From: an uncultured Oscillospiraceae bacterium
GTDB lineage: Bacteria > Bacillota > Clostridia > Oscillospirales > Oscillospiraceae
Assembly: GCA_949948775.1 (NCBI GenBank)
Contig: CATLHC010000007.1
Coordinates: forward strand, 1 to 55,239
DNA length: 55,239 bases
Direction of reading: 5' to 3'
Shown here: positions 1-55,239 of the stretch, piece by piece
How the letters are laid out: every line of letters starts with the position of its first letter
Numbering within the stretch: the stretch's first letter is position 1
Program-made: the position numbers and the translations under genes
The notes under the pieces: generated by a model
Databases searched by the model: none
Told to the model about the DNA's origin: nothing
What the model saw: the letters and a program-made list of their open reading frames with translations, nothing else

Positions 1-99
1 CCAGAAACAGCAAATCGTGAACACTCTTTTTGAGCAAGGCAGTACCTGATTTTTGTTACTCCCGCCGCCGAAAAATGACAAAATTTCTTCGGCGTTTTC

Positions 100-228
100 T
101 TACAATTTCAAATCGGCGTTGACAAACGCTGACCGATATTGACGCCGGGAAACTCCTTCGGCCTTTAAAGCACTGAAAAAAGCTTCGGCCACTGCATAAT
201 CTATCCCGCGGGAACGTTCCGTATGAGA
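100..228 (-). pseudogene. Decayed transposase C-terminal fragment (IS3/rve-like)
   Basis: The minus strand holds a 42-codon open frame ending at the tta at 100-102. It reads RGIDYAVAEAFFSALKAEG near its middle, which resembles the DNAVAESFFxxLKxE block around the last catalytic Glu of IS3-type integrase cores. No start codon, no DDE Asp residues and no upstream part are present, so only a tail survives. The inverted repeat at 64-95 (arms CGCCGAA/TTCGGCG) lies just beyond its stop and could be an old terminator. The match rests on one short motif and could be chance. Confidence 0.35.
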
Positions 229-233
229 TCAGG

Positions 234-1376
234 TCAGCCGGTAACCTGAACCCAGCTGCCGCGCCAGGTCATTTGGATAGACAGGCCCTCCTCCTCCGAG
301 ATCTGCCCGACGTAGTCGATGATCTCCCTGGCCTGCTCGTAGTCGGTGAGGGGTTCAGGAGCGCCCTGCTTGTTGATATAACAGGGGACAAAGCCGAACT
401 CGTCGATCCCGTCCCTGGTGGCGCTCATACGAGCCAGGATGGTCTTGCGGCTCTCGGGATTGAATGCGTAGAAAGGCATTTCAGGGTCCGGGGTGAAGCC
501 GAACAGCTTCTTGCGCTGCTCAATCCAGCGCATCCGCTCCGGCGTGTTGTCCCCGGAGGGGGTGAGCGCGTGCGTAACGCACACGAAATTGCCCAGGTTG
601 TGATAGATGGGCCTACCTTTGTACACTTCAATGCCCCGAAGGATGTGGGCGTGGTGACCAATAACCGCGTCGGCTCCGGCGTCAATGGCCGCGTGGGCCA
701 GAGGGCGCTCGTACATCTGGAGTTCGGCATGGGTATGCACCATGCCTTTGTGCAGAGCCACCAGGAGGATGTCCACCTGATCCCGCAGCGCTCGGATATC
801 GGCCTGCATATCAGCTACGGAATCGGGTTCCGGGAAGGTATACACCTTGGCGGCAAGGCCCGGGGTAGCCCTGGGAGACGGCTCGTGGTGGGTCAGAATT
901 TGAACGTAAGACACGCCCGCCTTCTGGGAGGTGGCCCAGCCCTCGCGGGGGCCCACGGCATTGTAGCCGATCAGCCCCACTCGGATACCCTTGCGCTCCA
1001 CGATGGCAGGTGTCTTGGCCTGCTTCAGATTCAGCCCGGTTCCGGTGGCCGCGATGCCCAGCTTGCCAAGCAGATCCAGCGTATCCACAATGCCGGGCAC
1101 ACCATTATCATGGGCGTGGTTGCCGCAGGTGGTACACAGGTTGAACCCACAGTCCTTCAAGGGAGCCAGGTTCTCCGGCGGAGCGGGCGGAGCAGGCACG
1201 TCTGTGCTGACGCTCTCCCCCCGGTCGGTGTGGGGCACTTCGATCTGCCCCACCACAAAATCGCCGCTGGAAAGTAATCCTTTCGACGGCTCAAAGAAGG
1301 AGTGGGGATCGGGCTCATCGATGATGATGTCTCCCGTGGCGAAGATCAGCGCCTGGTTCTTAGACAGACTCTCCAT
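234..1376 (-). CDS. CapA family metallophosphatase-like protein
   Basis: This 380-residue protein belongs to the CapA/PGA_cap family, whose members resemble calcineurin-type phosphoesterases and are often linked to poly-gamma-glutamate or capsule export. Visible family blocks are ATGDIIID near the N-terminus, CGNHAHDNG (GNHxxD-type metal site), LVALHKG and GHHAHILRGIEVYKGRPIYH followed by NLGNF. I chose the ATG at 1374-1376 because GAGGTG lies 6 bases upstream; the GTG three codons earlier would overlap that site. No signal peptide is visible, so a cytoplasmic location is likely. It is alone, facing away from the gntR operon. The substrate is unknown; no other capsule gene is nearby. Confidence 0.85.
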   Translation of the reverse strand: MESLSKNQALIFATGDIIIDEPDPHSFFEPSKGLLSSGDFVVGQIEVPHTDRGESVSTDVPAPPAPPENLAPLKDCGFNLCTTCGNHAHDNGVPGIVDTLDLLGKLGIAATGTGLNLKQAKTPAIVERKGIRVGLIGYNAVGPREGWATSQKAGVSYVQILTHHEPSPRATPGLAAKVYTFPEPDSVADMQADIRALRDQVDILLVALHKGMVHTHAELQMYERPLAHAAIDAGADAVIGHHAHILRGIEVYKGRPIYHNLGNFVCVTHALTPSGDNTPERMRWIEQRKKLFGFTPDPEMPFYAFNPESRKTILARMSATRDGIDEFGFVPCYINKQGAPEPLTDYEQAREIIDYVGQISEEEGLSIQMTWRGSWVQVTG

Positions 1377-1751
1377 AGCTTTCACCTCTATGTAATTGAT
1401 GTTCCTCTCTTGGGGGGCAGATCACCCCGCGATCTTGCGTTTAGCTTATCACACATATTTCTTGGAAAACAGATGTCCCCCGCCCAAAAAAATTTTCTGC
1501 AAATGTGCAGGTTGCACATGCGTCGTATCTCCTGTTCCTGCGCTCTTTTCCGTTTTGCCCAAGTTTCAACATATCATAGGGACATCCCGGAACTGACCTC
1601 AACCATCGTAAACGAGTGTATCGAGGGGATCATCGTCATATTGATTCCCCCAATTGGAAATCCCCAGAATTTAGAAATCCTTTCTCAAGCCTCTTGGACC
1701 GTCTGCAGTCGGACCGACGCAAAACCGTGCCACATCCGATGTTGTTCTATT
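1377..1751. other. Intergenic region, no gene seen
   Basis: About 375 bases between capA and the conserved element upstream of the structured RNA. Short open frames exist on both strands but none has a ribosome binding site and recognisable protein. It must hold the capA promoter (minus strand), which I could not place with confidence. Confidence 0.4.
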
Positions 1752-1805
1752 TGACCAAACCGCATGGATCCATTTTGGAGATTGCGCCGAAAATCACGAG
1801 CCCTC

Positions 1806-1834
1806 TTGACAACCGCGTTATCCTGTATTATAAA
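1806..1834 (+). promoter_or_regulatory. Sigma-A promoter of structured RNA copy 1
   Basis: TTGACA (1806-1811), a 17-base spacer and TATAAA (1829-1834). The same boxes and spacing occur at 18199-18227 before the second RNA copy. Upstream, 1752-1805 also resembles 18147-18198: both carry a CCAAA/TTTGG-type inverted repeat and then AAAATCAC, suggesting a shared activator or UP-type site. Confidence 0.75.
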
Positions 1835-1840
1835 AATACA

Positions 1841-2050
1841 TGTGAGGAAACTCCTGCCCAGCGTCACAGTGCCGCTGAGCAGCTTCGCCCGACAGGAAGG
1901 CGGCCCTGTTCCGTTCCAAGAGAAGGCTGTAGCCCCAAGGTTTGAGATGATTCGGCAGGAAACGTGCCGGACTCAACCGGGACCAGTCGGGCGGAGCGGG
2001 GCCGTTCTACTGCCTGAACTTGTTGTATGTATCTAATACAGGTTGAGGGG
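1841..2050 (+). ncRNA. Structured RNA, copy 1 (pseudoknotted; leader of gntR or free ncRNA)
   Basis: The region aligns along its length with 18234-18446. Shared sequence includes GCCCGACAGGAA, GTTCCGTTCC, AGTCGGGCGGA and AACTTGTTGTAT. Pairings that hold in both copies are: AGGA/TCCT at the start; CAGCG/CGCTG; stem A, GCCCGAC (1887-1893) with GTCGGGC (1986-1992); stem B, CGGCCC (1901-1906) with GGGCCG (1999-2004); an inner CGGCA/TGCCG hairpin around GAAA; and a terminal AACTTGT hairpin (2017-2044). Stems A and B interleave, so they form a pseudoknot. Stem B reads GCGACCCC/GGGGTCGC in copy 2, with compensating changes. The gntR start is 28 bases after the terminal hairpin, so a leader role is possible. 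I cannot name the family; the raiA motif class is one candidate. Confidence 0.7.
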
Positions 2051-2077
2051 GTCTTCCCCGGAAAGGAACGGTGTCCC

Positions 2078-2800
2078 ATGACGCAGCGTATTCCGCAAAA
2101 ACTGCATGAACAGGTATTTGACAGCATCAAAGATATGATCCGCTCCGGCGCGCTGGAGCAGGGCGATCTGCTGCCCAGCGAGAACAAGCTGGCCCAGCAA
2201 CTTGGCGTGAGCCGGGTGACTGTGCGCTGGGCGCTGAAGCAGCTGTCCGAGGCGGGGATTATCCAGACCCGGAAGGGCAAGGGCAGCATCGTGGCGGTGG
2301 ATTGGAAGGGGCTGCTGGAGGAGGGCGAGCACCACGACCAGGCGGAGCAGCTTCAGGCCACCTTTTTCCAGTCCACCCGGGCCCGGTGGCTCATCGAGCC
2401 CACGGTGGCCAGGCAGGCCGCCATGCTGGCTACGGAGGAGGACCTGGCCCGGATGGAGGAGGCCCTTCTCCGCCGGGAGGACGAGGTGGTGCTGGCTCCC
2501 CTGGCGGGCCGGGTCTCCGGGCGGGTGGATTTCCACACCTGCCTGTGGTCCAGCCTCCACAACCCGGTGATGATGCGGGTGTGGGAGCAGCTGTCCCAGA
2601 CCTCCGGCTCCATCAACCGCCTTCCCTTCGTGGCCCCGGTGTACCGGGACGGGCAGAAGGTGGAGGCCCAGGTCCAGCACCAAAAGATTTTCGACGCGGT
2701 AAAGAGCCGCAGCCCGGAGTACGCCTATCTCTACATGATGGAGCACTGCGACTGGATCTGGGAGACCTATGGCCAGTATTTCAAGGACTTCCTCAAATAA
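2078..2800 (+). CDS. GntR/FadR-type transcriptional regulator with FCD domain
   Basis: A 240-residue regulator. Residues about 5-75 form a GntR winged helix, with LPSENKLAQQLGVSRVTVRW and an aromatic/Gly wing (TRKGKGSIV). The rest is a helical FCD effector domain, with RWLIEPTVARQAA, then VDFHTCLWSSLHNPV and a late EHCDWIW segment supplying the acidic and His residues that bind metal or a carboxylate ligand in this family. I chose the ATG at 2078 because GGAAAGGA lies 10-15 bases upstream; an earlier in-frame ATG at 2027 sits inside the RNA hairpin. As first gene before the C-S lyase and permease it probably senses the imported amino acid or a product. It is preceded by the structured RNA. 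Confidence 0.88.
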   Translation: MTQRIPQKLHEQVFDSIKDMIRSGALEQGDLLPSENKLAQQLGVSRVTVRWALKQLSEAGIIQTRKGKGSIVAVDWKGLLEEGEHHDQAEQLQATFFQSTRARWLIEPTVARQAAMLATEEDLARMEEALLRREDEVVLAPLAGRVSGRVDFHTCLWSSLHNPVMMRVWEQLSQTSGSINRLPFVAPVYRDGQKVEAQVQHQKIFDAVKSRSPEYAYLYMMEHCDWIWETYGQYFKDFLK

Positions 2801-2905
2801 ATGGCGAATTCTTTTCCCCGACACCCCGGTGAGGCGCCGCCGGACGGAGAATGGAAGATATATCCCAAATCTCCCGGAGAGGGAGAATGATTTGGAGGTA
2901 GATCA

Positions 2906-4075
2906 ATGAGCTACAATTTTGACACAGTACACGACAGAATGGGGTCCGACTGCCTCAAGTGGGAGAAGCAGGTGAAGTTCGGGCAGCCCAGCGGCCTTCT
3001 GCCCTTCTGGATCGCCGACACCGACTTCGCCACCCTGCCCGAGACGGTGGAGGCCATGGCAAAGCGGCTGGAGCACCCCCTGTTCGGCTACACCTTTACC
3101 GGTCCCAGGACCCTGGAGACGGTGCGGGGCTGGTACGCCCGGCGGCACGGGGTGGAGCTGCCCGTGGAGGCGTTCCTGCCCTCCCTGGGGGTGGTCACCG
3201 CCATGTGGTTCTCCATTCGGGCGCTGACCAAGCCGGGGGACCAGGTGCTGGCCTTCACCCCGGTGTACGACCCCTTCTTCGCCATCATCGAGAACCAGGG
3301 CCGTGTGCTGGCGGACTGCCCTCTGACCTATGAGGATGGCCGGTACGACATCGATTGGACCGACTTTGAGGCCAAGCTCAAGGGCGGCGTGAAGGCAGTG
3401 CTGTTCTGCAACCCCGCCAACCCGGTGGGCCGGGTGTGGTCCGCCCAGGATGTGGAGCGAATGGTGCTGCTGTGCAGGCAGTACGGCGCCTACCTGCTGT
3501 CCGACGAGATCCACGGCGACATCGTGCTCTATGGAAATAAGTACACCTCCGCGGCCAGGTTCAAGGATGAGTATGACCGGATCATCGTGTACACCGCCGT
3601 CAGCAAGACCTTCAACCTGGCGGGGCTCCACTCCTCGTGTATGCTCATCCCCAACCTGGAGCTGAAGCAGCTCCAGGACAAAACCATGCGGGAGGCGTGG
3701 CTCATGGGCCCCAACTCCCTGGCCAACGGGGCCATCGAGGCGTGCTACACCTACGGAGACCAGTATGTGGACGAGCTGAACGCCTATCTGACCGAGAGCG
3801 CCCAGCTGGTGATCGACTACCTGGGGGAGCACGCCCCCCAGATCGGCGTGGTCAAGCCCGAGGGCACTTATCTCATGTGGCTGGACTGCCGGAGGCTGGG
3901 CCTCACCAGCCAGGAGATGACCGACCGGCTGGTGAAGGAGGAGGGCCTGGCCATCGGCAGCGGCGCGGGCTACGGCAAGAACGCCGAGGGTTTCCTCCGC
4001 TTTAACATCGGCTGTCCCCAGGCCACGCTGAGGCAGGGCCTGGAGAAGATAGCAAGGTTTGCAAACCATGTGTGA
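2906..4075 (+). CDS. MalY/PatB family PLP-dependent C-S lyase (cystathionine beta-lyase-like)
   Basis: A 389-residue fold-type I PLP enzyme. The MalY/PatB subfamily is marked by PFWIADTDFATLPE near the N-terminus, NPANPVGRVW, SDEIHGDI (PLP-ring Asp) and SKTFNLAGLHSS, with Lys234 as Schiff-base lysine. The C-terminal carboxylate-binding Arg is in GFLRFNIGCP. Characterised members split cystathionine or S-alkyl-cysteines into thiol, pyruvate and ammonia through 2-aminoacrylate. GGAGGT stands 8 bases before the ATG. The gene follows gntR by 105 bases and is followed closely by a permease, so imported sulfur amino acids are the likely substrate. A ridA gene downstream would handle the released enamine. 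A simple aminotransferase activity cannot be excluded. Confidence 0.87.
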   Translation: MSYNFDTVHDRMGSDCLKWEKQVKFGQPSGLLPFWIADTDFATLPETVEAMAKRLEHPLFGYTFTGPRTLETVRGWYARRHGVELPVEAFLPSLGVVTAMWFSIRALTKPGDQVLAFTPVYDPFFAIIENQGRVLADCPLTYEDGRYDIDWTDFEAKLKGGVKAVLFCNPANPVGRVWSAQDVERMVLLCRQYGAYLLSDEIHGDIVLYGNKYTSAARFKDEYDRIIVYTAVSKTFNLAGLHSSCMLIPNLELKQLQDKTMREAWLMGPNSLANGAIEACYTYGDQYVDELNAYLTESAQLVIDYLGEHAPQIGVVKPEGTYLMWLDCRRLGLTSQEMTDRLVKEEGLAIGSGAGYGKNAEGFLRFNIGCPQATLRQGLEKIARFANHV

Positions 4076-4101
4076 CCCCACAAGAGAGAGGAGCAAAACA
4101 A

Positions 4102-5409
4102 ATGGGTAAAAAACTGAATTTCACCGATTGCATGGGCTTTTGCATCGGGCAGATCGTGGGCTCCGGCGTGTTCGTCCTCACCGGCGTGGTTATGGGCCTC
4201 ACCGGCCACGGCATGCCCTACGCCTTCCTGCTGGCCGCCATCATCTCCCTGACCCAGCTCATCCCCATGGCCATCCTGGGCTCGGCTCTGCCCGCCACCG
4301 GCGGCAGCTACGTCTACGCCAAAAAGCTCATCGGCCCCAGGGCGGGCTTTGTGTACCTGATGATATTTGTGCTCTCCCAGGTGCTCATCTCCACCTTCGC
4401 GCTGGGCTTTGCCAGCTATGTGAAGGTCATCTTCCCCGCGGTGAATGAAAAGCTCATCGCAACCTTGGCCATCCTGGCTGCCGCCGGCGTCAACCTCATC
4501 GGCCTGAAGACCTCCGCCAAGGTGCAAAAGGGCATGGTGGCCCTGCTGCTGATCTCCCTGGGCATCTACATCATCTTCGGTTTGCCCAAGGTCAACTGGG
4601 AGTACCTGACCCCCGCCATGGAGAACCTGATGCCCAACGGCCCCATGAAGTTCCTGCGGGGCGCGGTGATGCTGTCCTTCGCCTGCGGCGGCGCCAAGTT
4701 CCTAGCTGAGAACGGCGGCGAGGTGGAGAACCCCGGCAAGACCATTCCCAAGGCCATGGTGGTGTCCACCATCGTGGTGGCCGTGTTCTACGCCCTGGTG
4801 GGCGTGGTGGCCGCCGCCGTCCTTCCCATGGATCAGGTGGCCGGCCAGAACATCTCCGTGGTGGCCAAAGAGATCTTCCCCGCCCCCGTGTACCTGTTCT
4901 TTGTCATCGGCGGCGCCTGGTTCGCCCTGCTGACCACCCTGAACGGCACCCTGTCCTGGGTCACCCGCGGTTTGCAGCGGGCCTCCTTCGACGGCTGGCT
5001 GCCCAAGTCCTGGGGCATGGAGAACAAAAACGGCGCCCCCGTGATCCTGCTGGGATTTTTCGTGGTGGTGGGCCTCATCCCTGTTATCACCGGCATGAAT
5101 ACGACCGATATCTCTAATATGGGCACCGGCTGCTCCAAGCTGTCCGACCTGCTGATGGTGTACGCCTGCTTCCGCCTGCCCGACGTGCTGCCTGAGGTGT
5201 ATGAGAAGTCAACCCTGAAAATGAAGCCCCGGAATCTGAAGATCGTCATGGTGATCGTCTTTATTGTGCTGGGCCTGTCCTCCTATGTCAGCTTGTCCGG
5301 CTTGACTCCCATGCAGTTCCTGGGTATGGGCATCTACATCGTGATCGCCATCGCCGTGATGCTGCTGCGGAAGAACCACTTCGCGGACGCCGACCTGGCC
5401 AAAAAGTAA
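4102..5409 (+). CDS. APC-superfamily amino acid permease
   Basis: A 435-residue polytopic protein of the amino acid-polyamine-organocation superfamily. It opens with GFCIGQIVGSGVFVLTGVVM, the first broken helix where these carriers bind the substrate backbone, and has about twelve hydrophobic stretches. LPATGGSYVYAKKL and LSFACGGAKFLAENGGE (equivalent to the FAFxGxE region of helix 6) fit the family. I chose the ATG at 4102, preceded by GAGAGAGGAG; a GTG near 4074 overlaps the lyase stop and lacks a better site. Coupled translation with the C-S lyase suggests that it imports the lyase substrate. The amino acid transported cannot be read from sequence. Confidence 0.87.
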   Translation: MGKKLNFTDCMGFCIGQIVGSGVFVLTGVVMGLTGHGMPYAFLLAAIISLTQLIPMAILGSALPATGGSYVYAKKLIGPRAGFVYLMIFVLSQVLISTFALGFASYVKVIFPAVNEKLIATLAILAAAGVNLIGLKTSAKVQKGMVALLLISLGIYIIFGLPKVNWEYLTPAMENLMPNGPMKFLRGAVMLSFACGGAKFLAENGGEVENPGKTIPKAMVVSTIVVAVFYALVGVVAAAVLPMDQVAGQNISVVAKEIFPAPVYLFFVIGGAWFALLTTLNGTLSWVTRGLQRASFDGWLPKSWGMENKNGAPVILLGFFVVVGLIPVITGMNTTDISNMGTGCSKLSDLLMVYACFRLPDVLPEVYEKSTLKMKPRNLKIVMVIVFIVLGLSSYVSLSGLTPMQFLGMGIYIVIAIAVMLLRKNHFADADLAKK

Positions 5410-5442
5410 AGCGTCAATCATCATTTCATTTTTCGTACAAAG

Positions 5443-5480
5443 GGGGAAGGGCCGTCAAGTTTCGCTTGATGGCCCTCCCC
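5443..5480 (+). terminator. Hairpin terminator after the permease
   Basis: GGGGAAGGGCC-TCAAG and CTTGA-GGCCCTCCCC form a long stem with a short loop, followed by TGCCCTTTT. It separates the gntR-lyase-permease unit from the oxidoreductase genes, although all point the same way and partial read-through is possible. Confidence 0.7.
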
Positions 5481-5514
5481 TGCCCTTTTGAAAATCCGAT
5501 CTGGGAGGGAAAAC

Positions 5515-6777
5515 ATGAGATACGGGATCGTTGGGTTCGGCACGGCAGGCTATCACGCGGCCCAGGCCATCCGGGAACAGGACAAGGCCGGAGAGGTCCA
5601 CGTGTATGGCGACACCGGCCTGGCCCCCTATAACCCCATGCTGACCACCTATTATATCTTTGGCAAGCTGCCCCGCTCCGGGCTGTTTCCCTTCGGGCCG
5701 CTGGAGGAGGTGGCGGACCGGCTGGGGCTGACCCTGCACCACGAGCGGGTGCAAAAGGTCCGCGCCCAAGACCTGGCGGTGGAGACGGAGCGGGGCGTAC
5801 AGCGCTATGACAAGATCCTCATCGCCACCGGGGCCACCGCCTTTGCCCCGCCGGTAAAGGGCCTGAGCCCGCAGGACGCCCACCTCATGCGCACTGTGGA
5901 CGACGCCCAGCGGCTGAAGGACCGGCTGGACCGGGGGGATGTGCGCTCCGCCGTGGTGGTGGGCGCGTCCATGGCGGGCATCAAGGTGGTGGAGGTGCTG
6001 GAAAAGTACGGCGTCCGGGTCTGCCTGGCCGACCTGGCCCCCCATATCTTTCCCCTGGCCGCCTATCCGGAGGTGTCCGCCGCTATTGAGAAGCGGGTGG
6101 CCAAGCGGGGGATCGACCTGCGCTTTGGGGCCACCATCGACCACATGGAGCTGTGGAACGGGCAGAAAACCGCGGTCATGACCGACGGCTCCGTGGTCCC
6201 GGCGGATCTGGTGTCCCTGTGCATCGGCACCCGGGCGGCCACCCAGGTGGTCCAGGGCGAGGTGGACATCGACCGGGGCATCCTGGTCAATGAGCGGATG
6301 GAGACCTCCGCCCCCGGGGTGTACGCCGCCGGGGACTGCGCCCAGGGCGTCAACCTAGAGAGCGGAGAGAAGCAGATCATCGGCCTGTGGGCCAACGCCA
6401 ATCGCCAGGGGGCGGCGGCGGGGGCCAACATGGCCGGAGGGGAGGCCCGGTTTGAGGGCAATATCCTTCACAACATCACCCACTTCATGGACATGGACTT
6501 TATCGGCTTCGGGGACAACCGCATCCAGGGGGAGCTGCTGGAGCAAGGTGCTCTGGACGGGGACGGGCTGTATGTCCGGGCGGTGATCTCTGGCGGAAGG
6601 GTGGCCGGGGCCAACATCCTGGACAGCTACCGCATCAGCGGCATTCTCAAAAACTACATGCTCCGCCTCTTCGCCGGGGAGGGGGGCAGCCTGCCCGACT
6701 ACCAGCGGGCCATGCTGCTCCAGGCCGGGCTGAGGGCGGAATTCATCGACAGGATGGAGGTGATGACCCGTGGATAG
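5515..6777 (+). CDS. FAD-dependent NAD(P)H oxidoreductase (electron-input subunit)
   Basis: A 420-residue two-dinucleotide-fold flavoprotein of the pyridine nucleotide-disulfide oxidoreductase class. GFGTAG (residues 7-12) binds FAD, LIATGATA follows, VVVGASMAGIKVVEVLEKYG is the NAD(P)H fold, and GVYAAGDCA is the second FAD contact. No redox-active CxxxxC pair is seen, so it resembles NirB-type or ferredoxin-reductase-like modules rather than disulfide reductases. I chose the ATG at 5515 because GGGAGGG precedes it. It overlaps the molybdoenzyme gene by 8 bases, which suggests a fixed-ratio complex passing NAD(P)H electrons to the Fe-S and molybdenum subunits. This coupling is inferred from gene order. 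Confidence 0.85.
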   Translation: MRYGIVGFGTAGYHAAQAIREQDKAGEVHVYGDTGLAPYNPMLTTYYIFGKLPRSGLFPFGPLEEVADRLGLTLHHERVQKVRAQDLAVETERGVQRYDKILIATGATAFAPPVKGLSPQDAHLMRTVDDAQRLKDRLDRGDVRSAVVVGASMAGIKVVEVLEKYGVRVCLADLAPHIFPLAAYPEVSAAIEKRVAKRGIDLRFGATIDHMELWNGQKTAVMTDGSVVPADLVSLCIGTRAATQVVQGEVDIDRGILVNERMETSAPGVYAAGDCAQGVNLESGEKQIIGLWANANRQGAAAGANMAGGEARFEGNILHNITHFMDMDFIGFGDNRIQGELLEQGALDGDGLYVRAVISGGRVAGANILDSYRISGILKNYMLRLFAGEGGSLPDYQRAMLLQAGLRAEFIDRMEVMTRG

Positions 6778-8905
6778 GCTGGAAGAGCTGATCCGGGCGA
6801 AGATCCCCTGCCCCGAGACGGGCATTGAGGTCAAGCACACCGTGTGCGCCATCTGCAGCCCCGCCTACAACTGCGGCATCAACGCCTACGTGAAGGACGG
6901 GAAGCTGCTGAAGGTGGAGGGCATGGACGAGCACCCCCGCAGCCGGGGCGGGCTGTGCACCAAGGGGCTGTCCAACCGGGGATACGTCTACCGGGAGGAC
7001 CGCATTCTCACCCCTCTGCGCCGGGTGGGCGAACGGGGCGAGGGTCGGTTTGAGCCCATTACCTGGGACGAGGCGTACAAGGAAATTTCCGACAGGCTGC
7101 TGGCCATCCGGGCACGGGACGGCGCGGACGCCGTGGCCTTCTTCGGGGGCTACAACAAGTGGTACCGCCCCTGGCTGCGGAGGTTTGCCCACTCCTTCGG
7201 CACCTTTAACTATGGCACCGAGTCCTCCACCTGCATGACGGCGGGCTGGATGGCTTGGAAGGTGGCGGCGGGCCAGCTGGCCCGGCCGGACATGGCCCAC
7301 TGCGACCTCTACCTGGGCTGGGCCTTCAACCCCTACTACTCCGGCTACCTCAACGCCCAGGCGGCGGAACGGGCCAAGGCGGCGGGGACCAAGTTCATCG
7401 TCATCGACCCCAAAATCACCCCCACGGTGGAGAAGCTGGCCGACCTGCACCTGCGCCTCTATCCTGGCACCGACGGGGCGCTGGCCCTGTGCATGGGGAA
7501 TGTGCTTATCCAAAATGGCTGGATCGACAAGGACTTCATCCGAGCCCACGTCCACGGCTTTGAGGAGTACGCCGCCTATGCCGCCAATTTCAACGAGAGT
7601 AATGTGGAGCGGCTCACCGGGGTGCCCTACGCCCAGGTCCTGCGGGCCTGCGAGATGATCCGGGACGCCAAATCCATCTCCTCCCACGAGAACAGCGCCC
7701 CCATCCCCCACCACAAGAACGGGATGCAGAACTACCGGGCCATCACGGCCCTGCTGGCGCTGACGGGGAGCTTCGACAAGCAGGGCGGCCAGCTCCCCAC
7801 CCGCCACACCTTTACCCACCAGATCGCCGGGTTCGAGACCCGGGAGGAGGAGTGGATGGACGCCACCCAGCCGGAGCACATCCGCCCCGCCGTGGGCGAG
7901 GAGCGCTTCCCCCTGTGGTTCCACACCGAGCGGGAGATGCAGGTGGTGGACCTGGCCCGGCAGATCGACGAGGGCACACCCTACCCCATCAAGGCCGTGT
8001 TCGGCATGGGGATGAACTTCCGGATGCTCCCCGAGGACGGCTACCTGGCAAAAGCCCTGGGCAAGCTGGACTTCTTCGTCAACGCCGACCTGTTTCTGAC
8101 CGACACCTGCAAGATGGCGGACCTGGTGCTCCCCGTGTGCTCCTCCCTGGAGCGGGGAGAGCTGGAGACCTACCCCGGCGGCTACGCCTGGTTCACCCAG
8201 CCCGCCATTGACCGGGTGGGGGAGAGCAAGTCCGACGTGGAAATTCTGCGGGACCTGGCCGTCCGCATGGACCTGGGTGACCAGGAGCTGGCGGCGGGCT
8301 ACGAGGCCAACATCGACTCCATGCTCACCGATGTGGGGGTGACAGTGGAGGAGCTGAAGAAGGCGGGCGTGCCGGTGAAGGTGCCCCGCTTCCGGCCCTA
8401 CCAGCCGGGGACCAGGCTGGCCCAGGGGCTGGACACCCCCAGCGGGAAGTTCGAGCTGTACTCCGAGCTCATCGCCGCCCACCCGGAGTGGGGGCTGGAC
8501 CCCCTGCCCACCTACTGCGACCCCCTGGACGGCGCCGACCCGGCCCAGTACCCCTTTGTGCTGTGCTCCGGGGGGCGGCTGCCCCACGCCATCCACTCCC
8601 GGCTGCACAAGGTGGAGTGGCTGCGCGCTATGCAGCCCGAGCCCACCGCCCAGCTCTCCGTGGAGGACGCCCAGGCCCTGGGCCTCAAGGCGGGGGACGA
8701 TATGGAGCTATACACGCCGCGGGGGAGCATCACCGTGAAGGCCAAGCCCAGCCATCGGGTGCAGAAGGGCGTGGTGTTCTTCTACCACGGCTACTCCGAG
8801 GCGGATGTGAACGCCCTGATGGACAAGGACCACGTGGACCCCTATTCCGGGTTCCCGGCCTACAACGCCACCCGGTGCGGCATGAGAAAGAAGGCGAAGC
8901 CATGA
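6770..8905 (+). CDS. Molybdopterin oxidoreductase, DMSO reductase family catalytic subunit
   Basis: A 711-residue protein starting at GTG (6770), translationally coupled to the flavoprotein. The N-terminus has a [4Fe-4S] site with Cys26, Cys29, Cys35 and Cys63; the second and third Cys are five residues apart, not the usual three. Then come DRILTPLRRVG, ITWDEAYKEIS and the FFGGYNKWY region. STCMTAGWM holds Cys155, where family members place the Mo ligand. Later blocks are the bis-MGD site FVNADLFLTDTCKMADLVLP and a C-terminal dinucleotide-binding barrel. No twin-arginine signal is present, so it is cytoplasmic. Substrate is unknown. The lyase and RidA suggest an S- or N-oxide or amino-acid-derived compound. 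Catechol dehydroxylase or acetylene hydratase-like activity are alternatives. Confidence 0.88.
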   Translation: MDRLEELIRAKIPCPETGIEVKHTVCAICSPAYNCGINAYVKDGKLLKVEGMDEHPRSRGGLCTKGLSNRGYVYREDRILTPLRRVGERGEGRFEPITWDEAYKEISDRLLAIRARDGADAVAFFGGYNKWYRPWLRRFAHSFGTFNYGTESSTCMTAGWMAWKVAAGQLARPDMAHCDLYLGWAFNPYYSGYLNAQAAERAKAAGTKFIVIDPKITPTVEKLADLHLRLYPGTDGALALCMGNVLIQNGWIDKDFIRAHVHGFEEYAAYAANFNESNVERLTGVPYAQVLRACEMIRDAKSISSHENSAPIPHHKNGMQNYRAITALLALTGSFDKQGGQLPTRHTFTHQIAGFETREEEWMDATQPEHIRPAVGEERFPLWFHTEREMQVVDLARQIDEGTPYPIKAVFGMGMNFRMLPEDGYLAKALGKLDFFVNADLFLTDTCKMADLVLPVCSSLERGELETYPGGYAWFTQPAIDRVGESKSDVEILRDLAVRMDLGDQELAAGYEANIDSMLTDVGVTVEELKKAGVPVKVPRFRPYQPGTRLAQGLDTPSGKFELYSELIAAHPEWGLDPLPTYCDPLDGADPAQYPFVLCSGGRLPHAIHSRLHKVEWLRAMQPEPTAQLSVEDAQALGLKAGDDMELYTPRGSITVKAKPSHRVQKGVVFFYHGYSEADVNALMDKDHVDPYSGFPAYNATRCGMRKKAKP

Positions 8906-9423
8906 GCAAACGGTATGCCATCGACCTGGACGTGTCCAAATGCGTGTCCTGCGGGGCCTGTGCCGTGGCCTGCATGGACCAGAACGACCTCAACGTGAAG
9001 CAGACCCGCCCCTTCCGCAACGTGTTCGACATGGAGCGGCAGGAGGGGGAGGGCACCACCTACAGCCATCTGTCCCTGGCCTGTATGCACTGTGTGGACG
9101 CCCCCTGCATCGTGGGCTGCCCCAGCGCCTGCATCCAGAAGGACCCGGAGACCAACCTCACCGTGTTCGACACCACCAACTGCATCGGCTGCCATAGCTG
9201 CGCCATGGCCTGCCCCTACGGGGTGCCCGGCTTCGGGCCGGACGGCAAGATGGTGAAGTGCGACGGCTGCTACGTGCGGGTGCACCACGGCCTCAAGCCC
9301 GCCTGTGTGAAGGCGTGCCCCACCGGAGCCCTGCGGCTCATTGATCTGGACGGACCGGAGGAGATCGCCCCCGAGAACTCCTTGCGGCATAGAAGTATGG
9401 AGATGCTGAGTAAACAAGTCTAA
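8902..9423 (+). CDS. Four-cluster ferredoxin-type subunit (DmsB/HycB-like)
   Basis: A 173-residue iron-sulfur protein that overlaps the molybdoenzyme stop by four bases (ATGA). It carries four Cys groups, each feeding [4Fe-4S] clusters: CVSCGACAVAC, CMHCVDAPCIVGC, CIGCHSCAMAC, and CDGC with CVKACP further on. This layout is typical of electron-transfer subunits of DMSO reductase-family complexes. It should wire the flavoprotein to the molybdenum subunit. No membrane anchor gene follows, which supports a soluble NAD(P)H-linked complex rather than a quinone-linked respiratory one. Confidence 0.9.
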   Translation: MSKRYAIDLDVSKCVSCGACAVACMDQNDLNVKQTRPFRNVFDMERQEGEGTTYSHLSLACMHCVDAPCIVGCPSACIQKDPETNLTVFDTTNCIGCHSCAMACPYGVPGFGPDGKMVKCDGCYVRVHHGLKPACVKACPTGALRLIDLDGPEEIAPENSLRHRSMEMLSKQV

Positions 9424-9451
9424 CGTTCAAAAAGAAAGGAGAAAAAGCGTC

Positions 9452-9820
9452 ATGAATGTTGTGGAAACTAAAAATGCTCCCGGGGCCATCGGACCCTATT
9501 CCCAGGGCTGGGAGGTCAACGGCTTTGTATTCACCTCCGGCCAGATCCCCGTGGACCCCGCCGGCGGCGCGGTGCCTGAGGGCATTGCCGCCCAGGCGGA
9601 ACAGAGCTGCAAAAACGTGTGCGCCATCCTGGAGGCTGCCGGAACAGACGCGTCCAGGGTGTTCAAGACCACCTGCTTCCTGGCCGACATGGGGGACTTT
9701 GCCGCCTTCAACGAGGTGTACGCCCGCTATTTTATCTCCAAGCCCGCCCGGAGCTGCGTAGCGGTGAAGGACCTGCCCAAAGGCGTTCTGTGCGAGATTG
9801 AGGCCATCGCGGTTAAATAG
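9452..9820 (+). CDS. ridA: RidA family enamine/imine deaminase
   Basis: A 122-residue RidA/YjgF/UK114 protein. APGAIGPYSQGWEVNGFVFT and SGQIPVDP are the family N-terminal blocks, and a conserved Arg sits in the late KPARSCVAVKDLP region with the terminal CEIEAIAV. Known RidA proteins hydrolyse 2-aminoacrylate and related imines made by PLP enzymes, protecting other PLP enzymes. Its place at the end of the molybdoenzyme operon, with a MalY/PatB lyase upstream, suggests that it clears 2-aminoacrylate made during C-S cleavage. AAAGGAG precedes the ATG. The length is normal. Confidence 0.92.
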   Translation: MNVVETKNAPGAIGPYSQGWEVNGFVFTSGQIPVDPAGGAVPEGIAAQAEQSCKNVCAILEAAGTDASRVFKTTCFLADMGDFAAFNEVYARYFISKPARSCVAVKDLPKGVLCEIEAIAVK

Positions 9821-9905
9821 GGCCTCCGCCCTGCTCTGAGGCGGGGCCGTGTCGGCGTTTGCCGGTAGGCGGCGCGGCGCCCATTGCGCGTAGCCTCGCA
9901 AAAGG

Positions 9906-9942
9906 CGTCCCCGGCTGCATAGAGCAGCCGGGGACGTTTTTT
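9906..9942. terminator. Bidirectional intrinsic terminator between convergent operons
   Basis: CGTCCCCGGCTGC and GCAGCCGGGGACG form a perfect 13-bp stem with an ATAGA loop and TTTTTT on the plus strand. The minus strand has CCTTTTG after the stem, so it can also end the molybdenum cofactor operon. Confidence 0.93.
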
Positions 9943-10016
9943 GCCGCTTTTTATGTTTGCGGTCCATGCGGTCGCGCTTTGAGCCCCTGCATGCTTTGCG
10001 CGCTCAGAGGTCCCGA

Positions 10017-10913
10017 TCAGGTCAGCTCCTCCTCCGTGACACACTCGCTTTTGAGCCTGTCCACCAGATATTGGAGCGCGTCCACCACGTGCGGGCGAAT
10101 GTCGCCGCCAATCAGGACGAGCATCAGATCATCGCCTACGCGCAGCCTGCCCTCGTTCAGCCAGACGCGGACATGGTAGATCCCAGGCAATTTTTCGGTT
10201 TCGGCCACCGCCCTGCTCACCTTTTCCTCATCATATGAGAATACCATGCCGGAAACAGGAGCCGCCATTTTACCGCATCCCCTGGCCTGCGCCCTGGCGG
10301 TGCCCCGCACCACACCGTTGTGGGTCAGGTACATCCCAATCTTTTCCGCGAACGGCCCGGCCTTCGCCTCCCGGAGCCACTCGTCCACGGAGGGGACCCG
10401 CTCCCGGCCGGAAGGCCGCGATTCCCCACAGTTGGCGGAGCCGCTTCCCAGCAGCATTTCCACGCCGTGCGCAATCGCTCCAATGACGGCCGTCAAATTT
10501 TCCACGGCCGCTTTTTCGCTCCCGGGCAGATTGATGATGAGGGTCCTTCCCCGAATGCCCGCCGCCGCGCGGGAAAGGCAGCCCTTCGGGGTGAGGCGCA
10601 GGCTCTCCGCCCGCATCGCCTCCGGGATGCCGGGAGCGGCGCGCTCCACCACCTCCAGCGTCGCCTCCGGGGTGACGTCCCGGGGGGAAAGGCCGGTGCC
10701 GCCGGTGGTGAGGACAAGGTGAATCCCCAACGCGTCGGCGCACTTGATCAGCTCCGCCTTGATCTCCTCCTTTTCATCGGGGATCAGATTTGTGTAGCGG
10801 ACCGTCCACCCCGCCCGCTCCAGAACGGCCCGGACTGCGGGGCCGCTGGTGTCCACACGCTCGCCCCTGGCTCCCTTGTCGCTGACGGTAATTACCGCCG
10901 CCGTATAGCTCAT
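10017..10913 (-). CDS. MogA/MoaB-type molybdopterin adenylyltransferase fused to a MoaE-like domain
   Basis: A 298-residue two-domain protein, last of the Mo operon. Residues 1 to about 160 form a MogA/MoaB fold: AAVITVSDKGARGERVDTSG, then the signature TTGGTGLSPRDVTPEA and LINLPGSEKAAVE. Family members adenylylate molybdopterin before molybdate insertion. Residues about 185-298 resemble MoaE: NGVVRGTARA, then HVRVWLNEGRLRVGDDLMLV and a C-terminal helix. The Lys in the normal MoaE C-terminal WKKE-type motif is not evident, so this domain may be structural. I chose the ATG at 10913, which overlaps the upstream stop by four bases; a longer open frame upstream is not protein-like. No free MoaD or MoaE gene is in the window. 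Confidence 0.82.
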   Translation of the reverse strand: MSYTAAVITVSDKGARGERVDTSGPAVRAVLERAGWTVRYTNLIPDEKEEIKAELIKCADALGIHLVLTTGGTGLSPRDVTPEATLEVVERAAPGIPEAMRAESLRLTPKGCLSRAAAGIRGRTLIINLPGSEKAAVENLTAVIGAIAHGVEMLLGSGSANCGESRPSGRERVPSVDEWLREAKAGPFAEKIGMYLTHNGVVRGTARAQARGCGKMAAPVSGMVFSYDEEKVSRAVAETEKLPGIYHVRVWLNEGRLRVGDDLMLVLIGGDIRPHVVDALQYLVDRLKSECVTEEELT

Positions 10914-11881
10914 ACGGATTCCTCCCGCTGAAAATCTCCATGGACGCCGCCGGTCTTGCGGAGCAGCCGGATGTCGGAGATTACAATATCCCTCTGTACG
11001 GCCTTGCACATATCGTACACCGTCAAGGCCGCCGTGGAGACCGCCGTCAGCGCCTCCATCTCCACGCCGGTCCGCCCGTCGCAGGAGACCACCGCCTGAA
11101 TTTCCACGCTGCACCGCTCCTCATCCAGCCACAGGGACAGGTCAACGCCGTCCATCAGGACCGGGTGGCACAGGGGAATCAGATCGGGCGTCCGTTTGGC
11201 GCCCATCACGCCCGCAATCTGCGCTGCGGCCAGCACATCGCCCTTCTTCATGCCGCCGGACCGGATCAGGCCGAAGGTCTCCCGACCGATCAGCACCCGC
11301 CCGGCGGCGGCGGCGGTACGGCGGGACGCGGGCTTTTCCCCCACGTCCACCATCCTGGCGCGGCCCGTGTCGTCAAAGTGTGTAAAATCGTTTGCCGGCT
11401 TCACCATAATCCTCCCCATAATAAAGTTGGCGATTCCTTCGATCTCGTCCGGTCTGAAGCAGGGGAGGTCGGTCTCAACCTCCAAATCGGTGACGAGCGC
11501 AATAAATCGGTCGATATCGGCGGGAAAGCCCTTTCCGGTCTCTCTTCGGGCCATGCCGATCTGCGGCAGCGGCCCGTTTTTATACCCCTCCACCAGAATT
11601 AGGTCCACGTCCCGGACCATCCCGAGCAGCCGCTCCAGGGGGAGTCCGCGCTGCTCCACGTACGCCGTCCGCTCCGCCGAGCCGAGCATGACAATGTCCG
11701 CCCCCGCCTGGGCAAACCGCCAGGAGTCCTTGCCCGCGTGGTCGATCTCAAAGCGGTGGCCGTCGTGCTTGAGCACGGCCAGCCGCAGACCCTTGGCCTT
11801 CAGCGCCTTGACCAGCTTTTCGATCAGGGTGGTCTTTCCCGTCCCGGAATAGGCGGCAAAAGCAATCGCCGGAATATTCAT
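10910..11881 (-). CDS. MobB-MoaC fusion protein
   Basis: A single 323-residue frame holds two cofactor-pathway proteins. Residues 1 to about 158 match MobB, a GTP-binding partner in guanine-dinucleotide cofactor formation: AAYSGTGKTTLIEKLV is the P-loop, followed by LKHDGH and VEGYKNGPLPQI. Residues about 165-323 match MoaC (cyclic pyranopterin monophosphate synthase): FTHFDDTGRARMVDVGEKP, KRTPDLIPLCHPV and GVEMEALTAVSTAALTVYDM, with DMCKAVQRD. The join is in frame with no sign of sequencing error. It starts three bases after moaA stops. Both active-site regions look intact, so two activities are expected. Confidence 0.88.
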   Translation of the reverse strand: MNIPAIAFAAYSGTGKTTLIEKLVKALKAKGLRLAVLKHDGHRFEIDHAGKDSWRFAQAGADIVMLGSAERTAYVEQRGLPLERLLGMVRDVDLILVEGYKNGPLPQIGMARRETGKGFPADIDRFIALVTDLEVETDLPCFRPDEIEGIANFIMGRIMVKPANDFTHFDDTGRARMVDVGEKPASRRTAAAAGRVLIGRETFGLIRSGGMKKGDVLAAAQIAGVMGAKRTPDLIPLCHPVLMDGVDLSLWLDEERCSVEIQAVVSCDGRTGVEMEALTAVSTAALTVYDMCKAVQRDIVISDIRLLRKTGGVHGDFQREESV

Positions 11882-11884
11882 GGC

Positions 11885-12838
11885 TTATCCTCCGATGCGG
11901 TTCATGCCGCGCCCGGCGCCGCTGCGCCGTGTGGCGGACAGCGGCGCGTGGCAGGCCGGCTTGTCCAGGATGGCCCGCTCCATTTCCCGGCGCATTTCGT
12001 CAAGGCCCAGCCCTTTGATGGAAATCTCCCGGTCGGAGTGCAGGCAGGGCTTCAGCTTTCCGTCCGCGGTCAGCCGGATGCGGTTGCAGGCGGTGCAGAA
12101 ATGGCTGCTGACCGCGCTGATCAGCCCGACGCTGCCCTTCGCTCCGGGGAGGCGGTACAGCCGCGCCACGCCGTCGCTGCGCGCCTCCGGCAGCAGCTCC
12201 GGCAGAGCGGACAGCACCGCCGAGGCGGGGACGTAGGCCCCCCGGCCGAACGCCTCATGCTCCGTCATGGGCATCAGCTCAATAAAGCGGACGTCGGCGG
12301 GATAGCGGCGGGTCAGCTCCGCCAGCGCCGGAATCTCATCATCGTTAAAGCCGCCGATCAGCACCGCGTTGAGCTTCAGACGCTCAAATCCGGCCTCCAG
12401 CGCGGATTCAATGCCCCGCAGGGCCTGCGGCAGCGCGCCGGTCCGGGTGATGTGGGCGTATTTGCCGGGATTCAGCGTATCCAAGCTGATATTCAGCCGG
12501 TCCACCCCGGCGCGGCGCAGGTCCTCCGCCAGCGGGGCCAGCAGCGTGCCGTTGGTGGTCAGGCACACCTCGCGGATTCCCGCCACCGCGGCGGCCCGCT
12601 CGCAGATGGAGAGGATGTTTTTCTTCACCAGCGGCTCTCCGCCCGTCAGCCTCAGCTTATGGATTCCCAAGGAGGCGGCGGCTCGTACCGCTAGAATCAT
12701 CTCGTCCTCGGTGAGCATTTCCTCGTGATTCTTTTTGCACACTCCGTCCTCCGGCATGCAGTAGCGGCAGCGCAGATTGCAAAGGTCCGTCACCGACAGA
12801 CGGAGGTAGCTGATCTCTCTTCCGTAGGTATCCCGCAT
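11885..12838 (-). CDS. moaA: GTP 3',8-cyclase MoaA
   Basis: A 317-residue radical SAM enzyme for the first step of molybdopterin synthesis (GTP to 3',8-cyclo-GTP). The N-terminal SAM cluster motif is SVTDLCNLRCRYCMP; LTGGEPLVKK contacts SAM; LTTNGTLL follows. The C-terminal second [4Fe-4S] cluster is supplied by FCTACNRIRLTADGKLKPC. The protein ends with the Gly-Gly tail (RIGG) needed in MoaA. I chose the ATG at 12838, one base after the upstream stop with GGAAG ahead; a TTG five codons earlier is the alternative. It lies between the molybdopterin-binding gene and the mobB-moaC fusion. Confidence 0.95.
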   Translation of the reverse strand: MRDTYGREISYLRLSVTDLCNLRCRYCMPEDGVCKKNHEEMLTEDEMILAVRAAASLGIHKLRLTGGEPLVKKNILSICERAAAVAGIREVCLTTNGTLLAPLAEDLRRAGVDRLNISLDTLNPGKYAHITRTGALPQALRGIESALEAGFERLKLNAVLIGGFNDDEIPALAELTRRYPADVRFIELMPMTEHEAFGRGAYVPASAVLSALPELLPEARSDGVARLYRLPGAKGSVGLISAVSSHFCTACNRIRLTADGKLKPCLHSDREISIKGLGLDEMRREMERAILDKPACHAPLSATRRSGAGRGMNRIGG

Positions 12839-12839
12839 G

Positions 12840-13856
12840 TCAGTATCTTCCAAAGGTGCAATTGGGCCAACGGCAGGTTTGGCACATCTGGCACAGCCCG
12901 CCGCTGCCCAGGCGGACCAGGTCCTCTTTGGTCAGCCTGTCTCCGGCAAAGATTTGGGGCAGCAGGACGTCAAAAATCGTGGTCGGCAGGCTGATGGCTG
13001 CGCCGGGTACGCCGAGGATCGCCGTGTCGCCCACATATGCCGCAAGGGTCATATTCCCCGGCTGGGCGGGGACGCCGTGGCTGACTACCTGCGCGCCCAA
13101 GGCCCGGATGGCGGAGGGGGTCAGGTCGTCTGGGTCCACGGACATGCCGCCAGTGAAGATCAGAAGGTCCGCGCCCAGCTCCAGATGCCTTTTGGCGGCG
13201 GTCGTAATCATGTCCAGATTGTCGTCGCAGATGGTCGCGCCCACGATCTCTGCGGGATACCGCGCCAGCTTTTCGCGCACCACGGGCTCAAATTTGTCCT
13301 TGACGCGCCCGTGGTACACCTCGCTGCCGGTGACGGTCACGCCCACCCTCCGGCGCCGGTAGGGGCGCAGGTCAAACAGCTTTTTTCCCCTGCACAGCTC
13401 CTCCGCCTGGGCAAGCTGCCCCTCCTGCGTCACCAGCGGGACAATGCGCATGGAGGCCAGCCGCGCCCCCTTTTCCACTGGGTAGTGGTCGGGAAGGGAG
13501 GCGATGGTGAGGTCCCCAATGGAATTGAGCCGGCTGAGAAGCCCGGCGTCCACCCGGAACATCCCCCGCTCCTGGGCCATCAGCAGTACCTTTCCCTCGG
13601 ACGGCTCGGTGTAGCGCGCGCCGGCGACGGGCGCCATGGCCGCCATGCGGCGGGCAGCATCTTCCTCATGAACTTCTCCGGCGTTTTCCTCCCACACGAA
13701 AACAGTGCGCTTGCCGTAGTCCAAAAGCCTGGGGATGTCCTCCTCCCGGATGACGTGCCCCCGCTTGAAGGCCGCGCCCTTGAAGCCGTCGTACATGGCC
13801 GTCACGTCATGGCAGAGTTCCATGCCCACGGCGTCCTCCACTTTGACCTTTTTCAT
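12840..13856 (-). CDS. Molybdopterin-binding protein with Cys-rich tail (MoCF-fold)
   Basis: A 338-residue protein of the clostridial molybdopterin-binding group. The C-terminal half has a MoeA/MogA-like MoCF fold: GVTVTGSEVYHGRVKDKF, CDDNLDMI, LIFTGGMSVDPDDLTPSAI and PGNMTLAAYVGDTAILGVPG. The N-terminal half (VEDAVGMELCHDVT, then FKRGHVI) resembles the MoeA linker region. It ends with CQMCQTCRWPNC, a four-Cys tail that may bind metal or a cluster. It overlaps moeA by four bases and so is translated with it. Its exact step is not established; a role in cofactor insertion or maturation is plausible. Confidence 0.78.
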   Translation of the reverse strand: MKKVKVEDAVGMELCHDVTAMYDGFKGAAFKRGHVIREEDIPRLLDYGKRTVFVWEENAGEVHEEDAARRMAAMAPVAGARYTEPSEGKVLLMAQERGMFRVDAGLLSRLNSIGDLTIASLPDHYPVEKGARLASMRIVPLVTQEGQLAQAEELCRGKKLFDLRPYRRRRVGVTVTGSEVYHGRVKDKFEPVVREKLARYPAEIVGATICDDNLDMITTAAKRHLELGADLLIFTGGMSVDPDDLTPSAIRALGAQVVSHGVPAQPGNMTLAAYVGDTAILGVPGAAISLPTTIFDVLLPQIFAGDRLTKEDLVRLGSGGLCQMCQTCRWPNCTFGRY

Positions 13857-15067
13857 AGCAAAAATCCTTTCAAAACCGTTCCGGCGCTGAGCGGCCCGCT
13901 CCCGGCCGGGACCACCGCCATCAGGTCGCAGCCGATGGCGCTGCTGAGTACCACATTCCCCTGATCCTTCGGCAGCTCCATACAGGCCGCGCCGCCCTTC
14001 AGGTTCAGCCTTCCCCGCAGAAAGCGGGTTTTGGGACTCTTTTTGTCAAATCCGGAGGAGAGCGCCACGGGGAACTCCTGCGGGAAGCACACCCTGACGC
14101 CCGCCAGCTTTTTCAGCGCGGGAAGCGCGACGGCGTAGAGATTGGTCAGGGAGGAGGCGGGATTCCCCGACAGAGCGCAGATGAGCCTTCCGTCCCTGAC
14201 GCCGTAAGCGCAGGCCATTCCCGGTTTCATGTCCACGCCCCGGAACAGCAGGTGCGCGCCGGCGGCATCCATGGCGGCGGGCGTGACGTCGTAGTCTCCC
14301 GCCGACACGCCGCCGGTGGCCACAACCGCGTCGCACGCGGCGAGGCCCTGGTCCAGCGCCGCCGCGATCTCCTCAACGCGGTCCCCGGCGATGCCAAGAT
14401 AGACCGGCGTGCAGCCCAGCCGCCGCAGTGCCGCCTCCAGCATATAGCGGTTGGAGTTGCGGATCTGCCCCGGCCCCGGCAGGCCGTCGGCCTCCACCAG
14501 CTCGCTGCCGGTGGACAGGACGGCCACCCGGGGGCGTTTGTAAACCAGGGGAACCGCCATCCCCTGTGCCGCCAGCGCCCCGGCCAGGCCGGGGTCGACC
14601 ACATCCCCACGCCGCGCCAGCACAGCGCCCCTTCGGATGTCCTCCCCGGCGCGCACAATGTTGGCCCCCGGCTTCACCGGCCCGAACAGGGTGACGGAGC
14701 GGTCCGTAAAGCTGGTCTTCTCATACATGACCACCGCGTCTGCCCCCGGCGGTATGGGTGCGCCGGTGAGGACCTTCGCGGCGGTTCCCTCCGTCACGGT
14801 TTCGGCGGGCGCCGCGCCGGCGGGGATTTCCTCCAGAATGCGGAGCGTCACCGGCGCGCTGTGACAGGCGCAGGCCGTGTCCGCGGCGCGCAGGGCGTAG
14901 CCGTCATAGGGGGAGCGGTCAAAGGCGGGGACGTCCTCCTGTGCGGCCGGCTCCTCGGCCAGCACGCGCCCGCCGCATTGGGACAGGGGGATCCGCTCCG
15001 CCCCCACCGGCCGCGCCGCCGCCAGCAGCAGCTCCCGGGCCTGTTCATAATCAGGATGATTCAGCAT
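13853..15067 (-). CDS. moeA: Molybdopterin molybdotransferase MoeA
   Basis: A 404-residue MoeA, which inserts molybdate into adenylylated molybdopterin. Family blocks are FDRSPYDGYALRAADT, then EIPAGAAP and AKVLTGAPIPPGADAVV, RAGEDIRRG, AVLSTGSELVE, TGGVSAGDYD and ALSGNPASS. The C-terminal domain IV is present, so the length is normal. I chose the ATG at 15067, with GGAGGG 8 bases upstream inside modC; a GTG three codons earlier is too close to that site. It overlaps modC by 17 bases and the next gene by four, so the operon is tightly coupled. Confidence 0.93.
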   Translation of the reverse strand: MLNHPDYEQARELLLAAARPVGAERIPLSQCGGRVLAEEPAAQEDVPAFDRSPYDGYALRAADTACACHSAPVTLRILEEIPAGAAPAETVTEGTAAKVLTGAPIPPGADAVVMYEKTSFTDRSVTLFGPVKPGANIVRAGEDIRRGAVLARRGDVVDPGLAGALAAQGMAVPLVYKRPRVAVLSTGSELVEADGLPGPGQIRNSNRYMLEAALRRLGCTPVYLGIAGDRVEEIAAALDQGLAACDAVVATGGVSAGDYDVTPAAMDAAGAHLLFRGVDMKPGMACAYGVRDGRLICALSGNPASSLTNLYAVALPALKKLAGVRVCFPQEFPVALSSGFDKKSPKTRFLRGRLNLKGGAACMELPKDQGNVVLSSAIGCDLMAVVPAGSGPLSAGTVLKGFLL

Positions 15068-16115
15068 CAGCGCCACCCTCCAGCAACAGCAGTGATTCCA
15101 CCGGCAGGCAGATGTCCAGCTCGTCCGCCCGCAATTGATTCCAGATCCGTTTTTCCGTCTCCCAACCGATGGGGACCGCGCGCTCCCTGTCTGCGGGCCG
15201 GAGCATGACCGTCACGGAAAAGGGATTTTCGATCACCTCCGTCACCCGGCAGCGGATCACGTTTTCCGTGCCTCCGACGCGCACGTCGTGCATGCGGATG
15301 CCCACATAGCGGGCGTTTTCGGCGGGTCCCGTCACCGACAGCGCCATCTCCCATTCCGAGGCATAGACGCGGTTCTCCCCCACGCGCCGGACGGCGGAGA
15401 TATTTTTGCAGCCGGTCAGCGCGGCCCCGGCCCTCGTGCGCGGGGCGGAGAAAACGGCGTCTCGCCCGCCGCAGACGTCGACCCGCCCGTGGCTGATCAC
15501 CGCGATGGCGTCCGCCATCCGGTAGACCTCGTCCCGGTCGTGGGACACCAGAAGGGCGGTCTTCCCGAAGGAGCGGATTACCCCCCGCACCTCCTGCTCC
15601 AGACGAAAGCGCAGATGGCTGTCCAGGGCGGAAAAGGGCTCGTCCAGCAGCAGAATGCGGGGCGCCGACACCAGGATGCGGGCCAGCGCCGTCCGCTGCT
15701 GCTGCCCGCCGGACAGCTGACGGGGATATCGCCCCGACAGCTCGGACAGGCCGAAGCTGTCCATCACCTGCCGCACGGCGCGCTCCCGTTTTGCCCTGTC
15801 CTTTTCCCGTTTTGCCCCGGCGCGGATGTTCTGGAGCACGGTCATGTTGGGGAACAGCGCGTAATTCTGAAACAGCAGCCCCACGCGCCGCTCCTGGGGC
15901 GACAGGTTGACGCCCCGCTCGGAGTCGAACAGCGTCACACCGTCCACGACGATGCGGCCGCTGTCCGGCGTTTCAATGCCGGCGACGCATTTAAGGGTCA
16001 TGCTCTTGCCACAGCCGGAGGCGCCTAAAAGGGCGAGGGTTTCGCCGCCCGCCTCAAACCGGATGTCTAAAGAAAACGCGCCCAGCTTCTTCTTGATGTC
16101 CACGAAAACAGACAT
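15051..16115 (-). CDS. modC: Molybdate ABC transporter ATP-binding protein ModC
   Basis: A 354-residue ATPase. Residues 1 to about 235 form the nucleotide-binding domain: LLGASGCGKSM is Walker A, FQNYALFPNMTV contains the Q-loop, RQLSGGQQQRTALARIL is the signature, LLLDEPFSALD is Walker B and LLVSHDRDEVY the H-loop. The C-terminal 110 residues form a TOBE/MOP-like regulatory domain that binds molybdate in homologues. The start codon abuts the modB stop with no gap. The gene lies in the modA-modB-modC order expected for molybdate import. Confidence 0.93.
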   Translation of the reverse strand: MSVFVDIKKKLGAFSLDIRFEAGGETLALLGASGCGKSMTLKCVAGIETPDSGRIVVDGVTLFDSERGVNLSPQERRVGLLFQNYALFPNMTVLQNIRAGAKREKDRAKRERAVRQVMDSFGLSELSGRYPRQLSGGQQQRTALARILVSAPRILLLDEPFSALDSHLRFRLEQEVRGVIRSFGKTALLVSHDRDEVYRMADAIAVISHGRVDVCGGRDAVFSAPRTRAGAALTGCKNISAVRRVGENRVYASEWEMALSVTGPAENARYVGIRMHDVRVGGTENVIRCRVTEVIENPFSVTVMLRPADRERAVPIGWETEKRIWNQLRADELDICLPVESLLLLEGGADAESS

Positions 16116-16805
16116 TCAGCGCCCCTCTTTCTCTTTCGGCGCCGCGCTCTTCTTTTCCAGCATGTTGACCGCCAGGAGCACCGCGAAGGAAATCGCCATG
16201 TTTACCATGACCCATTGAAACGCCAGGGCGTCGTCATTGGTGCGCCACAGCTGATAGACGGTGGTGGAGATGGTGGCGGTTCGCCCGGGGGTGTATCCGG
16301 CGATCATGCTGGTCGCGCCGTATTCGCCCAGGGCGCGGGCAAAGGCCAGCACCGCGCCCGCCAGAATCCCCTGCCGGCAGCAGGGCATTCGGATGCGCCA
16401 GAAGATATAGGCGTTGGACAGGCCGAGGCTCTGCCCGGAATAGGCCAGCGTCTCGTCAAAGGACTCAAAAGCGCCCCGTGCGGTGCGGTACATTAAGGGG
16501 AAAACCACCACCACGGTGGCAAAAATGGCGGACCACCAGGTCATGGTCAGCTTCACGCCCAGCGTGCGCAGGGCCCACGCGCCGACGGGGCGCTTGGGTC
16601 CCAGCACCCGCAGGAGGAGATACCCGACAACGGTGGGGGGGAGGACCAGGGGCATGGTCAGGAAAACGTCCAGTACGCCTTTCACTAAGCGGGGCGCCTT
16701 TGCGATATGGAACGCGGCAAAAATTCCCGCAAAAAACACAATGACGGTGCTGATTCCCGCAATGCGCAGCGAATTCAGCAGGGGAAACCAATCCAATGCT
16801 CTCAC
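16116..16805 (-). CDS. modB: Molybdate ABC transporter permease ModB
   Basis: A 229-residue inner-membrane permease with five to six hydrophobic helices. TMPLVLPPTVVGYLLL and FARALGEYGATSMIAGYTPG are ModB-specific; the latter is the coupling (EAA-like) loop that docks on ModC. It begins 42 bases after the modA stop. Length and hydropathy are normal for ModB. Confidence 0.93.
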   Translation of the reverse strand: MRALDWFPLLNSLRIAGISTVIVFFAGIFAAFHIAKAPRLVKGVLDVFLTMPLVLPPTVVGYLLLRVLGPKRPVGAWALRTLGVKLTMTWWSAIFATVVVVFPLMYRTARGAFESFDETLAYSGQSLGLSNAYIFWRIRMPCCRQGILAGAVLAFARALGEYGATSMIAGYTPGRTATISTTVYQLWRTNDDALAFQWVMVNMAISFAVLLAVNMLEKKSAAPKEKEGR

Positions 16806-16847
16806 AGCCCTTCTGCTTTTGTCCGCATGGGATGGGGGCGGCCTACC

Positions 16848-17672
16848 TCACGCGATGGGAGTGAAGCCCACCCGCTCGAAAACGGCGTCGGCGCCGTCGG
16901 AGGTGAGGAATTCCAGGAAAGCCTTCGCGGCGTCGGCGCTTTGGGAACCCTTCACAACCGCCGCAGGGTAGATGACCTGACCGCACATCTCGGCGGTGGC
17001 GGTGTCCGCCACCGTGAGGCCGGCGGAAAAAGCGTCGGTCTGATAGATGATCCCGCAGTCGACAGCGGCCTCGCTGACCTGGGTGGTGACCTCCTTGACG
17101 TTGCCGCCGTAGGTGACGCAGCCGGCGGCGGCCAGGTCCTCCTCGCTCAGATCAAAATACTGCAGAATCTTCTGGGTATACTGGCCCACGGGCACGTCGC
17201 TGTTGCCCATGGCCAGCATGATGGAGCCATCCTTCAAACCGGCGGCCATGTCGCCGTAGGAACGGATGCCGGAGGGGTTCCCCTCGGGGACGGCCAAAGC
17301 CACCTTGTTCTCCAAAATATTGAAGCGGGTGCCTTCGAGGACGTAATCCAGCCCATCCGTATTGACGGAGGAATCGGCGGTGATGTCCAGCTGGTCCATC
17401 TGCTTCTGGCCGGCGGAAATAAAGACGTCCGCGTTCGCGCCCTCCTGGATCTGGGTCTTCAAGGTGCCCGAGGAGTCAAAGTTGAACACGAGGGTGATAT
17501 TTTTATGGTCCTCCATGTACTGATCGCCCAGCTCGGTGAGGGTCTCCTGCATGGAGGCGGCGGCAAAAACGGTCAGCTCCGTCTTTTCGCCGGGTCCCTG
17601 CCCGCAGCCGCAGAGGAGCAGCGACAGGGCCAGCGCCAGCGCCGGTACAAGGATTTTTTTTGTGTTTGTCAT
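16848..17672 (-). CDS. modA: Molybdate-binding lipoprotein ModA
   Basis: A 274-residue extracellular binding protein, tethered as a lipoprotein: a hydrophobic leader ends with LLCGC, giving lipid-modified Cys23. Mature blocks typical of ModA include TVFAAASMQETLTELG, FNFDSSGTLKTQI, DVFISAGQKQMD and the late YPAAVVKGSQ. The Ser residues in the AAASM and SSGTL segments match those that bind the oxyanion in ModA. GAGGGAG stands 8 bases before the ATG. As first gene of the operon it follows the Moco riboswitch and attenuator, so cofactor level should control the whole unit. Confidence 0.94.
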   Translation of the reverse strand: MTNTKKILVPALALALSLLLCGCGQGPGEKTELTVFAAASMQETLTELGDQYMEDHKNITLVFNFDSSGTLKTQIQEGANADVFISAGQKQMDQLDITADSSVNTDGLDYVLEGTRFNILENKVALAVPEGNPSGIRSYGDMAAGLKDGSIMLAMGNSDVPVGQYTQKILQYFDLSEEDLAAAGCVTYGGNVKEVTTQVSEAAVDCGIIYQTDAFSAGLTVADTATAEMCGQVIYPAAVVKGSQSADAAKAFLEFLTSDGADAVFERVGFTPIA

Positions 17673-17760
17673 CTTATTTTCTCCCTCTTGTTGATTATCG
17701 CAAAAAAACTGTTACCATTGTGGCTGCGGGGCACGCCGGCAGCGGTGTTCTCCAATTTAT

Positions 17761-17795
17761 AGGAAACGGTCGAGGTGCAAGCTCGGCCGTTTCCT
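17761..17795 (-). promoter_or_regulatory. Second leader hairpin before modA
   Basis: On the minus strand AGGAAACGGCCGAG and CTCGACCGTTTCCT form a 14-bp stem between the attenuator terminator and the modA ribosome binding site. No T run follows, so it may protect or process the mRNA rather than end it. Confidence 0.5.
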
Positions 17796-17797
17796 AT

Positions 17798-17846
17798 TGG
17801 AAAAGAAAAGAAACGACAGACTGCCTGAAGAAAGCGGCAGTCTGTC
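17798..17846 (-). terminator. Attenuator terminator in the modA leader
   Basis: Minus strand: GACAGACTGCC, a 10-base loop, GGCAGTCTGTC, then GTTTCTTTTCTTTT. It lies between the riboswitch and modA on the same strand, as expected for transcriptional attenuation. Confidence 0.82.
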
Positions 17847-17897
17847 AATCGACACAATCACACAAGGGATACGCCGGAGGGCGTAACCCTGATTCAT

Positions 17898-18017
17898 TAT
17901 GCTGCTTCCTTCTCAAACACGGAAAGCTATGCCGTTTCCAGCATAACTCTGGGACCTGCTTCCAGGTCGGCCGCATTCCATAGCGAATGCCTTAGGCAAT
18001 GGCGGCTCGGAGGCATA
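17898..18017 (-). promoter_or_regulatory. Probable molybdenum cofactor (Moco) riboswitch
   Basis: On the minus strand an outer TATGC/GCATA stem encloses CCTCCGAGCCGCC, then CCTAAG ... TATGG (the 11-nt tetraloop receptor halves), GGCCGACCTGGAAGCAGGTC, and a TATGCTG-GAAA-CGGCATA hairpin whose GAAA loop can dock in the receptor. The GAGCCGCC and GACCTGG blocks and the receptor-loop pair match my recollection of the Moco RNA class. It is followed by a terminator and the molybdate/Moco operon, which fits cofactor feedback. The class assignment is from memory of the motif and genomic context, without a covariance search. Confidence 0.75.
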
Positions 18018-18035
18018 TTCACTTTTAATGATAAA

Positions 18036-18064
18036 ATTATCGCATACTTCATGCGGTAAGTCAA
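18036..18064 (-). promoter_or_regulatory. Promoter of the molybdate/Moco operon
   Basis: Minus strand TTGACT (18059-18064), 17-base spacer, GATAAT (18036-18041). The start would be about 10 bases ahead of the riboswitch stem. It is divergent from the RNA copy 2 promoter. Confidence 0.7.
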
Positions 18065-18198
18065 GGGGAACCTGAAAAAACGTCGAAAGCTATCCGCGCC
18101 GCAGAATGTCTGCGGTTCATTTTATCGTGCGGGGATAGTTTATTTGTACAAACCGAAACGACCTGGTTTGGAAATTGTGACAAAAATCACAAATTCGC

Positions 18199-18227
18199 TT
18201 GACAAGCGCATCGTCTTGTATTATAAA
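18199..18227 (+). promoter_or_regulatory. Sigma-A promoter of structured RNA copy 2
   Basis: TTGACA (18199-18204), 17-base spacer, TATAAA (18222-18227). The stretch TTGTATTATAAAAATACATG is nearly the same as in copy 1. An upstream CAAACC/GGTTTG inverted repeat and AAAATCAC are shared with copy 1. Confidence 0.75.
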
Positions 18228-18233
18228 AATACA

Positions 18234-18446
18234 TGTGAGGAGAGATGTTGTCCTGCGCCGCAGCGGCGCTGGGCAGCGGCGCCCGACAGGAAAGGCGACC
18301 CCGTTCCGTTCCCAGGAAGACTGACGTTTAAAGGCTTTGGACAATCCGGCGTGAAATGAGCCGGGGTCCGGCCGGTGCCAGTCGGGCGGACCGGGGTCGC
18401 TTTAATGTCCAAACTTGTTGTATCTTATTAATACAAGTTTGTGAGG
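18234..18446 (+). ncRNA. Structured RNA, copy 2 (free-standing)
   Basis: Homologous to 1841-2050. Stem A is identical: GCCCGAC (18281-18287) with GTCGGGC (18381-18387). Stem B is GCGACCCC (18295-18302) with GGGGTCGC (18393-18400) and interleaves with A as a pseudoknot. The inner hairpin is CCGGC/GCCGG, where copy 1 has CGGCA/TGCCG, so bases changed in pairs. The end hairpin is AAACTTGT/ACAAGTTT (18411-18440). No plus-strand gene follows for 1.3 kb; the next gene is antisense pepP. It is therefore more likely a stand-alone RNA than a leader. No T-rich terminator is evident after the last hairpin, so the 3' end is uncertain. Confidence 0.7.
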
Positions 18447-18516
18447 GACACTCCGGCGTGAAACGGCGAACCTATGGCGCGGTATACGCTGCAAAACTTC
18501 CCGGTGGGGCGGAGCG

Positions 18517-19590
18517 TTACAAGACGGTGAGTTCCTTTGGAAACTCCGTCAGGTTTTTTGTCCCTTCTGGAGAAAGCCACACCATATCCTCGATGCGCAC
18601 GCCGAACCTCCCCTCCAGATAGATTCCGGGCTCCACAGTGACGATGTTACCCTGCTGGAACACATCCCGACTGCCTTGGGCGGCGCGCAGGCCGTCGTGG
18701 CAGACCAGCCCCACGGAGTGCCCCAACCCGTGGCCGAAAGCGCCGGCGAACTCCGAACCGTCAATGACATCCCTGCCGGCGGCGTCCACCTCGTGCCCGC
18801 TTTTTCCGGGGGCGATGGCCGCGATGCCCGCCGTCTGCGCCTGCAGTACGGTGTTATAGGCCCGCTTCATCTCATCGCCGACCCGCCCCAGCGCAAAGGT
18901 CCGGGTCATATCGGAGCAGTAGCCGCCCACCTTGACGCCGATGTCCATGGTGATGAAATCGCCGTTTTGGATTTTCCGCCCACCGGGGAAGCCATGGGGC
19001 AGGGAGGTGTTCTCGCCGCTGAGAATGATGACGGGAAAGGCCAGCCCCTCCGCGCCGTTTTTGTAAAAGCGGTAGACGAGCTCGGCCACCAGGTCCTGCT
19101 CGGAGACGCCTGGCTTGATCAGCGGGAGCAGCTCACGGAGGGAGCGCTCCACGATGCGCTGTGCTCGAACGGTGCACGCCACCTCTTGGGGAAATTTGAC
19201 CTGACGCAGCGTCTCAATGCAGCCGTCCAGCCAGGTGACGGGAACCGGGAGCTGCGCTTTCCAGCGGTCGGCGTCGGCCACGGTCAGCGTGTGGTTTTCC
19301 ATGGCCACCCTGGAGATGCCCTGTCGGAGAACGACCTCTCTGATATAGGGGATGAAGCCGTCCTGGGCCATCTCCAGGCAGACCCCGGAATCCGCGAAGT
19401 GCCGACGGGCGGCCTCAATGGTGCGGAAATCCGTAAAGTACCAGCTCCGGGCAGGGGTGACCAGCAGCACGGCCCCGGCAAAAAAATCAGTGAGATAAAA
19501 CAGATTGGTGGAGGAGGTGACAAGGGCGGCCTCCACTCCGTCCCGCTTCAGCCGGGACTGAAAATTCCGAAGCTTCTCAAAAGACGCCAT
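18517..19590 (-). CDS. Xaa-Pro aminopeptidase/dipeptidase (M24 family)
   Basis: A 357-residue metallopeptidase that removes N-terminal residues before proline. The N-terminal creatinase-like domain (about 1-125) has TNLFYLTDF. The pita-bread catalytic domain carries all five metal ligands: the two Asp in DIGVKVGGYCSDMTRTFALG, the His in FGHGLGHSVGL, and the Glu residues in EPGIYLEGRFGVRIEDMV. No signal peptide is seen, so it is cytoplasmic. It is divergent from the LysR gene at 19776 and near a peptide importer, so it probably helps to digest imported proline peptides. Confidence 0.93.
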   Translation of the reverse strand: MASFEKLRNFQSRLKRDGVEAALVTSSTNLFYLTDFFAGAVLLVTPARSWYFTDFRTIEAARRHFADSGVCLEMAQDGFIPYIREVVLRQGISRVAMENHTLTVADADRWKAQLPVPVTWLDGCIETLRQVKFPQEVACTVRAQRIVERSLRELLPLIKPGVSEQDLVAELVYRFYKNGAEGLAFPVIILSGENTSLPHGFPGGRKIQNGDFITMDIGVKVGGYCSDMTRTFALGRVGDEMKRAYNTVLQAQTAGIAAIAPGKSGHEVDAAGRDVIDGSEFAGAFGHGLGHSVGLVCHDGLRAAQGSRDVFQQGNIVTVEPGIYLEGRFGVRIEDMVWLSPEGTKNLTEFPKELTVL

Positions 19591-19686
19591 GGGATACCAA
19601 ATCCTTTCCGCTGAAAATGCGCCGTCTCAACGCGCTTTTATGATACCGTCGATATGCTCTTTTGTCCAATATCAACTGATAATAAG

Positions 19687-19708
19687 TTCATATCGAATCG
19701 CATATGAA
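19687..19708. promoter_or_regulatory. Candidate LysR operator in divergent promoter region
   Basis: TTCATAT-N8-ATATGAA is a perfect 7-bp inverted repeat between the divergent pepP and lysR starts. Size and position fit a LysR-type site (ATAT/ATAT-like arms), though no footprint-like second site is obvious. Confidence 0.4.
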
Positions 19709-19775
19709 ACATGATTCCAGGCGCCTGCGTCTGGAACGCGGGGCCGGAAAAAATTGAGAAAAGAGATGAAAGGGT

Positions 19776-20681
19776 ATGGATCTTGTTCAGCTGAAGTATT
19801 TTGCGGCCGTGGCGGAGGCGGGTCACCTGACCAACGCCGCGAAGAAATTGAACGTAGCCCAGCCCGCGCTGAGCGTAAGCATCGCGCGTCTTGAAAAGGA
19901 GGTGGGCGTCCCCCTGTTTGACCGGGTGGGGCGGAGCATCTACCTCAATAAATTCGGTGAGATCTACCTGAGTTACGTGGAGCAGGCGCTGGACATGATG
20001 AGAAAAGGCCAGCAGGCGGTGGACAAATATTCGGAGAAGCTGGAGGACGTTTTAAACTTGGGCGTCGTCAGCAAGCCCTTGGCCTGGAACATGCTGGAGA
20101 GCTTCAAGGAGCGTTATCCGGACAGCCAGATCCGTCAGACCGAGATCTCCGCTGAGCACATGGAGGAGGAGCTGCGAAAGGGGACCGTGGACTATGTGAT
20201 CTCCAGCCGCCTGACCTTGGCTCCCGGCCTGGTGTGCGAGGTGTTTCGGGAGGACCCCGTGGTGTTGGCCGTGCCCGCAACCCATCCCCTGGCCGGCCGA
20301 AAATGGATTCGCTTGAAAGAGGCGCAGGGCGAACGGTTCGCCTGCCTGCCCGCGGGATACGAGTATCGAACCCTTGTGGAGGAGATGTGCCGGGATGCCG
20401 GCTTTACGCCGGACGTGGCGGTGGAGTGCTTTCACTGCCATATGGCGGGGGTGGCGGCCTCCGGAAAGGCCGTGGCGCTGATGGTTGAAAACCGGGCCGC
20501 GCAAAGCACCTATGGAGAGCGGGTCAAATTTGTCCCGATTCGGGATCCGGTATAGACCCGGAACCAGTATATCATATGGCGGGCCGGCCACCACTTTAAT
20601 AAGATTGCCAGGGAGTTCAGAAGCTACCTGCGTTCCTATCATGAGGACCGAGGCGCGCCGGAGTGCGGCGGCTGCGAATAG
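19776..20681 (+). pseudogene. LysR-type regulator interrupted by an in-frame TAG
   Basis: The first 259 codons encode a LysR regulator: a winged helix (LKYFAAVAEAGHLTNAAKKL, LEKEVGVPLFDRVG) and most of the effector domain. TAG at 20553-20555 then stops it. The same frame goes on for 41 sense codons to a second TAG at 20679-20681, reading TRNQYIIWRAGHHFNKIARE, which is the usual C-terminal strand and helix of LysR proteins. With the amber codon bridged, the protein is about 301 residues, the normal size. So a nonsense change has probably removed the tail; a sequencing error or read-through is possible. It is divergent from pepP and upstream of opp, so it was likely a peptide-use regulator. Confidence 0.8.
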
Positions 20682-20838
20682 CGCCCGCCGGATGAACCGG
20701 CACGCGGCCGTGCATCGCTGGAAAACGAGAAAAACCAAGCCGTGGTATTCGCGTGGAGCCGGCAGGAGTCAGGGGGCGCCCGACAGCTTTCCCGTTATTT
20801 TGATAATAAAATCATTATGAGCCCATCACAAACGTATA

Positions 20839-20868
20839 TTGGACATATTGAACTGCGGGAGATATGAT
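20839..20868 (+). promoter_or_regulatory. Possible promoter of the opp operon
   Basis: TTGGAC, an 18-base spacer and TATGAT lie 64 bases before the oppB-like ATG. The region 20682-20931 holds no other gene. The match is moderate. Confidence 0.35.
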
Positions 20869-20931
20869 AATCACCATATAGGGGGCACTTTGCACAAGAC
20901 ATTGGGGAACTGAAACCTGGAGGGGGTACGT

Positions 20932-22350
20932 ATGAAGGAAAAATTCGACAAGTTGATCACGCGGGCGTTTGCCAAGCCCTTGTACCGCGCCGCGGTGATC
21001 CTGCTGGGGCTGCCCACCATGCTGGCGGCGATTTTGGGTTTCCTCGCCACCCGTAGGAGGGAGTCGGATGAGTATCGGACTTATTTGTCCGCCGCGCGGG
21101 ATCTGGCGGAAAAGGACGGGACCTTGGCGTCCATCCGAGAGAAGGCGCGCGCCTATTTGACCAAAAAATATGAGCACTTCGGCAAGCAAGCCGAGGAAGC
21201 CGAGTTCGAAAAAGAGCTTGAACGCCAGATCCAGCAGGACGAGAACACCGAGATCGCCGCCCGGGTGGACGCGATGTACGCGCAAGAGGGGAAGGAGGGC
21301 CGCCAGAGCTTTGTGCAGTTTCTCTGCAAAGCCCTGGACAACAGGGGGGTGCTGGCGCTTTCGGTCGTCACCTCCTTCCCCATGTATGTCCTGCTGCTCA
21401 TCTTTTCCAACGCCTACGCCCGCTACATATTTGAGCGCCTGATCATGATGGTCTTCGTGGCCTTCGGCGTTGTGTTTGTGGTGTTCACCATTTTGCACTT
21501 CGCGTCCTCCAGCCCGGCGGCCAACGTGCTGGGCGAAACCGCCACCCAGGAAAAGATCGACGATTTTAACCGGGTGTACGGTCTGGACCAACCCTATATT
21601 GTCCAGCTGTTCAACAACTTTAAAAACTTGGCCACCTTCAAGCTGGGCAATTCTTATGTGGGCAACGAGGACGTCATGGTCGCGATCATGAGAAAATTCC
21701 CCGTCACCGTCGAGATGACGGTGTACGCGTTTTTAATTGCGCTGGTCATTGCCCTGCCCATTGGGATCATATCGGCGGTGAAGCCGAACACGGCTTTTGA
21801 CTATGTGTTCATGTTCATCGCCCTGGTGGGCCTGTCCCTGCCAGCGTTCTGGTTCGGTATGATCATGATCCTGAACTTTTCCATCAACTCGCATCTGCTC
21901 CCGGCCTCTTACATAGAGGGCAATAAGCTGTCGCTGTTGATGCCGGCCCTGGTCGCCGGGACCCATCTGGCCGCCAGCCTGGCGAGAAATACCCGGTCCG
22001 CGCTACTGGAGGTGCTCAATCAGGACTATATCGTGACCGCCCGCGCCAAGGGTCTGAGCAATCTCCGGGTCATCATCAAGCACGGTCTGGGCAACGCTAT
22101 GATCCCCATTGTCACCGTGGCTGGTCTTCAGTTCGGCGGCTCCTTGGGCGGGTCCGCCGTGATTGAAAAGGTATTCAACGTAAAGGGCATCGGGAGCTAC
22201 GTGGTCGACAAGCAGTTTCTCCCCGACATCCCGGCCATTCTGGGCGGCGTGGTCTACGTCTCCATTGTCATCAGCTTGGTGAACCTGGCGGTGGACCTGT
22301 TGTACGTGTGGCTTGATCCCCGCATTAAGTCCAGATTGAAGAGCCAGTGA
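20932..22350 (+). CDS. Oligopeptide ABC transporter permease, OppB/DppB type, with N-terminal extension
   Basis: A 472-residue permease, against about 310-330 for typical OppB. The extra N-terminal 165 residues hold one helix (about 20-40), a charged, probably coiled-coil stretch (about 50-125, rich in Glu, Lys and Arg) and a second helix (about 137-160). The canonical part starts near RYIFERLIMMVFVAFGVVFV. The coupling loop is seen in LNQDYIVTARAKGLSNLRVI, and GGSAVIEKVFNVKGIG is a family block. GGAGGG precedes the ATG. It starts a five-gene operon (permease, permease, two ATPases, binding protein). Confidence 0.88.
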   Translation: MKEKFDKLITRAFAKPLYRAAVILLGLPTMLAAILGFLATRRRESDEYRTYLSAARDLAEKDGTLASIREKARAYLTKKYEHFGKQAEEAEFEKELERQIQQDENTEIAARVDAMYAQEGKEGRQSFVQFLCKALDNRGVLALSVVTSFPMYVLLLIFSNAYARYIFERLIMMVFVAFGVVFVVFTILHFASSSPAANVLGETATQEKIDDFNRVYGLDQPYIVQLFNNFKNLATFKLGNSYVGNEDVMVAIMRKFPVTVEMTVYAFLIALVIALPIGIISAVKPNTAFDYVFMFIALVGLSLPAFWFGMIMILNFSINSHLLPASYIEGNKLSLLMPALVAGTHLAASLARNTRSALLEVLNQDYIVTARAKGLSNLRVIIKHGLGNAMIPIVTVAGLQFGGSLGGSAVIEKVFNVKGIGSYVVDKQFLPDIPAILGGVVYVSIVISLVNLAVDLLYVWLDPRIKSRLKSQ

Positions 22351-22363
22351 GGGGTGGGCAACG

Positions 22364-23875
22364 ATGAAAAACGACAAATTCTTTGCAAAAAAGGCAAATC
22401 AGCGGCTCCTGAAGCGGCATCAGGAGCCCGGCTCCCTGGCCTTCGGCGCGGGCGCCTCCGCCTTTCTGGGCGCTGCGGTGGGCCTTATGGCGGTCGACTT
22501 CAAAACCTGGAGCGTCGGCGCAATACCGGCGGCGGTGGCGGGCCTGTTTCTGGCCGAGGCCCTGGCGGCTTTGCTGATCCTCCAAGTCGTGAACCGCCAG
22601 ATCATCAGCGGCGGCGAGATCAGCCGGCCGGTCCGCCTGATCGGGGCGCTGCTGTTCCTGACCATCGTCAATGGGAATATTTTCTGCTGCGTGGCCGGGC
22701 TGATGCTGGTGAAGAAGGAGAAAAACCTGGAGTATCAGGTGGGCTGCTATATGCTGCTGGTGGAGATCCTGATTATCCTGGTGTCCTGCCTCAACATCTT
22801 TAAGCCCTGGGTGTGTAACAGCTTCTTTCTGGGAATCGGTATCCTCGCGGCGGTGATTACAATCCACGCCGTCTCTCTGCCGCTGGTGGCGTCCCATGTG
22901 CGGGGCAACCGGGCCGATAAATGCATGCTGCCCCTGGCCGTGGTCCTGATCGTGCTGACCGTAACCGGCAACCTGTTCTCCCTGCTTCTTGGGCTGATTC
23001 TTCTGCGCAAGGTGCTCACGAAGGACGACCACATCTCCATCGGCTGGGTGGACGTGGTAAAACGCCTGTTCCGCAGTCAGATGGCAGTTCTGGGCGCCTT
23101 TATCATCGTCTTTCTGCTGTCCATCTCCATCTGTGCCAACCTGACCTTTGACTACGGCATCGCCGTGGACAACGACTACTCCCTGATTCTGCAGCCGCCC
23201 AGCCTGGCGTATCCCTTCGGCACCGACGACTACGGCCGGTGCGTGTTCACCCGCGTGATATTCGGCGCGCGGATTTCCCTTGCGGTGGGCATTTTCTCCA
23301 CCGCGATGTCCATCGCCGCGGGCATCATCCTGGGGGCCGTCGCCGGTTTCTACTCCGGCACGACGGACAACGTCATCATGCGTATCCTGGATATATTCAT
23401 GGCCATCCCCGGCCTGCTGCTGCCCATCGCCATCATCGCCGCTTTCGGCACGAACACCGCCAACGTGATCTTCGCGCTGGGTGTGGGCGCGATTCCCAGC
23501 TACGCCCGGACCATTCGCGCCTCGGTGCTCCAATTGCAGGACGCGGAGTTTGTCGAGGCGGCGCGGGCCTGCGGCGCGAAGGACAACGTGATCATTTTCC
23601 AGCATATCCTGCCCAATTCCATGGCTCCTCTGATTATTCGGGCCACTCTGGGCATCGGCGCCGGCGTTACCGCAGTCAGCTCCCTGAGCTACCTGGGCCT
23701 GGGCATCGCGCCGCACATCCCCGAATGGGGCAATATTTTGAAAGCCGGAAGCGCGTACCTGGAAACCAACCCGTACATGGCTATTTTCCCGGGCTTTGCC
23801 ATCGTGCTGCTGGTGCTGGCGTTCAACTTCCTGGGCGACGGCCTGAGGGACGCGCTGGACCCGAAACTGAAATAA
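22364..23875 (+). CDS. Oligopeptide ABC transporter permease, OppC/DppC type, with membrane N-terminal extension
   Basis: A 503-residue permease, against about 280-320 for typical OppC. Residues 1 to about 215 are an added hydrophobic region with roughly six helices; CCVAGLMLVKKEKNLEYQ and SLLLGLILLRKVLTKDD repeat a similar helix-then-charged pattern. The usual OppC part starts near VKRLFRSQMAVLGAFIIVF and includes YPFGTDDYGRCVFTRVIFGA, LQDAEFVEAARACGAKD (coupling loop) and SLSYLGLGIAPHIPEWG. It lies 13 bases after the OppB stop. The extension has no name I recognise. Confidence 0.87.
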   Translation: MKNDKFFAKKANQRLLKRHQEPGSLAFGAGASAFLGAAVGLMAVDFKTWSVGAIPAAVAGLFLAEALAALLILQVVNRQIISGGEISRPVRLIGALLFLTIVNGNIFCCVAGLMLVKKEKNLEYQVGCYMLLVEILIILVSCLNIFKPWVCNSFFLGIGILAAVITIHAVSLPLVASHVRGNRADKCMLPLAVVLIVLTVTGNLFSLLLGLILLRKVLTKDDHISIGWVDVVKRLFRSQMAVLGAFIIVFLLSISICANLTFDYGIAVDNDYSLILQPPSLAYPFGTDDYGRCVFTRVIFGARISLAVGIFSTAMSIAAGIILGAVAGFYSGTTDNVIMRILDIFMAIPGLLLPIAIIAAFGTNTANVIFALGVGAIPSYARTIRASVLQLQDAEFVEAARACGAKDNVIIFQHILPNSMAPLIIRATLGIGAGVTAVSSLSYLGLGIAPHIPEWGNILKAGSAYLETNPYMAIFPGFAIVLLVLAFNFLGDGLRDALDPKLK

Positions 23876-23887
23876 CAGGAGGGGCAT

Positions 23888-24892
23888 ATGGCAGAACAGG
23901 AGAAAAAACGCATTCTGCAGGTAAAGGACCTGCATGTACACTACATCACGGACGAGGAAGAGGTCTTCGCCGTCAACGGCATCAGTTTCGACCTGGATGA
24001 GGGCGACAGCATCGGCCTTGTGGGCGAGACCGGCGCCGGAAAGACCACCACCGCCATGGCCATCATGCAGCTGGTCCCCGATCCTCCCGGCGTCATCACC
24101 GGCGGCGAGATTTATTTCAAGGGCCGGAACATGATCACAAACTCCAACGCCGAAAATGAGCGGATCCGCGGCAACGGCATTTCCATGATCTTTCAGGACC
24201 CCATGACCGCGCTGAATCCCACCATGACCGTGGGAGATCAGCTCATTGAGGTTTTGCGGCGGCACAACAAATCCCTGTCCAAAGCCGAGGCGAAAAAGCA
24301 GGCCGTCGAGATGCTGGAGATGGTGGGCGTCAAGGCGGAGCGTTTCAGCGACTATCCCCACCAGTTTTCCGGCGGCATGAAGCAGCGGGTGGTCATTACC
24401 ATGGCGCTTTTGTGCAGCCCGGACCTGCTCATCGCCGACGAGCCGACCACCGCGCTGGACGTGACCATCCAGGCCCAGGTCCTGCAGATCATGATGAACC
24501 TGCGGGATAAATTTCACATGGGCCTTATCATGATCACGCACGACCTGGGCGTCGTGGCCGAGACCTGCGACAAGGTGGCCATCATCTACGCCGGCGAGGT
24601 GGTGGAGGCCGGCACGGTGGCGGAGGTCTACCTGAATCCCCGCCATCCCTATACTCGGGGCCTGTTCGACTCCATCCCCAAGCTGGACGAGGAGAGCACC
24701 CGGCTCATCCCCATCGAGGGCATGACGCCCAATATGTCGGAGCCTCCCACGGGGTGCTTCTTCCACCCCAGATGTAAAAACTGCCGGGATAAGTGTACAA
24801 GCCAGTCCCCCGAGATGGTCCATATGGAGGGGGGAACCCATCGCTTCAAGTGTTTCTATCCCCTTGGAAACGATCAAGACGAGGAGGTGTAA
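23888..24892 (+). CDS. oppD: Oligopeptide ABC transporter ATPase, OppD/DppD type
   Basis: A 334-residue ATPase. Motifs in order: [18 protein letters not shown] (Walker A), [17 protein letters not shown] (Q-loop), [17 protein letters not shown] (signature), [16 protein letters not shown] (Walker B and D-loop) and [11 protein letters not shown] (H-loop). The C-terminal Opp-specific region holds Cys residues ([14 protein letters not shown]) that bind a [4Fe-4S] cluster in some family members. Forms a heterodimer with the next gene's product to power the permeases. Confidence 0.93.
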
Positions 24893-24895
24893 GCC

Positions 24896-25873
24896 GTGGG
24901 CGCCATGCTGGAAGTAATCGGACTGAAAAAGTACTTTAACGTCGCCAACGGCGGCCAGCTCCACGCGGTGGACGATGTGAGCTTCACAATTGAAAAGGGG
25001 GAAACCCTGGGCGTTGTGGGTGAGTCGGGCTGCGGCAAGAGCACCCTGGGCCGCACCATCCTCCGACTCCATGAGCCCACCAGCGGCAAGGTGATTTTCG
25101 ACGGAATGGACATCGTCTCCTTCAGCAAGGAGGAGATGCGCCAGATGCGCCGGCAGATGCAGATCATCTTTCAAGACCCCTACGCCTCCCTGAATCCCCG
25201 CTTTACCATCTCGCAGATCATTGAGGAGCCGCTGAAACTCCACAATATGTACAAGACGGCGGCGGAGCGGCGCGGCAGGGTGGAGGAGCTGATGGAGCTG
25301 ACCGGCCTGTCCCACCGCATGTACAACATGTATCCCCACGAGTTCGACGGCGGCCGCCGCCAGCGGGTGGTCATCGCCCGGGCCCTGTCCCTAAGTCCCA
25401 AGTTTATTATCTGCGACGAACCGGTCAGCGCGCTGGACGTGTCCGTCCAGGCCCAGATCATCAACCTGATGATGGATCTGCAGGAAAAGCTGGGACTCAC
25501 CTATGTGTTCATCTCCCACGACATGTCCGTCATCAAGCATATCTCAACGAACATCGGCGTGATGTACCTGGGGCAGATGATCGAGAAGGCGGGCAAAACC
25601 GAGATTTTCAAAGACCCCCTGCATCCGTACACCGTGGCGCTGCTGTCCGCCATTCCCTCCACAAACATCCGGGAGAAGCGGGAGCGGATCATTCTGAAAG
25701 GTGAGATCGGCTCCCCGGTGAATCCCAGACCCGGCTGCCGCTTCGCCCCCCGCTGTCCCTTCGCCACGGAGCGCTGCCGCGCGGAGAACCCCGTCTTTGA
25801 AGAGGTAAAGCCAGGCCACTTTGTGGCCTGCCACAGGACGGATGAAATGATATCCGGCCGGCTGAGGTACTAA
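24896..25873 (+). CDS. oppF: Oligopeptide ABC transporter ATPase, OppF/DppF type
   Basis: A 325-residue ATPase starting at GTG with AGGAGGT 7 bases upstream; an ATG three codons later is an alternative. Motifs: GVVGESGCGKSTLGRTIL (Walker A), FQDPYASLNPRFT (Q-loop), EFDGGRRQRVVIARALS (a DGGR signature in place of SGGQ, common among clostridial OppF), CDEPVSALDVSVQ (Walker B) and FISHDMSVIKHI (H-loop). The C-terminal GCRFAPRCPFATERC holds the Opp Cys cluster. It is three bases after oppD. Confidence 0.92.
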   Translation: MGAMLEVIGLKKYFNVANGGQLHAVDDVSFTIEKGETLGVVGESGCGKSTLGRTILRLHEPTSGKVIFDGMDIVSFSKEEMRQMRRQMQIIFQDPYASLNPRFTISQIIEEPLKLHNMYKTAAERRGRVEELMELTGLSHRMYNMYPHEFDGGRRQRVVIARALSLSPKFIICDEPVSALDVSVQAQIINLMMDLQEKLGLTYVFISHDMSVIKHISTNIGVMYLGQMIEKAGKTEIFKDPLHPYTVALLSAIPSTNIREKRERIILKGEIGSPVNPRPGCRFAPRCPFATERCRAENPVFEEVKPGHFVACHRTDEMISGRLRY

Positions 25874-25953
25874 CCGTATTTTGACGGGCCACCCGTTGAA
25901 ATAGCCGCCCGCTGACCGGCGGAGGCACAAATTAAAAGGAGGAACAGATTAAG

Positions 25954-27777
25954 ATGAAGAAAAAGGTCCTTGCGCTGCTGCTGTGCTGCGCCATGCTGAC
26001 CCCTCTGCTGGGCTGCAACGTCCAGACCAAGGATGACGTCCAAGGCGGCGGCAGCGGCGCTCCATCCTCTTCCGGCGTACAGGGCGGCGCCGTGTCCCTG
26101 AAGCTTCTGTACAGCAGCGCCGATGAGACCGTCGCCAACGTCATCCGGGACGAGCTGACCAAGGCTGGCATGACCGTGGAGATGAGCGCCGCCGCCGACG
26201 GCGCCACCTTCCGTGAGCAGGAGAGCGCCGGCAACTTTGACATCGCCATCTCCAGCTGGGCCAATCCCGTGGGCACCCCCGACTACGGCTGCCGCGGCAT
26301 CTGGCACAGCAACGGCGACAGCAACATGACCGGCATCAGCGACCCCAAGCTGGACGAGCTGATCGTAAAGGCCTCCACCGAGACTCCCGACGTCTACGTC
26401 AACACCTACGGCGAGGCCGAGCGGTATGCCATTGAAGAACAGTGCTATATGACTCCGCTCTACCAGAATACGTCCGGCCGCGGCACCAGTAAGGTGCTGA
26501 ACCAGGATTCCGTCGTGCTCAACCAGCGGTGGGAGAAGCTGGCCTACACCGATCCCTCCCTCACCGACACCCGCACCCTGAACATCACCCAGACGGGCTC
26601 CACCATCACCACCTGGGACTGCATCCGCGCCGACGACCAGAGCTCCGGCTACTCCCTGGACGAGATGTACATCCATCTGCTGACCCTTCAGCCCGACTGG
26701 GGCGTTTCCACCGAGGAGTCCCTGTCGTACAGCTACGCCATCTCCGAGGACAACACCCAGTATTTCTTCCTGCTGCGGGACGACTGCGGCTTCGCCCGCA
26801 TCGACAAGGACGGCAACGTGTACGACTCCGGCGTCAAGGTGGCCGGCGAGGATGTGGTCTACTCTCTGAACCGGGTCAAGGACCCCAACTCCACACCCAT
26901 GCACAAGACCTACTCCATGTATGAGAATCTGGCCAGCGTGGAGATCGTCACCGACATGTCCGTGCTGGAGAACACCAAGACCGCCGACGGAAAGAGCGTC
27001 CGGGAGGTGCTGGAGGCCGAGGGCCAGACCATCGGCTCCATCGTGGAATCCCGCGGCGACGTGGACAACGACGCCGGCAGCTATCAAGTCGTGTGCTGCA
27101 CCACCTCCGTCCCCTATCCCCAGATTTTGAACTGCCTGACTTTCCACGGCGCCGGCATCGTGGACAGCGAGTATGTGGAGGAGATGAACAAGGACCTGGA
27201 CGTGGCCAGCTATGATCCCACCACCGATAAGCTGTACGGCGACTCCGTATGCACCGTGGAGGGCGCCACCTATGACAACCATCTGTCCCTGAGCGGCAGC
27301 TACGTGATTACCTCCATGAACGACTACCAGATGAACTTCACGGCCAACCCCTGCATCCGCACCAAGGATACCGCCCGCAACCCCATCAAGAACATCGTTG
27401 TCAAATTTATTGGCGACAGGGATGCCGCTCTGTCCGCCCTGCGCAGCGGCGACGTGGACTTCCCCTATTTTCTGCCCGAGGCCAAGTACGACATCGTCGA
27501 GCAGGATGAAAGCCTTGACTTTAAGCTGCTCCCCGGCATCCGCGTGTATATGCTGGCCTTCAACATGCACGGTAACTCCGAGGTCTCCAAATCCGCCGAC
27601 CTGAGAAAAGCCATCGCCTCCGTGATCAGCTACGATGACATCAGCGCGGTTCTGGCCGGAAACACCATCCAGGTGTACAGCACCATGGGCACCTGCCTGG
27701 ACTGCGGCAATAAGCTGAACTACCAGCCTGGGGACACGCAGAAGTATCTGGAAGCGTATTTCGCCTCTAAGCAGTGA
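25954..27777 (+). CDS. Circularly permuted SBP_bac_5 (OppA/DppA-like) peptide-binding lipoprotein
   Basis: A 607-residue lipoprotein: the leader ends LLGC (Cys21), then a Gly/Ser linker. Residues about 47-200 match the last part of ordinary DppA/OppA proteins: LKLLYSSADETVANVIRDEL, DIAISSW, SDPKLDELIVKAST and QRWEKLAYTDP. Residues about 203-607 match the first part: LNITQTGSTITTWD, EESLSYSYAISEDNTQYFFL, VAGEDVVYSLNRVKDP, ALRSGDVDF, LAFNMHG and DLRKAIASVISYDDI. It ends at GDTQKYLEAYFASKQ, just where normal proteins continue into the segment here placed first. All parts of the fold are present once, so it is permuted, not truncated. It ends the opp operon and should bind peptides. Confidence 0.85.
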   Translation: MKKKVLALLLCCAMLTPLLGCNVQTKDDVQGGGSGAPSSSGVQGGAVSLKLLYSSADETVANVIRDELTKAGMTVEMSAAADGATFREQESAGNFDIAISSWANPVGTPDYGCRGIWHSNGDSNMTGISDPKLDELIVKASTETPDVYVNTYGEAERYAIEEQCYMTPLYQNTSGRGTSKVLNQDSVVLNQRWEKLAYTDPSLTDTRTLNITQTGSTITTWDCIRADDQSSGYSLDEMYIHLLTLQPDWGVSTEESLSYSYAISEDNTQYFFLLRDDCGFARIDKDGNVYDSGVKVAGEDVVYSLNRVKDPNSTPMHKTYSMYENLASVEIVTDMSVLENTKTADGKSVREVLEAEGQTIGSIVESRGDVDNDAGSYQVVCCTTSVPYPQILNCLTFHGAGIVDSEYVEEMNKDLDVASYDPTTDKLYGDSVCTVEGATYDNHLSLSGSYVITSMNDYQMNFTANPCIRTKDTARNPIKNIVVKFIGDRDAALSALRSGDVDFPYFLPEAKYDIVEQDESLDFKLLPGIRVYMLAFNMHGNSEVSKSADLRKAIASVISYDDISAVLAGNTIQVYSTMGTCLDCGNKLNYQPGDTQKYLEAYFASKQ

Positions 27778-27850
27778 GCAGCCGGCACGGCCCCGCGCTC
27801 CATGTGCGGAAGAGGCAGGTTAAGATATTCGTGATTTGCTGATTTGTCTG

Positions 27851-27886
27851 AACTCGGAGCCCGCAGGGTGCTGCGGGCTCCGAGTT
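27851..27886. terminator. Long perfect hairpin after the opp operon
   Basis: AACTCGGAGCCCGCAG and CTGCGGGCTCCGAGTT form a 16-bp perfect stem with a GGTG loop. The following TTCACTCCTT is weak as a T run, but size and place fit an operon terminator. Confidence 0.75.
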
Positions 27887-27946
27887 CACTCCTTGCGTTA
27901 ACAATACGTGCAAAAGATTGGCCTTGAACTGAGGAGAATATTTAAT

Positions 27947-29383
27947 ATGCAAGAGTTGATCAAACAGATCGACCAATATATAAGCGAGCACAGGACCGAT
28001 ATCTTGGAAGATCTGAAAAGTCTGGTGCGGATCCCCAGCGTCAGCCGGGAGGGAGAGGGCGGCAAGCCCTTCGGCGTCCAATGCGCCAGAGCGCTGGAGC
28101 TGGCCCTGGATATGGCCGCCAAGCGGGGATTTTACACCAATAATCATGACGACTGGTATGGGACCGCCTTCTATTCTGCGGCGCAGGAGGGGGAAAATCT
28201 GATCGGGATATTTTCCCACCTGGACGTGGTGGAGCCGGGGGAGGGCTGGACCTACGACCCCTTCGAGCCCGTTGAGGTCAACGGCTTTCTGATCGGCCGG
28301 GGCGCGGGGGACAACAAGAGCGGCGCCGTGATCGGCCTGTACGCCATGCAGGCGCTGAAAGAGCTGGATATCCCCATCAAAAGCAATGTGATGCTCTATT
28401 TTGGGACCAATGAGGAAAAGGGCATGAAAGACGCGGAGCGCTTTGCCGAGGAGCACATCATGCCCGACTACTCTATGGTGCCCGACCTGTTTTTCCCGGT
28501 GTGCTGCGGGGAGAAGGGCAATCTGAAGATGTCGCTTCAATCCAAGGTGGGCTTTCAGCAGATCACGCGTTTCCAGAGCGGGACGGCGGACAATGTGATC
28601 CCATCCCGGGCCCAGGCGGAGGTGTGCCGCTGCGGCGGGCTGTACCGACGGGCGCAGGAGCTGGCGGCGGGCCGGGACGGTATCGAGCTGGCCCGGAACG
28701 GGGATGTGATGACCGTCACCGCCCTGGGAACCGGGGGACACAGCGCCATGCCCAAGGGGAAAGTCAACGCCATCGCGGTGCTGACCGGCTTTTTAAAAGA
28801 CCTGGAGGGACTGAAGGAGCCGGACCGGAGCATCTGCGCCGCGCTGGCCGAGTTTTCCGCAGACTGCGAGGGCCGGGCGCTGGGCGTCGACTGGGCCGAT
28901 GACCCCTCCGGCGCGCTGGTGTGCTCGGCAGTCCGGGCGGACATGGACGGCCCCATCCCCGAGGTGCTGTTCTCCTGCCGCTATCCCGTGACCGACTGCC
29001 GGGAGCGGATTGAGGCGGCGCTGCTCAATGTGATCCCGGGAAAGGGGTTTGAGCTGAAGGAGTCGGTGAACAGCGCGCCCATGTACATCGCCAAGGACGA
29101 CCCTTTTGTGCAGTGCCTGATGAACGTCTACCGGCGGGCCACGGGCCGGGACCGGGAGAGCTATGTGATCGACGGCGGGACCTACGCCCGGAAGCTGCAG
29201 CGGGCGGTGGGCTTCGGCGGCGGCGACGGCGTCCAGGCGGACTTCCTGCCCGTGGGCCACGGCGCGGTACACCAGCCCGATGAGGCAAGACACATTGACG
29301 GGATCCTGGAGGCGATCAAGATTTACATCCTGTCCGTCATCGCGCTGGATGACATGATTCAAAAGGAACATGGGTACAAATAA
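27947..29383 (+). CDS. M20 family dipeptidase (PepV/Sapep type)
   Basis: A 478-residue zinc peptidase. The first metal site is FSHLDVVEPGEGW (HxD), followed by RGAGDNKSGAV (bridging Asp). The catalytic Glu pair is in GTNEEKGMKD, and the last ligand His is in PVGHGAVHQPDEA near the C-terminus. The central lid domain with RGDxD-like sequence lies between, as in PepV. I chose the ATG at 27947 because GAGGAG lies 8-13 bases upstream. No signal is present, so it would split dipeptides delivered by the opp system just upstream. Length is typical. Confidence 0.9.
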   Translation: MQELIKQIDQYISEHRTDILEDLKSLVRIPSVSREGEGGKPFGVQCARALELALDMAAKRGFYTNNHDDWYGTAFYSAAQEGENLIGIFSHLDVVEPGEGWTYDPFEPVEVNGFLIGRGAGDNKSGAVIGLYAMQALKELDIPIKSNVMLYFGTNEEKGMKDAERFAEEHIMPDYSMVPDLFFPVCCGEKGNLKMSLQSKVGFQQITRFQSGTADNVIPSRAQAEVCRCGGLYRRAQELAAGRDGIELARNGDVMTVTALGTGGHSAMPKGKVNAIAVLTGFLKDLEGLKEPDRSICAALAEFSADCEGRALGVDWADDPSGALVCSAVRADMDGPIPEVLFSCRYPVTDCRERIEAALLNVIPGKGFELKESVNSAPMYIAKDDPFVQCLMNVYRRATGRDRESYVIDGGTYARKLQRAVGFGGGDGVQADFLPVGHGAVHQPDEARHIDGILEAIKIYILSVIALDDMIQKEHGYK

Positions 29384-29485
29384 AAGCGGGAATGAGGAAG
29401 AAATATCTGCCGGAAAGCCTGCGCCCGGCCGGCGGAGCAAATTCAAGGGCTGTATGCCCTCCTGGAACGGACCTGACGACAAAAT

Positions 29486-29516
29486 GAAACCCACCCCGGA
29501 TCAAGGGGTGGGTTTC
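29486..29516 (+). terminator. Terminator after the dipeptidase
   Basis: GAAACCCACCCC and GGGGTGGGTTTC form a 12-bp stem with a GGATCAA loop, then GTCCGCTTT. The 200 bases between it and the next gene show no further feature. Confidence 0.7.
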
Positions 29517-29722
29517 GTCCGCTTTATGAATCGCCGCCCCACAGAAAATTCTGGGCATAGGCTTCCCAAAAGCGTCCCGGCCATACCGAGCTCAGCCGCC
29601 GGGGCCCGTTCCCTTCGCATGAACAGGGGCAGAAATATTAAGCGGCTGTGGAGAAAGAGCTTGCGCAAATTTCAAAAATGCGATATAAATATAGGCACAC
29701 CTCAAACCGAAAGGAGAACGCC

Positions 29723-31018
29723 ATGAAACCATACGCGGAAATGAGCAGGGAGGAGCTGGAAAGCCTGAAGGTCCAGCTGAAAGCCGAGTATAAGGAATAT
29801 CAGGGGAAGGGCCTGAACTTAAATATGGCCAGGGGAAAGCCCTGTACGGAACAACTGGACTTGTCCATGGGGATGATGGACGTGCTGGGCAGCGGCGACG
29901 ACCTGACCTGTGAGGACGGCACCGACTGCCGGAACTACGGGGTCTTAGACGGCATCAAGGAGGCCAAGGAGCTGATTGGGGACATGATGGAAAACCCCAT
30001 TGACAGCATCATCATCTATGGGAATTCCAGCCTGAATGTGATGTACGACACCATTTCCCGCTCCATGACCCACGGCGTGATGGGCAGCACGCCGTGGTGC
30101 AAGCTGGACAAAGTCAAATTCCTGTGCCCCGTCCCAGGCTACGACCGCCATTTTGCCATTACCCAGTATTTTGGCATCGAGATGATCAATGTGCCAATGA
30201 CGCCCACGGGCCCGGACATGGACCTGGTGGAAAAGCTGGTGTCCTCCGACGAGACCATCAAGGGCATCTGGTGCGTGCCCAAGTATTCCAATCCGCAGGG
30301 GATCTCTTATTCGGATGAGACGGTCCGCCGTTTTGCCCGCCTGAGGCCGGCGGCAAAGGATTTCCGCATCTACTGGGACAACGCGTACGGGGTACATCAC
30401 CTGTACGACCACGACCAGGATCATCTGATTGAGATCCTGGCGGAGTGCAAACGGGCCGGGAATCCGGATCTGGTGTACAAGTTCGCTTCCACCTCCAAGA
30501 TCAGCTTCCCCGGCTCCGGTTTGGCGGCCATCGCCACCTCCCCCAACAACATGGAGGACATCAAGGCGCAGCTGGCGATCCAGACCATCGGCCACGACAA
30601 GGTGAATCAGCTCCGCCATGTGCGGTTCTTCAAAAATATCCATGGCCTGGTGGAGCATATGCGCCGCCACGCGGACATCCTCCGCCCCAAGTTCGAGATT
30701 GTGATCGACACCCTGGAAAACGAGCTGGGCGGCCTGGACATCGGCGCATGGACGGCTCCGAAAGGGGGATACTTCATCTCCTTTGACTCTCTGGACGGCT
30801 GCGCGAAAAAGATCGTGGCCAAGGCGAAAAAGGCCGGTGTGGTGATGACTGGCGCGGGCGCGACCTATCCCTACGGCATGGACCCCCACGACAGCAATAT
30901 TCGCATCGCTCCCACCTATCCCTCCCAGGAGGATTTGCGCACGGCTATGAAGGTCTTTACTCTCTGCGTCAAGCTGGTCTCCATTGACAAGCTGCTCAGT
31001 TCCGCCGCGGAGGCTTGA
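29723..31018 (+). CDS. Class I aminotransferase, aspartate aminotransferase Ic-like
   Basis: A 431-residue PLP enzyme resembling the Ic aspartate aminotransferases (AspT). NLNMARGKPCTEQLDLSM is the typical N-terminal block; CRNYGVLDGIKEAKEL, PVPGYDRHFAI and VPKYSNPQGISYSDE follow. IYWDNAYGVHHL carries the PLP-ring Asp, and FASTSKISFPGSGLA the Schiff-base Lys. The C-terminal Arg is in SNIRIAPTYPS. I chose the ATG at 29723, preceded by AAAGGAG; the open frame reaches further upstream without a ribosome binding site. Probably links peptide-derived amino acids to central metabolism. It is not clearly in an operon. Confidence 0.88.
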   Translation: MKPYAEMSREELESLKVQLKAEYKEYQGKGLNLNMARGKPCTEQLDLSMGMMDVLGSGDDLTCEDGTDCRNYGVLDGIKEAKELIGDMMENPIDSIIIYGNSSLNVMYDTISRSMTHGVMGSTPWCKLDKVKFLCPVPGYDRHFAITQYFGIEMINVPMTPTGPDMDLVEKLVSSDETIKGIWCVPKYSNPQGISYSDETVRRFARLRPAAKDFRIYWDNAYGVHHLYDHDQDHLIEILAECKRAGNPDLVYKFASTSKISFPGSGLAAIATSPNNMEDIKAQLAIQTIGHDKVNQLRHVRFFKNIHGLVEHMRRHADILRPKFEIVIDTLENELGGLDIGAWTAPKGGYFISFDSLDGCAKKIVAKAKKAGVVMTGAGATYPYGMDPHDSNIRIAPTYPSQEDLRTAMKVFTLCVKLVSIDKLLSSAAEA

Positions 31019-31207
31019 CGTTTGGAACCGGCGGAAAGAAAAATGGTATCATCGAAATGTGATGCGGGAACATAAACGACGCAGATATGCGAGCGATTTG
31101 CGCGGCAGCCGATGGACTATCATAGAGTCTTGCTGCGGCGCGCTGAAAACCGCGTAAGCCGGATTTCGGCGCTGCACTCATCCGGCGTTCAAGAAAGGAA
31201 CTGAACC

Positions 31208-32644
31208 ATGAGCACAAGAAAAAATCTGCTGTTTATTTTTGCCGACCAGTGGAGAGCGGATGCCATGGGCTATGCCCATGCCGATCCGGTGCGTACGCCC
31301 AACATGGACCGCTTCTGTGGAGACGCCACCTATTGTGACCACGCCTTCAGCACCTTCCCTGTCTGCTCTCCCCACCGGGCCAGCTTGATCACGGGCCGGT
31401 ATCCCCTGAGCCTGGGGTTCTTCACCAACTGCAAGGCCGGGCTGCCCCTACGGCTGCGGGATGAGGAGATCAGCATTGCCCAGGCGCTGGGGAAAGAGGG
31501 CTATCAGACGGCCTATATTGGGAAGTGGCATCTGGACGAGCCGGAGGTGAACCACGACCCCGCGCCCGCCTCCGGGGCCAGGGACTGGGACGCCTACACC
31601 CCGCCGGGGCCCCGCCGCCACGGCTTTGACTACTGGTACTCTTACGGCACCTATGATATGCACTTGACCCCCCACTACTGGCAGGACTCCCCCCAGATGA
31701 TCTGCCCCGGGGTGTGGTCGGTGGAGCACGAGACGGACAAGGCCATGGAGTATCTGAGCCAGGTGCGGGACAAGGACCGCCCCTTTGTGCTGTTCCTCTC
31801 CTGGAATCCGCCCCACAGCCACTACGACCAGGTGCCCCAGCGGTATCTGGACCTCTACCCCGATGTGGAGCTGAAGGACAACGTGATATTGGGCAATATC
31901 CACCACCACACCGGAGAACCGGCAAACTATACAGAGGAAGAACTGCGGCTGAACACCCGCCGGTACTACGCCGCCGTCAGCGGCCTGGACGACCAATTTG
32001 GGCGGCTGATGGATTTTATGCGGCGGGAAGGGCTGTATGAGGACACCGTCATCGTCCTCTCCTCCGACCACGGGGACATGATGGGCTCCCACGGCCTGAT
32101 GGGCAAGCACGTGTGGTATGAGGAGTCCATTCATATTCCGTTCGTGGTGCGAGCGGGAGGCGGTCACAAGCGGGTCTGCCGCACCTGCATTGCCAGCCAG
32201 GACATGATGCCCACCCTGCTGGGCCTGCTGGGCGCTGAGATCCCCGGCACGGTGGAGGGGGAGGACTGCTCTCAATACATCCTCACGGAGCGGGAGGACC
32301 TGGACCGGGTCAGCTATCTGTGCGCCTGCCCCGGCGGCGCGGCGGTGGTCAGGGAGTTTGAGGCGGCGGGGAAGGACCCGCTGGTGTACGGCTGGCGCGG
32401 GGTGCGCACCCAGACCCACACCTATGTCATGGAGCTGGGGTACAAGGTTCAGCCCGCTCCGGCGCGGTATCTGTACCACACCGCCCAGGACCCCCACCAG
32501 CGGCACCCGCTGGATCTGACCACACCGGAAAACAAGGCGCTGGCGAAGGAGCTGGAGGAATCGGTCCTGGGCTGGATGGAGCGGCAGAACGACCGGTTTG
32601 CCGAGCACTGGAGGAAGGAAGCGGCGAAGCTGGGGGACCTCTGA
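31208..32644 (+). CDS. Sulfatase (arylsulfatase family, Cys-type)
   Basis: A 478-residue sulfatase of the alkaline-phosphatase superfamily. Metal-binding FADQWRADAMG opens the protein. VCSPHRASLITGRYP is the formylglycine signature, with Cys53 as the residue to be oxidised. KWHLDEP, then HYDQV and SSDHGDMMGSHGLMGKHVWY provide further metal and substrate contacts. No signal peptide is seen, so it acts inside the cell on imported substrate. Cys-type enzymes in anaerobes are activated by the radical SAM enzyme anSME, which is not in this window. It converges on the GH88 operon, so it may desulfate uronate-containing oligosaccharides. Confidence 0.9.
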   Translation: MSTRKNLLFIFADQWRADAMGYAHADPVRTPNMDRFCGDATYCDHAFSTFPVCSPHRASLITGRYPLSLGFFTNCKAGLPLRLRDEEISIAQALGKEGYQTAYIGKWHLDEPEVNHDPAPASGARDWDAYTPPGPRRHGFDYWYSYGTYDMHLTPHYWQDSPQMICPGVWSVEHETDKAMEYLSQVRDKDRPFVLFLSWNPPHSHYDQVPQRYLDLYPDVELKDNVILGNIHHHTGEPANYTEEELRLNTRRYYAAVSGLDDQFGRLMDFMRREGLYEDTVIVLSSDHGDMMGSHGLMGKHVWYEESIHIPFVVRAGGGHKRVCRTCIASQDMMPTLLGLLGAEIPGTVEGEDCSQYILTEREDLDRVSYLCACPGGAAVVREFEAAGKDPLVYGWRGVRTQTHTYVMELGYKVQPAPARYLYHTAQDPHQRHPLDLTTPENKALAKELEESVLGWMERQNDRFAEHWRKEAAKLGDL

Positions 32645-32689
32645 CCCCTTGGACCTTGCCGCGGCCCTTTCCGCGAAAATGATTGCAAA

Positions 32690-32725
32690 AACTGCCCCGC
32701 GTATATCACGCGGGGCAGTTCTTTT
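32690..32725. terminator. Bidirectional terminator between sulfatase and discoidin-like gene
   Basis: AACTGCCCCGCG and CGCGGGGCAGTT form the stem, with TTCTTTTT on the plus strand and a TTTTGCAATC run on the minus strand. Confidence 0.9.
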
Positions 32726-32734
32726 TGTGTTTTG

Positions 32735-33526
32735 TCAGCCCTCCGTGCCCCAGGCCTCAAACTGGCTCAGCGCGGGGAAGGGGGAGGGACCCTCCGCCTG
32801 GATCAGCTCGCCCAGCTTCAGCCACTCCACCGTCCGGGGCTGGATGGGGAACACCTGTGGCTGGGCGGTCTTGACCAGGGTCAGGGTCTCGGCGCTGCCG
32901 TCGGAGAAGGTCACCCTGGCGCTGGTCCAGTAGTTGTCGTGGGGGAAGTCCGCCCGGAGGACCAGCCGCAGCTCGTCGATGGTGACGGGGCGGCCAAAGT
33001 TCAGCGTCCACTCCGCCTTGGGGTCCCGGTTGATGCCCCAGCTCTGATAGGGCCACTCGCCGTGGCTGGCGTTTTCACACACGCCGTCGATGGCGTTGTA
33101 GGACGCGAACACCGCCTCGCCCCGGGTCTCCACATTCGCCTTGCTGTGGGGGAAAAACCCGTTGTCCCCGTGCTGGTCGTAGGGGTTGAAGGCCAGGTTG
33201 CGGCGTGCGGCAATCTCATGGGGTTCCGCCAGACGGGCGCGGATCAGATGCCGGCTGCCGGTAAAGCACTTGGGCGAAAATACGATCCGGTCAGGTCCAA
33301 AGGGGATGTGATACCAGATCTCCCGCTCCGCGGCGTAAATGAGGGCCGGCGGAAGGCTGTCCTCAAACTGCACCACGCAGTAGCAGGGATGATCGCAGTC
33401 CAGCACGATGCTGTCCCCCTCCTGGTACGCGCCGGTGTAGACCAGGCTGACGCTTTTCGCGTCGGCCCCGGTCAGCATGGTGCGCCCCTGGCCGCTGATC
33501 ACCTTCAGCTTCAATGTATTCTCCAT
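32735..33526 (-). CDS. Discoidin (F5/8 type C)-like carbohydrate-binding protein
   Basis: A 263-residue protein. Residues about 135-263 resemble an F5/8 type C (galactose-binding-like) fold: NAIDGVCENASHGEWPYQSW, WTLNFGRPVTIDELRLVLR and NYWTSARVTFSDGS are typical for the jelly-roll strands. The first 130 residues have no clear match but look beta-rich. No signal peptide is visible, so it may act inside the cell, perhaps with the GH88 enzyme whose stop is 13 bases upstream. GGAGGA precedes the ATG. Similar proteins occur next to uronyl hydrolases, but their function is not known to me. Confidence 0.65.
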   Translation of the reverse strand: MENTLKLKVISGQGRTMLTGADAKSVSLVYTGAYQEGDSIVLDCDHPCYCVVQFEDSLPPALIYAAEREIWYHIPFGPDRIVFSPKCFTGSRHLIRARLAEPHEIAARRNLAFNPYDQHGDNGFFPHSKANVETRGEAVFASYNAIDGVCENASHGEWPYQSWGINRDPKAEWTLNFGRPVTIDELRLVLRADFPHDNYWTSARVTFSDGSAETLTLVKTAQPQVFPIQPRTVEWLKLGELIQAEGPSPFPALSQFEAWGTEG

Positions 33527-33539
33527 GACGGTCCTCCTA

Positions 33540-34751
33540 CTACCAATAGACGTTCCAGCCGGGGTTGAGCAGGCGGGTCAGGGCCTCCATGAAATAGTAG
33601 TCGCCCCAGATGACGCACTCGTCCACGCCCGCGTTTTTGCAGGTGTTGTAGGGGGTGGACTTGGCGTAGACGCCGTGGAGCAGCTGGCCGTTGGAGACGG
33701 CCGGGTCTGTGACCTGATAGCCCCGGATCAGGCTCCCCATTAGCTTTTTGGCGGCGGAGGTATAGAAGGCCGCGTCCTTCTCGGGAAGGTATTTGCTCAT
33801 CTCCAAAAAGCCGCAGGCCACGATGGCCGCGGAGGAGGAATCCCTGGGCTCTTCATTGTCTCCATTGCCGAAGCTCAGGTCCCAGTAGGGGCAGATGTCG
33901 TCGGGCAGATGGGTCAGGAAATAGCGGGAAACCCGCTTGAAGTAGTCAATGTACTCGGCGCGGCCGGTGTTCTTATAGGCGATGGCGGTGCCGTAAACGC
34001 CCCAGGCCTGTCCCCTGGCCCAGGCGGAGGCGTCCTTGTAGCCCTGGCAGGTGGCGCCATGGGAGAAGTTGCCCTCCGCGTCAAAGAAAATGGTGTGCCA
34101 GGTGGAGTCATCGTCGCGGACAACGTACTTCAGCGCGGTGGTGATATGGCTCTCCGCCACCTGGCGGTAACGGGGCTCCCCGGTGACCTCGGTGGCCCAG
34201 TACAGCAGGGGAATGTTCAGCAGGCAGTCGATGATCAGCCGCCGGTTGTCCACCGCGTTCATCTCGCCCCAGGCCTGGATATAGCCGCCGGCGGGCTGGA
34301 AGCGGGTCATCAGCTGGTCGGCCGCCTTGAGGGCGGCCTCTTTGGCGCGGGCGCTTCCCGTCAGCTTATAGGCCGCCACGCAGGAGGGGATATACAGAAA
34401 GCCCATGTCGTGATGGTCCACGCCCAGCTTCTTGTTGATACGGTCCAGATAGGTCTCGACCTGCTTGTCCCCGGCATCCTTCAGCCGGGCCTTCACGGAT
34501 TCGTCATTGGTGTTCTCGTAGGCCAGCCATACCTCGCCGGTCCAGAAGCCGCTGGTCCAGTCGTCGTCCCGGTAGGGGTTGCCGCCGGGAGTGTAGAAAT
34601 TGCCCTCGCTGTTGGCGTCGGGGAAATGGGCCTCAAAGGCGGGCATGTTTCGCAGCACCTGCTTGACACAGTGATCCATCGCCTGCCGCAGCTCGGGGAG
34701 CGTCGCCTCCTCATGGGCCATCACCTGTTCCAGTGTAATCCACTTGTTCAA
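33540..34751 (-). CDS. GH88 family unsaturated glucuronyl hydrolase
   Basis: A 403-residue alpha6/alpha6-barrel hydrolase. Glycoside hydrolase family 88 blocks include DDDWTSGFWTGEVWLAYE, DHHDMGFLYIPSC (catalytic Asp region), AVDNRRLIIDCLLNIPLLYW (second Asp) and WARGQAWGVYG. These enzymes remove the 4,5-unsaturated uronic acid left by polysaccharide lyases, through hydration of the double bond. I chose TTG at 34751 because GGAGGT stands 6 bases before it; the earlier TTG at 34772 would put that site inside the gene. No signal peptide, so intracellular. It follows the sugar ABC importer and precedes the discoidin-like gene. Confidence 0.87.
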   Translation of the reverse strand: MNKWITLEQVMAHEEATLPELRQAMDHCVKQVLRNMPAFEAHFPDANSEGNFYTPGGNPYRDDDWTSGFWTGEVWLAYENTNDESVKARLKDAGDKQVETYLDRINKKLGVDHHDMGFLYIPSCVAAYKLTGSARAKEAALKAADQLMTRFQPAGGYIQAWGEMNAVDNRRLIIDCLLNIPLLYWATEVTGEPRYRQVAESHITTALKYVVRDDDSTWHTIFFDAEGNFSHGATCQGYKDASAWARGQAWGVYGTAIAYKNTGRAEYIDYFKRVSRYFLTHLPDDICPYWDLSFGNGDNEEPRDSSSAAIVACGFLEMSKYLPEKDAAFYTSAAKKLMGSLIRGYQVTDPAVSNGQLLHGVYAKSTPYNTCKNAGVDECVIWGDYYFMEALTRLLNPGWNVYW

Positions 34752-34795
34752 GGCATTACCTCCAATTTTCAATTGCGGGATGATTTGCGATTTCC

Positions 34796-34825
34796 CCGCG
34801 GCGCCGGCCCCAGCCGGCGCCGCGG
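34796..34825 (-). promoter_or_regulatory. Intercistronic hairpin between permease and GH88 genes
   Basis: CCGCGGCGCCGGC and GCCGGCGCCGCGG form a very GC-rich 13-bp stem with a 4-base loop. The minus strand has only GGAAATC after it, so it may be a leaky terminator or an mRNA-stability element. Confidence 0.5.
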
Positions 34826-34857
34826 TTTCCCAGATTGGGAAGAGGTCTAAACCTCGA

Positions 34858-35733
34858 TCATCCCTTGACGCCGCCGGTCAGACCGCCGATGATGTACTTG
34901 CTCAGGAAAATATAGATGAGGAAGGTTGGGGCAAAGACGATCATGACCGAGGCAAACAGGCCGCTCCAGTCGCCGCTGAACTGCATCCCGTTGATCATGG
35001 AGAACAGGCCCAGGGCCACGGGGCGCAGCTTCTCGGAGTTGACGAACAGCAGGGACAGGAAATACTCGTTCCAGATGTTGATGAAGTTGAAGATGGTGAC
35101 GGTGATCAGCCCGCCCTGGGCCATGGGGAACACGATCTGCCAGAAGGCGCGTATGGGGTGGCAGCCGTCGATGCTGGCGGCCTCCTCGTAGGCCCTGGAC
35201 ACGCTGTCGAAGTAGGGCTGCAAAAAGATGGTGGTGTAGGGGACCTTGGTCCCCACGAACAGCGTGATCAGCACGATCCGGTTGGTCATCTCATCCTTCA
35301 GCAGTCCGGCCCGGGCGATAATCATGTACAGGGGGATGATGACCATGATGATGGGGACGCCGCTGGCGGCGGCCAGCCCGGTCTTGAGCAGGGTGGAGCC
35401 GGGGAAGCGGTGGCGGACCAGGACATAGGCGAAGGGCGCGCACAGCACGATCAGCAGGGTGCAGGAGATCACGGCGTAGACCAGGGAGTTGGCGAAGTAC
35501 ACCGAGACGTTGGAGCCGATCCAGGCGCGGCTGTAGTTCTCGAAATGCAGGCCGGTGGAGAAGTCAAAGATGGTCCCCCGGAAGATGTCCCCAGTGGTGG
35601 ACAGGGACGCGCCCACCACCCAGAACAGCACCACAAAGGTAAAGGAGACCCAGGTGGCCAAAACCAGATAGCCGGGGGCCAGCTTCAGCTGGCCGCGCAT
35701 ATTCAGGCCCTGGGAGCTTTTCTTTTTTGCCAT
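34858..35733 (-). CDS. Carbohydrate ABC transporter permease, MalG type
   Basis: A 291-residue permease with six hydrophobic helices. The start ATG at 35733 has GGAGGG 8 bases upstream; the much longer open frame upstream is the shadow of the partner permease. The coupling loop is EEAASIDGCHPIRAFWQIVF (EAA motif), and FNFINIWNEYFLSLL is a family block. The C-terminus IIGGLTGGVKG is typical of CUT1-family MalG/LacG proteins. Functions with the preceding permease and binding protein; the energising MsmX-type ATPase is not in the window and is presumably shared. Confidence 0.9.
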   Translation of the reverse strand: MAKKKSSQGLNMRGQLKLAPGYLVLATWVSFTFVVLFWVVGASLSTTGDIFRGTIFDFSTGLHFENYSRAWIGSNVSVYFANSLVYAVISCTLLIVLCAPFAYVLVRHRFPGSTLLKTGLAAASGVPIIMVIIPLYMIIARAGLLKDEMTNRIVLITLFVGTKVPYTTIFLQPYFDSVSRAYEEAASIDGCHPIRAFWQIVFPMAQGGLITVTIFNFINIWNEYFLSLLFVNSEKLRPVALGLFSMINGMQFSGDWSGLFASVMIVFAPTFLIYIFLSKYIIGGLTGGVKG

Positions 35734-35747
35734 TTGCTTCGCCCTCC

Positions 35748-36656
35748 TCACATTTCGATGTCGTCGTCCTTGATGGTCTTGTTGACCACAAAGAACATCA
35801 CGACGACGAAGATACACAGCATGACGCCGATGGCGGCGGCGCTGCCCGCGTCCCGGGTCACGCTGTCCGTGTTGGCCGCACCGAACAGCTTCTCGTACAT
35901 GTAGATCATGGGCACGATGGTGGAAGTGTCGGCGGTGATGGGGGAGAACAGCTTGGACCAGATGAAGAAGCCGGAGCAGCTGATGGCCCACATGGTCAGG
36001 TTGGTCTTGAAGATGCCCCGCAGCAGGGGCATGGTGACGTAGAAGAACTGCTGGACCTTGCTGGCGCCGTCGATGCTGGAGGCCTCGTAGATATCGGGGC
36101 TGATGCGCTCCATGCCGGACAGCCAGATCAGCATGTAGTGGCCGATGGTGCCGAAGCAGTAGGAGACCAGCAGCGCGGTAAACTTCATATCCGGCGACAG
36201 CCACTGGATATTTGCCAGAGACTCCAGGCCGATGGCCTTGAAGAAGTTGTGCAGGAAGCCGTAGGTGGAGTTGAACACATACTGGATCCACATGGTGGCC
36301 ATGGCCACGGCGGAGATGATGTTTGGCATGTAGATGACGGCCTGCCAGAAGCCCTTCAGCTTGACGCCGCTCTTCAGGATCGCGGCCATCAGCAGGGAGA
36401 CGCCCAGGGTGATGACGCCGCCGAGGAAGAAGATTTTCAGCAGATTGATCCAGCTGGTGCGGTACAGCGCGTTGCCCATCAGCGACTTGTAGTTGTCAAT
36501 GCCGTTGAATACCCAGCTGCTGAAGCTGTCGGTGATCTCCTGGATGGAGAAGAAGCTCATGAACACCGTGCGGATCACGGGGTACACGAAAATCGCCACA
36601 AACAGAATCGAAGCGGGCAGAGCAAAGGCGGCAATCATTGTTTTATTTCGTTTCAT
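35748..36656 (-). CDS. Carbohydrate ABC transporter permease, MalF type
   Basis: A 302-residue CUT1 permease. It opens with MKRNKTMIAAFALPASILFV and has six helices. The coupling loop reads DIYEASSIDGASKVQQFFYV, and MPLLRGIFKTNL follows. It ends 15 bases before the MalG-type start. Substrate is inferred only from context (GH88, sulfatase): a sulfated or unsaturated uronate oligosaccharide. Confidence 0.9.
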   Translation of the reverse strand: MKRNKTMIAAFALPASILFVAIFVYPVIRTVFMSFFSIQEITDSFSSWVFNGIDNYKSLMGNALYRTSWINLLKIFFLGGVITLGVSLLMAAILKSGVKLKGFWQAVIYMPNIISAVAMATMWIQYVFNSTYGFLHNFFKAIGLESLANIQWLSPDMKFTALLVSYCFGTIGHYMLIWLSGMERISPDIYEASSIDGASKVQQFFYVTMPLLRGIFKTNLTMWAISCSGFFIWSKLFSPITADTSTIVPMIYMYEKLFGAANTDSVTRDAGSAAAIGVMLCIFVVVMFFVVNKTIKDDDIEM

Positions 36657-36698
36657 TCTTGCAGCTCCTTTTTTTGCGCTCTTTTTTTGAATGGCAAT

Positions 36699-36740
36699 GA
36701 AAATGGCAGACAGGTCGGTTAAGAAATGTCTGCCATTTTC
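36699..36740 (-). promoter_or_regulatory. Intercistronic hairpin between binding protein and permease genes
   Basis: GAAAATGGCAGACA and TGTCTGCCATTTTC form a perfect 14-bp stem. On the minus strand a T-poor tail follows, then the permease start. Such hairpins often keep binding-protein mRNA more abundant than the permease mRNA. Confidence 0.65.
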
Positions 36741-36805
36741 ACGCGTGATTCAATTTCCGACCGGGATGGCTCTCGTGCGCCGTTCAGATAACCGCCGTTT
36801 TTAGA

Positions 36806-38134
36806 TTACGCCTGGGAAGCGGTCTCCATATTGGCGACGAACTGATCCGCGGTGATCAGACCGGCGTACAGCTTGGCCAGGTTCTCCTTCAGGGCGGGGG
36901 TGATGTTGGGGTTGTTCTCCAGGCCGCCGGAGACCGCGAAGATTTCGGTGCAGGCGTCGAAGTAGGGCTTGGCGTCGGCCAGCTGCTCGGGCCACTCGGT
37001 GTTGGCCTTGTCGATGGGCAGGCCCAGGGTGCCCTCGGCCAGCTTGGCGTCCCACTCGCCGCGGGTGATCTTGGAGATCAGGGCAAAGGCGGCCTCGGGG
37101 TTGTCGCACTTGTTGGTGATGGCGAAGGACTGGCAGCCGATGACCATGGCCTCGGTGCCGTTGATGCCGCCGTCCACCTCGGGGTAGTTGAAGAAGCCCC
37201 ACTCAAAGCTGTCGCCGGTGATGTTGCGCACCTCGTTGGGCAGCCAGGTACCGCATACGTACATCCCAATCATGCCGGTGGCGAACTCAGTGTTCTGGCC
37301 GGTGGGGAAGGCGTTGGAGGCCACCAGATCGGAGAAGTAGCCCTTGGAGGCCAGGCCCTCAAAGGCCTTGGCGGTGGTCAGCACCTCGGGGGTCTCAGCC
37401 CACAGGCCGTCGTTCACCACGGCCTTGACCTTGTCAGTGCCCAGCATACGGGCCAGATGGATGCCGAAGGCCTGGGGGGTGTAGGCGTCGTCGGTGGTCA
37501 TGGGGGTGATGCCCGCGTCCAGCAGTTTCTGGCAGACGGCCTCGAACTCCGCCCAGTTGGTGGGGACGCTCTCGATGCCCGCCTGACGGAACAGGGCCTT
37601 GTTGTAAAGGAAGCCGTTGCCCTTCATCTGGTAGGGGATCTCACGGGTCTTGCCGTCGGCGTAGTAGCTGCGGCACAGCTCCATCATGGCGGCGTTGCCG
37701 TCCTTCTCGTAGTCGGCGGCGGCCATCAGGTCCTCAACGGGCACGATGCGGTCGCCAAAGTTGGACTTGTTGCCCTGACCATCGAACATATCCACCTTCT
37801 GGTCGGCGTCCAGAGCCGGGATCAGGCCCTCCTTGATGCCGGTGCGGCCCTTGAACTGGAGGTCGACCTCCGCGCCGGTCTCAGCCATAAACTCGTTGAC
37901 GGCCTCAGTGATGATCTTGCCCTGGGTCTCGGTGGCCTCCCAGTTGGACCAGTAGACCAGCTTCACGCCGTCGTAGATCTTGTCGCCGCCGCCCTGTACG
38001 GGCGCGGACTCGCCGCTCTTGGACTCCTGGGCGGGGGCGCTCTCCTTGCCGGCGTCTCCGCTGCCGCAGGCAGCCATGGCCAGGATCATGACCAGAGCCA
38101 GCAGCAAGCTAAGCAGTTTCTTCATGTTCTTCAT
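36806..38134 (-). CDS. Carbohydrate-binding lipoprotein of the ABC importer
   Basis: A 442-residue extracellular solute-binding protein, family 1. The leader is KKLLSLLLALVMILAMAACG, with the lipid Cys at residue 24, followed by a Gly/Ser/Glu-rich linker. VKLVYWSNWEATETQGKII and later FATGMIGMYVCGTWLP are typical of CUT1 binding proteins. I chose the ATG at 38134, with GGAGG 8 bases upstream; this start lies 26 bases inside the upstream lacI gene. High expression is likely from the hairpin that follows. Ligand unknown. Confidence 0.9.
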   Translation of the reverse strand: MKNMKKLLSLLLALVMILAMAACGSGDAGKESAPAQESKSGESAPVQGGGDKIYDGVKLVYWSNWEATETQGKIITEAVNEFMAETGAEVDLQFKGRTGIKEGLIPALDADQKVDMFDGQGNKSNFGDRIVPVEDLMAAADYEKDGNAAMMELCRSYYADGKTREIPYQMKGNGFLYNKALFRQAGIESVPTNWAEFEAVCQKLLDAGITPMTTDDAYTPQAFGIHLARMLGTDKVKAVVNDGLWAETPEVLTTAKAFEGLASKGYFSDLVASNAFPTGQNTEFATGMIGMYVCGTWLPNEVRNITGDSFEWGFFNYPEVDGGINGTEAMVIGCQSFAITNKCDNPEAAFALISKITRGEWDAKLAEGTLGLPIDKANTEWPEQLADAKPYFDACTEIFAVSGGLENNPNITPALKENLAKLYAGLITADQFVANMETASQA

Positions 38135-39245
38135 TTTCTTGTCCTCCATTTTCATATAATTTTTTTGTGCGCTCGTAAAAGCGCAAATTGCTGCGGTAAA
38201 CCACATCCAAAGGGATATCAATAAACGTGTCCGGCTTGATGTGCTTGACCAGAGTGTCCACCAGTGTGCCCAGCCCCGTGTATCCCTTTGCGTAGGCGCC
38301 CTGGTCAATGACCAGCGTCAGCTCTCCATCGCGAAGATATTGGGCTGTGTACTCATTCAAATCCGTACCAATCCGTGCGAACCTTCGGCTGCTGCCCAGC
38401 TCACGGAACACCTTCACCGCCAGCCGCGTGTCCAAGCTGTTCTGGGCATAATACAGTACCACGTCCTCGTTCTCCCCAAAGGCCCGCAAAATGTTCTCCC
38501 GAACCACGCTGTCCGTTTCTTCGTCTTTCGGGTATCCGGGAATCGATAGGATTTTCAGCCCGGGTTTTGTCTTCGCCAGATACTTCTTGTAGGCCTGCAG
38601 CTTTTCCGTGTGAACCTTGGAATCCGTGCGGCCCTCCGTTATGAGGATCGTTCCCTCGTCGGGCGTGAGCGTGGTTGTGATTTCAGCGGCCAGCTCACCG
38701 ACGCAGGCCTGATACGCGGGAATACAGCAAACACCTTGTGGCTCCGTCATGATGTCGTCAATGACAAAGGTTTTGATCTTTAAGTCAACCAGCCGCTGAA
38801 GCTGTATCATGACCTCCGGCATTCTGGAGTAGGAGTACGCCAGTACGCCGGCGTATTCCTTCGGACCCGCGTCGGCAATGGATTTCAGAATCTGATACTC
38901 GTGCTGCTCGTCGTCGCAGATGTGTTCCTCAACGTCTATATTCAGATGGCGGGCTTCTTCGGCACATTTAGCTACACCTTTCCAAATGTTTGCAAAATAG
39001 CACCCGTCATCCTGGGGAACGATCACCGCGATCCGAAGGGTACGCCGCTTGATGGAGGCGGCCGCGTAGTTGATCTCATATCCCATCTCGCGGGCAGTGC
39101 CCAGAATTCTCTGACGCAGAGCATCCGTCATGCCCTCTTTTCCCGCCAGGGCGCGATGGACGGTGGTGGAGGAAATTCCCAGCTTTGCCGAGATATCTTT
39201 AATCGTAACTTTTCCTCCGGAAATACGACTGGATTGGCTGCTCAT
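38109..39245 (-). CDS. LacI family transcriptional regulator
   Basis: A 378-residue regulator. The N-terminal helix-turn-helix is VTIKDISAKLGISSTTVHRA with the hinge helix ending in NYAAASIKRR. The effector domain starts IAVIVPQDDGCYFANIWKGV and resembles periplasmic sugar-binding proteins of the xylose/ribose type (Peripla_BP_4), with residues such as ITEGRTDSKVH and VVLYYAQNSLDTR. I chose the ATG at 39245, preceded by GAGGTG. It is the first gene of the sugar-importer operon, and its last 26 bases overlap the binding-protein start. A perfect palindrome lies in its own leader, so autoregulation is likely. Confidence 0.9.
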   Translation of the reverse strand: MSSQSSRISGGKVTIKDISAKLGISSTTVHRALAGKEGMTDALRQRILGTAREMGYEINYAAASIKRRTLRIAVIVPQDDGCYFANIWKGVAKCAEEARHLNIDVEEHICDDEQHEYQILKSIADAGPKEYAGVLAYSYSRMPEVMIQLQRLVDLKIKTFVIDDIMTEPQGVCCIPAYQACVGELAAEITTTLTPDEGTILITEGRTDSKVHTEKLQAYKKYLAKTKPGLKILSIPGYPKDEETDSVVRENILRAFGENEDVVLYYAQNSLDTRLAVKVFRELGSSRRFARIGTDLNEYTAQYLRDGELTLVIDQGAYAKGYTGLGTLVDTLVKHIKPDTFIDIPLDVVYRSNLRFYERTKKLYENGGQENEEHEETA

Positions 39246-39347
39246 GCTCAGCACCTCACATCGTGGATTGTATAAGTCGTTTGGCCACACCTCCGAATTG
39301 AGTTAGGCGAATACGACGGGTGAAGCTTGCGTATTCGGTTTCTTTAC

Positions 39348-39405
39348 CGTTTGCGCAAACGTTTACTTACAAGATAATTGTAGCGCGCAGAATGGAATTT
39401 GTCAA
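39348..39405 (-). promoter_or_regulatory. lacI-operon promoter with LacI-type operator
   Basis: Minus strand: TTGACA (39400-39405), 17-base spacer, TACAAT (39377-39382). The perfect 14-bp palindrome CGTTTGCGCAAACG (39348-39361) lies near +10 to +23 and fits LacI-family operators. Bound repressor there would block the whole importer-GH88 operon. Confidence 0.8.
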
Positions 39406-39733
39406 CAAGGAATAATTCACTAATAAATTGTTACGAATTTGTGACTAATTGCCAAAAGGTCCGCAGGGGCGCCATCCCCTTGACGATGACCGGTGACGTC
39501 CAGGAGAGCCAATGCCGGCACAGCCGGTCCCTTTTCCCCGCTGGCCCGTATGTTTCGATTGGAGGCTTACCTGCATCTCTTTTTCGCAATTGTGAAATCG
39601 CGCTTCGAATCCCTTCATTTACGCATTTTGCTCTTTGACTTTGGACTGCTTATTCTTGAACAATGACACATGGTATCCACAGCCGAAAAAGACTGTGACC
39701 ATGAAACACAAGAGATGCAAGCAAAGAACAACC
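39406..39733. other. Intergenic region, no gene seen
   Basis: About 330 AT-richer bases between the lacI promoter and the end of the GH3 gene. I see no convincing gene, strong terminator or repeat. Confidence 0.4.
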
Positions 39734-42151
39734 CTATTTTTCCACTGTGCCAACGTTCACTTTTTTCTCATAATTTTTAAAAATCACAACCTCCAAAGCG
39801 ATCACCGCTGCGGCCAGGATCACATCCGCCACGATCAGGATGATCTGCCAGCTCATCAGGCCGGAGGTCATATTCTCAGGCGCGTGTCCGCGGCTGTTTA
39901 CGCCGGTATACAGTACATCCTTACAGGCCCGGCGCATCTGCTGTACAGTCAGCGGGTTGTCGGTATCGGTGACGTTGTTGGTGACCATATCGCGGTTCAT
40001 CAGGCAGGCGGAGCCGCCGTTATGGATGGAGCGGGTGGCGTCCATGTAGCCGAAGTTGGCGAAGTAGTCGGTGAGGACGCTGCCCCGGAAGCCCCACTCG
40101 TCCCGCAGCACCGTGTTGAGCAGGCTCCCGCAGGCCCCGGCCCACTGGCTGCCGATGTAGTTATAGGAGGACATGATTGCCATAGGATGTCCGGCGGCGC
40201 CGCCCCCACTGGCCACGTTGTCCTTCACGCACAGCTCAAAGGGCCTGAGGTAGATTTCCCGGATGGCCTGCTCGGTGGACCAGGTGGTGAGCATCTCCCA
40301 GCGGCCCGTCTCCTGCTCATTGAGGGCGAAGTGCTTCAGGTAGGGATAGACGCCCCGGACGGAGGCGGCATCGGCGGCGCTGGAGGCGATGCGGCCGGAC
40401 AAGAGGCCGTCCTCGGAGTAATACTCAAAGTTGCGTCCGCCGAAGGGGGTGCGGTGGATGTTCATGGCGGGGGCGTACCAGCCGGACACGTTCATCTCCT
40501 CCGCCATGTCGGCAATGCCGTCGCCAAAGGAGCGGGCTAGGTCCTCATTCCAGGTGGAGGCAATCATCACGGCGGCGGGGAATCCGACGGAACCCACCTG
40601 GGTAAAGTTGTTGTTCAGCGCGGCGGGGCCGTCGCAGTCCACGGTCTGCACCTTGCCGATGGAGTCCACCGCGGGGGTCTGATAGCTGCCCAGGGAGATC
40701 ATGTTGTTCATGTCCGCGATGGTCAAGTTGTCCAGCAGGGTTTCCCAGCGTGGGTTATCGTAGGGAGCGCCCCGCAGCTCGGTGACCATCATGCCGTTCT
40801 TGGCCCCGGTGACGGGCATTTCGGCGTTGAGATCGGTGGGAATTTGATAGTTGGAGTTATTGACAAACCGGGCCTTGTCCTCCTCCCGCAGACTGGTGGA
40901 CGGGGCGGCGGAAGCCTGCTCGAAGTTGGTGTAGCTCAGGCCGTGGCCGAAGGGGTACTGCACGGCCTCGTCATAGTTGATAAATCTCTCGGCGGCGGCG
41001 GTCTCCCAATACCGGTAGCCGACGTAGATGCCCTCCACATAATCGACGAAGTGGGGCAGAGTGCCGGGGACAAAGGCGTCGTCTTCCGGGGCGGCAAACT
41101 CCCCCATGTTGTCATAGACGTTGTAGCCGAAGTTGTTCCACCAGGGGGCCAGGGTGAAGTCTCGGATAAAGGTGTCGGCGGCCTTGCCGGAGGGGTTCAC
41201 CGCGCCGCTCAGGATGCGCCCAAGGGAGTTGAAACCGTTCTGTCCGGCGGCAGGGCACCAGATGACGGACTTGATTTGGCTGTAATCGTCCACAAAGTCC
41301 AGCTGCATGGCGTTGGAGCTGTTGCAGATGATCACCACGTTGTCAAAGTTGGCGCACACCAGATTCACCAGGTCGCGCTCGCTCCGGCTCAGCTCCAGAT
41401 AGTGGCGCCCAGCGGGGAAGTCCTCATAGCTGTCGGAGTTCTGGGTGTAGTTCAGGCCAGTCATATCCTGCGGCAGATCGATGTGTTCGCCGCCGGGACG
41501 GGAGAACACGATCAGCGCCGTGTCGGAGAAGTCTTTCGCGCCGCTGATCATCGCGTCGGTATAGCTGGAGGCGGGCGGTTCAGGCAGCGTCCACTCCTGG
41601 GCCCACATTCCCACTTCGGGGCGGTCGGCCCGGTAGGCGGTATAAAAGTCGCTCAGCTGGTCGTTGGTGGTAAACCCGGCGTTGGCCAAGCCCTCCAGCA
41701 AGGAGATGGTGGGGTAGGCGTCATTCATGGAGCCGGAACCGGTGCCGCCGTAGATGGGATTGGTGGACGCCCAGCCGAACACATTGACGTTTCCGCCGCC
41801 CAGGGGCAGCAGGTTTTGGTCGTTTTGCAGAAGGACGATGCCCTCATCGGCGATCTCCTCCGCCCGCAGCACGGCGGCGTCCGAGGTCTCTTGGCTCAGG
41901 GAGCCGTTGCCGGTGACCAGGGACAGCAGAGTGTACATAGGACCGGTGCAGATGATGTTGACCACCAGGATGAGGGATACTAAAATGAGCATTCCCCCGT
42001 GGGCGCGGACCAAAAACTTCTCCTGCTTGGGCCGTTTCGCGCAGGCAATCATCACAATGATACAGGACGCCGCAGTGATGCCCAGGGCAATGAAATAGTT
42101 TTTGAGGCTGTCAAGAGTCTGCCATACATCGCTCCAGTTGATTTCAATCAT
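39734..42151 (-). CDS. GH3 beta-glucosidase-like enzyme, reversed domain order, membrane-anchored
   Basis: An 805-residue enzyme. Two helices (about 17-38 and 50-75) open it and one helix (about 768-790) ends it. The usual C-terminal GH3 domain comes first: EGIVLLQNDQNLLPLGGG, FGWASTNPIYGGTGSGS and YPFGHGLSYTNFE. The usual N-terminal barrel follows: VDCDGPAALNN, GWYAPAMNIHRTPFGGRNFE, KHFALNEQETGR, and GSVLTDYFANFG with the nucleophile Asp. This order is known from some rumen GH3 enzymes such as Butyrivibrio BglA. The membrane helices suggest surface display. GGGAGG precedes the ATG. The substrate is probably a beta-glucoside or beta-xyloside; it cannot be settled here. Confidence 0.87.
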   Translation of the reverse strand: MIEINWSDVWQTLDSLKNYFIALGITAASCIIVMIACAKRPKQEKFLVRAHGGMLILVSLILVVNIICTGPMYTLLSLVTGNGSLSQETSDAAVLRAEEIADEGIVLLQNDQNLLPLGGGNVNVFGWASTNPIYGGTGSGSMNDAYPTISLLEGLANAGFTTNDQLSDFYTAYRADRPEVGMWAQEWTLPEPPASSYTDAMISGAKDFSDTALIVFSRPGGEHIDLPQDMTGLNYTQNSDSYEDFPAGRHYLELSRSERDLVNLVCANFDNVVIICNSSNAMQLDFVDDYSQIKSVIWCPAAGQNGFNSLGRILSGAVNPSGKAADTFIRDFTLAPWWNNFGYNVYDNMGEFAAPEDDAFVPGTLPHFVDYVEGIYVGYRYWETAAAERFINYDEAVQYPFGHGLSYTNFEQASAAPSTSLREEDKARFVNNSNYQIPTDLNAEMPVTGAKNGMMVTELRGAPYDNPRWETLLDNLTIADMNNMISLGSYQTPAVDSIGKVQTVDCDGPAALNNNFTQVGSVGFPAAVMIASTWNEDLARSFGDGIADMAEEMNVSGWYAPAMNIHRTPFGGRNFEYYSEDGLLSGRIASSAADAASVRGVYPYLKHFALNEQETGRWEMLTTWSTEQAIREIYLRPFELCVKDNVASGGGAAGHPMAIMSSYNYIGSQWAGACGSLLNTVLRDEWGFRGSVLTDYFANFGYMDATRSIHNGGSACLMNRDMVTNNVTDTDNPLTVQQMRRACKDVLYTGVNSRGHAPENMTSGLMSWQIILIVADVILAAAVIALEVVIFKNYEKKVNVGTVEK

Positions 42152-42292
42152 GATTTTTCCTCCCTCATTTTATTGATACAAAAGTATAGGCGGTGTTCAT
42201 TTCCATTTTATCGCGGGCATTTGAAAGAAGGAAGTTCCAGTTGGTAACTACCGTGTAAACCTTTTCGTTTCCGCAAAATCCGTCAGGGATCA

Positions 42293-42329
42293 GCAAAAGC
42301 CGTCCCGGAAACGGCTTCCGAGACGGCTC
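42293..42329 (-). terminator. Terminator of the second LysR gene
   Basis: AGCCGTC-CGGAA and TTCCG-GACGGCT form the stem just beyond the stop codon, followed on the minus strand by TTTTGCTG. Confidence 0.8.
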
Positions 42330-42330
42330 T

Positions 42331-43239
42331 TTATGGGAGATACTCCGTGCCGTGGAATACGGCGTCAACCTCATCTAGAAAACGCCGGATGGCCGGCGTG
42401 GGGGCCGGGGCGTGAAACAGGCCGAAGGGGACCGTGTAATCCCACATTACCGGCAGAATCTTCAGCAGCGGATGGAGCCGCATCCAGGGTTCAATATCCG
42501 CGATCATGACATTGCTGTTTTCGCACTCATTAAATACACTCAGCTTGAAAAAGTCGAAATCTGTGATGCGAACCTGGGGATGAAACCGCTGCAGGTCATC
42601 CCGTAGACGGTCAAACCCCTGATTCCAGCCCCGCTGTATGAGCATCAATTCTTCCCCGTAGAGGTCTTGGACCGTGAGAAAACTTTTGCGCGCCAAGGGA
42701 TGGCGCAGGGACATGGCGCAGCAGATGTGGGGCTGAAACAGCTCGTAGGCGGCGCATCCGCGGGAGGTGAGAAAATTCTGGTCAAAGGGGCCGATCACAA
42801 TGTCGATATCGAGTCCCAGGCTGCCCAGAATGTCTCGGGCATTCTGCGGCGTATTTTCAAAGGGAATCAGCTGGAACCGGACATCGGGAAACTGCTGGGC
42901 AAGGTTCGGCCACAGGTCCAGCAGCAGCTCCCCCGGCGTCATAGGGGATGTGCCGATGCGGATCACGTTTTCCGCCTGATTCATGGCTCTTTTCGCCCGG
43001 ACAACCGATTCCTGACAATACTGGACAATAAATCTGGCGTCGCTGCAGAAAGACCTGCCGCCCTCGGTCAGCACCAGGCCCTGGTGGGTGCGGGTGAACA
43101 GCTTCACGCCCAGCCGCCCTTCCAGCAGGTTAATCTGCTTGATTACCGCCGGAACCGTGACGAACAGCTCCTCTGCGGCCTTATGAAAGCTGCCCGCCGA
43201 AACGACCCGAAGAAAAGTATCTATCTGCGGACTGTACAT
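42331..43239 (-). CDS. LysR-type transcriptional regulator
   Basis: A 302-residue, full-length LysR protein. The N-terminal winged helix includes FLRVVSAGSFHKAAEELFVT and INLLEGRLGVKLFTRTHQGL. The effector domain starts with VIRIGTSPMTPGELLLDLWP. The length and the C-terminal helix (TPAIRRFLDEVDAVF) are normal. It lies alone between the GH3 gene and the chimeric oxidoreductase, all on the minus strand, and is closed by its own terminator; the target genes are unclear. Confidence 0.9.
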   Translation of the reverse strand: MYSPQIDTFLRVVSAGSFHKAAEELFVTVPAVIKQINLLEGRLGVKLFTRTHQGLVLTEGGRSFCSDARFIVQYCQESVVRAKRAMNQAENVIRIGTSPMTPGELLLDLWPNLAQQFPDVRFQLIPFENTPQNARDILGSLGLDIDIVIGPFDQNFLTSRGCAAYELFQPHICCAMSLRHPLARKSFLTVQDLYGEELMLIQRGWNQGFDRLRDDLQRFHPQVRITDFDFFKLSVFNECENSNVMIADIEPWMRLHPLLKILPVMWDYTVPFGLFHAPAPTPAIRRFLDEVDAVFHGTEYLP

Positions 43240-43596
43240 CTCCCACTCACTTCCATCCCTCTGAGCAAATTAAAATCAGCGCGTATAAATGGTCAAGTGC
43301 TATCTAGTTATAGGCCCGATCACGATATTTTTGAGCTTTTCATCGTCCAAACAGCCTTCGGTTTTCGTTTCAGGAGGAATCCCGCGCCGGTATCCGTTAC
43401 TTATCACCATTCTGGGGCGCGTGGCGGGGGCGGCTGTCATGGCCCGTCTCGCCGAGCGTTGCGGCAGCGGCGCTCAGACCGTCGCAGACGCGTTCCGGTC
43501 CGCCTATCCCGGACACCCCCTGGCCGCCTCTCCTATCAAGGAATAGGCCATCATCAGGCAGTCCAGCGTGGCATTCTCTCTTTTGCATCACTGCGC
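43240..43596. other. Intergenic region with one doubtful 85-codon frame
   Basis: About 355 bases between the LysR start and the end of the chimeric gene. A plus-strand frame at 43289-43546 ends FRSAYPGHPLAASPIKE, but it has no clear ribosome binding site or known match. It may be an accidental frame or a remnant. Confidence 0.3.
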
Positions 43597-44874
<1,278 letters not shown>

Positions 44875-44976
44875 TTAGCGCAGACAGAGGCCGTTCCCCT
44901 TCAGCCGCTTCACGTCCTTCAGATCGAATGCCGTGGTCAGCGCGTCGCCGTTTCCGCCCACGGTGGGCGTGGTGCT
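44875..44976 (-). pseudogene. C-terminal remnant of an unidentified protein
   Basis: The minus-strand frame reads GGNGDALTTAFDLKDVKRLK and ends CLR-stop at 44875-44877. It has no start. It looks like a real protein tail cut at about 44976, where a plus-strand remnant begins. I do not recognise the parent. Confidence 0.35.
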
Positions 44977-44989
44977 CGGCAGAAATAAC

Positions 44990-45208
44990 TTCTTTATCTG
45001 TCCCTGCTCCGCTCAGACGCCCCGGCCGTTGGCCCACTCGGCCACATTGGCCTCCGAGACGCTGGAAGGAAACCGCGCCCCGGTCTGCCAGTCTCCGGTG
45101 CTGGCGCAGATGGCCGGGACGGGCGATTGGCAGGCCGGCCAGCGGTTCTCCTCCAGGGCGTCTCAGGAGCAGGTGACGCAGTGGCTGAATGGCCTGGAGC
45201 TGGGCTGA
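44990..45208 (+). pseudogene. Flavodoxin C-terminal remnant
   Basis: The plus-strand frame ends GDWQAGQRFSSRASQEQVTQ then WLNGLELG-stop. The pattern of an aromatic residue, GxRFS, an Ala-Ser-rich turn and a WLxxLxL tail is that of clostridial flavodoxin ends. No start or FMN-binding loop precedes it, so only the tail remains. It abuts the minus-strand remnant and lies just upstream of the chimeric oxidoreductase, which also lost parts. Confidence 0.5.
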
Positions 45209-45256
45209 ACACTCAGATAAACGAGGAAGCACCGCCGTGAGGAAAGGACAGAAAAA

Positions 45257-46261
45257 ATGGAACGTTTGTTATCGCTTTTGACAGCGTCCGCCCTGATGTT
45301 TTCTCTATGTGGCTGTGGGAACAACGCCAATCAGCCCGAGCCGGATCAAACGGTTCGGGCTGACGCCGCACTGAGGGGGGAGGAAACGACTGTGACAAAG
45401 GATACTACGGTGGGAGAGGTGATCGCGATTCCCGCGCTGGAGGACGTTGGCCGCCTGCTGTTCCCTGTGGATCGAGACGTGTCGGATGACATGACGCTGG
45501 AGGAGGTGAGCTCCAGCGGCGTCTACGTGTGGTACAGCCACATCCAGCCGGACCGGACGGTGGAGATCGTCAATGACGTGATCGGCCGCGCCCAGCAGGG
45601 TGAACGGGTCTTTTTCCCCATCTACTCTGAGGAGGAGATGGATGCCGACCCCTCCAAACGGGATACGGGGCTGTTCTTCTTCCGGGGGGAACCGGGGGAG
45701 AAGTTTGCCGTGGTGAACGCGGGCGGCGGGTTCATGTACGTGGGGGCCATGCACGACAGCTTTCCCCACGCCCTGGAGCTGAGCAGGATGGGTTACAACG
45801 CCTTCGCGCTGATCTACCGCCCCGACGACCCATACACCGATCTGGCCCAGGCCGTCGCTTACATCTACGACCACGCGCACGAGCTTCAGGTGGACCCCGA
45901 GGGCTACTCCCTGTGGGGCGGCTCCGCCGGGGCGCGGATGGCGGCGGAGCTGGGCAATGGGGACGCGCTAGCCCAGTTTGGCCGACCGGATATCCCCCAG
46001 GCGGCGGCCGTTGTCATGCAGTACACCGGGTATACCACAGCTTCGGAGAAGGACGCGCCCACCTATGCCTGTGTGGGTGTCAATGACGGCATCGCCAACT
46101 GGCGCACCATGCAATCCCGGCTGGAGAGGCTGGAGGCCCTGGGTGTTCCCACTGAGTTCCACGCCTACGAGGGTCTGGGCCACGGTTTTGGCCTGGGCAC
46201 GGGCACCGTGGCGGAGGGGTGGATTGAGGACGCAGCGGCATTCTGGAGGGCACAGACGTGA
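45257..46261 (+). CDS. Alpha/beta-hydrolase lipoprotein (BD-FAE/esterase-like)
   Basis: A 334-residue lipoprotein: the leader ends SLCGC (lipid Cys20), followed by a polar linker. The hydrolase fold has NAGGGFMYVGAMH (oxyanion loop), YNAFALIYRP and the nucleophile elbow SLWGGSAGARMAAELG. A late Asp lies in VGVNDG and the catalytic His in EGLGHGFGLG. This order fits BD-FAE/esterase-lipase enzymes that remove acetyl or acyl groups, possibly from glycans. GAGGAAAGGA precedes the ATG. It would act outside the membrane. Its neighbours do not fix the substrate. Confidence 0.82.
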   Translation: MERLLSLLTASALMFSLCGCGNNANQPEPDQTVRADAALRGEETTVTKDTTVGEVIAIPALEDVGRLLFPVDRDVSDDMTLEEVSSSGVYVWYSHIQPDRTVEIVNDVIGRAQQGERVFFPIYSEEEMDADPSKRDTGLFFFRGEPGEKFAVVNAGGGFMYVGAMHDSFPHALELSRMGYNAFALIYRPDDPYTDLAQAVAYIYDHAHELQVDPEGYSLWGGSAGARMAAELGNGDALAQFGRPDIPQAAAVVMQYTGYTTASEKDAPTYACVGVNDGIANWRTMQSRLERLEALGVPTEFHAYEGLGHGFGLGTGTVAEGWIEDAAAFWRAQT

Positions 46262-46385
46262 CTGGCCGTTGATTGGACCAGGCCGGTGTGCTATACTTGA
46301 TTGGGCCCGGATAGGGCAAATGAGTGCCCGCCTTGGTATGCCTCTTGGCAAGTAGGTGGGCATCATGGGGAAGGAGCGTCTGGTG

Positions 46386-46916
46386 ATGAGTTCTGTATTT
46401 TACATGGCGTCGGATCACCCCCTGAAAGAACGGCCCAATCCCAACTGTAAAACGCTGTCTGTCAGCGAGGCGCTGGCAATGGGCATGGACGTTCCAGGGT
46501 TTTTGCTGGAGCCCGGCTTTAACCGGGACAAACCCGATGTACTTTTATGGTCTGATGATCTTGATACGCAGGGCAAGCTTGACGACGACTTTGCAATCTA
46601 TGCGCTTGACCCATCTATGGACGATATCTATACGGAGAAAAAATATCGCGCCGCATTGCAGTGGGACTACACAGAAGGCAGGGCCGAAAAGGTCATTCAA
46701 TATATCAGGGAGCATTTGGAGCATACGGATGAGCTGGAACTTTGGCACGTCTGGGTGGGGCTGGATGCTTTCCCAAAGATCCGAACATGCCCCATCTCTC
46801 TGGACGAACTTATTTCAGACGATTTGAAGGAATTGTGGGATTTAGAAGTGTGGAAAGAGCCTATCACTCACTATTGCTTTGTGATCAAAGCCTCACACAA
46901 AACTGTTCCAAATTAA
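46386..46916 (+). CDS. Hypothetical protein
   Basis: A 176-residue protein I do not recognise. It is acidic, soluble, and contains SDDLDTQGKLDDDFAIYAL, RAEKVIQYIREHLEH and ELELWHVWVGLD. No signal or membrane helix is seen. I chose the ATG at 46386, which has AAGGAG about 9 bases upstream; an in-frame ATG ten codons earlier lacks a site. It lies 22 bases before the Fe-S aldo/keto reductase and may be cotranscribed. Codon use is less GC-biased than its neighbours, hinting at recent gain. Confidence 0.7.
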   Translation: MSSVFYMASDHPLKERPNPNCKTLSVSEALAMGMDVPGFLLEPGFNRDKPDVLLWSDDLDTQGKLDDDFAIYALDPSMDDIYTEKKYRAALQWDYTEGRAEKVIQYIREHLEHTDELELWHVWVGLDAFPKIRTCPISLDELISDDLKELWDLEVWKEPITHYCFVIKASHKTVPN

Positions 46917-46938
46917 TTGACGATAGGGAGGAAACAGC

Positions 46939-48093
46939 ATGATTTACCGGGATTTTGGCAAGACCGGCCTCAAGGTGAGCGCCATCGGCGTGGGCTGCGA
47001 GTATGTGTGGACGGCGGACGAGCAGACCGTCTATGACCTGGTGCGGACGGCGGTGGACGCCGGGGTGAACTACTTCGACCTGTTCGTGGGCACCCCCAGC
47101 ACGCGGGAGTATTATGGGAAGGCGCTGAAGGGCGTCCGGGATAAGGTGTACCTGGCGGGGCACCTGGGCTGCGCCGACCGGGAGGGCCAGTACGTCAAGA
47201 CCAGGGACGAGGCGCTGTGCAAGGACTTTTTGGAGCAGTTCTACGAAAAGCTGAACACCGACTGCATCGATGTGCTGTTCCTCCACAACTGCGACGATTT
47301 TGACGACCTGGACAACATCCTCAACGGCTGGATGTACGCCTACGCCAAGGAATTGAAGGAGTCGGGCCGGGCGAAGCTCATCGGCCTGAGCACCCACAGC
47401 ACGGACATCGCCGTGGCGGCGGTAAAAAGTGGGAAGCTGGACGTGCTCATGTTCCCGGTGAACCCGCTGTTCAACCTGCTGCCCCAGGACTCGGCGGACG
47501 CCCGGATGAAGGGCCGGGAGGTGCGCTCCATGACCCAGGCGGAGCGGGACGCCTACCCCACCAAGCAGGAGCTGTACGACCTGTGCGGGGAGATGGGGGT
47601 GCCCATCGTGGCCATGAAGCCCTTCGCCGCCGGGAACATCCTGAAGGGTCACGAGGACGGGCGGCTGAAGGGTCTGCTGGAGCTGACCCCGGTGCAGTGC
47701 ATCAGCTACATCCTGTCCATCTCCCAGGTGGCCTGTCCGGTGCCCGGTTTCGCCAGTGTGGATGAGCTGAACCAGTCTCTAGCCTACCTCACCGCCACCG
47801 AGGAGGAGCGGGATTTCAGCCGGATCAACGACAGTCTGGTGGGCAAATTCCAGAACCAGTGTATGTACTGCAACCACTGCCAGCCCTGTCCCCGGAAAAT
47901 CGACATCGCCGAGGTGACCAAGCTGGCGGATATGGCACGGGGCGGCATGACGGACGAGCTGGTCCGGCGGTATTCCGGCCTGTCCGTCCCGGCGTCAAAG
48001 TGCATTCACTGCGGCGCATGCACCAAGCGGTGCCCCTTTGGTATTGACGCCGAGAGCAACATCCGCCGGGCCGGAGAGACATTTGGGTTTTAA
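46939..48093 (+). CDS. Aldo/keto reductase with C-terminal 2[4Fe-4S] domain
   Basis: A 384-residue enzyme. Residues 1 to about 280 form an aldo/keto reductase barrel: FGKTGLKVSAIGVGCEYVW, GVNYFDLFVGTPSTREYYGK, VLFLHNCDD and LIGLSTHS. The usual catalytic Lys block (TK) is replaced by LAGHLGCAD, so the standard tetrad is incomplete. The C-terminus carries CMYCNHCQPCP and CIHCGACTKRCPFGID, which make two [4Fe-4S] clusters. This combination is frequent in anaerobes; most members are uncharacterised. GGGAGG precedes the ATG. Confidence 0.88.
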   Translation: MIYRDFGKTGLKVSAIGVGCEYVWTADEQTVYDLVRTAVDAGVNYFDLFVGTPSTREYYGKALKGVRDKVYLAGHLGCADREGQYVKTRDEALCKDFLEQFYEKLNTDCIDVLFLHNCDDFDDLDNILNGWMYAYAKELKESGRAKLIGLSTHSTDIAVAAVKSGKLDVLMFPVNPLFNLLPQDSADARMKGREVRSMTQAERDAYPTKQELYDLCGEMGVPIVAMKPFAAGNILKGHEDGRLKGLLELTPVQCISYILSISQVACPVPGFASVDELNQSLAYLTATEEERDFSRINDSLVGKFQNQCMYCNHCQPCPRKIDIAEVTKLADMARGGMTDELVRRYSGLSVPASKCIHCGACTKRCPFGIDAESNIRRAGETFGF

Positions 48094-48316
48094 GGAACCT
48101 CTGATCAGAGCGGCAATTGGATCTGCACGGACAGCATTTCCGGGCTGACGGGAGACCCGCCGGTGTTCCGCGCATTAAAAATTGCCTAGAGCAGAGAGGC
48201 TACACCCTGCGGAGCACAAAGCAGTGAGAGGTCAGCAAGCCGGAATAAGGCAAAATGATAGCCGCAAGCGTCAAATAGAAGCATACCGCTCTATAGGGGA
48301 ACAGGTTAAAAGAACG

Positions 48317-48348
48317 CAAAAAATCCGCACTTATGTGCGGATTTTTTG
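48317..48348. terminator. Terminator for the tRNA-Ser transcript (bidirectional)
   Basis: AAAAAATCCGCAC and GTGCGGATTTTTT form a perfect stem with a TTAT loop and T runs on both strands. It ends the minus-strand tRNA gene and could also stop transcripts from the Fe-S reductase. Confidence 0.92.
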
Positions 48349-48374
48349 CCTGCATCTCTTTTGTCAACGCAAGT

Positions 48375-48465
48375 TGGCGCAGCGGGTGGGATTCGAACCC
48401 ACGGACGGGATCAACCGTCAAACGATTTCGAATCGTTCTCGTTATAACCACTTCGATACCGCTGC
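48375..48465 (-). tRNA. tRNA-Ser (anticodon CGA)
   Basis: On the minus strand the acceptor stem is GCAGCGG/CCGCTGC with discriminator G and an encoded CCA. The anticodon arm is AACGA-TTCGAAA-TCGTT, so the anticodon is CGA (codon UCG). A long variable arm (GACGG...CCGTC) and the T arm GTGGG-TTCGAAT-CCCAC complete a class II serine tRNA. All stems pair. Confidence 0.95.
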
Positions 48466-48574
48466 ATATTTTTTATTAAGATACCTCATTTTACGGGAAA
48501 TGTCAAGGCGGTTGAGCCATTTTACCGGCAGGGAAGGGCAGAGGCGGAAGCGCTTCGCTCCCGCCCCTGCGTTC

Positions 48575-50002
48575 TTAGAATGTCCTTTGCCCCAGTTTTT
48601 TCCCCACGAGGGCCATCTGCGACCGCGTGACCTGCCAGTCGTGGTCAAATTCGATTTCCACAAACCGGTCCGGGTAGCACAGCAGATAGGTGTTCTTTGG
48701 CCCATACTCCCGGCTGGTCCAGCAGTAGGCCGCCTCCGCCCCCCAGGGGGCGGGGTCCGCCGGCTCGTAGGAATACCATTCGCTCTCCGGCATATTCCGG
48801 TTCCACCGCTCCGCCCGGTCCAAGAGCAGATGATCTCTGCACATGTCATAGAGGAAGGGCGCCTTCACCACCGTGACGGTGTACTCCAGCGTGGGCATCT
48901 CTTTATAATACGCCGCGTCGAACCGGGGACGCTGGTAGGCGTGGTATTGGGCCAGGAACAGGGACTCCGTCCCCCGGTGCTCCCGGTTGTAGCCCTCGTA
49001 GTCCACGTCCATTAAGTCCTCCACCGTGAGGGGGAGGGAGTCCCGGAAGGCGGTGAAGGTGTTCCCGTTGTACTGGTAGGTCTCCTCATCCTGTTCGGCA
49101 AACCAGCCATGATCGCTTCCAAACAGGACGCCGAAGGTGATGGCCCCCACAAAGAGGTAGGCGGCCACAACGGAGGCCACGATGGTCACCGCCCGGTTCA
49201 CTTTGGCGGACACCTTTTTCCGCTTGAGCCACCCCATGACGCCCCGGATCAGCAGGAACAGCCCCGGCACATACACGCAGAACATGAGAACCGCCACCGC
49301 CATCATCATCCGACTGCCGGAGTGGGCCACCGACAGCAGAAAATACACCACCCCCACCGCCAACAGCACCAGCGCCCCGATCTGGAGCTTCCGGTGGCTT
49401 TTGGATTCCAAAAACTCCCCCCGTTCCGCCGCCTGCGCGGCCCTGCGGTGCCACCAGAAATAGCCGCCCAGCTCCACCCCAATCAGCACAAACAGAATCA
49501 CCCAGCTCAGCCCGGTGAGTGTGCTGGCCGGGCTGGCCAGCAGCGCGATGGGGTCGTTGTAAAACTGCCACACCAGCAGCCCCACGTCCAGCAGCGCCAC
49601 CACCAGCAGCATGAGCTGGGAGGGCAGGAAGCTGCGCTTCATGGTGCGGTGGATGGACTCCACCTCCAGCACTGGGTCGGTCTCAATGGGGACGGGGTTT
49701 TCCCGCTCGTTGTAGAACACCTGGAGCTGGGCCGACGAGGCCGCCAGCACCCAGCCGGAGTGGGCGCAGAAGTCGTAGAAGGTCTGCTGCTCCTCCGAGG
49801 GCTCCGGGTCAAACTGGGAGGCCTTGGGGAAGTAGCACACGGAAAAGGTCAGCCGTTTCGGCTCAATCTTCCGGTAGGTCCAGAAAAACTGTCCGATTTT
49901 GTCCAGCAGCCAGCCCCTTTCCGCCATCCGGGCCAGGTGGGCCTCCAGCCCGGTGCGGTCGTAAAAGGAGAAGGTCTCCAGCCTGCGCTTTGTCTCTCCC
50001 AT
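48575..50002 (-). CDS. DUF2812 domain membrane protein
   Basis: A 475-residue protein. The first 110 residues match the DUF2812 pattern: RLETFSFYDRTGLEAHLARM, AERGWLLDKIGQFFWTYRK and PSEEQQTFYDFCAHSGW. Five membrane helices follow (about 128-150, 168-190, 210-230, 235-262, 272-295), then a soluble C-terminal domain of about 170 residues. I chose the ATG at 50002, with AAAGGAG upstream. It starts 5 bases after the padR stop; PadR-DUF2812 pairs are common in Firmicutes and the membrane protein is thought to respond to envelope stress or drugs, but the function is not established. Confidence 0.82.
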   Translation of the reverse strand: MGETKRRLETFSFYDRTGLEAHLARMAERGWLLDKIGQFFWTYRKIEPKRLTFSVCYFPKASQFDPEPSEEQQTFYDFCAHSGWVLAASSAQLQVFYNERENPVPIETDPVLEVESIHRTMKRSFLPSQLMLLVVALLDVGLLVWQFYNDPIALLASPASTLTGLSWVILFVLIGVELGGYFWWHRRAAQAAERGEFLESKSHRKLQIGALVLLAVGVVYFLLSVAHSGSRMMMAVAVLMFCVYVPGLFLLIRGVMGWLKRKKVSAKVNRAVTIVASVVAAYLFVGAITFGVLFGSDHGWFAEQDEETYQYNGNTFTAFRDSLPLTVEDLMDVDYEGYNREHRGTESLFLAQYHAYQRPRFDAAYYKEMPTLEYTVTVVKAPFLYDMCRDHLLLDRAERWNRNMPESEWYSYEPADPAPWGAEAAYCWTSREYGPKNTYLLCYPDRFVEIEFDHDWQVTRSQMALVGKKLGQRTF

Positions 50003-50007
50003 GAATG

Positions 50008-50322
50008 TCACTCCTTTCCCATCCAGCGGCGGTAGTCCTCCGCCTGGGCCCGGATGCGCTCGTACTCCTTCTCCAGCGTCTCCCGGCCCTTGTCCGTCAG
50101 CAGGTAGCTGCGCTTTCGCCCATCCACCCGGGTTTCCCGGATCATCCCCGCCTCACAAAACTGCTCCAGCAGGTTGTACAGCGTCCCCGAGCCCACGTTT
50201 ACCCGCCCGGCGGTCATGGCGGGCACCTTGTCCAAGATGTCCATGCCGCAGCACTCCTCCTGCAGACACAGAAGGATGTAAAACATCTGCTCGGTGAGGG
50301 TCTGAAATTTTGCCCTAGGCAT
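50008..50322 (-). CDS. PadR family transcriptional regulator
   Basis: A 104-residue winged-helix regulator. LTEQMFYILLCLQEECCGMD opens the fold; VGSGTLYNLLEQFCEAGMI is the recognition helix region, and RKRSYLLTDKGRETLEKEYE the wing and dimer helix. It is short, as in the PadR-s1 subfamily. The ATG at 50322 has GGGGG 8 bases upstream. Three copies of one inverted repeat lie in its own promoter region, so it most likely represses itself and the DUF2812 gene. Confidence 0.92.
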   Translation of the reverse strand: MPRAKFQTLTEQMFYILLCLQEECCGMDILDKVPAMTAGRVNVGSGTLYNLLEQFCEAGMIRETRVDGRKRSYLLTDKGRETLEKEYERIRAQAEDYRRWMGKE

Positions 50323-50338
50323 CCGCTATGCCCCCTTT

Positions 50339-50424
50339 CTCGAATATCGAGATTGCCCTCCAAAAAGTAAACTCGAATATCGAGTATCTACCCACAGTAT
50401 ATCCTCGAATATCGAGAATGTCAA
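50339..50424 (-). promoter_or_regulatory. padR promoter with three identical operators
   Basis: Minus strand: TTGACA (50419-50424), 17-base spacer, TATACT (50396-50401). The plus-strand 13-mer CTCGAATATCGAG occurs at 50339-50351, 50372-50384 and 50404-50416. The third copy fills the spacer, the second lies just after the start, and the first abuts the ribosome binding site. Such a layout would give tight repression. Confidence 0.88.
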
Positions 50425-50434
50425 GGGGAACAGG

Positions 50435-50473
50435 AAAAAATCTCTGGGACCCGGATAAGTCCCAGAGATTTTG
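50435..50473 (-). terminator. Terminator of the ThyX-like gene
   Basis: AAATCTCTGGGAC and GTCCCAGAGATTT form a 13-bp stem with TTTTTT on the minus strand, just beyond the stop at 50477. Confidence 0.88.
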
Positions 50474-50476
50474 GCG

Positions 50477-51109
50477 TTATAGGGTTTCGCCTCCCACCGC
50501 GCCCAGCAGCGGGCGGGCATAGGGAAGCCGCAAAATCTCGTCGCACAGCACGTGCCACTCGTCCAGCTTGTGATTTCGCCGGGCGTAGTAGATGTTGACC
50601 AGCACCTCGTAATTCAGCGTCACCGTGCGCATCTGGTTGTAGCTGGAGGGGAGCAGCTGAATGAGGTCGTACCAGTCCGCCCTGTCCTGCTTTTCCACAA
50701 ATCGCTGCCGGACCGTCTCCAGATAAGCCACATACCGCTGGAACTCCTCCAGGGAGGCGGGGGTCAGGCGGTCGATGGAGAAGTCCGCCGGCTCCAGGGG
50801 CTTGGCATGGAGCTTGTGCATGGTAGAGGTGGAGTTGGCCACGGTGCCCACCTTATAGGTGTCGAACTCCTTCCACCAGTACAGGGGAGCGGTGATGTCC
50901 ATAGATGCCATGATCTGCCGCAGGAACTTCCGGTGGTCGCTGCCCGCGGCGCACAGCCGCACCGCCAGCGACAGGTCGTTCTCCCCCAGCACGTACTGCC
51001 CGTCTGGGCCGTAGGCGCTGTCCGACCTGGCCCAGCTGTTCATGGGGTTTCGCGCCCCCCGCATGGCGTTTTCCAGGTTCATGACGCTGACGCGTTGGAC
51101 CTTGAGCAT
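50477..51109 (-). CDS. Uncharacterised protein, weakly ThyX-like
   Basis: A 210-residue soluble protein. YWWKEFDTYKVGTVANSTST and the surrounding helices recall the fold of flavin-dependent thymidylate synthase ThyX, and RADWYDLIQLLPSSYNQM the later ThyX helices. The ThyX motif RHRxxSxNxxSxR is not present, so catalysis is doubtful. Similar proteins occur in Firmicutes genomes and phages. AAGGAGG stands before the ATG. It is flanked by terminators on both sides and so is a single-gene unit. Confidence 0.6.
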   Translation of the reverse strand: MLKVQRVSVMNLENAMRGARNPMNSWARSDSAYGPDGQYVLGENDLSLAVRLCAAGSDHRKFLRQIMASMDITAPLYWWKEFDTYKVGTVANSTSTMHKLHAKPLEPADFSIDRLTPASLEEFQRYVAYLETVRQRFVEKQDRADWYDLIQLLPSSYNQMRTVTLNYEVLVNIYYARRNHKLDEWHVLCDEILRLPYARPLLGAVGGETL

Positions 51110-51130
51110 GAAAAGCCCTCCTTAATAAGA

Positions 51131-51158
51131 AGAGCGCCGCCCGCCCGGACGGCGCTCC
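51131..51158 (-). terminator. Terminator of the zinc-ribbon/SH3 gene
   Basis: GGAGCGCCG and CGGCGCTCTT on the minus strand form the stem, followed by CTTATT. It separates the two minus-strand genes. Confidence 0.75.
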
Positions 51159-51168
51159 TTGACCGTGT

Positions 51169-52284
51169 TTAGTTGGTGGAGATGTACTCGCCCATGATAT
51201 AGCCGCGCATGGTGGCGCCGCCGCTGCCGGAGAAGGTGATCTCGTACCAGCCGCCGCCCGCGTCGGCCACCACCTGGACGGTGTTGCCATTGAGCAGGCT
51301 GGCCACGATCTCATTGGACGTGCCCGGACCGGAGCGCACCCGCAGGCCGCTGTCGGCGCCCACAATGGTGCCCGACCGGCCCACGGTGGGATTACCGCCG
51401 GTGGGGGCTTGGGTGGAAGGCGCCTGGGTGGAGGGGGGCGTGGTGGTGCTCCCGGCGACGGTGGAGATGTAGTCCCCCATGATGTAGCCGGTGAGCGTAG
51501 TCCCGCCGGTGCCGGTAAAGCTGATGTTGTACCAGCCGTTGTCGGCGGGGGCGATGACGCTGATGCGGTTGCCGTTATACAGGCTGGCCACGATGTCGTA
51601 GGTTGTGCCCGGACCGGAACGCACCCGCAGGCCGCTGCTGGCGTTGACGACGGTGGCGGCGGTCCCCGTGGGCGTGACGGGAGGCGTTGTATTGGTCACA
51701 GGGGTGGAGGGCTCCACCGGCGGCGCCGAATCGATGGGAGTGGTCACATTCTGACTATAGGCGGGGCCGGGGTCCGTGCTGTACGCGGGATTGGGGTTGA
51801 GGCTGGGGGCGGAGGAGACCCCCGCCGAGGCGCTGGCGTTGGGGTCATTGTTTTTGTGCAGCTTTGGATAGATAAAGGTAAATACGATGACAAGGGCGGC
51901 CACGATGATGACCAGGGAGCACAGGAAGGTGATGAGCCGGGGCCAGTTGACGGGCGGCAGCTCAAAATTTCCGCCCTCCTTGGGAGCCAGGCGCTTGCCG
52001 CCCTTGGGGCGGGGGGTGTAGTACTCCTCCTCCGGCTCGTCGTCGAAGGCGTCCTGCCCGTCAAAGATGTAGGTGTCGTCCAGCTCCTCCTCCCGGCGCC
52101 GCGGCTCTTGCGCGGGGGGCGGGGTGGGGATGTAACGGGAGCTGGATTTGGGATCGTCCCGGCCCGACGTCCGGCGGGGGTCGTTGCGGGCCCCGCAGAA
52201 GGGACAGCGCCGGTAGGTGGCGCTGTAGTCCTCGCCGCAGGCGTCGCAGTGGATCAGCGTATCATGAGAAGGCTTGACAGCCAT
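51169..52284 (-). CDS. Zinc-ribbon membrane protein with two SH3b domains
   Basis: A 371-residue protein. An N-terminal zinc ribbon has CDACGEDY and CPFCGARN (two CxxC pairs). An acidic, Pro-rich linker follows, then one membrane helix (about 115-135) and a Pro/Thr/Ser-rich outer stretch. Two copies of a bacterial SH3 domain follow: ASSGLRVRSGPGTTYDIVAS and ADSGLRVRSGPGTSNEIVAS, each ending in GYIMG(D/E)YIST. SH3b domains usually bind peptidoglycan. So the ribbon is inside and the SH3 pair faces the wall; a role in envelope sensing or anchoring is plausible. The repeats suggest an internal duplication. Confidence 0.82.
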   Translation of the reverse strand: MAVKPSHDTLIHCDACGEDYSATYRRCPFCGARNDPRRTSGRDDPKSSSRYIPTPPPAQEPRRREEELDDTYIFDGQDAFDDEPEEEYYTPRPKGGKRLAPKEGGNFELPPVNWPRLITFLCSLVIIVAALVIVFTFIYPKLHKNNDPNASASAGVSSAPSLNPNPAYSTDPGPAYSQNVTTPIDSAPPVEPSTPVTNTTPPVTPTGTAATVVNASSGLRVRSGPGTTYDIVASLYNGNRISVIAPADNGWYNISFTGTGGTTLTGYIMGDYISTVAGSTTTPPSTQAPSTQAPTGGNPTVGRSGTIVGADSGLRVRSGPGTSNEIVASLLNGNTVQVVADAGGGWYEITFSGSGGATMRGYIMGEYISTN

Positions 52285-52334
52285 ATTGGGATTCCTCCTT
52301 GACTGAAAGGGTCGAAGCTTGTCATACTCCCCTT

Positions 52335-52363
52335 ATCTTACACGGTTTGACCCAATTCGTCAA
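52335..52363 (-). promoter_or_regulatory. Promoter of the zinc-ribbon/SH3 gene
   Basis: Minus strand: TTGACG (52358-52363), 17-base spacer, TAAGAT (52335-52340), about 50 bases before the ATG. Confidence 0.65.
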
Positions 52364-52454
52364 TCCTTTTTATGCCTGCGCGGCCATGATATTCACAAAC
52401 CGGTGGGCGGAGGGCAAAAGGAAAGCGCCTCCGCGGCTGCGGGGGCGCTTTCTC

Positions 52455-52646
52455 TTAAAGCTCAGGGGAATGGAACAGGTCCGGGTCCTGCCAGTAGTCC
52501 AGGTCGACGCCCGCCCTGGGGGGCGTGGACTGGGGTCCTGCCTGGATCCGTCCGGCCACCAGGCTGGACAGGTCCTCGTAGGGAGGGGTGCGGTACCGGG
52601 GGTCCCGGGCCGCCCGCTCCCGCTCGTCGGGCTTTTCACGCTTCAT
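52455..52646 (-). CDS. Small conserved-looking hypothetical protein
   Basis: A 63-residue charged protein with DPRYRTPPYEDLSSLVAGRI and DLDYWQDPDLFHSPEL. AAGGAGGA lies 8 bases before the ATG, a strong site, which supports a real gene. No known domain is seen. It lies between the N/Q-repeat gene and the SH3 gene on the same strand. Confidence 0.6.
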   Translation of the reverse strand: MKREKPDERERAARDPRYRTPPYEDLSSLVAGRIQAGPQSTPPRAGVDLDYWQDPDLFHSPEL

Positions 52647-52667
52647 GACAGTTCCTCCTTCAAACGT

Positions 52668-52697
52668 GGAGCGGAGGACGCCTGGGTCCTCCGCTCC
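52668..52697 (-). terminator. Hairpin after the N/Q-repeat peptide gene
   Basis: GGAGCGGAGGAC and GTCCTCCGCTCC form a perfect 12-bp stem with a 6-base loop. No strong T run follows (ACGTTTG), so termination may be partial. Confidence 0.65.
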
Positions 52698-52705
52698 CGC
52701 CCGGC

Positions 52706-52861
52706 TCAGTAGCCCCGGCAGTTGTTCCGGTTCTCAGCGCCGTTGGAGTCCTTCTTATTCTGGCTGTTCTGCTGGCTCTTGTTCTGACCGTTCTGCTGGT
52801 TCTTGTTCTGGCTGTTCTGCTGGTTCTTGTTTTCAGAGTTGTTGAAATTGCGGTTATCCAT
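52706..52861 (-). CDS. Asn/Gln-rich repeat peptide (possible spore protein)
   Basis: A 51-residue peptide made largely of Asn, Gln and Lys. After MDNRNFNNSE come near-perfect repeats of about eight residues (QNKNQQNS, QNKNQQNG, QNKSQQNS), then KKDSNGAENRNNCRGY with one Cys. GAGGTG lies 6 bases before the ATG. A sigma-G/F-like promoter precedes it. Composition and promoter recall gamma-type small acid-soluble spore proteins, but the sequence is not clearly homologous. The DNA repeats are easily miscopied, so copy number may vary. Confidence 0.65.
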   Translation of the reverse strand: MDNRNFNNSENKNQQNSQNKNQQNGQNKSQQNSQNKKDSNGAENRNNCRGY

Positions 52862-52881
52862 GATTATCACCTCACGCACAA

Positions 52882-52911
52882 GAGTATGCCACCCTTTTTC
52901 CCGGGTTATAC
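52882..52911 (-). promoter_or_regulatory. Candidate sigma-F/sigma-G (forespore) promoter
   Basis: Minus strand: GTATA (52907-52911), an 18-base spacer, CATACTC (52882-52888). The sigma-G pattern is GHATR-N18-CATxHTA, matched at all but the last base. The start would be about 14 bases before the N/Q-repeat ATG, leaving room for its ribosome binding site. Confidence 0.5.
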
Positions 52912-53033
52912 AGGCTGGAAAAATTTTTAAAAAAATAGTACCCATTTTATGATACTCTGTGTTATAATAAAAGCAGTGGACAAGGCCGCGGCTGGGTCCG
53001 CAGGCCACATACCAGGAAGGGACGGATGCCGTT

Positions 53034-53489
53034 GTGAAATGCCCGTATTGCGCCCATTTGGAAAGCAAAGTGGTGGATTCCCGCCCTGCGGACGAGGGGA
53101 GCAGCATCCGCCGCCGCCGGGAGTGCTTGTCCTGCCGCAAGCGCTTCACTACTTACGAAATCATGGAGAGCCTGCCCCTGATGGTGATCAAGCGGGACGG
53201 CAGCCGTCAGGCCTTCGACAAGAATAAGCTGCTGGGCAGTATGCTCAAGTCCTGCGAGAAGCGCTCGGTATCCATGTCCACGCTGGAGAAGATTGCCGGC
53301 GAGATCGAGCAGACCCTGCAAAATGAGATGGAGCGGGAGGTGCCCAGCACCGAGATCGGCGAACTGGTCATGGAGAAGCTGAAGAATGTGGACGAGGTGT
53401 CCTACGTGCGCTTCGCCTCGGTTTATCGTCAATTTAAGGATATCAGTACCTTCATGGCGGAGCTGACCAAGCTTCTGGAGGAAAAATAG
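53034..53489 (+). CDS. nrdR: Transcriptional repressor NrdR
   Basis: A 151-residue NrdR, the repressor of ribonucleotide reductase genes. The zinc ribbon is MKCPYC (Cys3, Cys6) with [13 protein letters not shown] (Cys31, Cys34), after [16 protein letters not shown]. The ATP-cone domain follows: [20 protein letters not shown] and [18 protein letters not shown] near the end. It starts at GTG. The length is the family standard. The region upstream (52912-53033) has AT-rich promoter-like sequence shared with the divergent peptide gene. Confidence 0.96.
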
Positions 53490-53492
53490 AAC

Positions 53493-53525
53493 AAGGTCCG
53501 CCGGGAGACCGGCGGACCTTTTGTT
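53493..53525 (+). terminator. nrdR terminator
   Basis: AAGGTCCGCCGG and CCGGCGGACCTT form the stem with a GAGA loop, followed by TTGTTT. Confidence 0.93.
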
Positions 53526-53609
53526 TATTCCTACAGATTGGCTGGTTGTAGGGCCGCAAAAATTAGCAGTCTCCCCGGTCGATTGTGAACGGAGAGTGAA
53601 TTTTTGGCC

Positions 53610-53648
53610 TCAACCCCAAATTTTTTGAAATTGGGGGTTGATTTTTTT
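53610..53648 (+). terminator. Terminator-like hairpin just upstream of groES promoter
   Basis: TCAACCCC-AATTT and AAATT-GGGGGTTGA form a stem followed by TTTTTTT. It overlaps the groES -35 region, so it may shield the heat-shock promoter from read-through. The stretch 53526-53609 shows no gene. Confidence 0.6.
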
Positions 53649-53704
53649 GCGCAAACGGGGTATTATCATACTCGAGGTTAGCACTCAGGCAAAAAGAGTG
53701 CTAA
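53638..53704 (+). promoter_or_regulatory. groESL promoter with CIRCE operator
   Basis: TTGATT (53638-53643), 17-base spacer, TATTAT (53661-53666). The CIRCE inverted repeat TTAGCACTC-N9-GAGTGCTAA is at 53678-53704, at the start site. CIRCE is the binding site of the HrcA repressor, so groESL is under HrcA heat-shock control. Confidence 0.96.
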
Positions 53705-53753
53705 CCCAATGAAATTGTTTTTACGTATATCATATATAAGGAGGAAGCTAGTT

Positions 53754-54038
53754 ATGAATCTCAAACCCCTGTCTGACCGCGTCATCCTGAAGGCCCTGGA
53801 GGCCGAGGAAAAGACCAAGGGCGGCATCATTCTCACCGCCAACGCCAAGGAGAAGCCCGAGATGGCCGAGGTGGTGGCCGTGGGTCCCGGCGGCACGGTG
53901 GACGGCAAGGAGGTCGTCATGACCGTGAAGGTGGGCGACAAGGTGCTCACCAGCAAGTATTCCGGCACCGAGGTCAAGGTGGATGGCGAGGAGTACACCA
54001 TCGTCCGTCAGAACGACATCCTGGCCATCGTGGAGTAA
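53754..54038 (+). CDS. groES: Co-chaperonin GroES
   Basis: A 94-residue GroES, the heptameric lid of the GroEL chamber. LKPLSDRVILKALEAEEKTK then GGIILTANAKEKPEMAEVVA is the family start with the mobile loop; VGDKVLTSKYSGTEVK and ILAIVE complete it. AAGGAGGA precedes the ATG at 53754. Length is standard. Confidence 0.97.
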   Translation: MNLKPLSDRVILKALEAEEKTKGGIILTANAKEKPEMAEVVAVGPGGTVDGKEVVMTVKVGDKVLTSKYSGTEVKVDGEEYTIVRQNDILAIVE

Positions 54039-54043
54039 GACGA

Positions 54044-54122
54044 CCGTAGGGGGCGATGTCCCCATCGCCCCTGTGAGACCTGGCCTATGAGAAAGGGCCG
54101 ATGAGGACATCGGCCCCTACGA
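54044..54122. repeat. Palindromic intergenic repeat between groES and groEL
   Basis: CGTAGGGGGCGATGTCCCC begins and a GGACATCGGCCCCTACG-type sequence ends an 79-base inverted-repeat unit. Inside it, GGGGCGATG/CATCGCCCC and GGGCCGATG/CATCGGCCC make two smaller hairpins. It looks like a REP/MITE-like element that could fold in the groESL mRNA and cut groEL/groES balance. Confidence 0.7.
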
Positions 54123-54139
54123 ATCAAATTTGGAGGTAA

Positions 54140-55239
<1,100 letters not shown>

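Follow-up and report, generated by a model that had tools for sequence, protein, structure and literature searches.

The question raised by this locus is why a stretch of about 300 bases lying ahead of a gntR gene should occur a second time on the same contig, and whether it makes an RNA of its own or serves to control its neighbor. Copy 1 (1752-2050) and copy 2 (18147-18446) constitute a two-copy element within one genome and one contig; the 55,239 nucleotides analyzed here are referred to as the window. A first-pass annotation had proposed that the copies are homologous over some 300 bases, and this was confirmed when the 2.82-Mb genome was searched with copy 1, which returned copy 2 at 18198-18439 (E 5.2e-37, 75% identity), copy 1 itself, and 17 short matches at chance level (E 0.014 and above). 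The parts corresponding to the expected transcript, 1838-2052 and 18231-18446, are 73% identical.

The homologous unit was found to be larger than earlier described. By local alignment, the upstream homology starts at ∼1744/18138, with a score reached by none of 1000 shuffles, and the downstream homology ends at ∼2100/18496, past the gntR ATG at 2078, with a score reached by 10 of 1000; when the start-codon stretch was aligned alone, 14 of 1000 shuffles reached its score. This is modest evidence that the homology probably takes in the ribosome site and the gntR start codon, to approximately codon 7-8. The DNA further upstream of the two copies shows no relation (855 of 1000 shuffles reach the score). 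The unit consists of upstream sites, promoter, RNA, ribosome site, and probably the first gntR codons. Where gntR begins in copy 1, copy 2 contains a plus-strand frame of 18 codons (18474-18530) that is a probable truncated gntR remnant, although the frame was read by eye and its alignment across the start codon is matched by 10-14 of 1000 shuffles. Because the homology spans the gntR control region, the element more likely began as a leader, with copy 2 in a derived role; the alignments suggest an ancestral gntR promoter-leader from which copy 2 descends as an orphan leader.

Two trivial origins were considered and rejected. A mobile element fits poorly with the presence of only two copies and with homology edges that do not lie at palindromes; neither copy was matched in plasmid or phage records at E 0.01, nor was the GntR protein in plasmid records at E 1e-20. 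A protein-coding origin was discarded on the basis of single-base alignment gaps and of stops, judged by eye, in the three plus frames, which leave no shared plus-strand frame over the RNA body. One plus frame of copy 1 is open for 65 codons and is interrupted in copy 2.

The element had been described as a conserved structured RNA, and structure is indeed kept beyond chance between the two homologues. The fold of the pair alignment (alifold) gave a z of -5.75, which was matched by none of 300 column shuffles that preserved conservation and gaps, and the single-copy folds gave z values of -3.9 and -4.4 against dinucleotide shuffles (0/300 each). Paired changes between the copies had also been taken as a sign of selection on structure. 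Such changes are real but few: in a 43-pair structure drawn by hand from the two sequences, 2 pairs change on both sides, 6 change on one side, and 35 are invariant. This signal does not rise above the shuffle control (141 of 500 shuffles were as high), a limit set by having two sequences. When the pairing partners were slid, pairing fell from 100% to 31-46%.

Ranking of the helices that both copies can form placed stem b (GGCGGCCCUG/CGGGGCCGUU) first and stem a (CGCCCGAC/GUCGGGCG) second. Stems a and b are the two strongest conserved helices, at -19.2 and -21.5 kcal/mol, and such values were reached by 1 of 300 column-shuffled alignments for the first-ranked helix and by none of 300 for the second; the third- and fourth-ranked helices were unremarkable (70/300 and 93/300). 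These are the interleaved stems reported previously, GCCCGAC/GTCGGGC being identical in both copies and CGGCCC/GGGCCG being replaced by GACCCC/GGGGTC in copy 2.

On the plus strand of copy 1, the structure begins with hairpin P1 (1854-1882), in which 8 pairs are kept in both copies and 2 show a one-sided change. It continues with the 5' strand of stem a (CGCCCGACAGG, 1886-1896), the 5' strand of stem b (1899-1908), and the invariant GTTCCGTTCC (1908-1917). Hairpin P3 (1939-1978), with one two-sided pair change in its outer stem, lies between the strands of stems a and b and is followed by the 3' strand of stem a (CCAGTCGGGCG, 1983-1993; assigned from the helix ranking and the pair-change count), the 3' strand of stem b (1997-2006; from the helix ranking), and the 3' hairpin P4 (2017-2044; from the fold and the pair-change count). 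Stem a has no pair changes between the copies, and stem b has one two-sided and two one-sided changes. The same helices are present in the structured RNA of copy 2 (18245-18441, plus strand), with stem a at 18280-18290/18378-18388 and stem b at 18294-18303/18392-18401. Two loops described as unchanged, GTTCCGTTCC and GACAGGAA, are so in letters but are not loops throughout: part of GTTCCGTTCC can pair with GGGCGGA (1989-1995) in the nested fold, through a helix no stronger than chance (70/300), and the first letters of GACAGGAA belong to the GCCCGAC stem.

Stems a and b may form a pseudoknot or may equally be alternatives. The order of elements is a, 5-6 nt, b, 77 nt containing P3, a', 3 nt, and b'. 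A 3-nt link beside an 8-bp stem would leave little room for a classical pseudoknot, and in the nested fold stem b is lengthened through letters that stem a needs; for both reasons, we commit to neither coexistence nor exchange. Rough energy sums for copy 1 are equal, at -93.8 for the nested fold and -94.2 for a and b together before any pseudoknot penalty; for copy 2, the nested fold is ahead (-100.2 versus -94.8).

Identical promoter geometry had been claimed for both copies, and a TTGACA-17-TATAAA arrangement was read by eye on the plus strand at 1806-1834 and 18199-18227. Neither promoter-like site was listed by a simple promoter scanner, the rule of which demands T as the last base of the -10 element. 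From the site in copy 1, transcription would be expected to start at ∼1840-1842. The conserved upstream stretch of copy 1 (1744-1797, plus strand; the local alignment with copy 2 described above) ends in AAAATCAC at 1790-1797, where it had been noted before. The corresponding stretch of copy 2 (18138-18192, plus strand) holds a perfect TTGTGACAAAAATCACAA palindrome at 18175-18192, of the form TTGTGA-N6-TCACAA, which resembles CRP or Rex sites. About half of this palindrome is kept as TTGCGCCGAAAATCACGA (1782-1799, 3 mismatches) in copy 1. Over the whole window, the loose form (up to 3 mismatches) is no commoner than expected by chance, occurring 18 times against a chance mean of 12.6, a count reached by 10 of 100 shuffles.

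A second palindrome, TTGTAT-N7-ATACAA, occurs twice in both copies, once over the -10 element (O1) and once in the 3' hairpin (O2). In copy 1, O1 (1823-1841) reads CTGTAT-N7-ATACAT with 2 mismatches, and O2 (2023-2041, inside P4) reads TTGTAT-N7-ATACAG with 1; in copy 2, O1 (18216-18234) has 1 mismatch, and O2 (18418-18436) is the perfect TTGTATCTTATTAATACAA. The distance from the start of O1 to that of O2 is 200 bp in one pair and 202 bp in the other. At up to 2 mismatches, the window contains four matches, all within the two elements (chance mean 0.40; no shuffle in 100 reached four), and the genome contains 43 places compared with 19 for a control pattern. At up to 1 mismatch, the genome contains four places, three of which are in the two elements. 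The fourth (contig C51) was rejected as an operator since it lies at the border of two genes in a decarboxylase-like operon and, by eye, not at a promoter. The gene adjoining O1 and O2 of copy 1 is gntR (2078-2800, plus strand), which encodes a GntR-family regulator with an FCD domain (Pfam PF00392 and PF07729). This regulator is the natural candidate to bind O1 and O2, which are putative operators on the grounds of sequence and adjacency. GntR operators are usually drawn with shorter spacing, which counts against such a role. The longest run without change between the copies, 25 bases, comprises most of O1 and the expected transcription start. Within this run, at the expected transcript start, an ATG is directly followed by TGA (1840-1845 and 18233-18238), which may be chance.

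Behind gntR and on the same strand (2906-9423) lie genes for a PatB-type C-S lyase, an amino-acid permease, an NAD/FAD oxidoreductase, a molybdopterin oxidoreductase, and an Fe-S protein, and gntR is probably co-transcribed with these downstream genes. Copy 2 is arranged head to head with molybdate uptake and molybdenum cofactor genes that have their own riboswitch and promoter-like site, and by their positions the two copies appear to frame a molybdoenzyme region. The riboswitch (17890-18024, minus strand, 73.7 bits), with a TTGACT-17-GATAAT promoter-like site at 18036-18064 on the same strand, precedes modA, probable modB and modC, moeA, moaA, and moaC-mobB genes. The GC content is 62-69% over 2001-16000 and 52-64% in the rest of the contig, the RNA copies lying near both ends of the richer stretch.

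The reading that we prefer, and to which we give about an even chance, is that the element is a duplicated control region of gntR, autoregulated and containing a structured leader that may be bistable. Copy 1 occupies the position of a 5' leader of gntR, where copy 2 has only its 18-codon frame. In this respect the first-pass annotation, which had seen an RNA with its own promoter that in copy 1 could also lead gntR, is upheld as to the promoter-like sequence, but a free-standing RNA gene before gntR is judged improbable and a leader the likelier arrangement. From the TTGACA-17-TATAAA promoter, a leader of ∼240 nt would be transcribed ahead of the gntR start codon and would fold into hairpins P1 and P4 and, between them, the long stems a and b, which interleave around hairpin P3. 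These two stems might form one compact pseudoknot, or they might exchange, with CCAGUCGGGCGGA pairing with CGCCCGACAGG to give stem a in one state and, in the other, with the UCCGUUC and GRCUG segments by which stem b is extended. Whichever fold prevails would determine how strongly gntR and the lyase-permease-molybdoenzyme genes downstream are expressed, translation being the most likely point of control. The O1 and O2 palindromes, in the DNA at the ends of the leader, would serve as operators in repression of the promoter by GntR itself, perhaps through looping. Copy 2 would have retained the control region and the fold and lost the gene.

The probable gntR ribosome-binding site, AAAGGA (2062-2067, plus strand), was located by eye, and the end of the stem b 3' strand is complementary to this region. 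When stem a of copy 1 was forced and stem b left free, b' was predicted to pair with the ribosome-site region with a probability of 0.81-0.95 per pair, in a duplex that is unexceptional (81 of 1000 shuffles match it). The predicted openness of the ribosome site was 0.24-0.25 with stem a forced, 0.30-0.45 with stem b forced, 0.28-0.38 in the free fold, and 0.46-0.47 with stem a forced and the strands of stem b blocked. It thus barely differs between folds (0.24-0.47), and a clean switch by ribosome-site occlusion was not supported. Other observations argue against a leader: the fold is kept in copy 2 without the gene, which a pure leader would not need; there are only two sequences; and the nearest two gntR homologues found are without such a leader.

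The conserved fold of copy 2 in the absence of a gene is the best argument for an alternative that we consider possible but rather unlikely, namely that the product is a free-standing, trans-acting structured RNA made from both promoters, copy 2 being a dedicated RNA gene and gntR being reached in copy 1 only by read-through. Copy 2 has a promoter-like sequence, the fold, a possible terminator, and no recognized gene behind it; on the plus strand, the first gene downstream to match a family encodes a LysR regulator at 19776, beyond a convergent peptidase gene. The extent to which the RNA body is conserved between the copies also speaks for such an RNA, the UUCCGUUCC of which could bind ribosome sites, including that of gntR: CCGTTCC of the GTTCCGTTCC region is complementary to GGAACGG (2065-2071) at the gntR ribosome site, with a duplex energy reached by 26 of 1000 shuffles. 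In all folds computed, this CCGUUCC pairing has a probability of 0, so that it is unlikely in cis and is a lead only in trans. Against a trans-acting RNA, no plus-strand terminator-like site was found in 1300-2950, and so none precedes gntR in copy 1; the homology probably continues through the gntR start; and the possible terminator of copy 2 (18524-18557, plus strand), a hairpin followed by TTTTTT that overlaps the end of the convergent peptidase gene, is weak, the stretch 18520-18565 folding at -11.4 kcal/mol and being absent from the scanner output.

It is unlikely that only copy 1 is a functional leader and that copy 2 is a dying relic, a partial duplication in which structure has yet to decay. 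The loss of gntR from copy 2, except perhaps for its first codons, would be expected of a relic, as would the 9 of 74 pairs of the copy 1 fold that are broken there. However, in either direction many more pairs survive than random change would leave: the fold of copy 1 applied to copy 2 retained 65 of 74 pairs (control 55.0, S.D. 2.5; 0/5000), and the fold of copy 2 applied to copy 1 retained 60 of 70, with 10 broken (control 50.4, S.D. 2.7; 1/5000). Moreover, O2 and TTGTGA-N6-TCACAA are perfect in copy 2 and imperfect in copy 1.

Still less probable is a DNA element first and foremost, in which operators and GC-rich inverted repeats are bound by a regulator and the RNA fold is a by-product. 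The recurrence of one palindrome as O1 and O2 at nearly the same distance and the position of the longest invariant run are consistent with this explanation, and the minus strand also folds better than shuffles (z -3.68), which is weaker than the plus strand (-5.75) yet well above them. The structure is nevertheless clearer on the plus strand, and neither stem a nor stem b falls within the palindromes. In the copy 1 fold, Watson-Crick pairs changed to G-U in 9 cases, to A-C in none, and to other mismatches in 7; in the copy 2 fold, the corresponding numbers were 6, 5, and 3. The strand evidence therefore comes mainly from copy 1, copy 2 being neutral.

A diverged member of a known family such as raiA/ModT that the models have missed is highly improbable, for although ModT is reported to have a similar length, pseudoknots, and a SigA-type promoter (PMC11706538), raiA (RF03072), the first guess of the first-pass annotation, gave no match to either copy even at E 10, and the genome as a whole yields a raiA score of at most 16.4 bits (contig C50), far from the gathering cut-off of 101.3. 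With the Rfam 15 models, neither copy reached the gathering cut-off of any family, in keeping with the earlier statement that the RNA could not be placed in a riboswitch class. Over the whole window, only a tRNA and the molybdenum cofactor riboswitch (17890-18024, minus strand) scored above cut-off. With the threshold relaxed to E 10, copy 1 gave one match (Flavi_TBFV_SL6, 16.3 bits versus a cut-off of 38.3) and copy 2 gave five, the best being BTH_s1, which was rejected because its 27.2 bits are far below 74 and it is absent from the copy 1 list. 6S RNA (RF00013) was also rejected, with no 6S match on either copy; the 6S RNA of this genome sits elsewhere (contig C84, 64-271, 50.8 bits, over the family cut-off). 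No description of the element was found in the literature searched, which was largely outside subscription journals, and a word search of the main text of PMC11109978 and PMC8632094 for gntR, molybd, PatB, and Clostridia returned none of these terms.

Five genome searches of 42-400 genomes each recognized no relative. A blastn search of 300 family genomes with copy 1 found none among the matches listed (two candidates scored per genome). A covariance model built from the two copies (R1) was run with stricter filters against 42 genus, 394 order, 400 family, and 391 class genomes, sets that overlap and include the source genome, and no third member was recognized, among the matches listed (up to 6 candidates per genome) in the three large sets. 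Weak R1 matches at five loci (L015, L016, L017, L019, and L119; 15.1-29.9 bits) were judged to be chance when their alignments were read: most of the core is missing from the L015, L017, and L119 alignments and part of it from that of L016, and the L019 match starts only beyond the stem a 5' strand. When searched as short stretches, these weak matches gave E-values down to 5.6e-8, which were discounted because calibration is rough, the model has two sequences, and the opposite strand of copy 1 itself receives 22.7 bits. The minus-strand R1 matches lie over O1 and P1 (1818-1885, 22.7 bits; 18211-18280, 16.8 bits), possibly owing to the self-complementarity of P1 and the likeness of O1 to the 3' hairpin. 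Scanning by pattern produced 15, 0, 2, and 36 viral hits, together with 81 hits in genomes (80 listed as loci), and R1 scored nothing above 13.0 bits on those 15, 2, 36, and 80 loci. Homologues of GntR at E 1e-25 or better were present in only one other genome of 296 (G014; 45% and 40% identity), among the matches listed (up to 9 candidates per genome), and neither is preceded by such a leader. The element may be rare, young, or fast-changing.

The contig was kept as genuine, and a mixed assembly is possible. The M24 peptidase encoded beside copy 2 (18517-19590, minus strand) shares only 39-42% identity with its counterpart in 36 other genus genomes, and a second, genus-like M24 peptidase is present on contig C23; the former could have been acquired, could be an old paralog, or could be a sign of mixed assembly. 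The aspartate aminotransferase encoded at 29648 is 87-92% identical to those of 13 other genus genomes (one a partial gene), with at least 20 other genus genomes giving no match. In seven compared stretches from six genomes, no synteny was found apart from the aspartate aminotransferase gene and, in one stretch, glycosidase pieces.

A two-copy control region whose RNA matches no known family may represent a regulatory RNA that is new and very rare. Methods that depend on many homologues readily overlook rare RNA classes, and here two copies within one genome were enough to reveal conserved RNA structure. The place is unusual, in that the fold lies between matched palindromes at the regulator's own promoter; if leader and operators act together, DNA-level and RNA-level control would be combined in one short stretch. 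The orphan copy 2 provides a natural test of whether a leader can turn into a trans-acting RNA. A bolder proposal, to which we attach only a small chance, is that the two copies are the first members of an RNA class both new and very rare: a bistable leader with a pseudoknot (possibly a riboswitch sensing either a sulfur amino acid or a metabolite linked to molybdoenzymes) between its own regulator's two operators, with the orphan copy 2 acting in trans on copy 1.

Of the known systems nearest to the element, ModT (RF03072) is reported to have 215-nt and 260-nt forms, two pseudoknots, and a housekeeping SigA-type promoter (PMC11706538), features that resemble those of the element in length, interleaved pairing, and promoter type, but there is no sequence-structure match, and ModT is reported in >2,500 species, whereas the element was recognized in one genome. 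The molybdenum cofactor riboswitch (RF01055) adjoins copy 2 but is a separate element, and neither copy matches its model. Translational riboswitches with long-range or pseudoknot alternatives likewise have a structured leader with interleaved, possibly competing stems upstream of a ribosome site; the element differs from them in having no assigned ligand, in matching no known class, and in the weakness of its computed coupling to the ribosome site. Autoregulated GntR/FCD operator pairs offer a parallel in the palindromes at -10 and ∼200 bp downstream, beside a gntR-FCD gene. Unlike such pairs, the element holds a structured RNA between its putative operators, and its control region has been duplicated without the gene.
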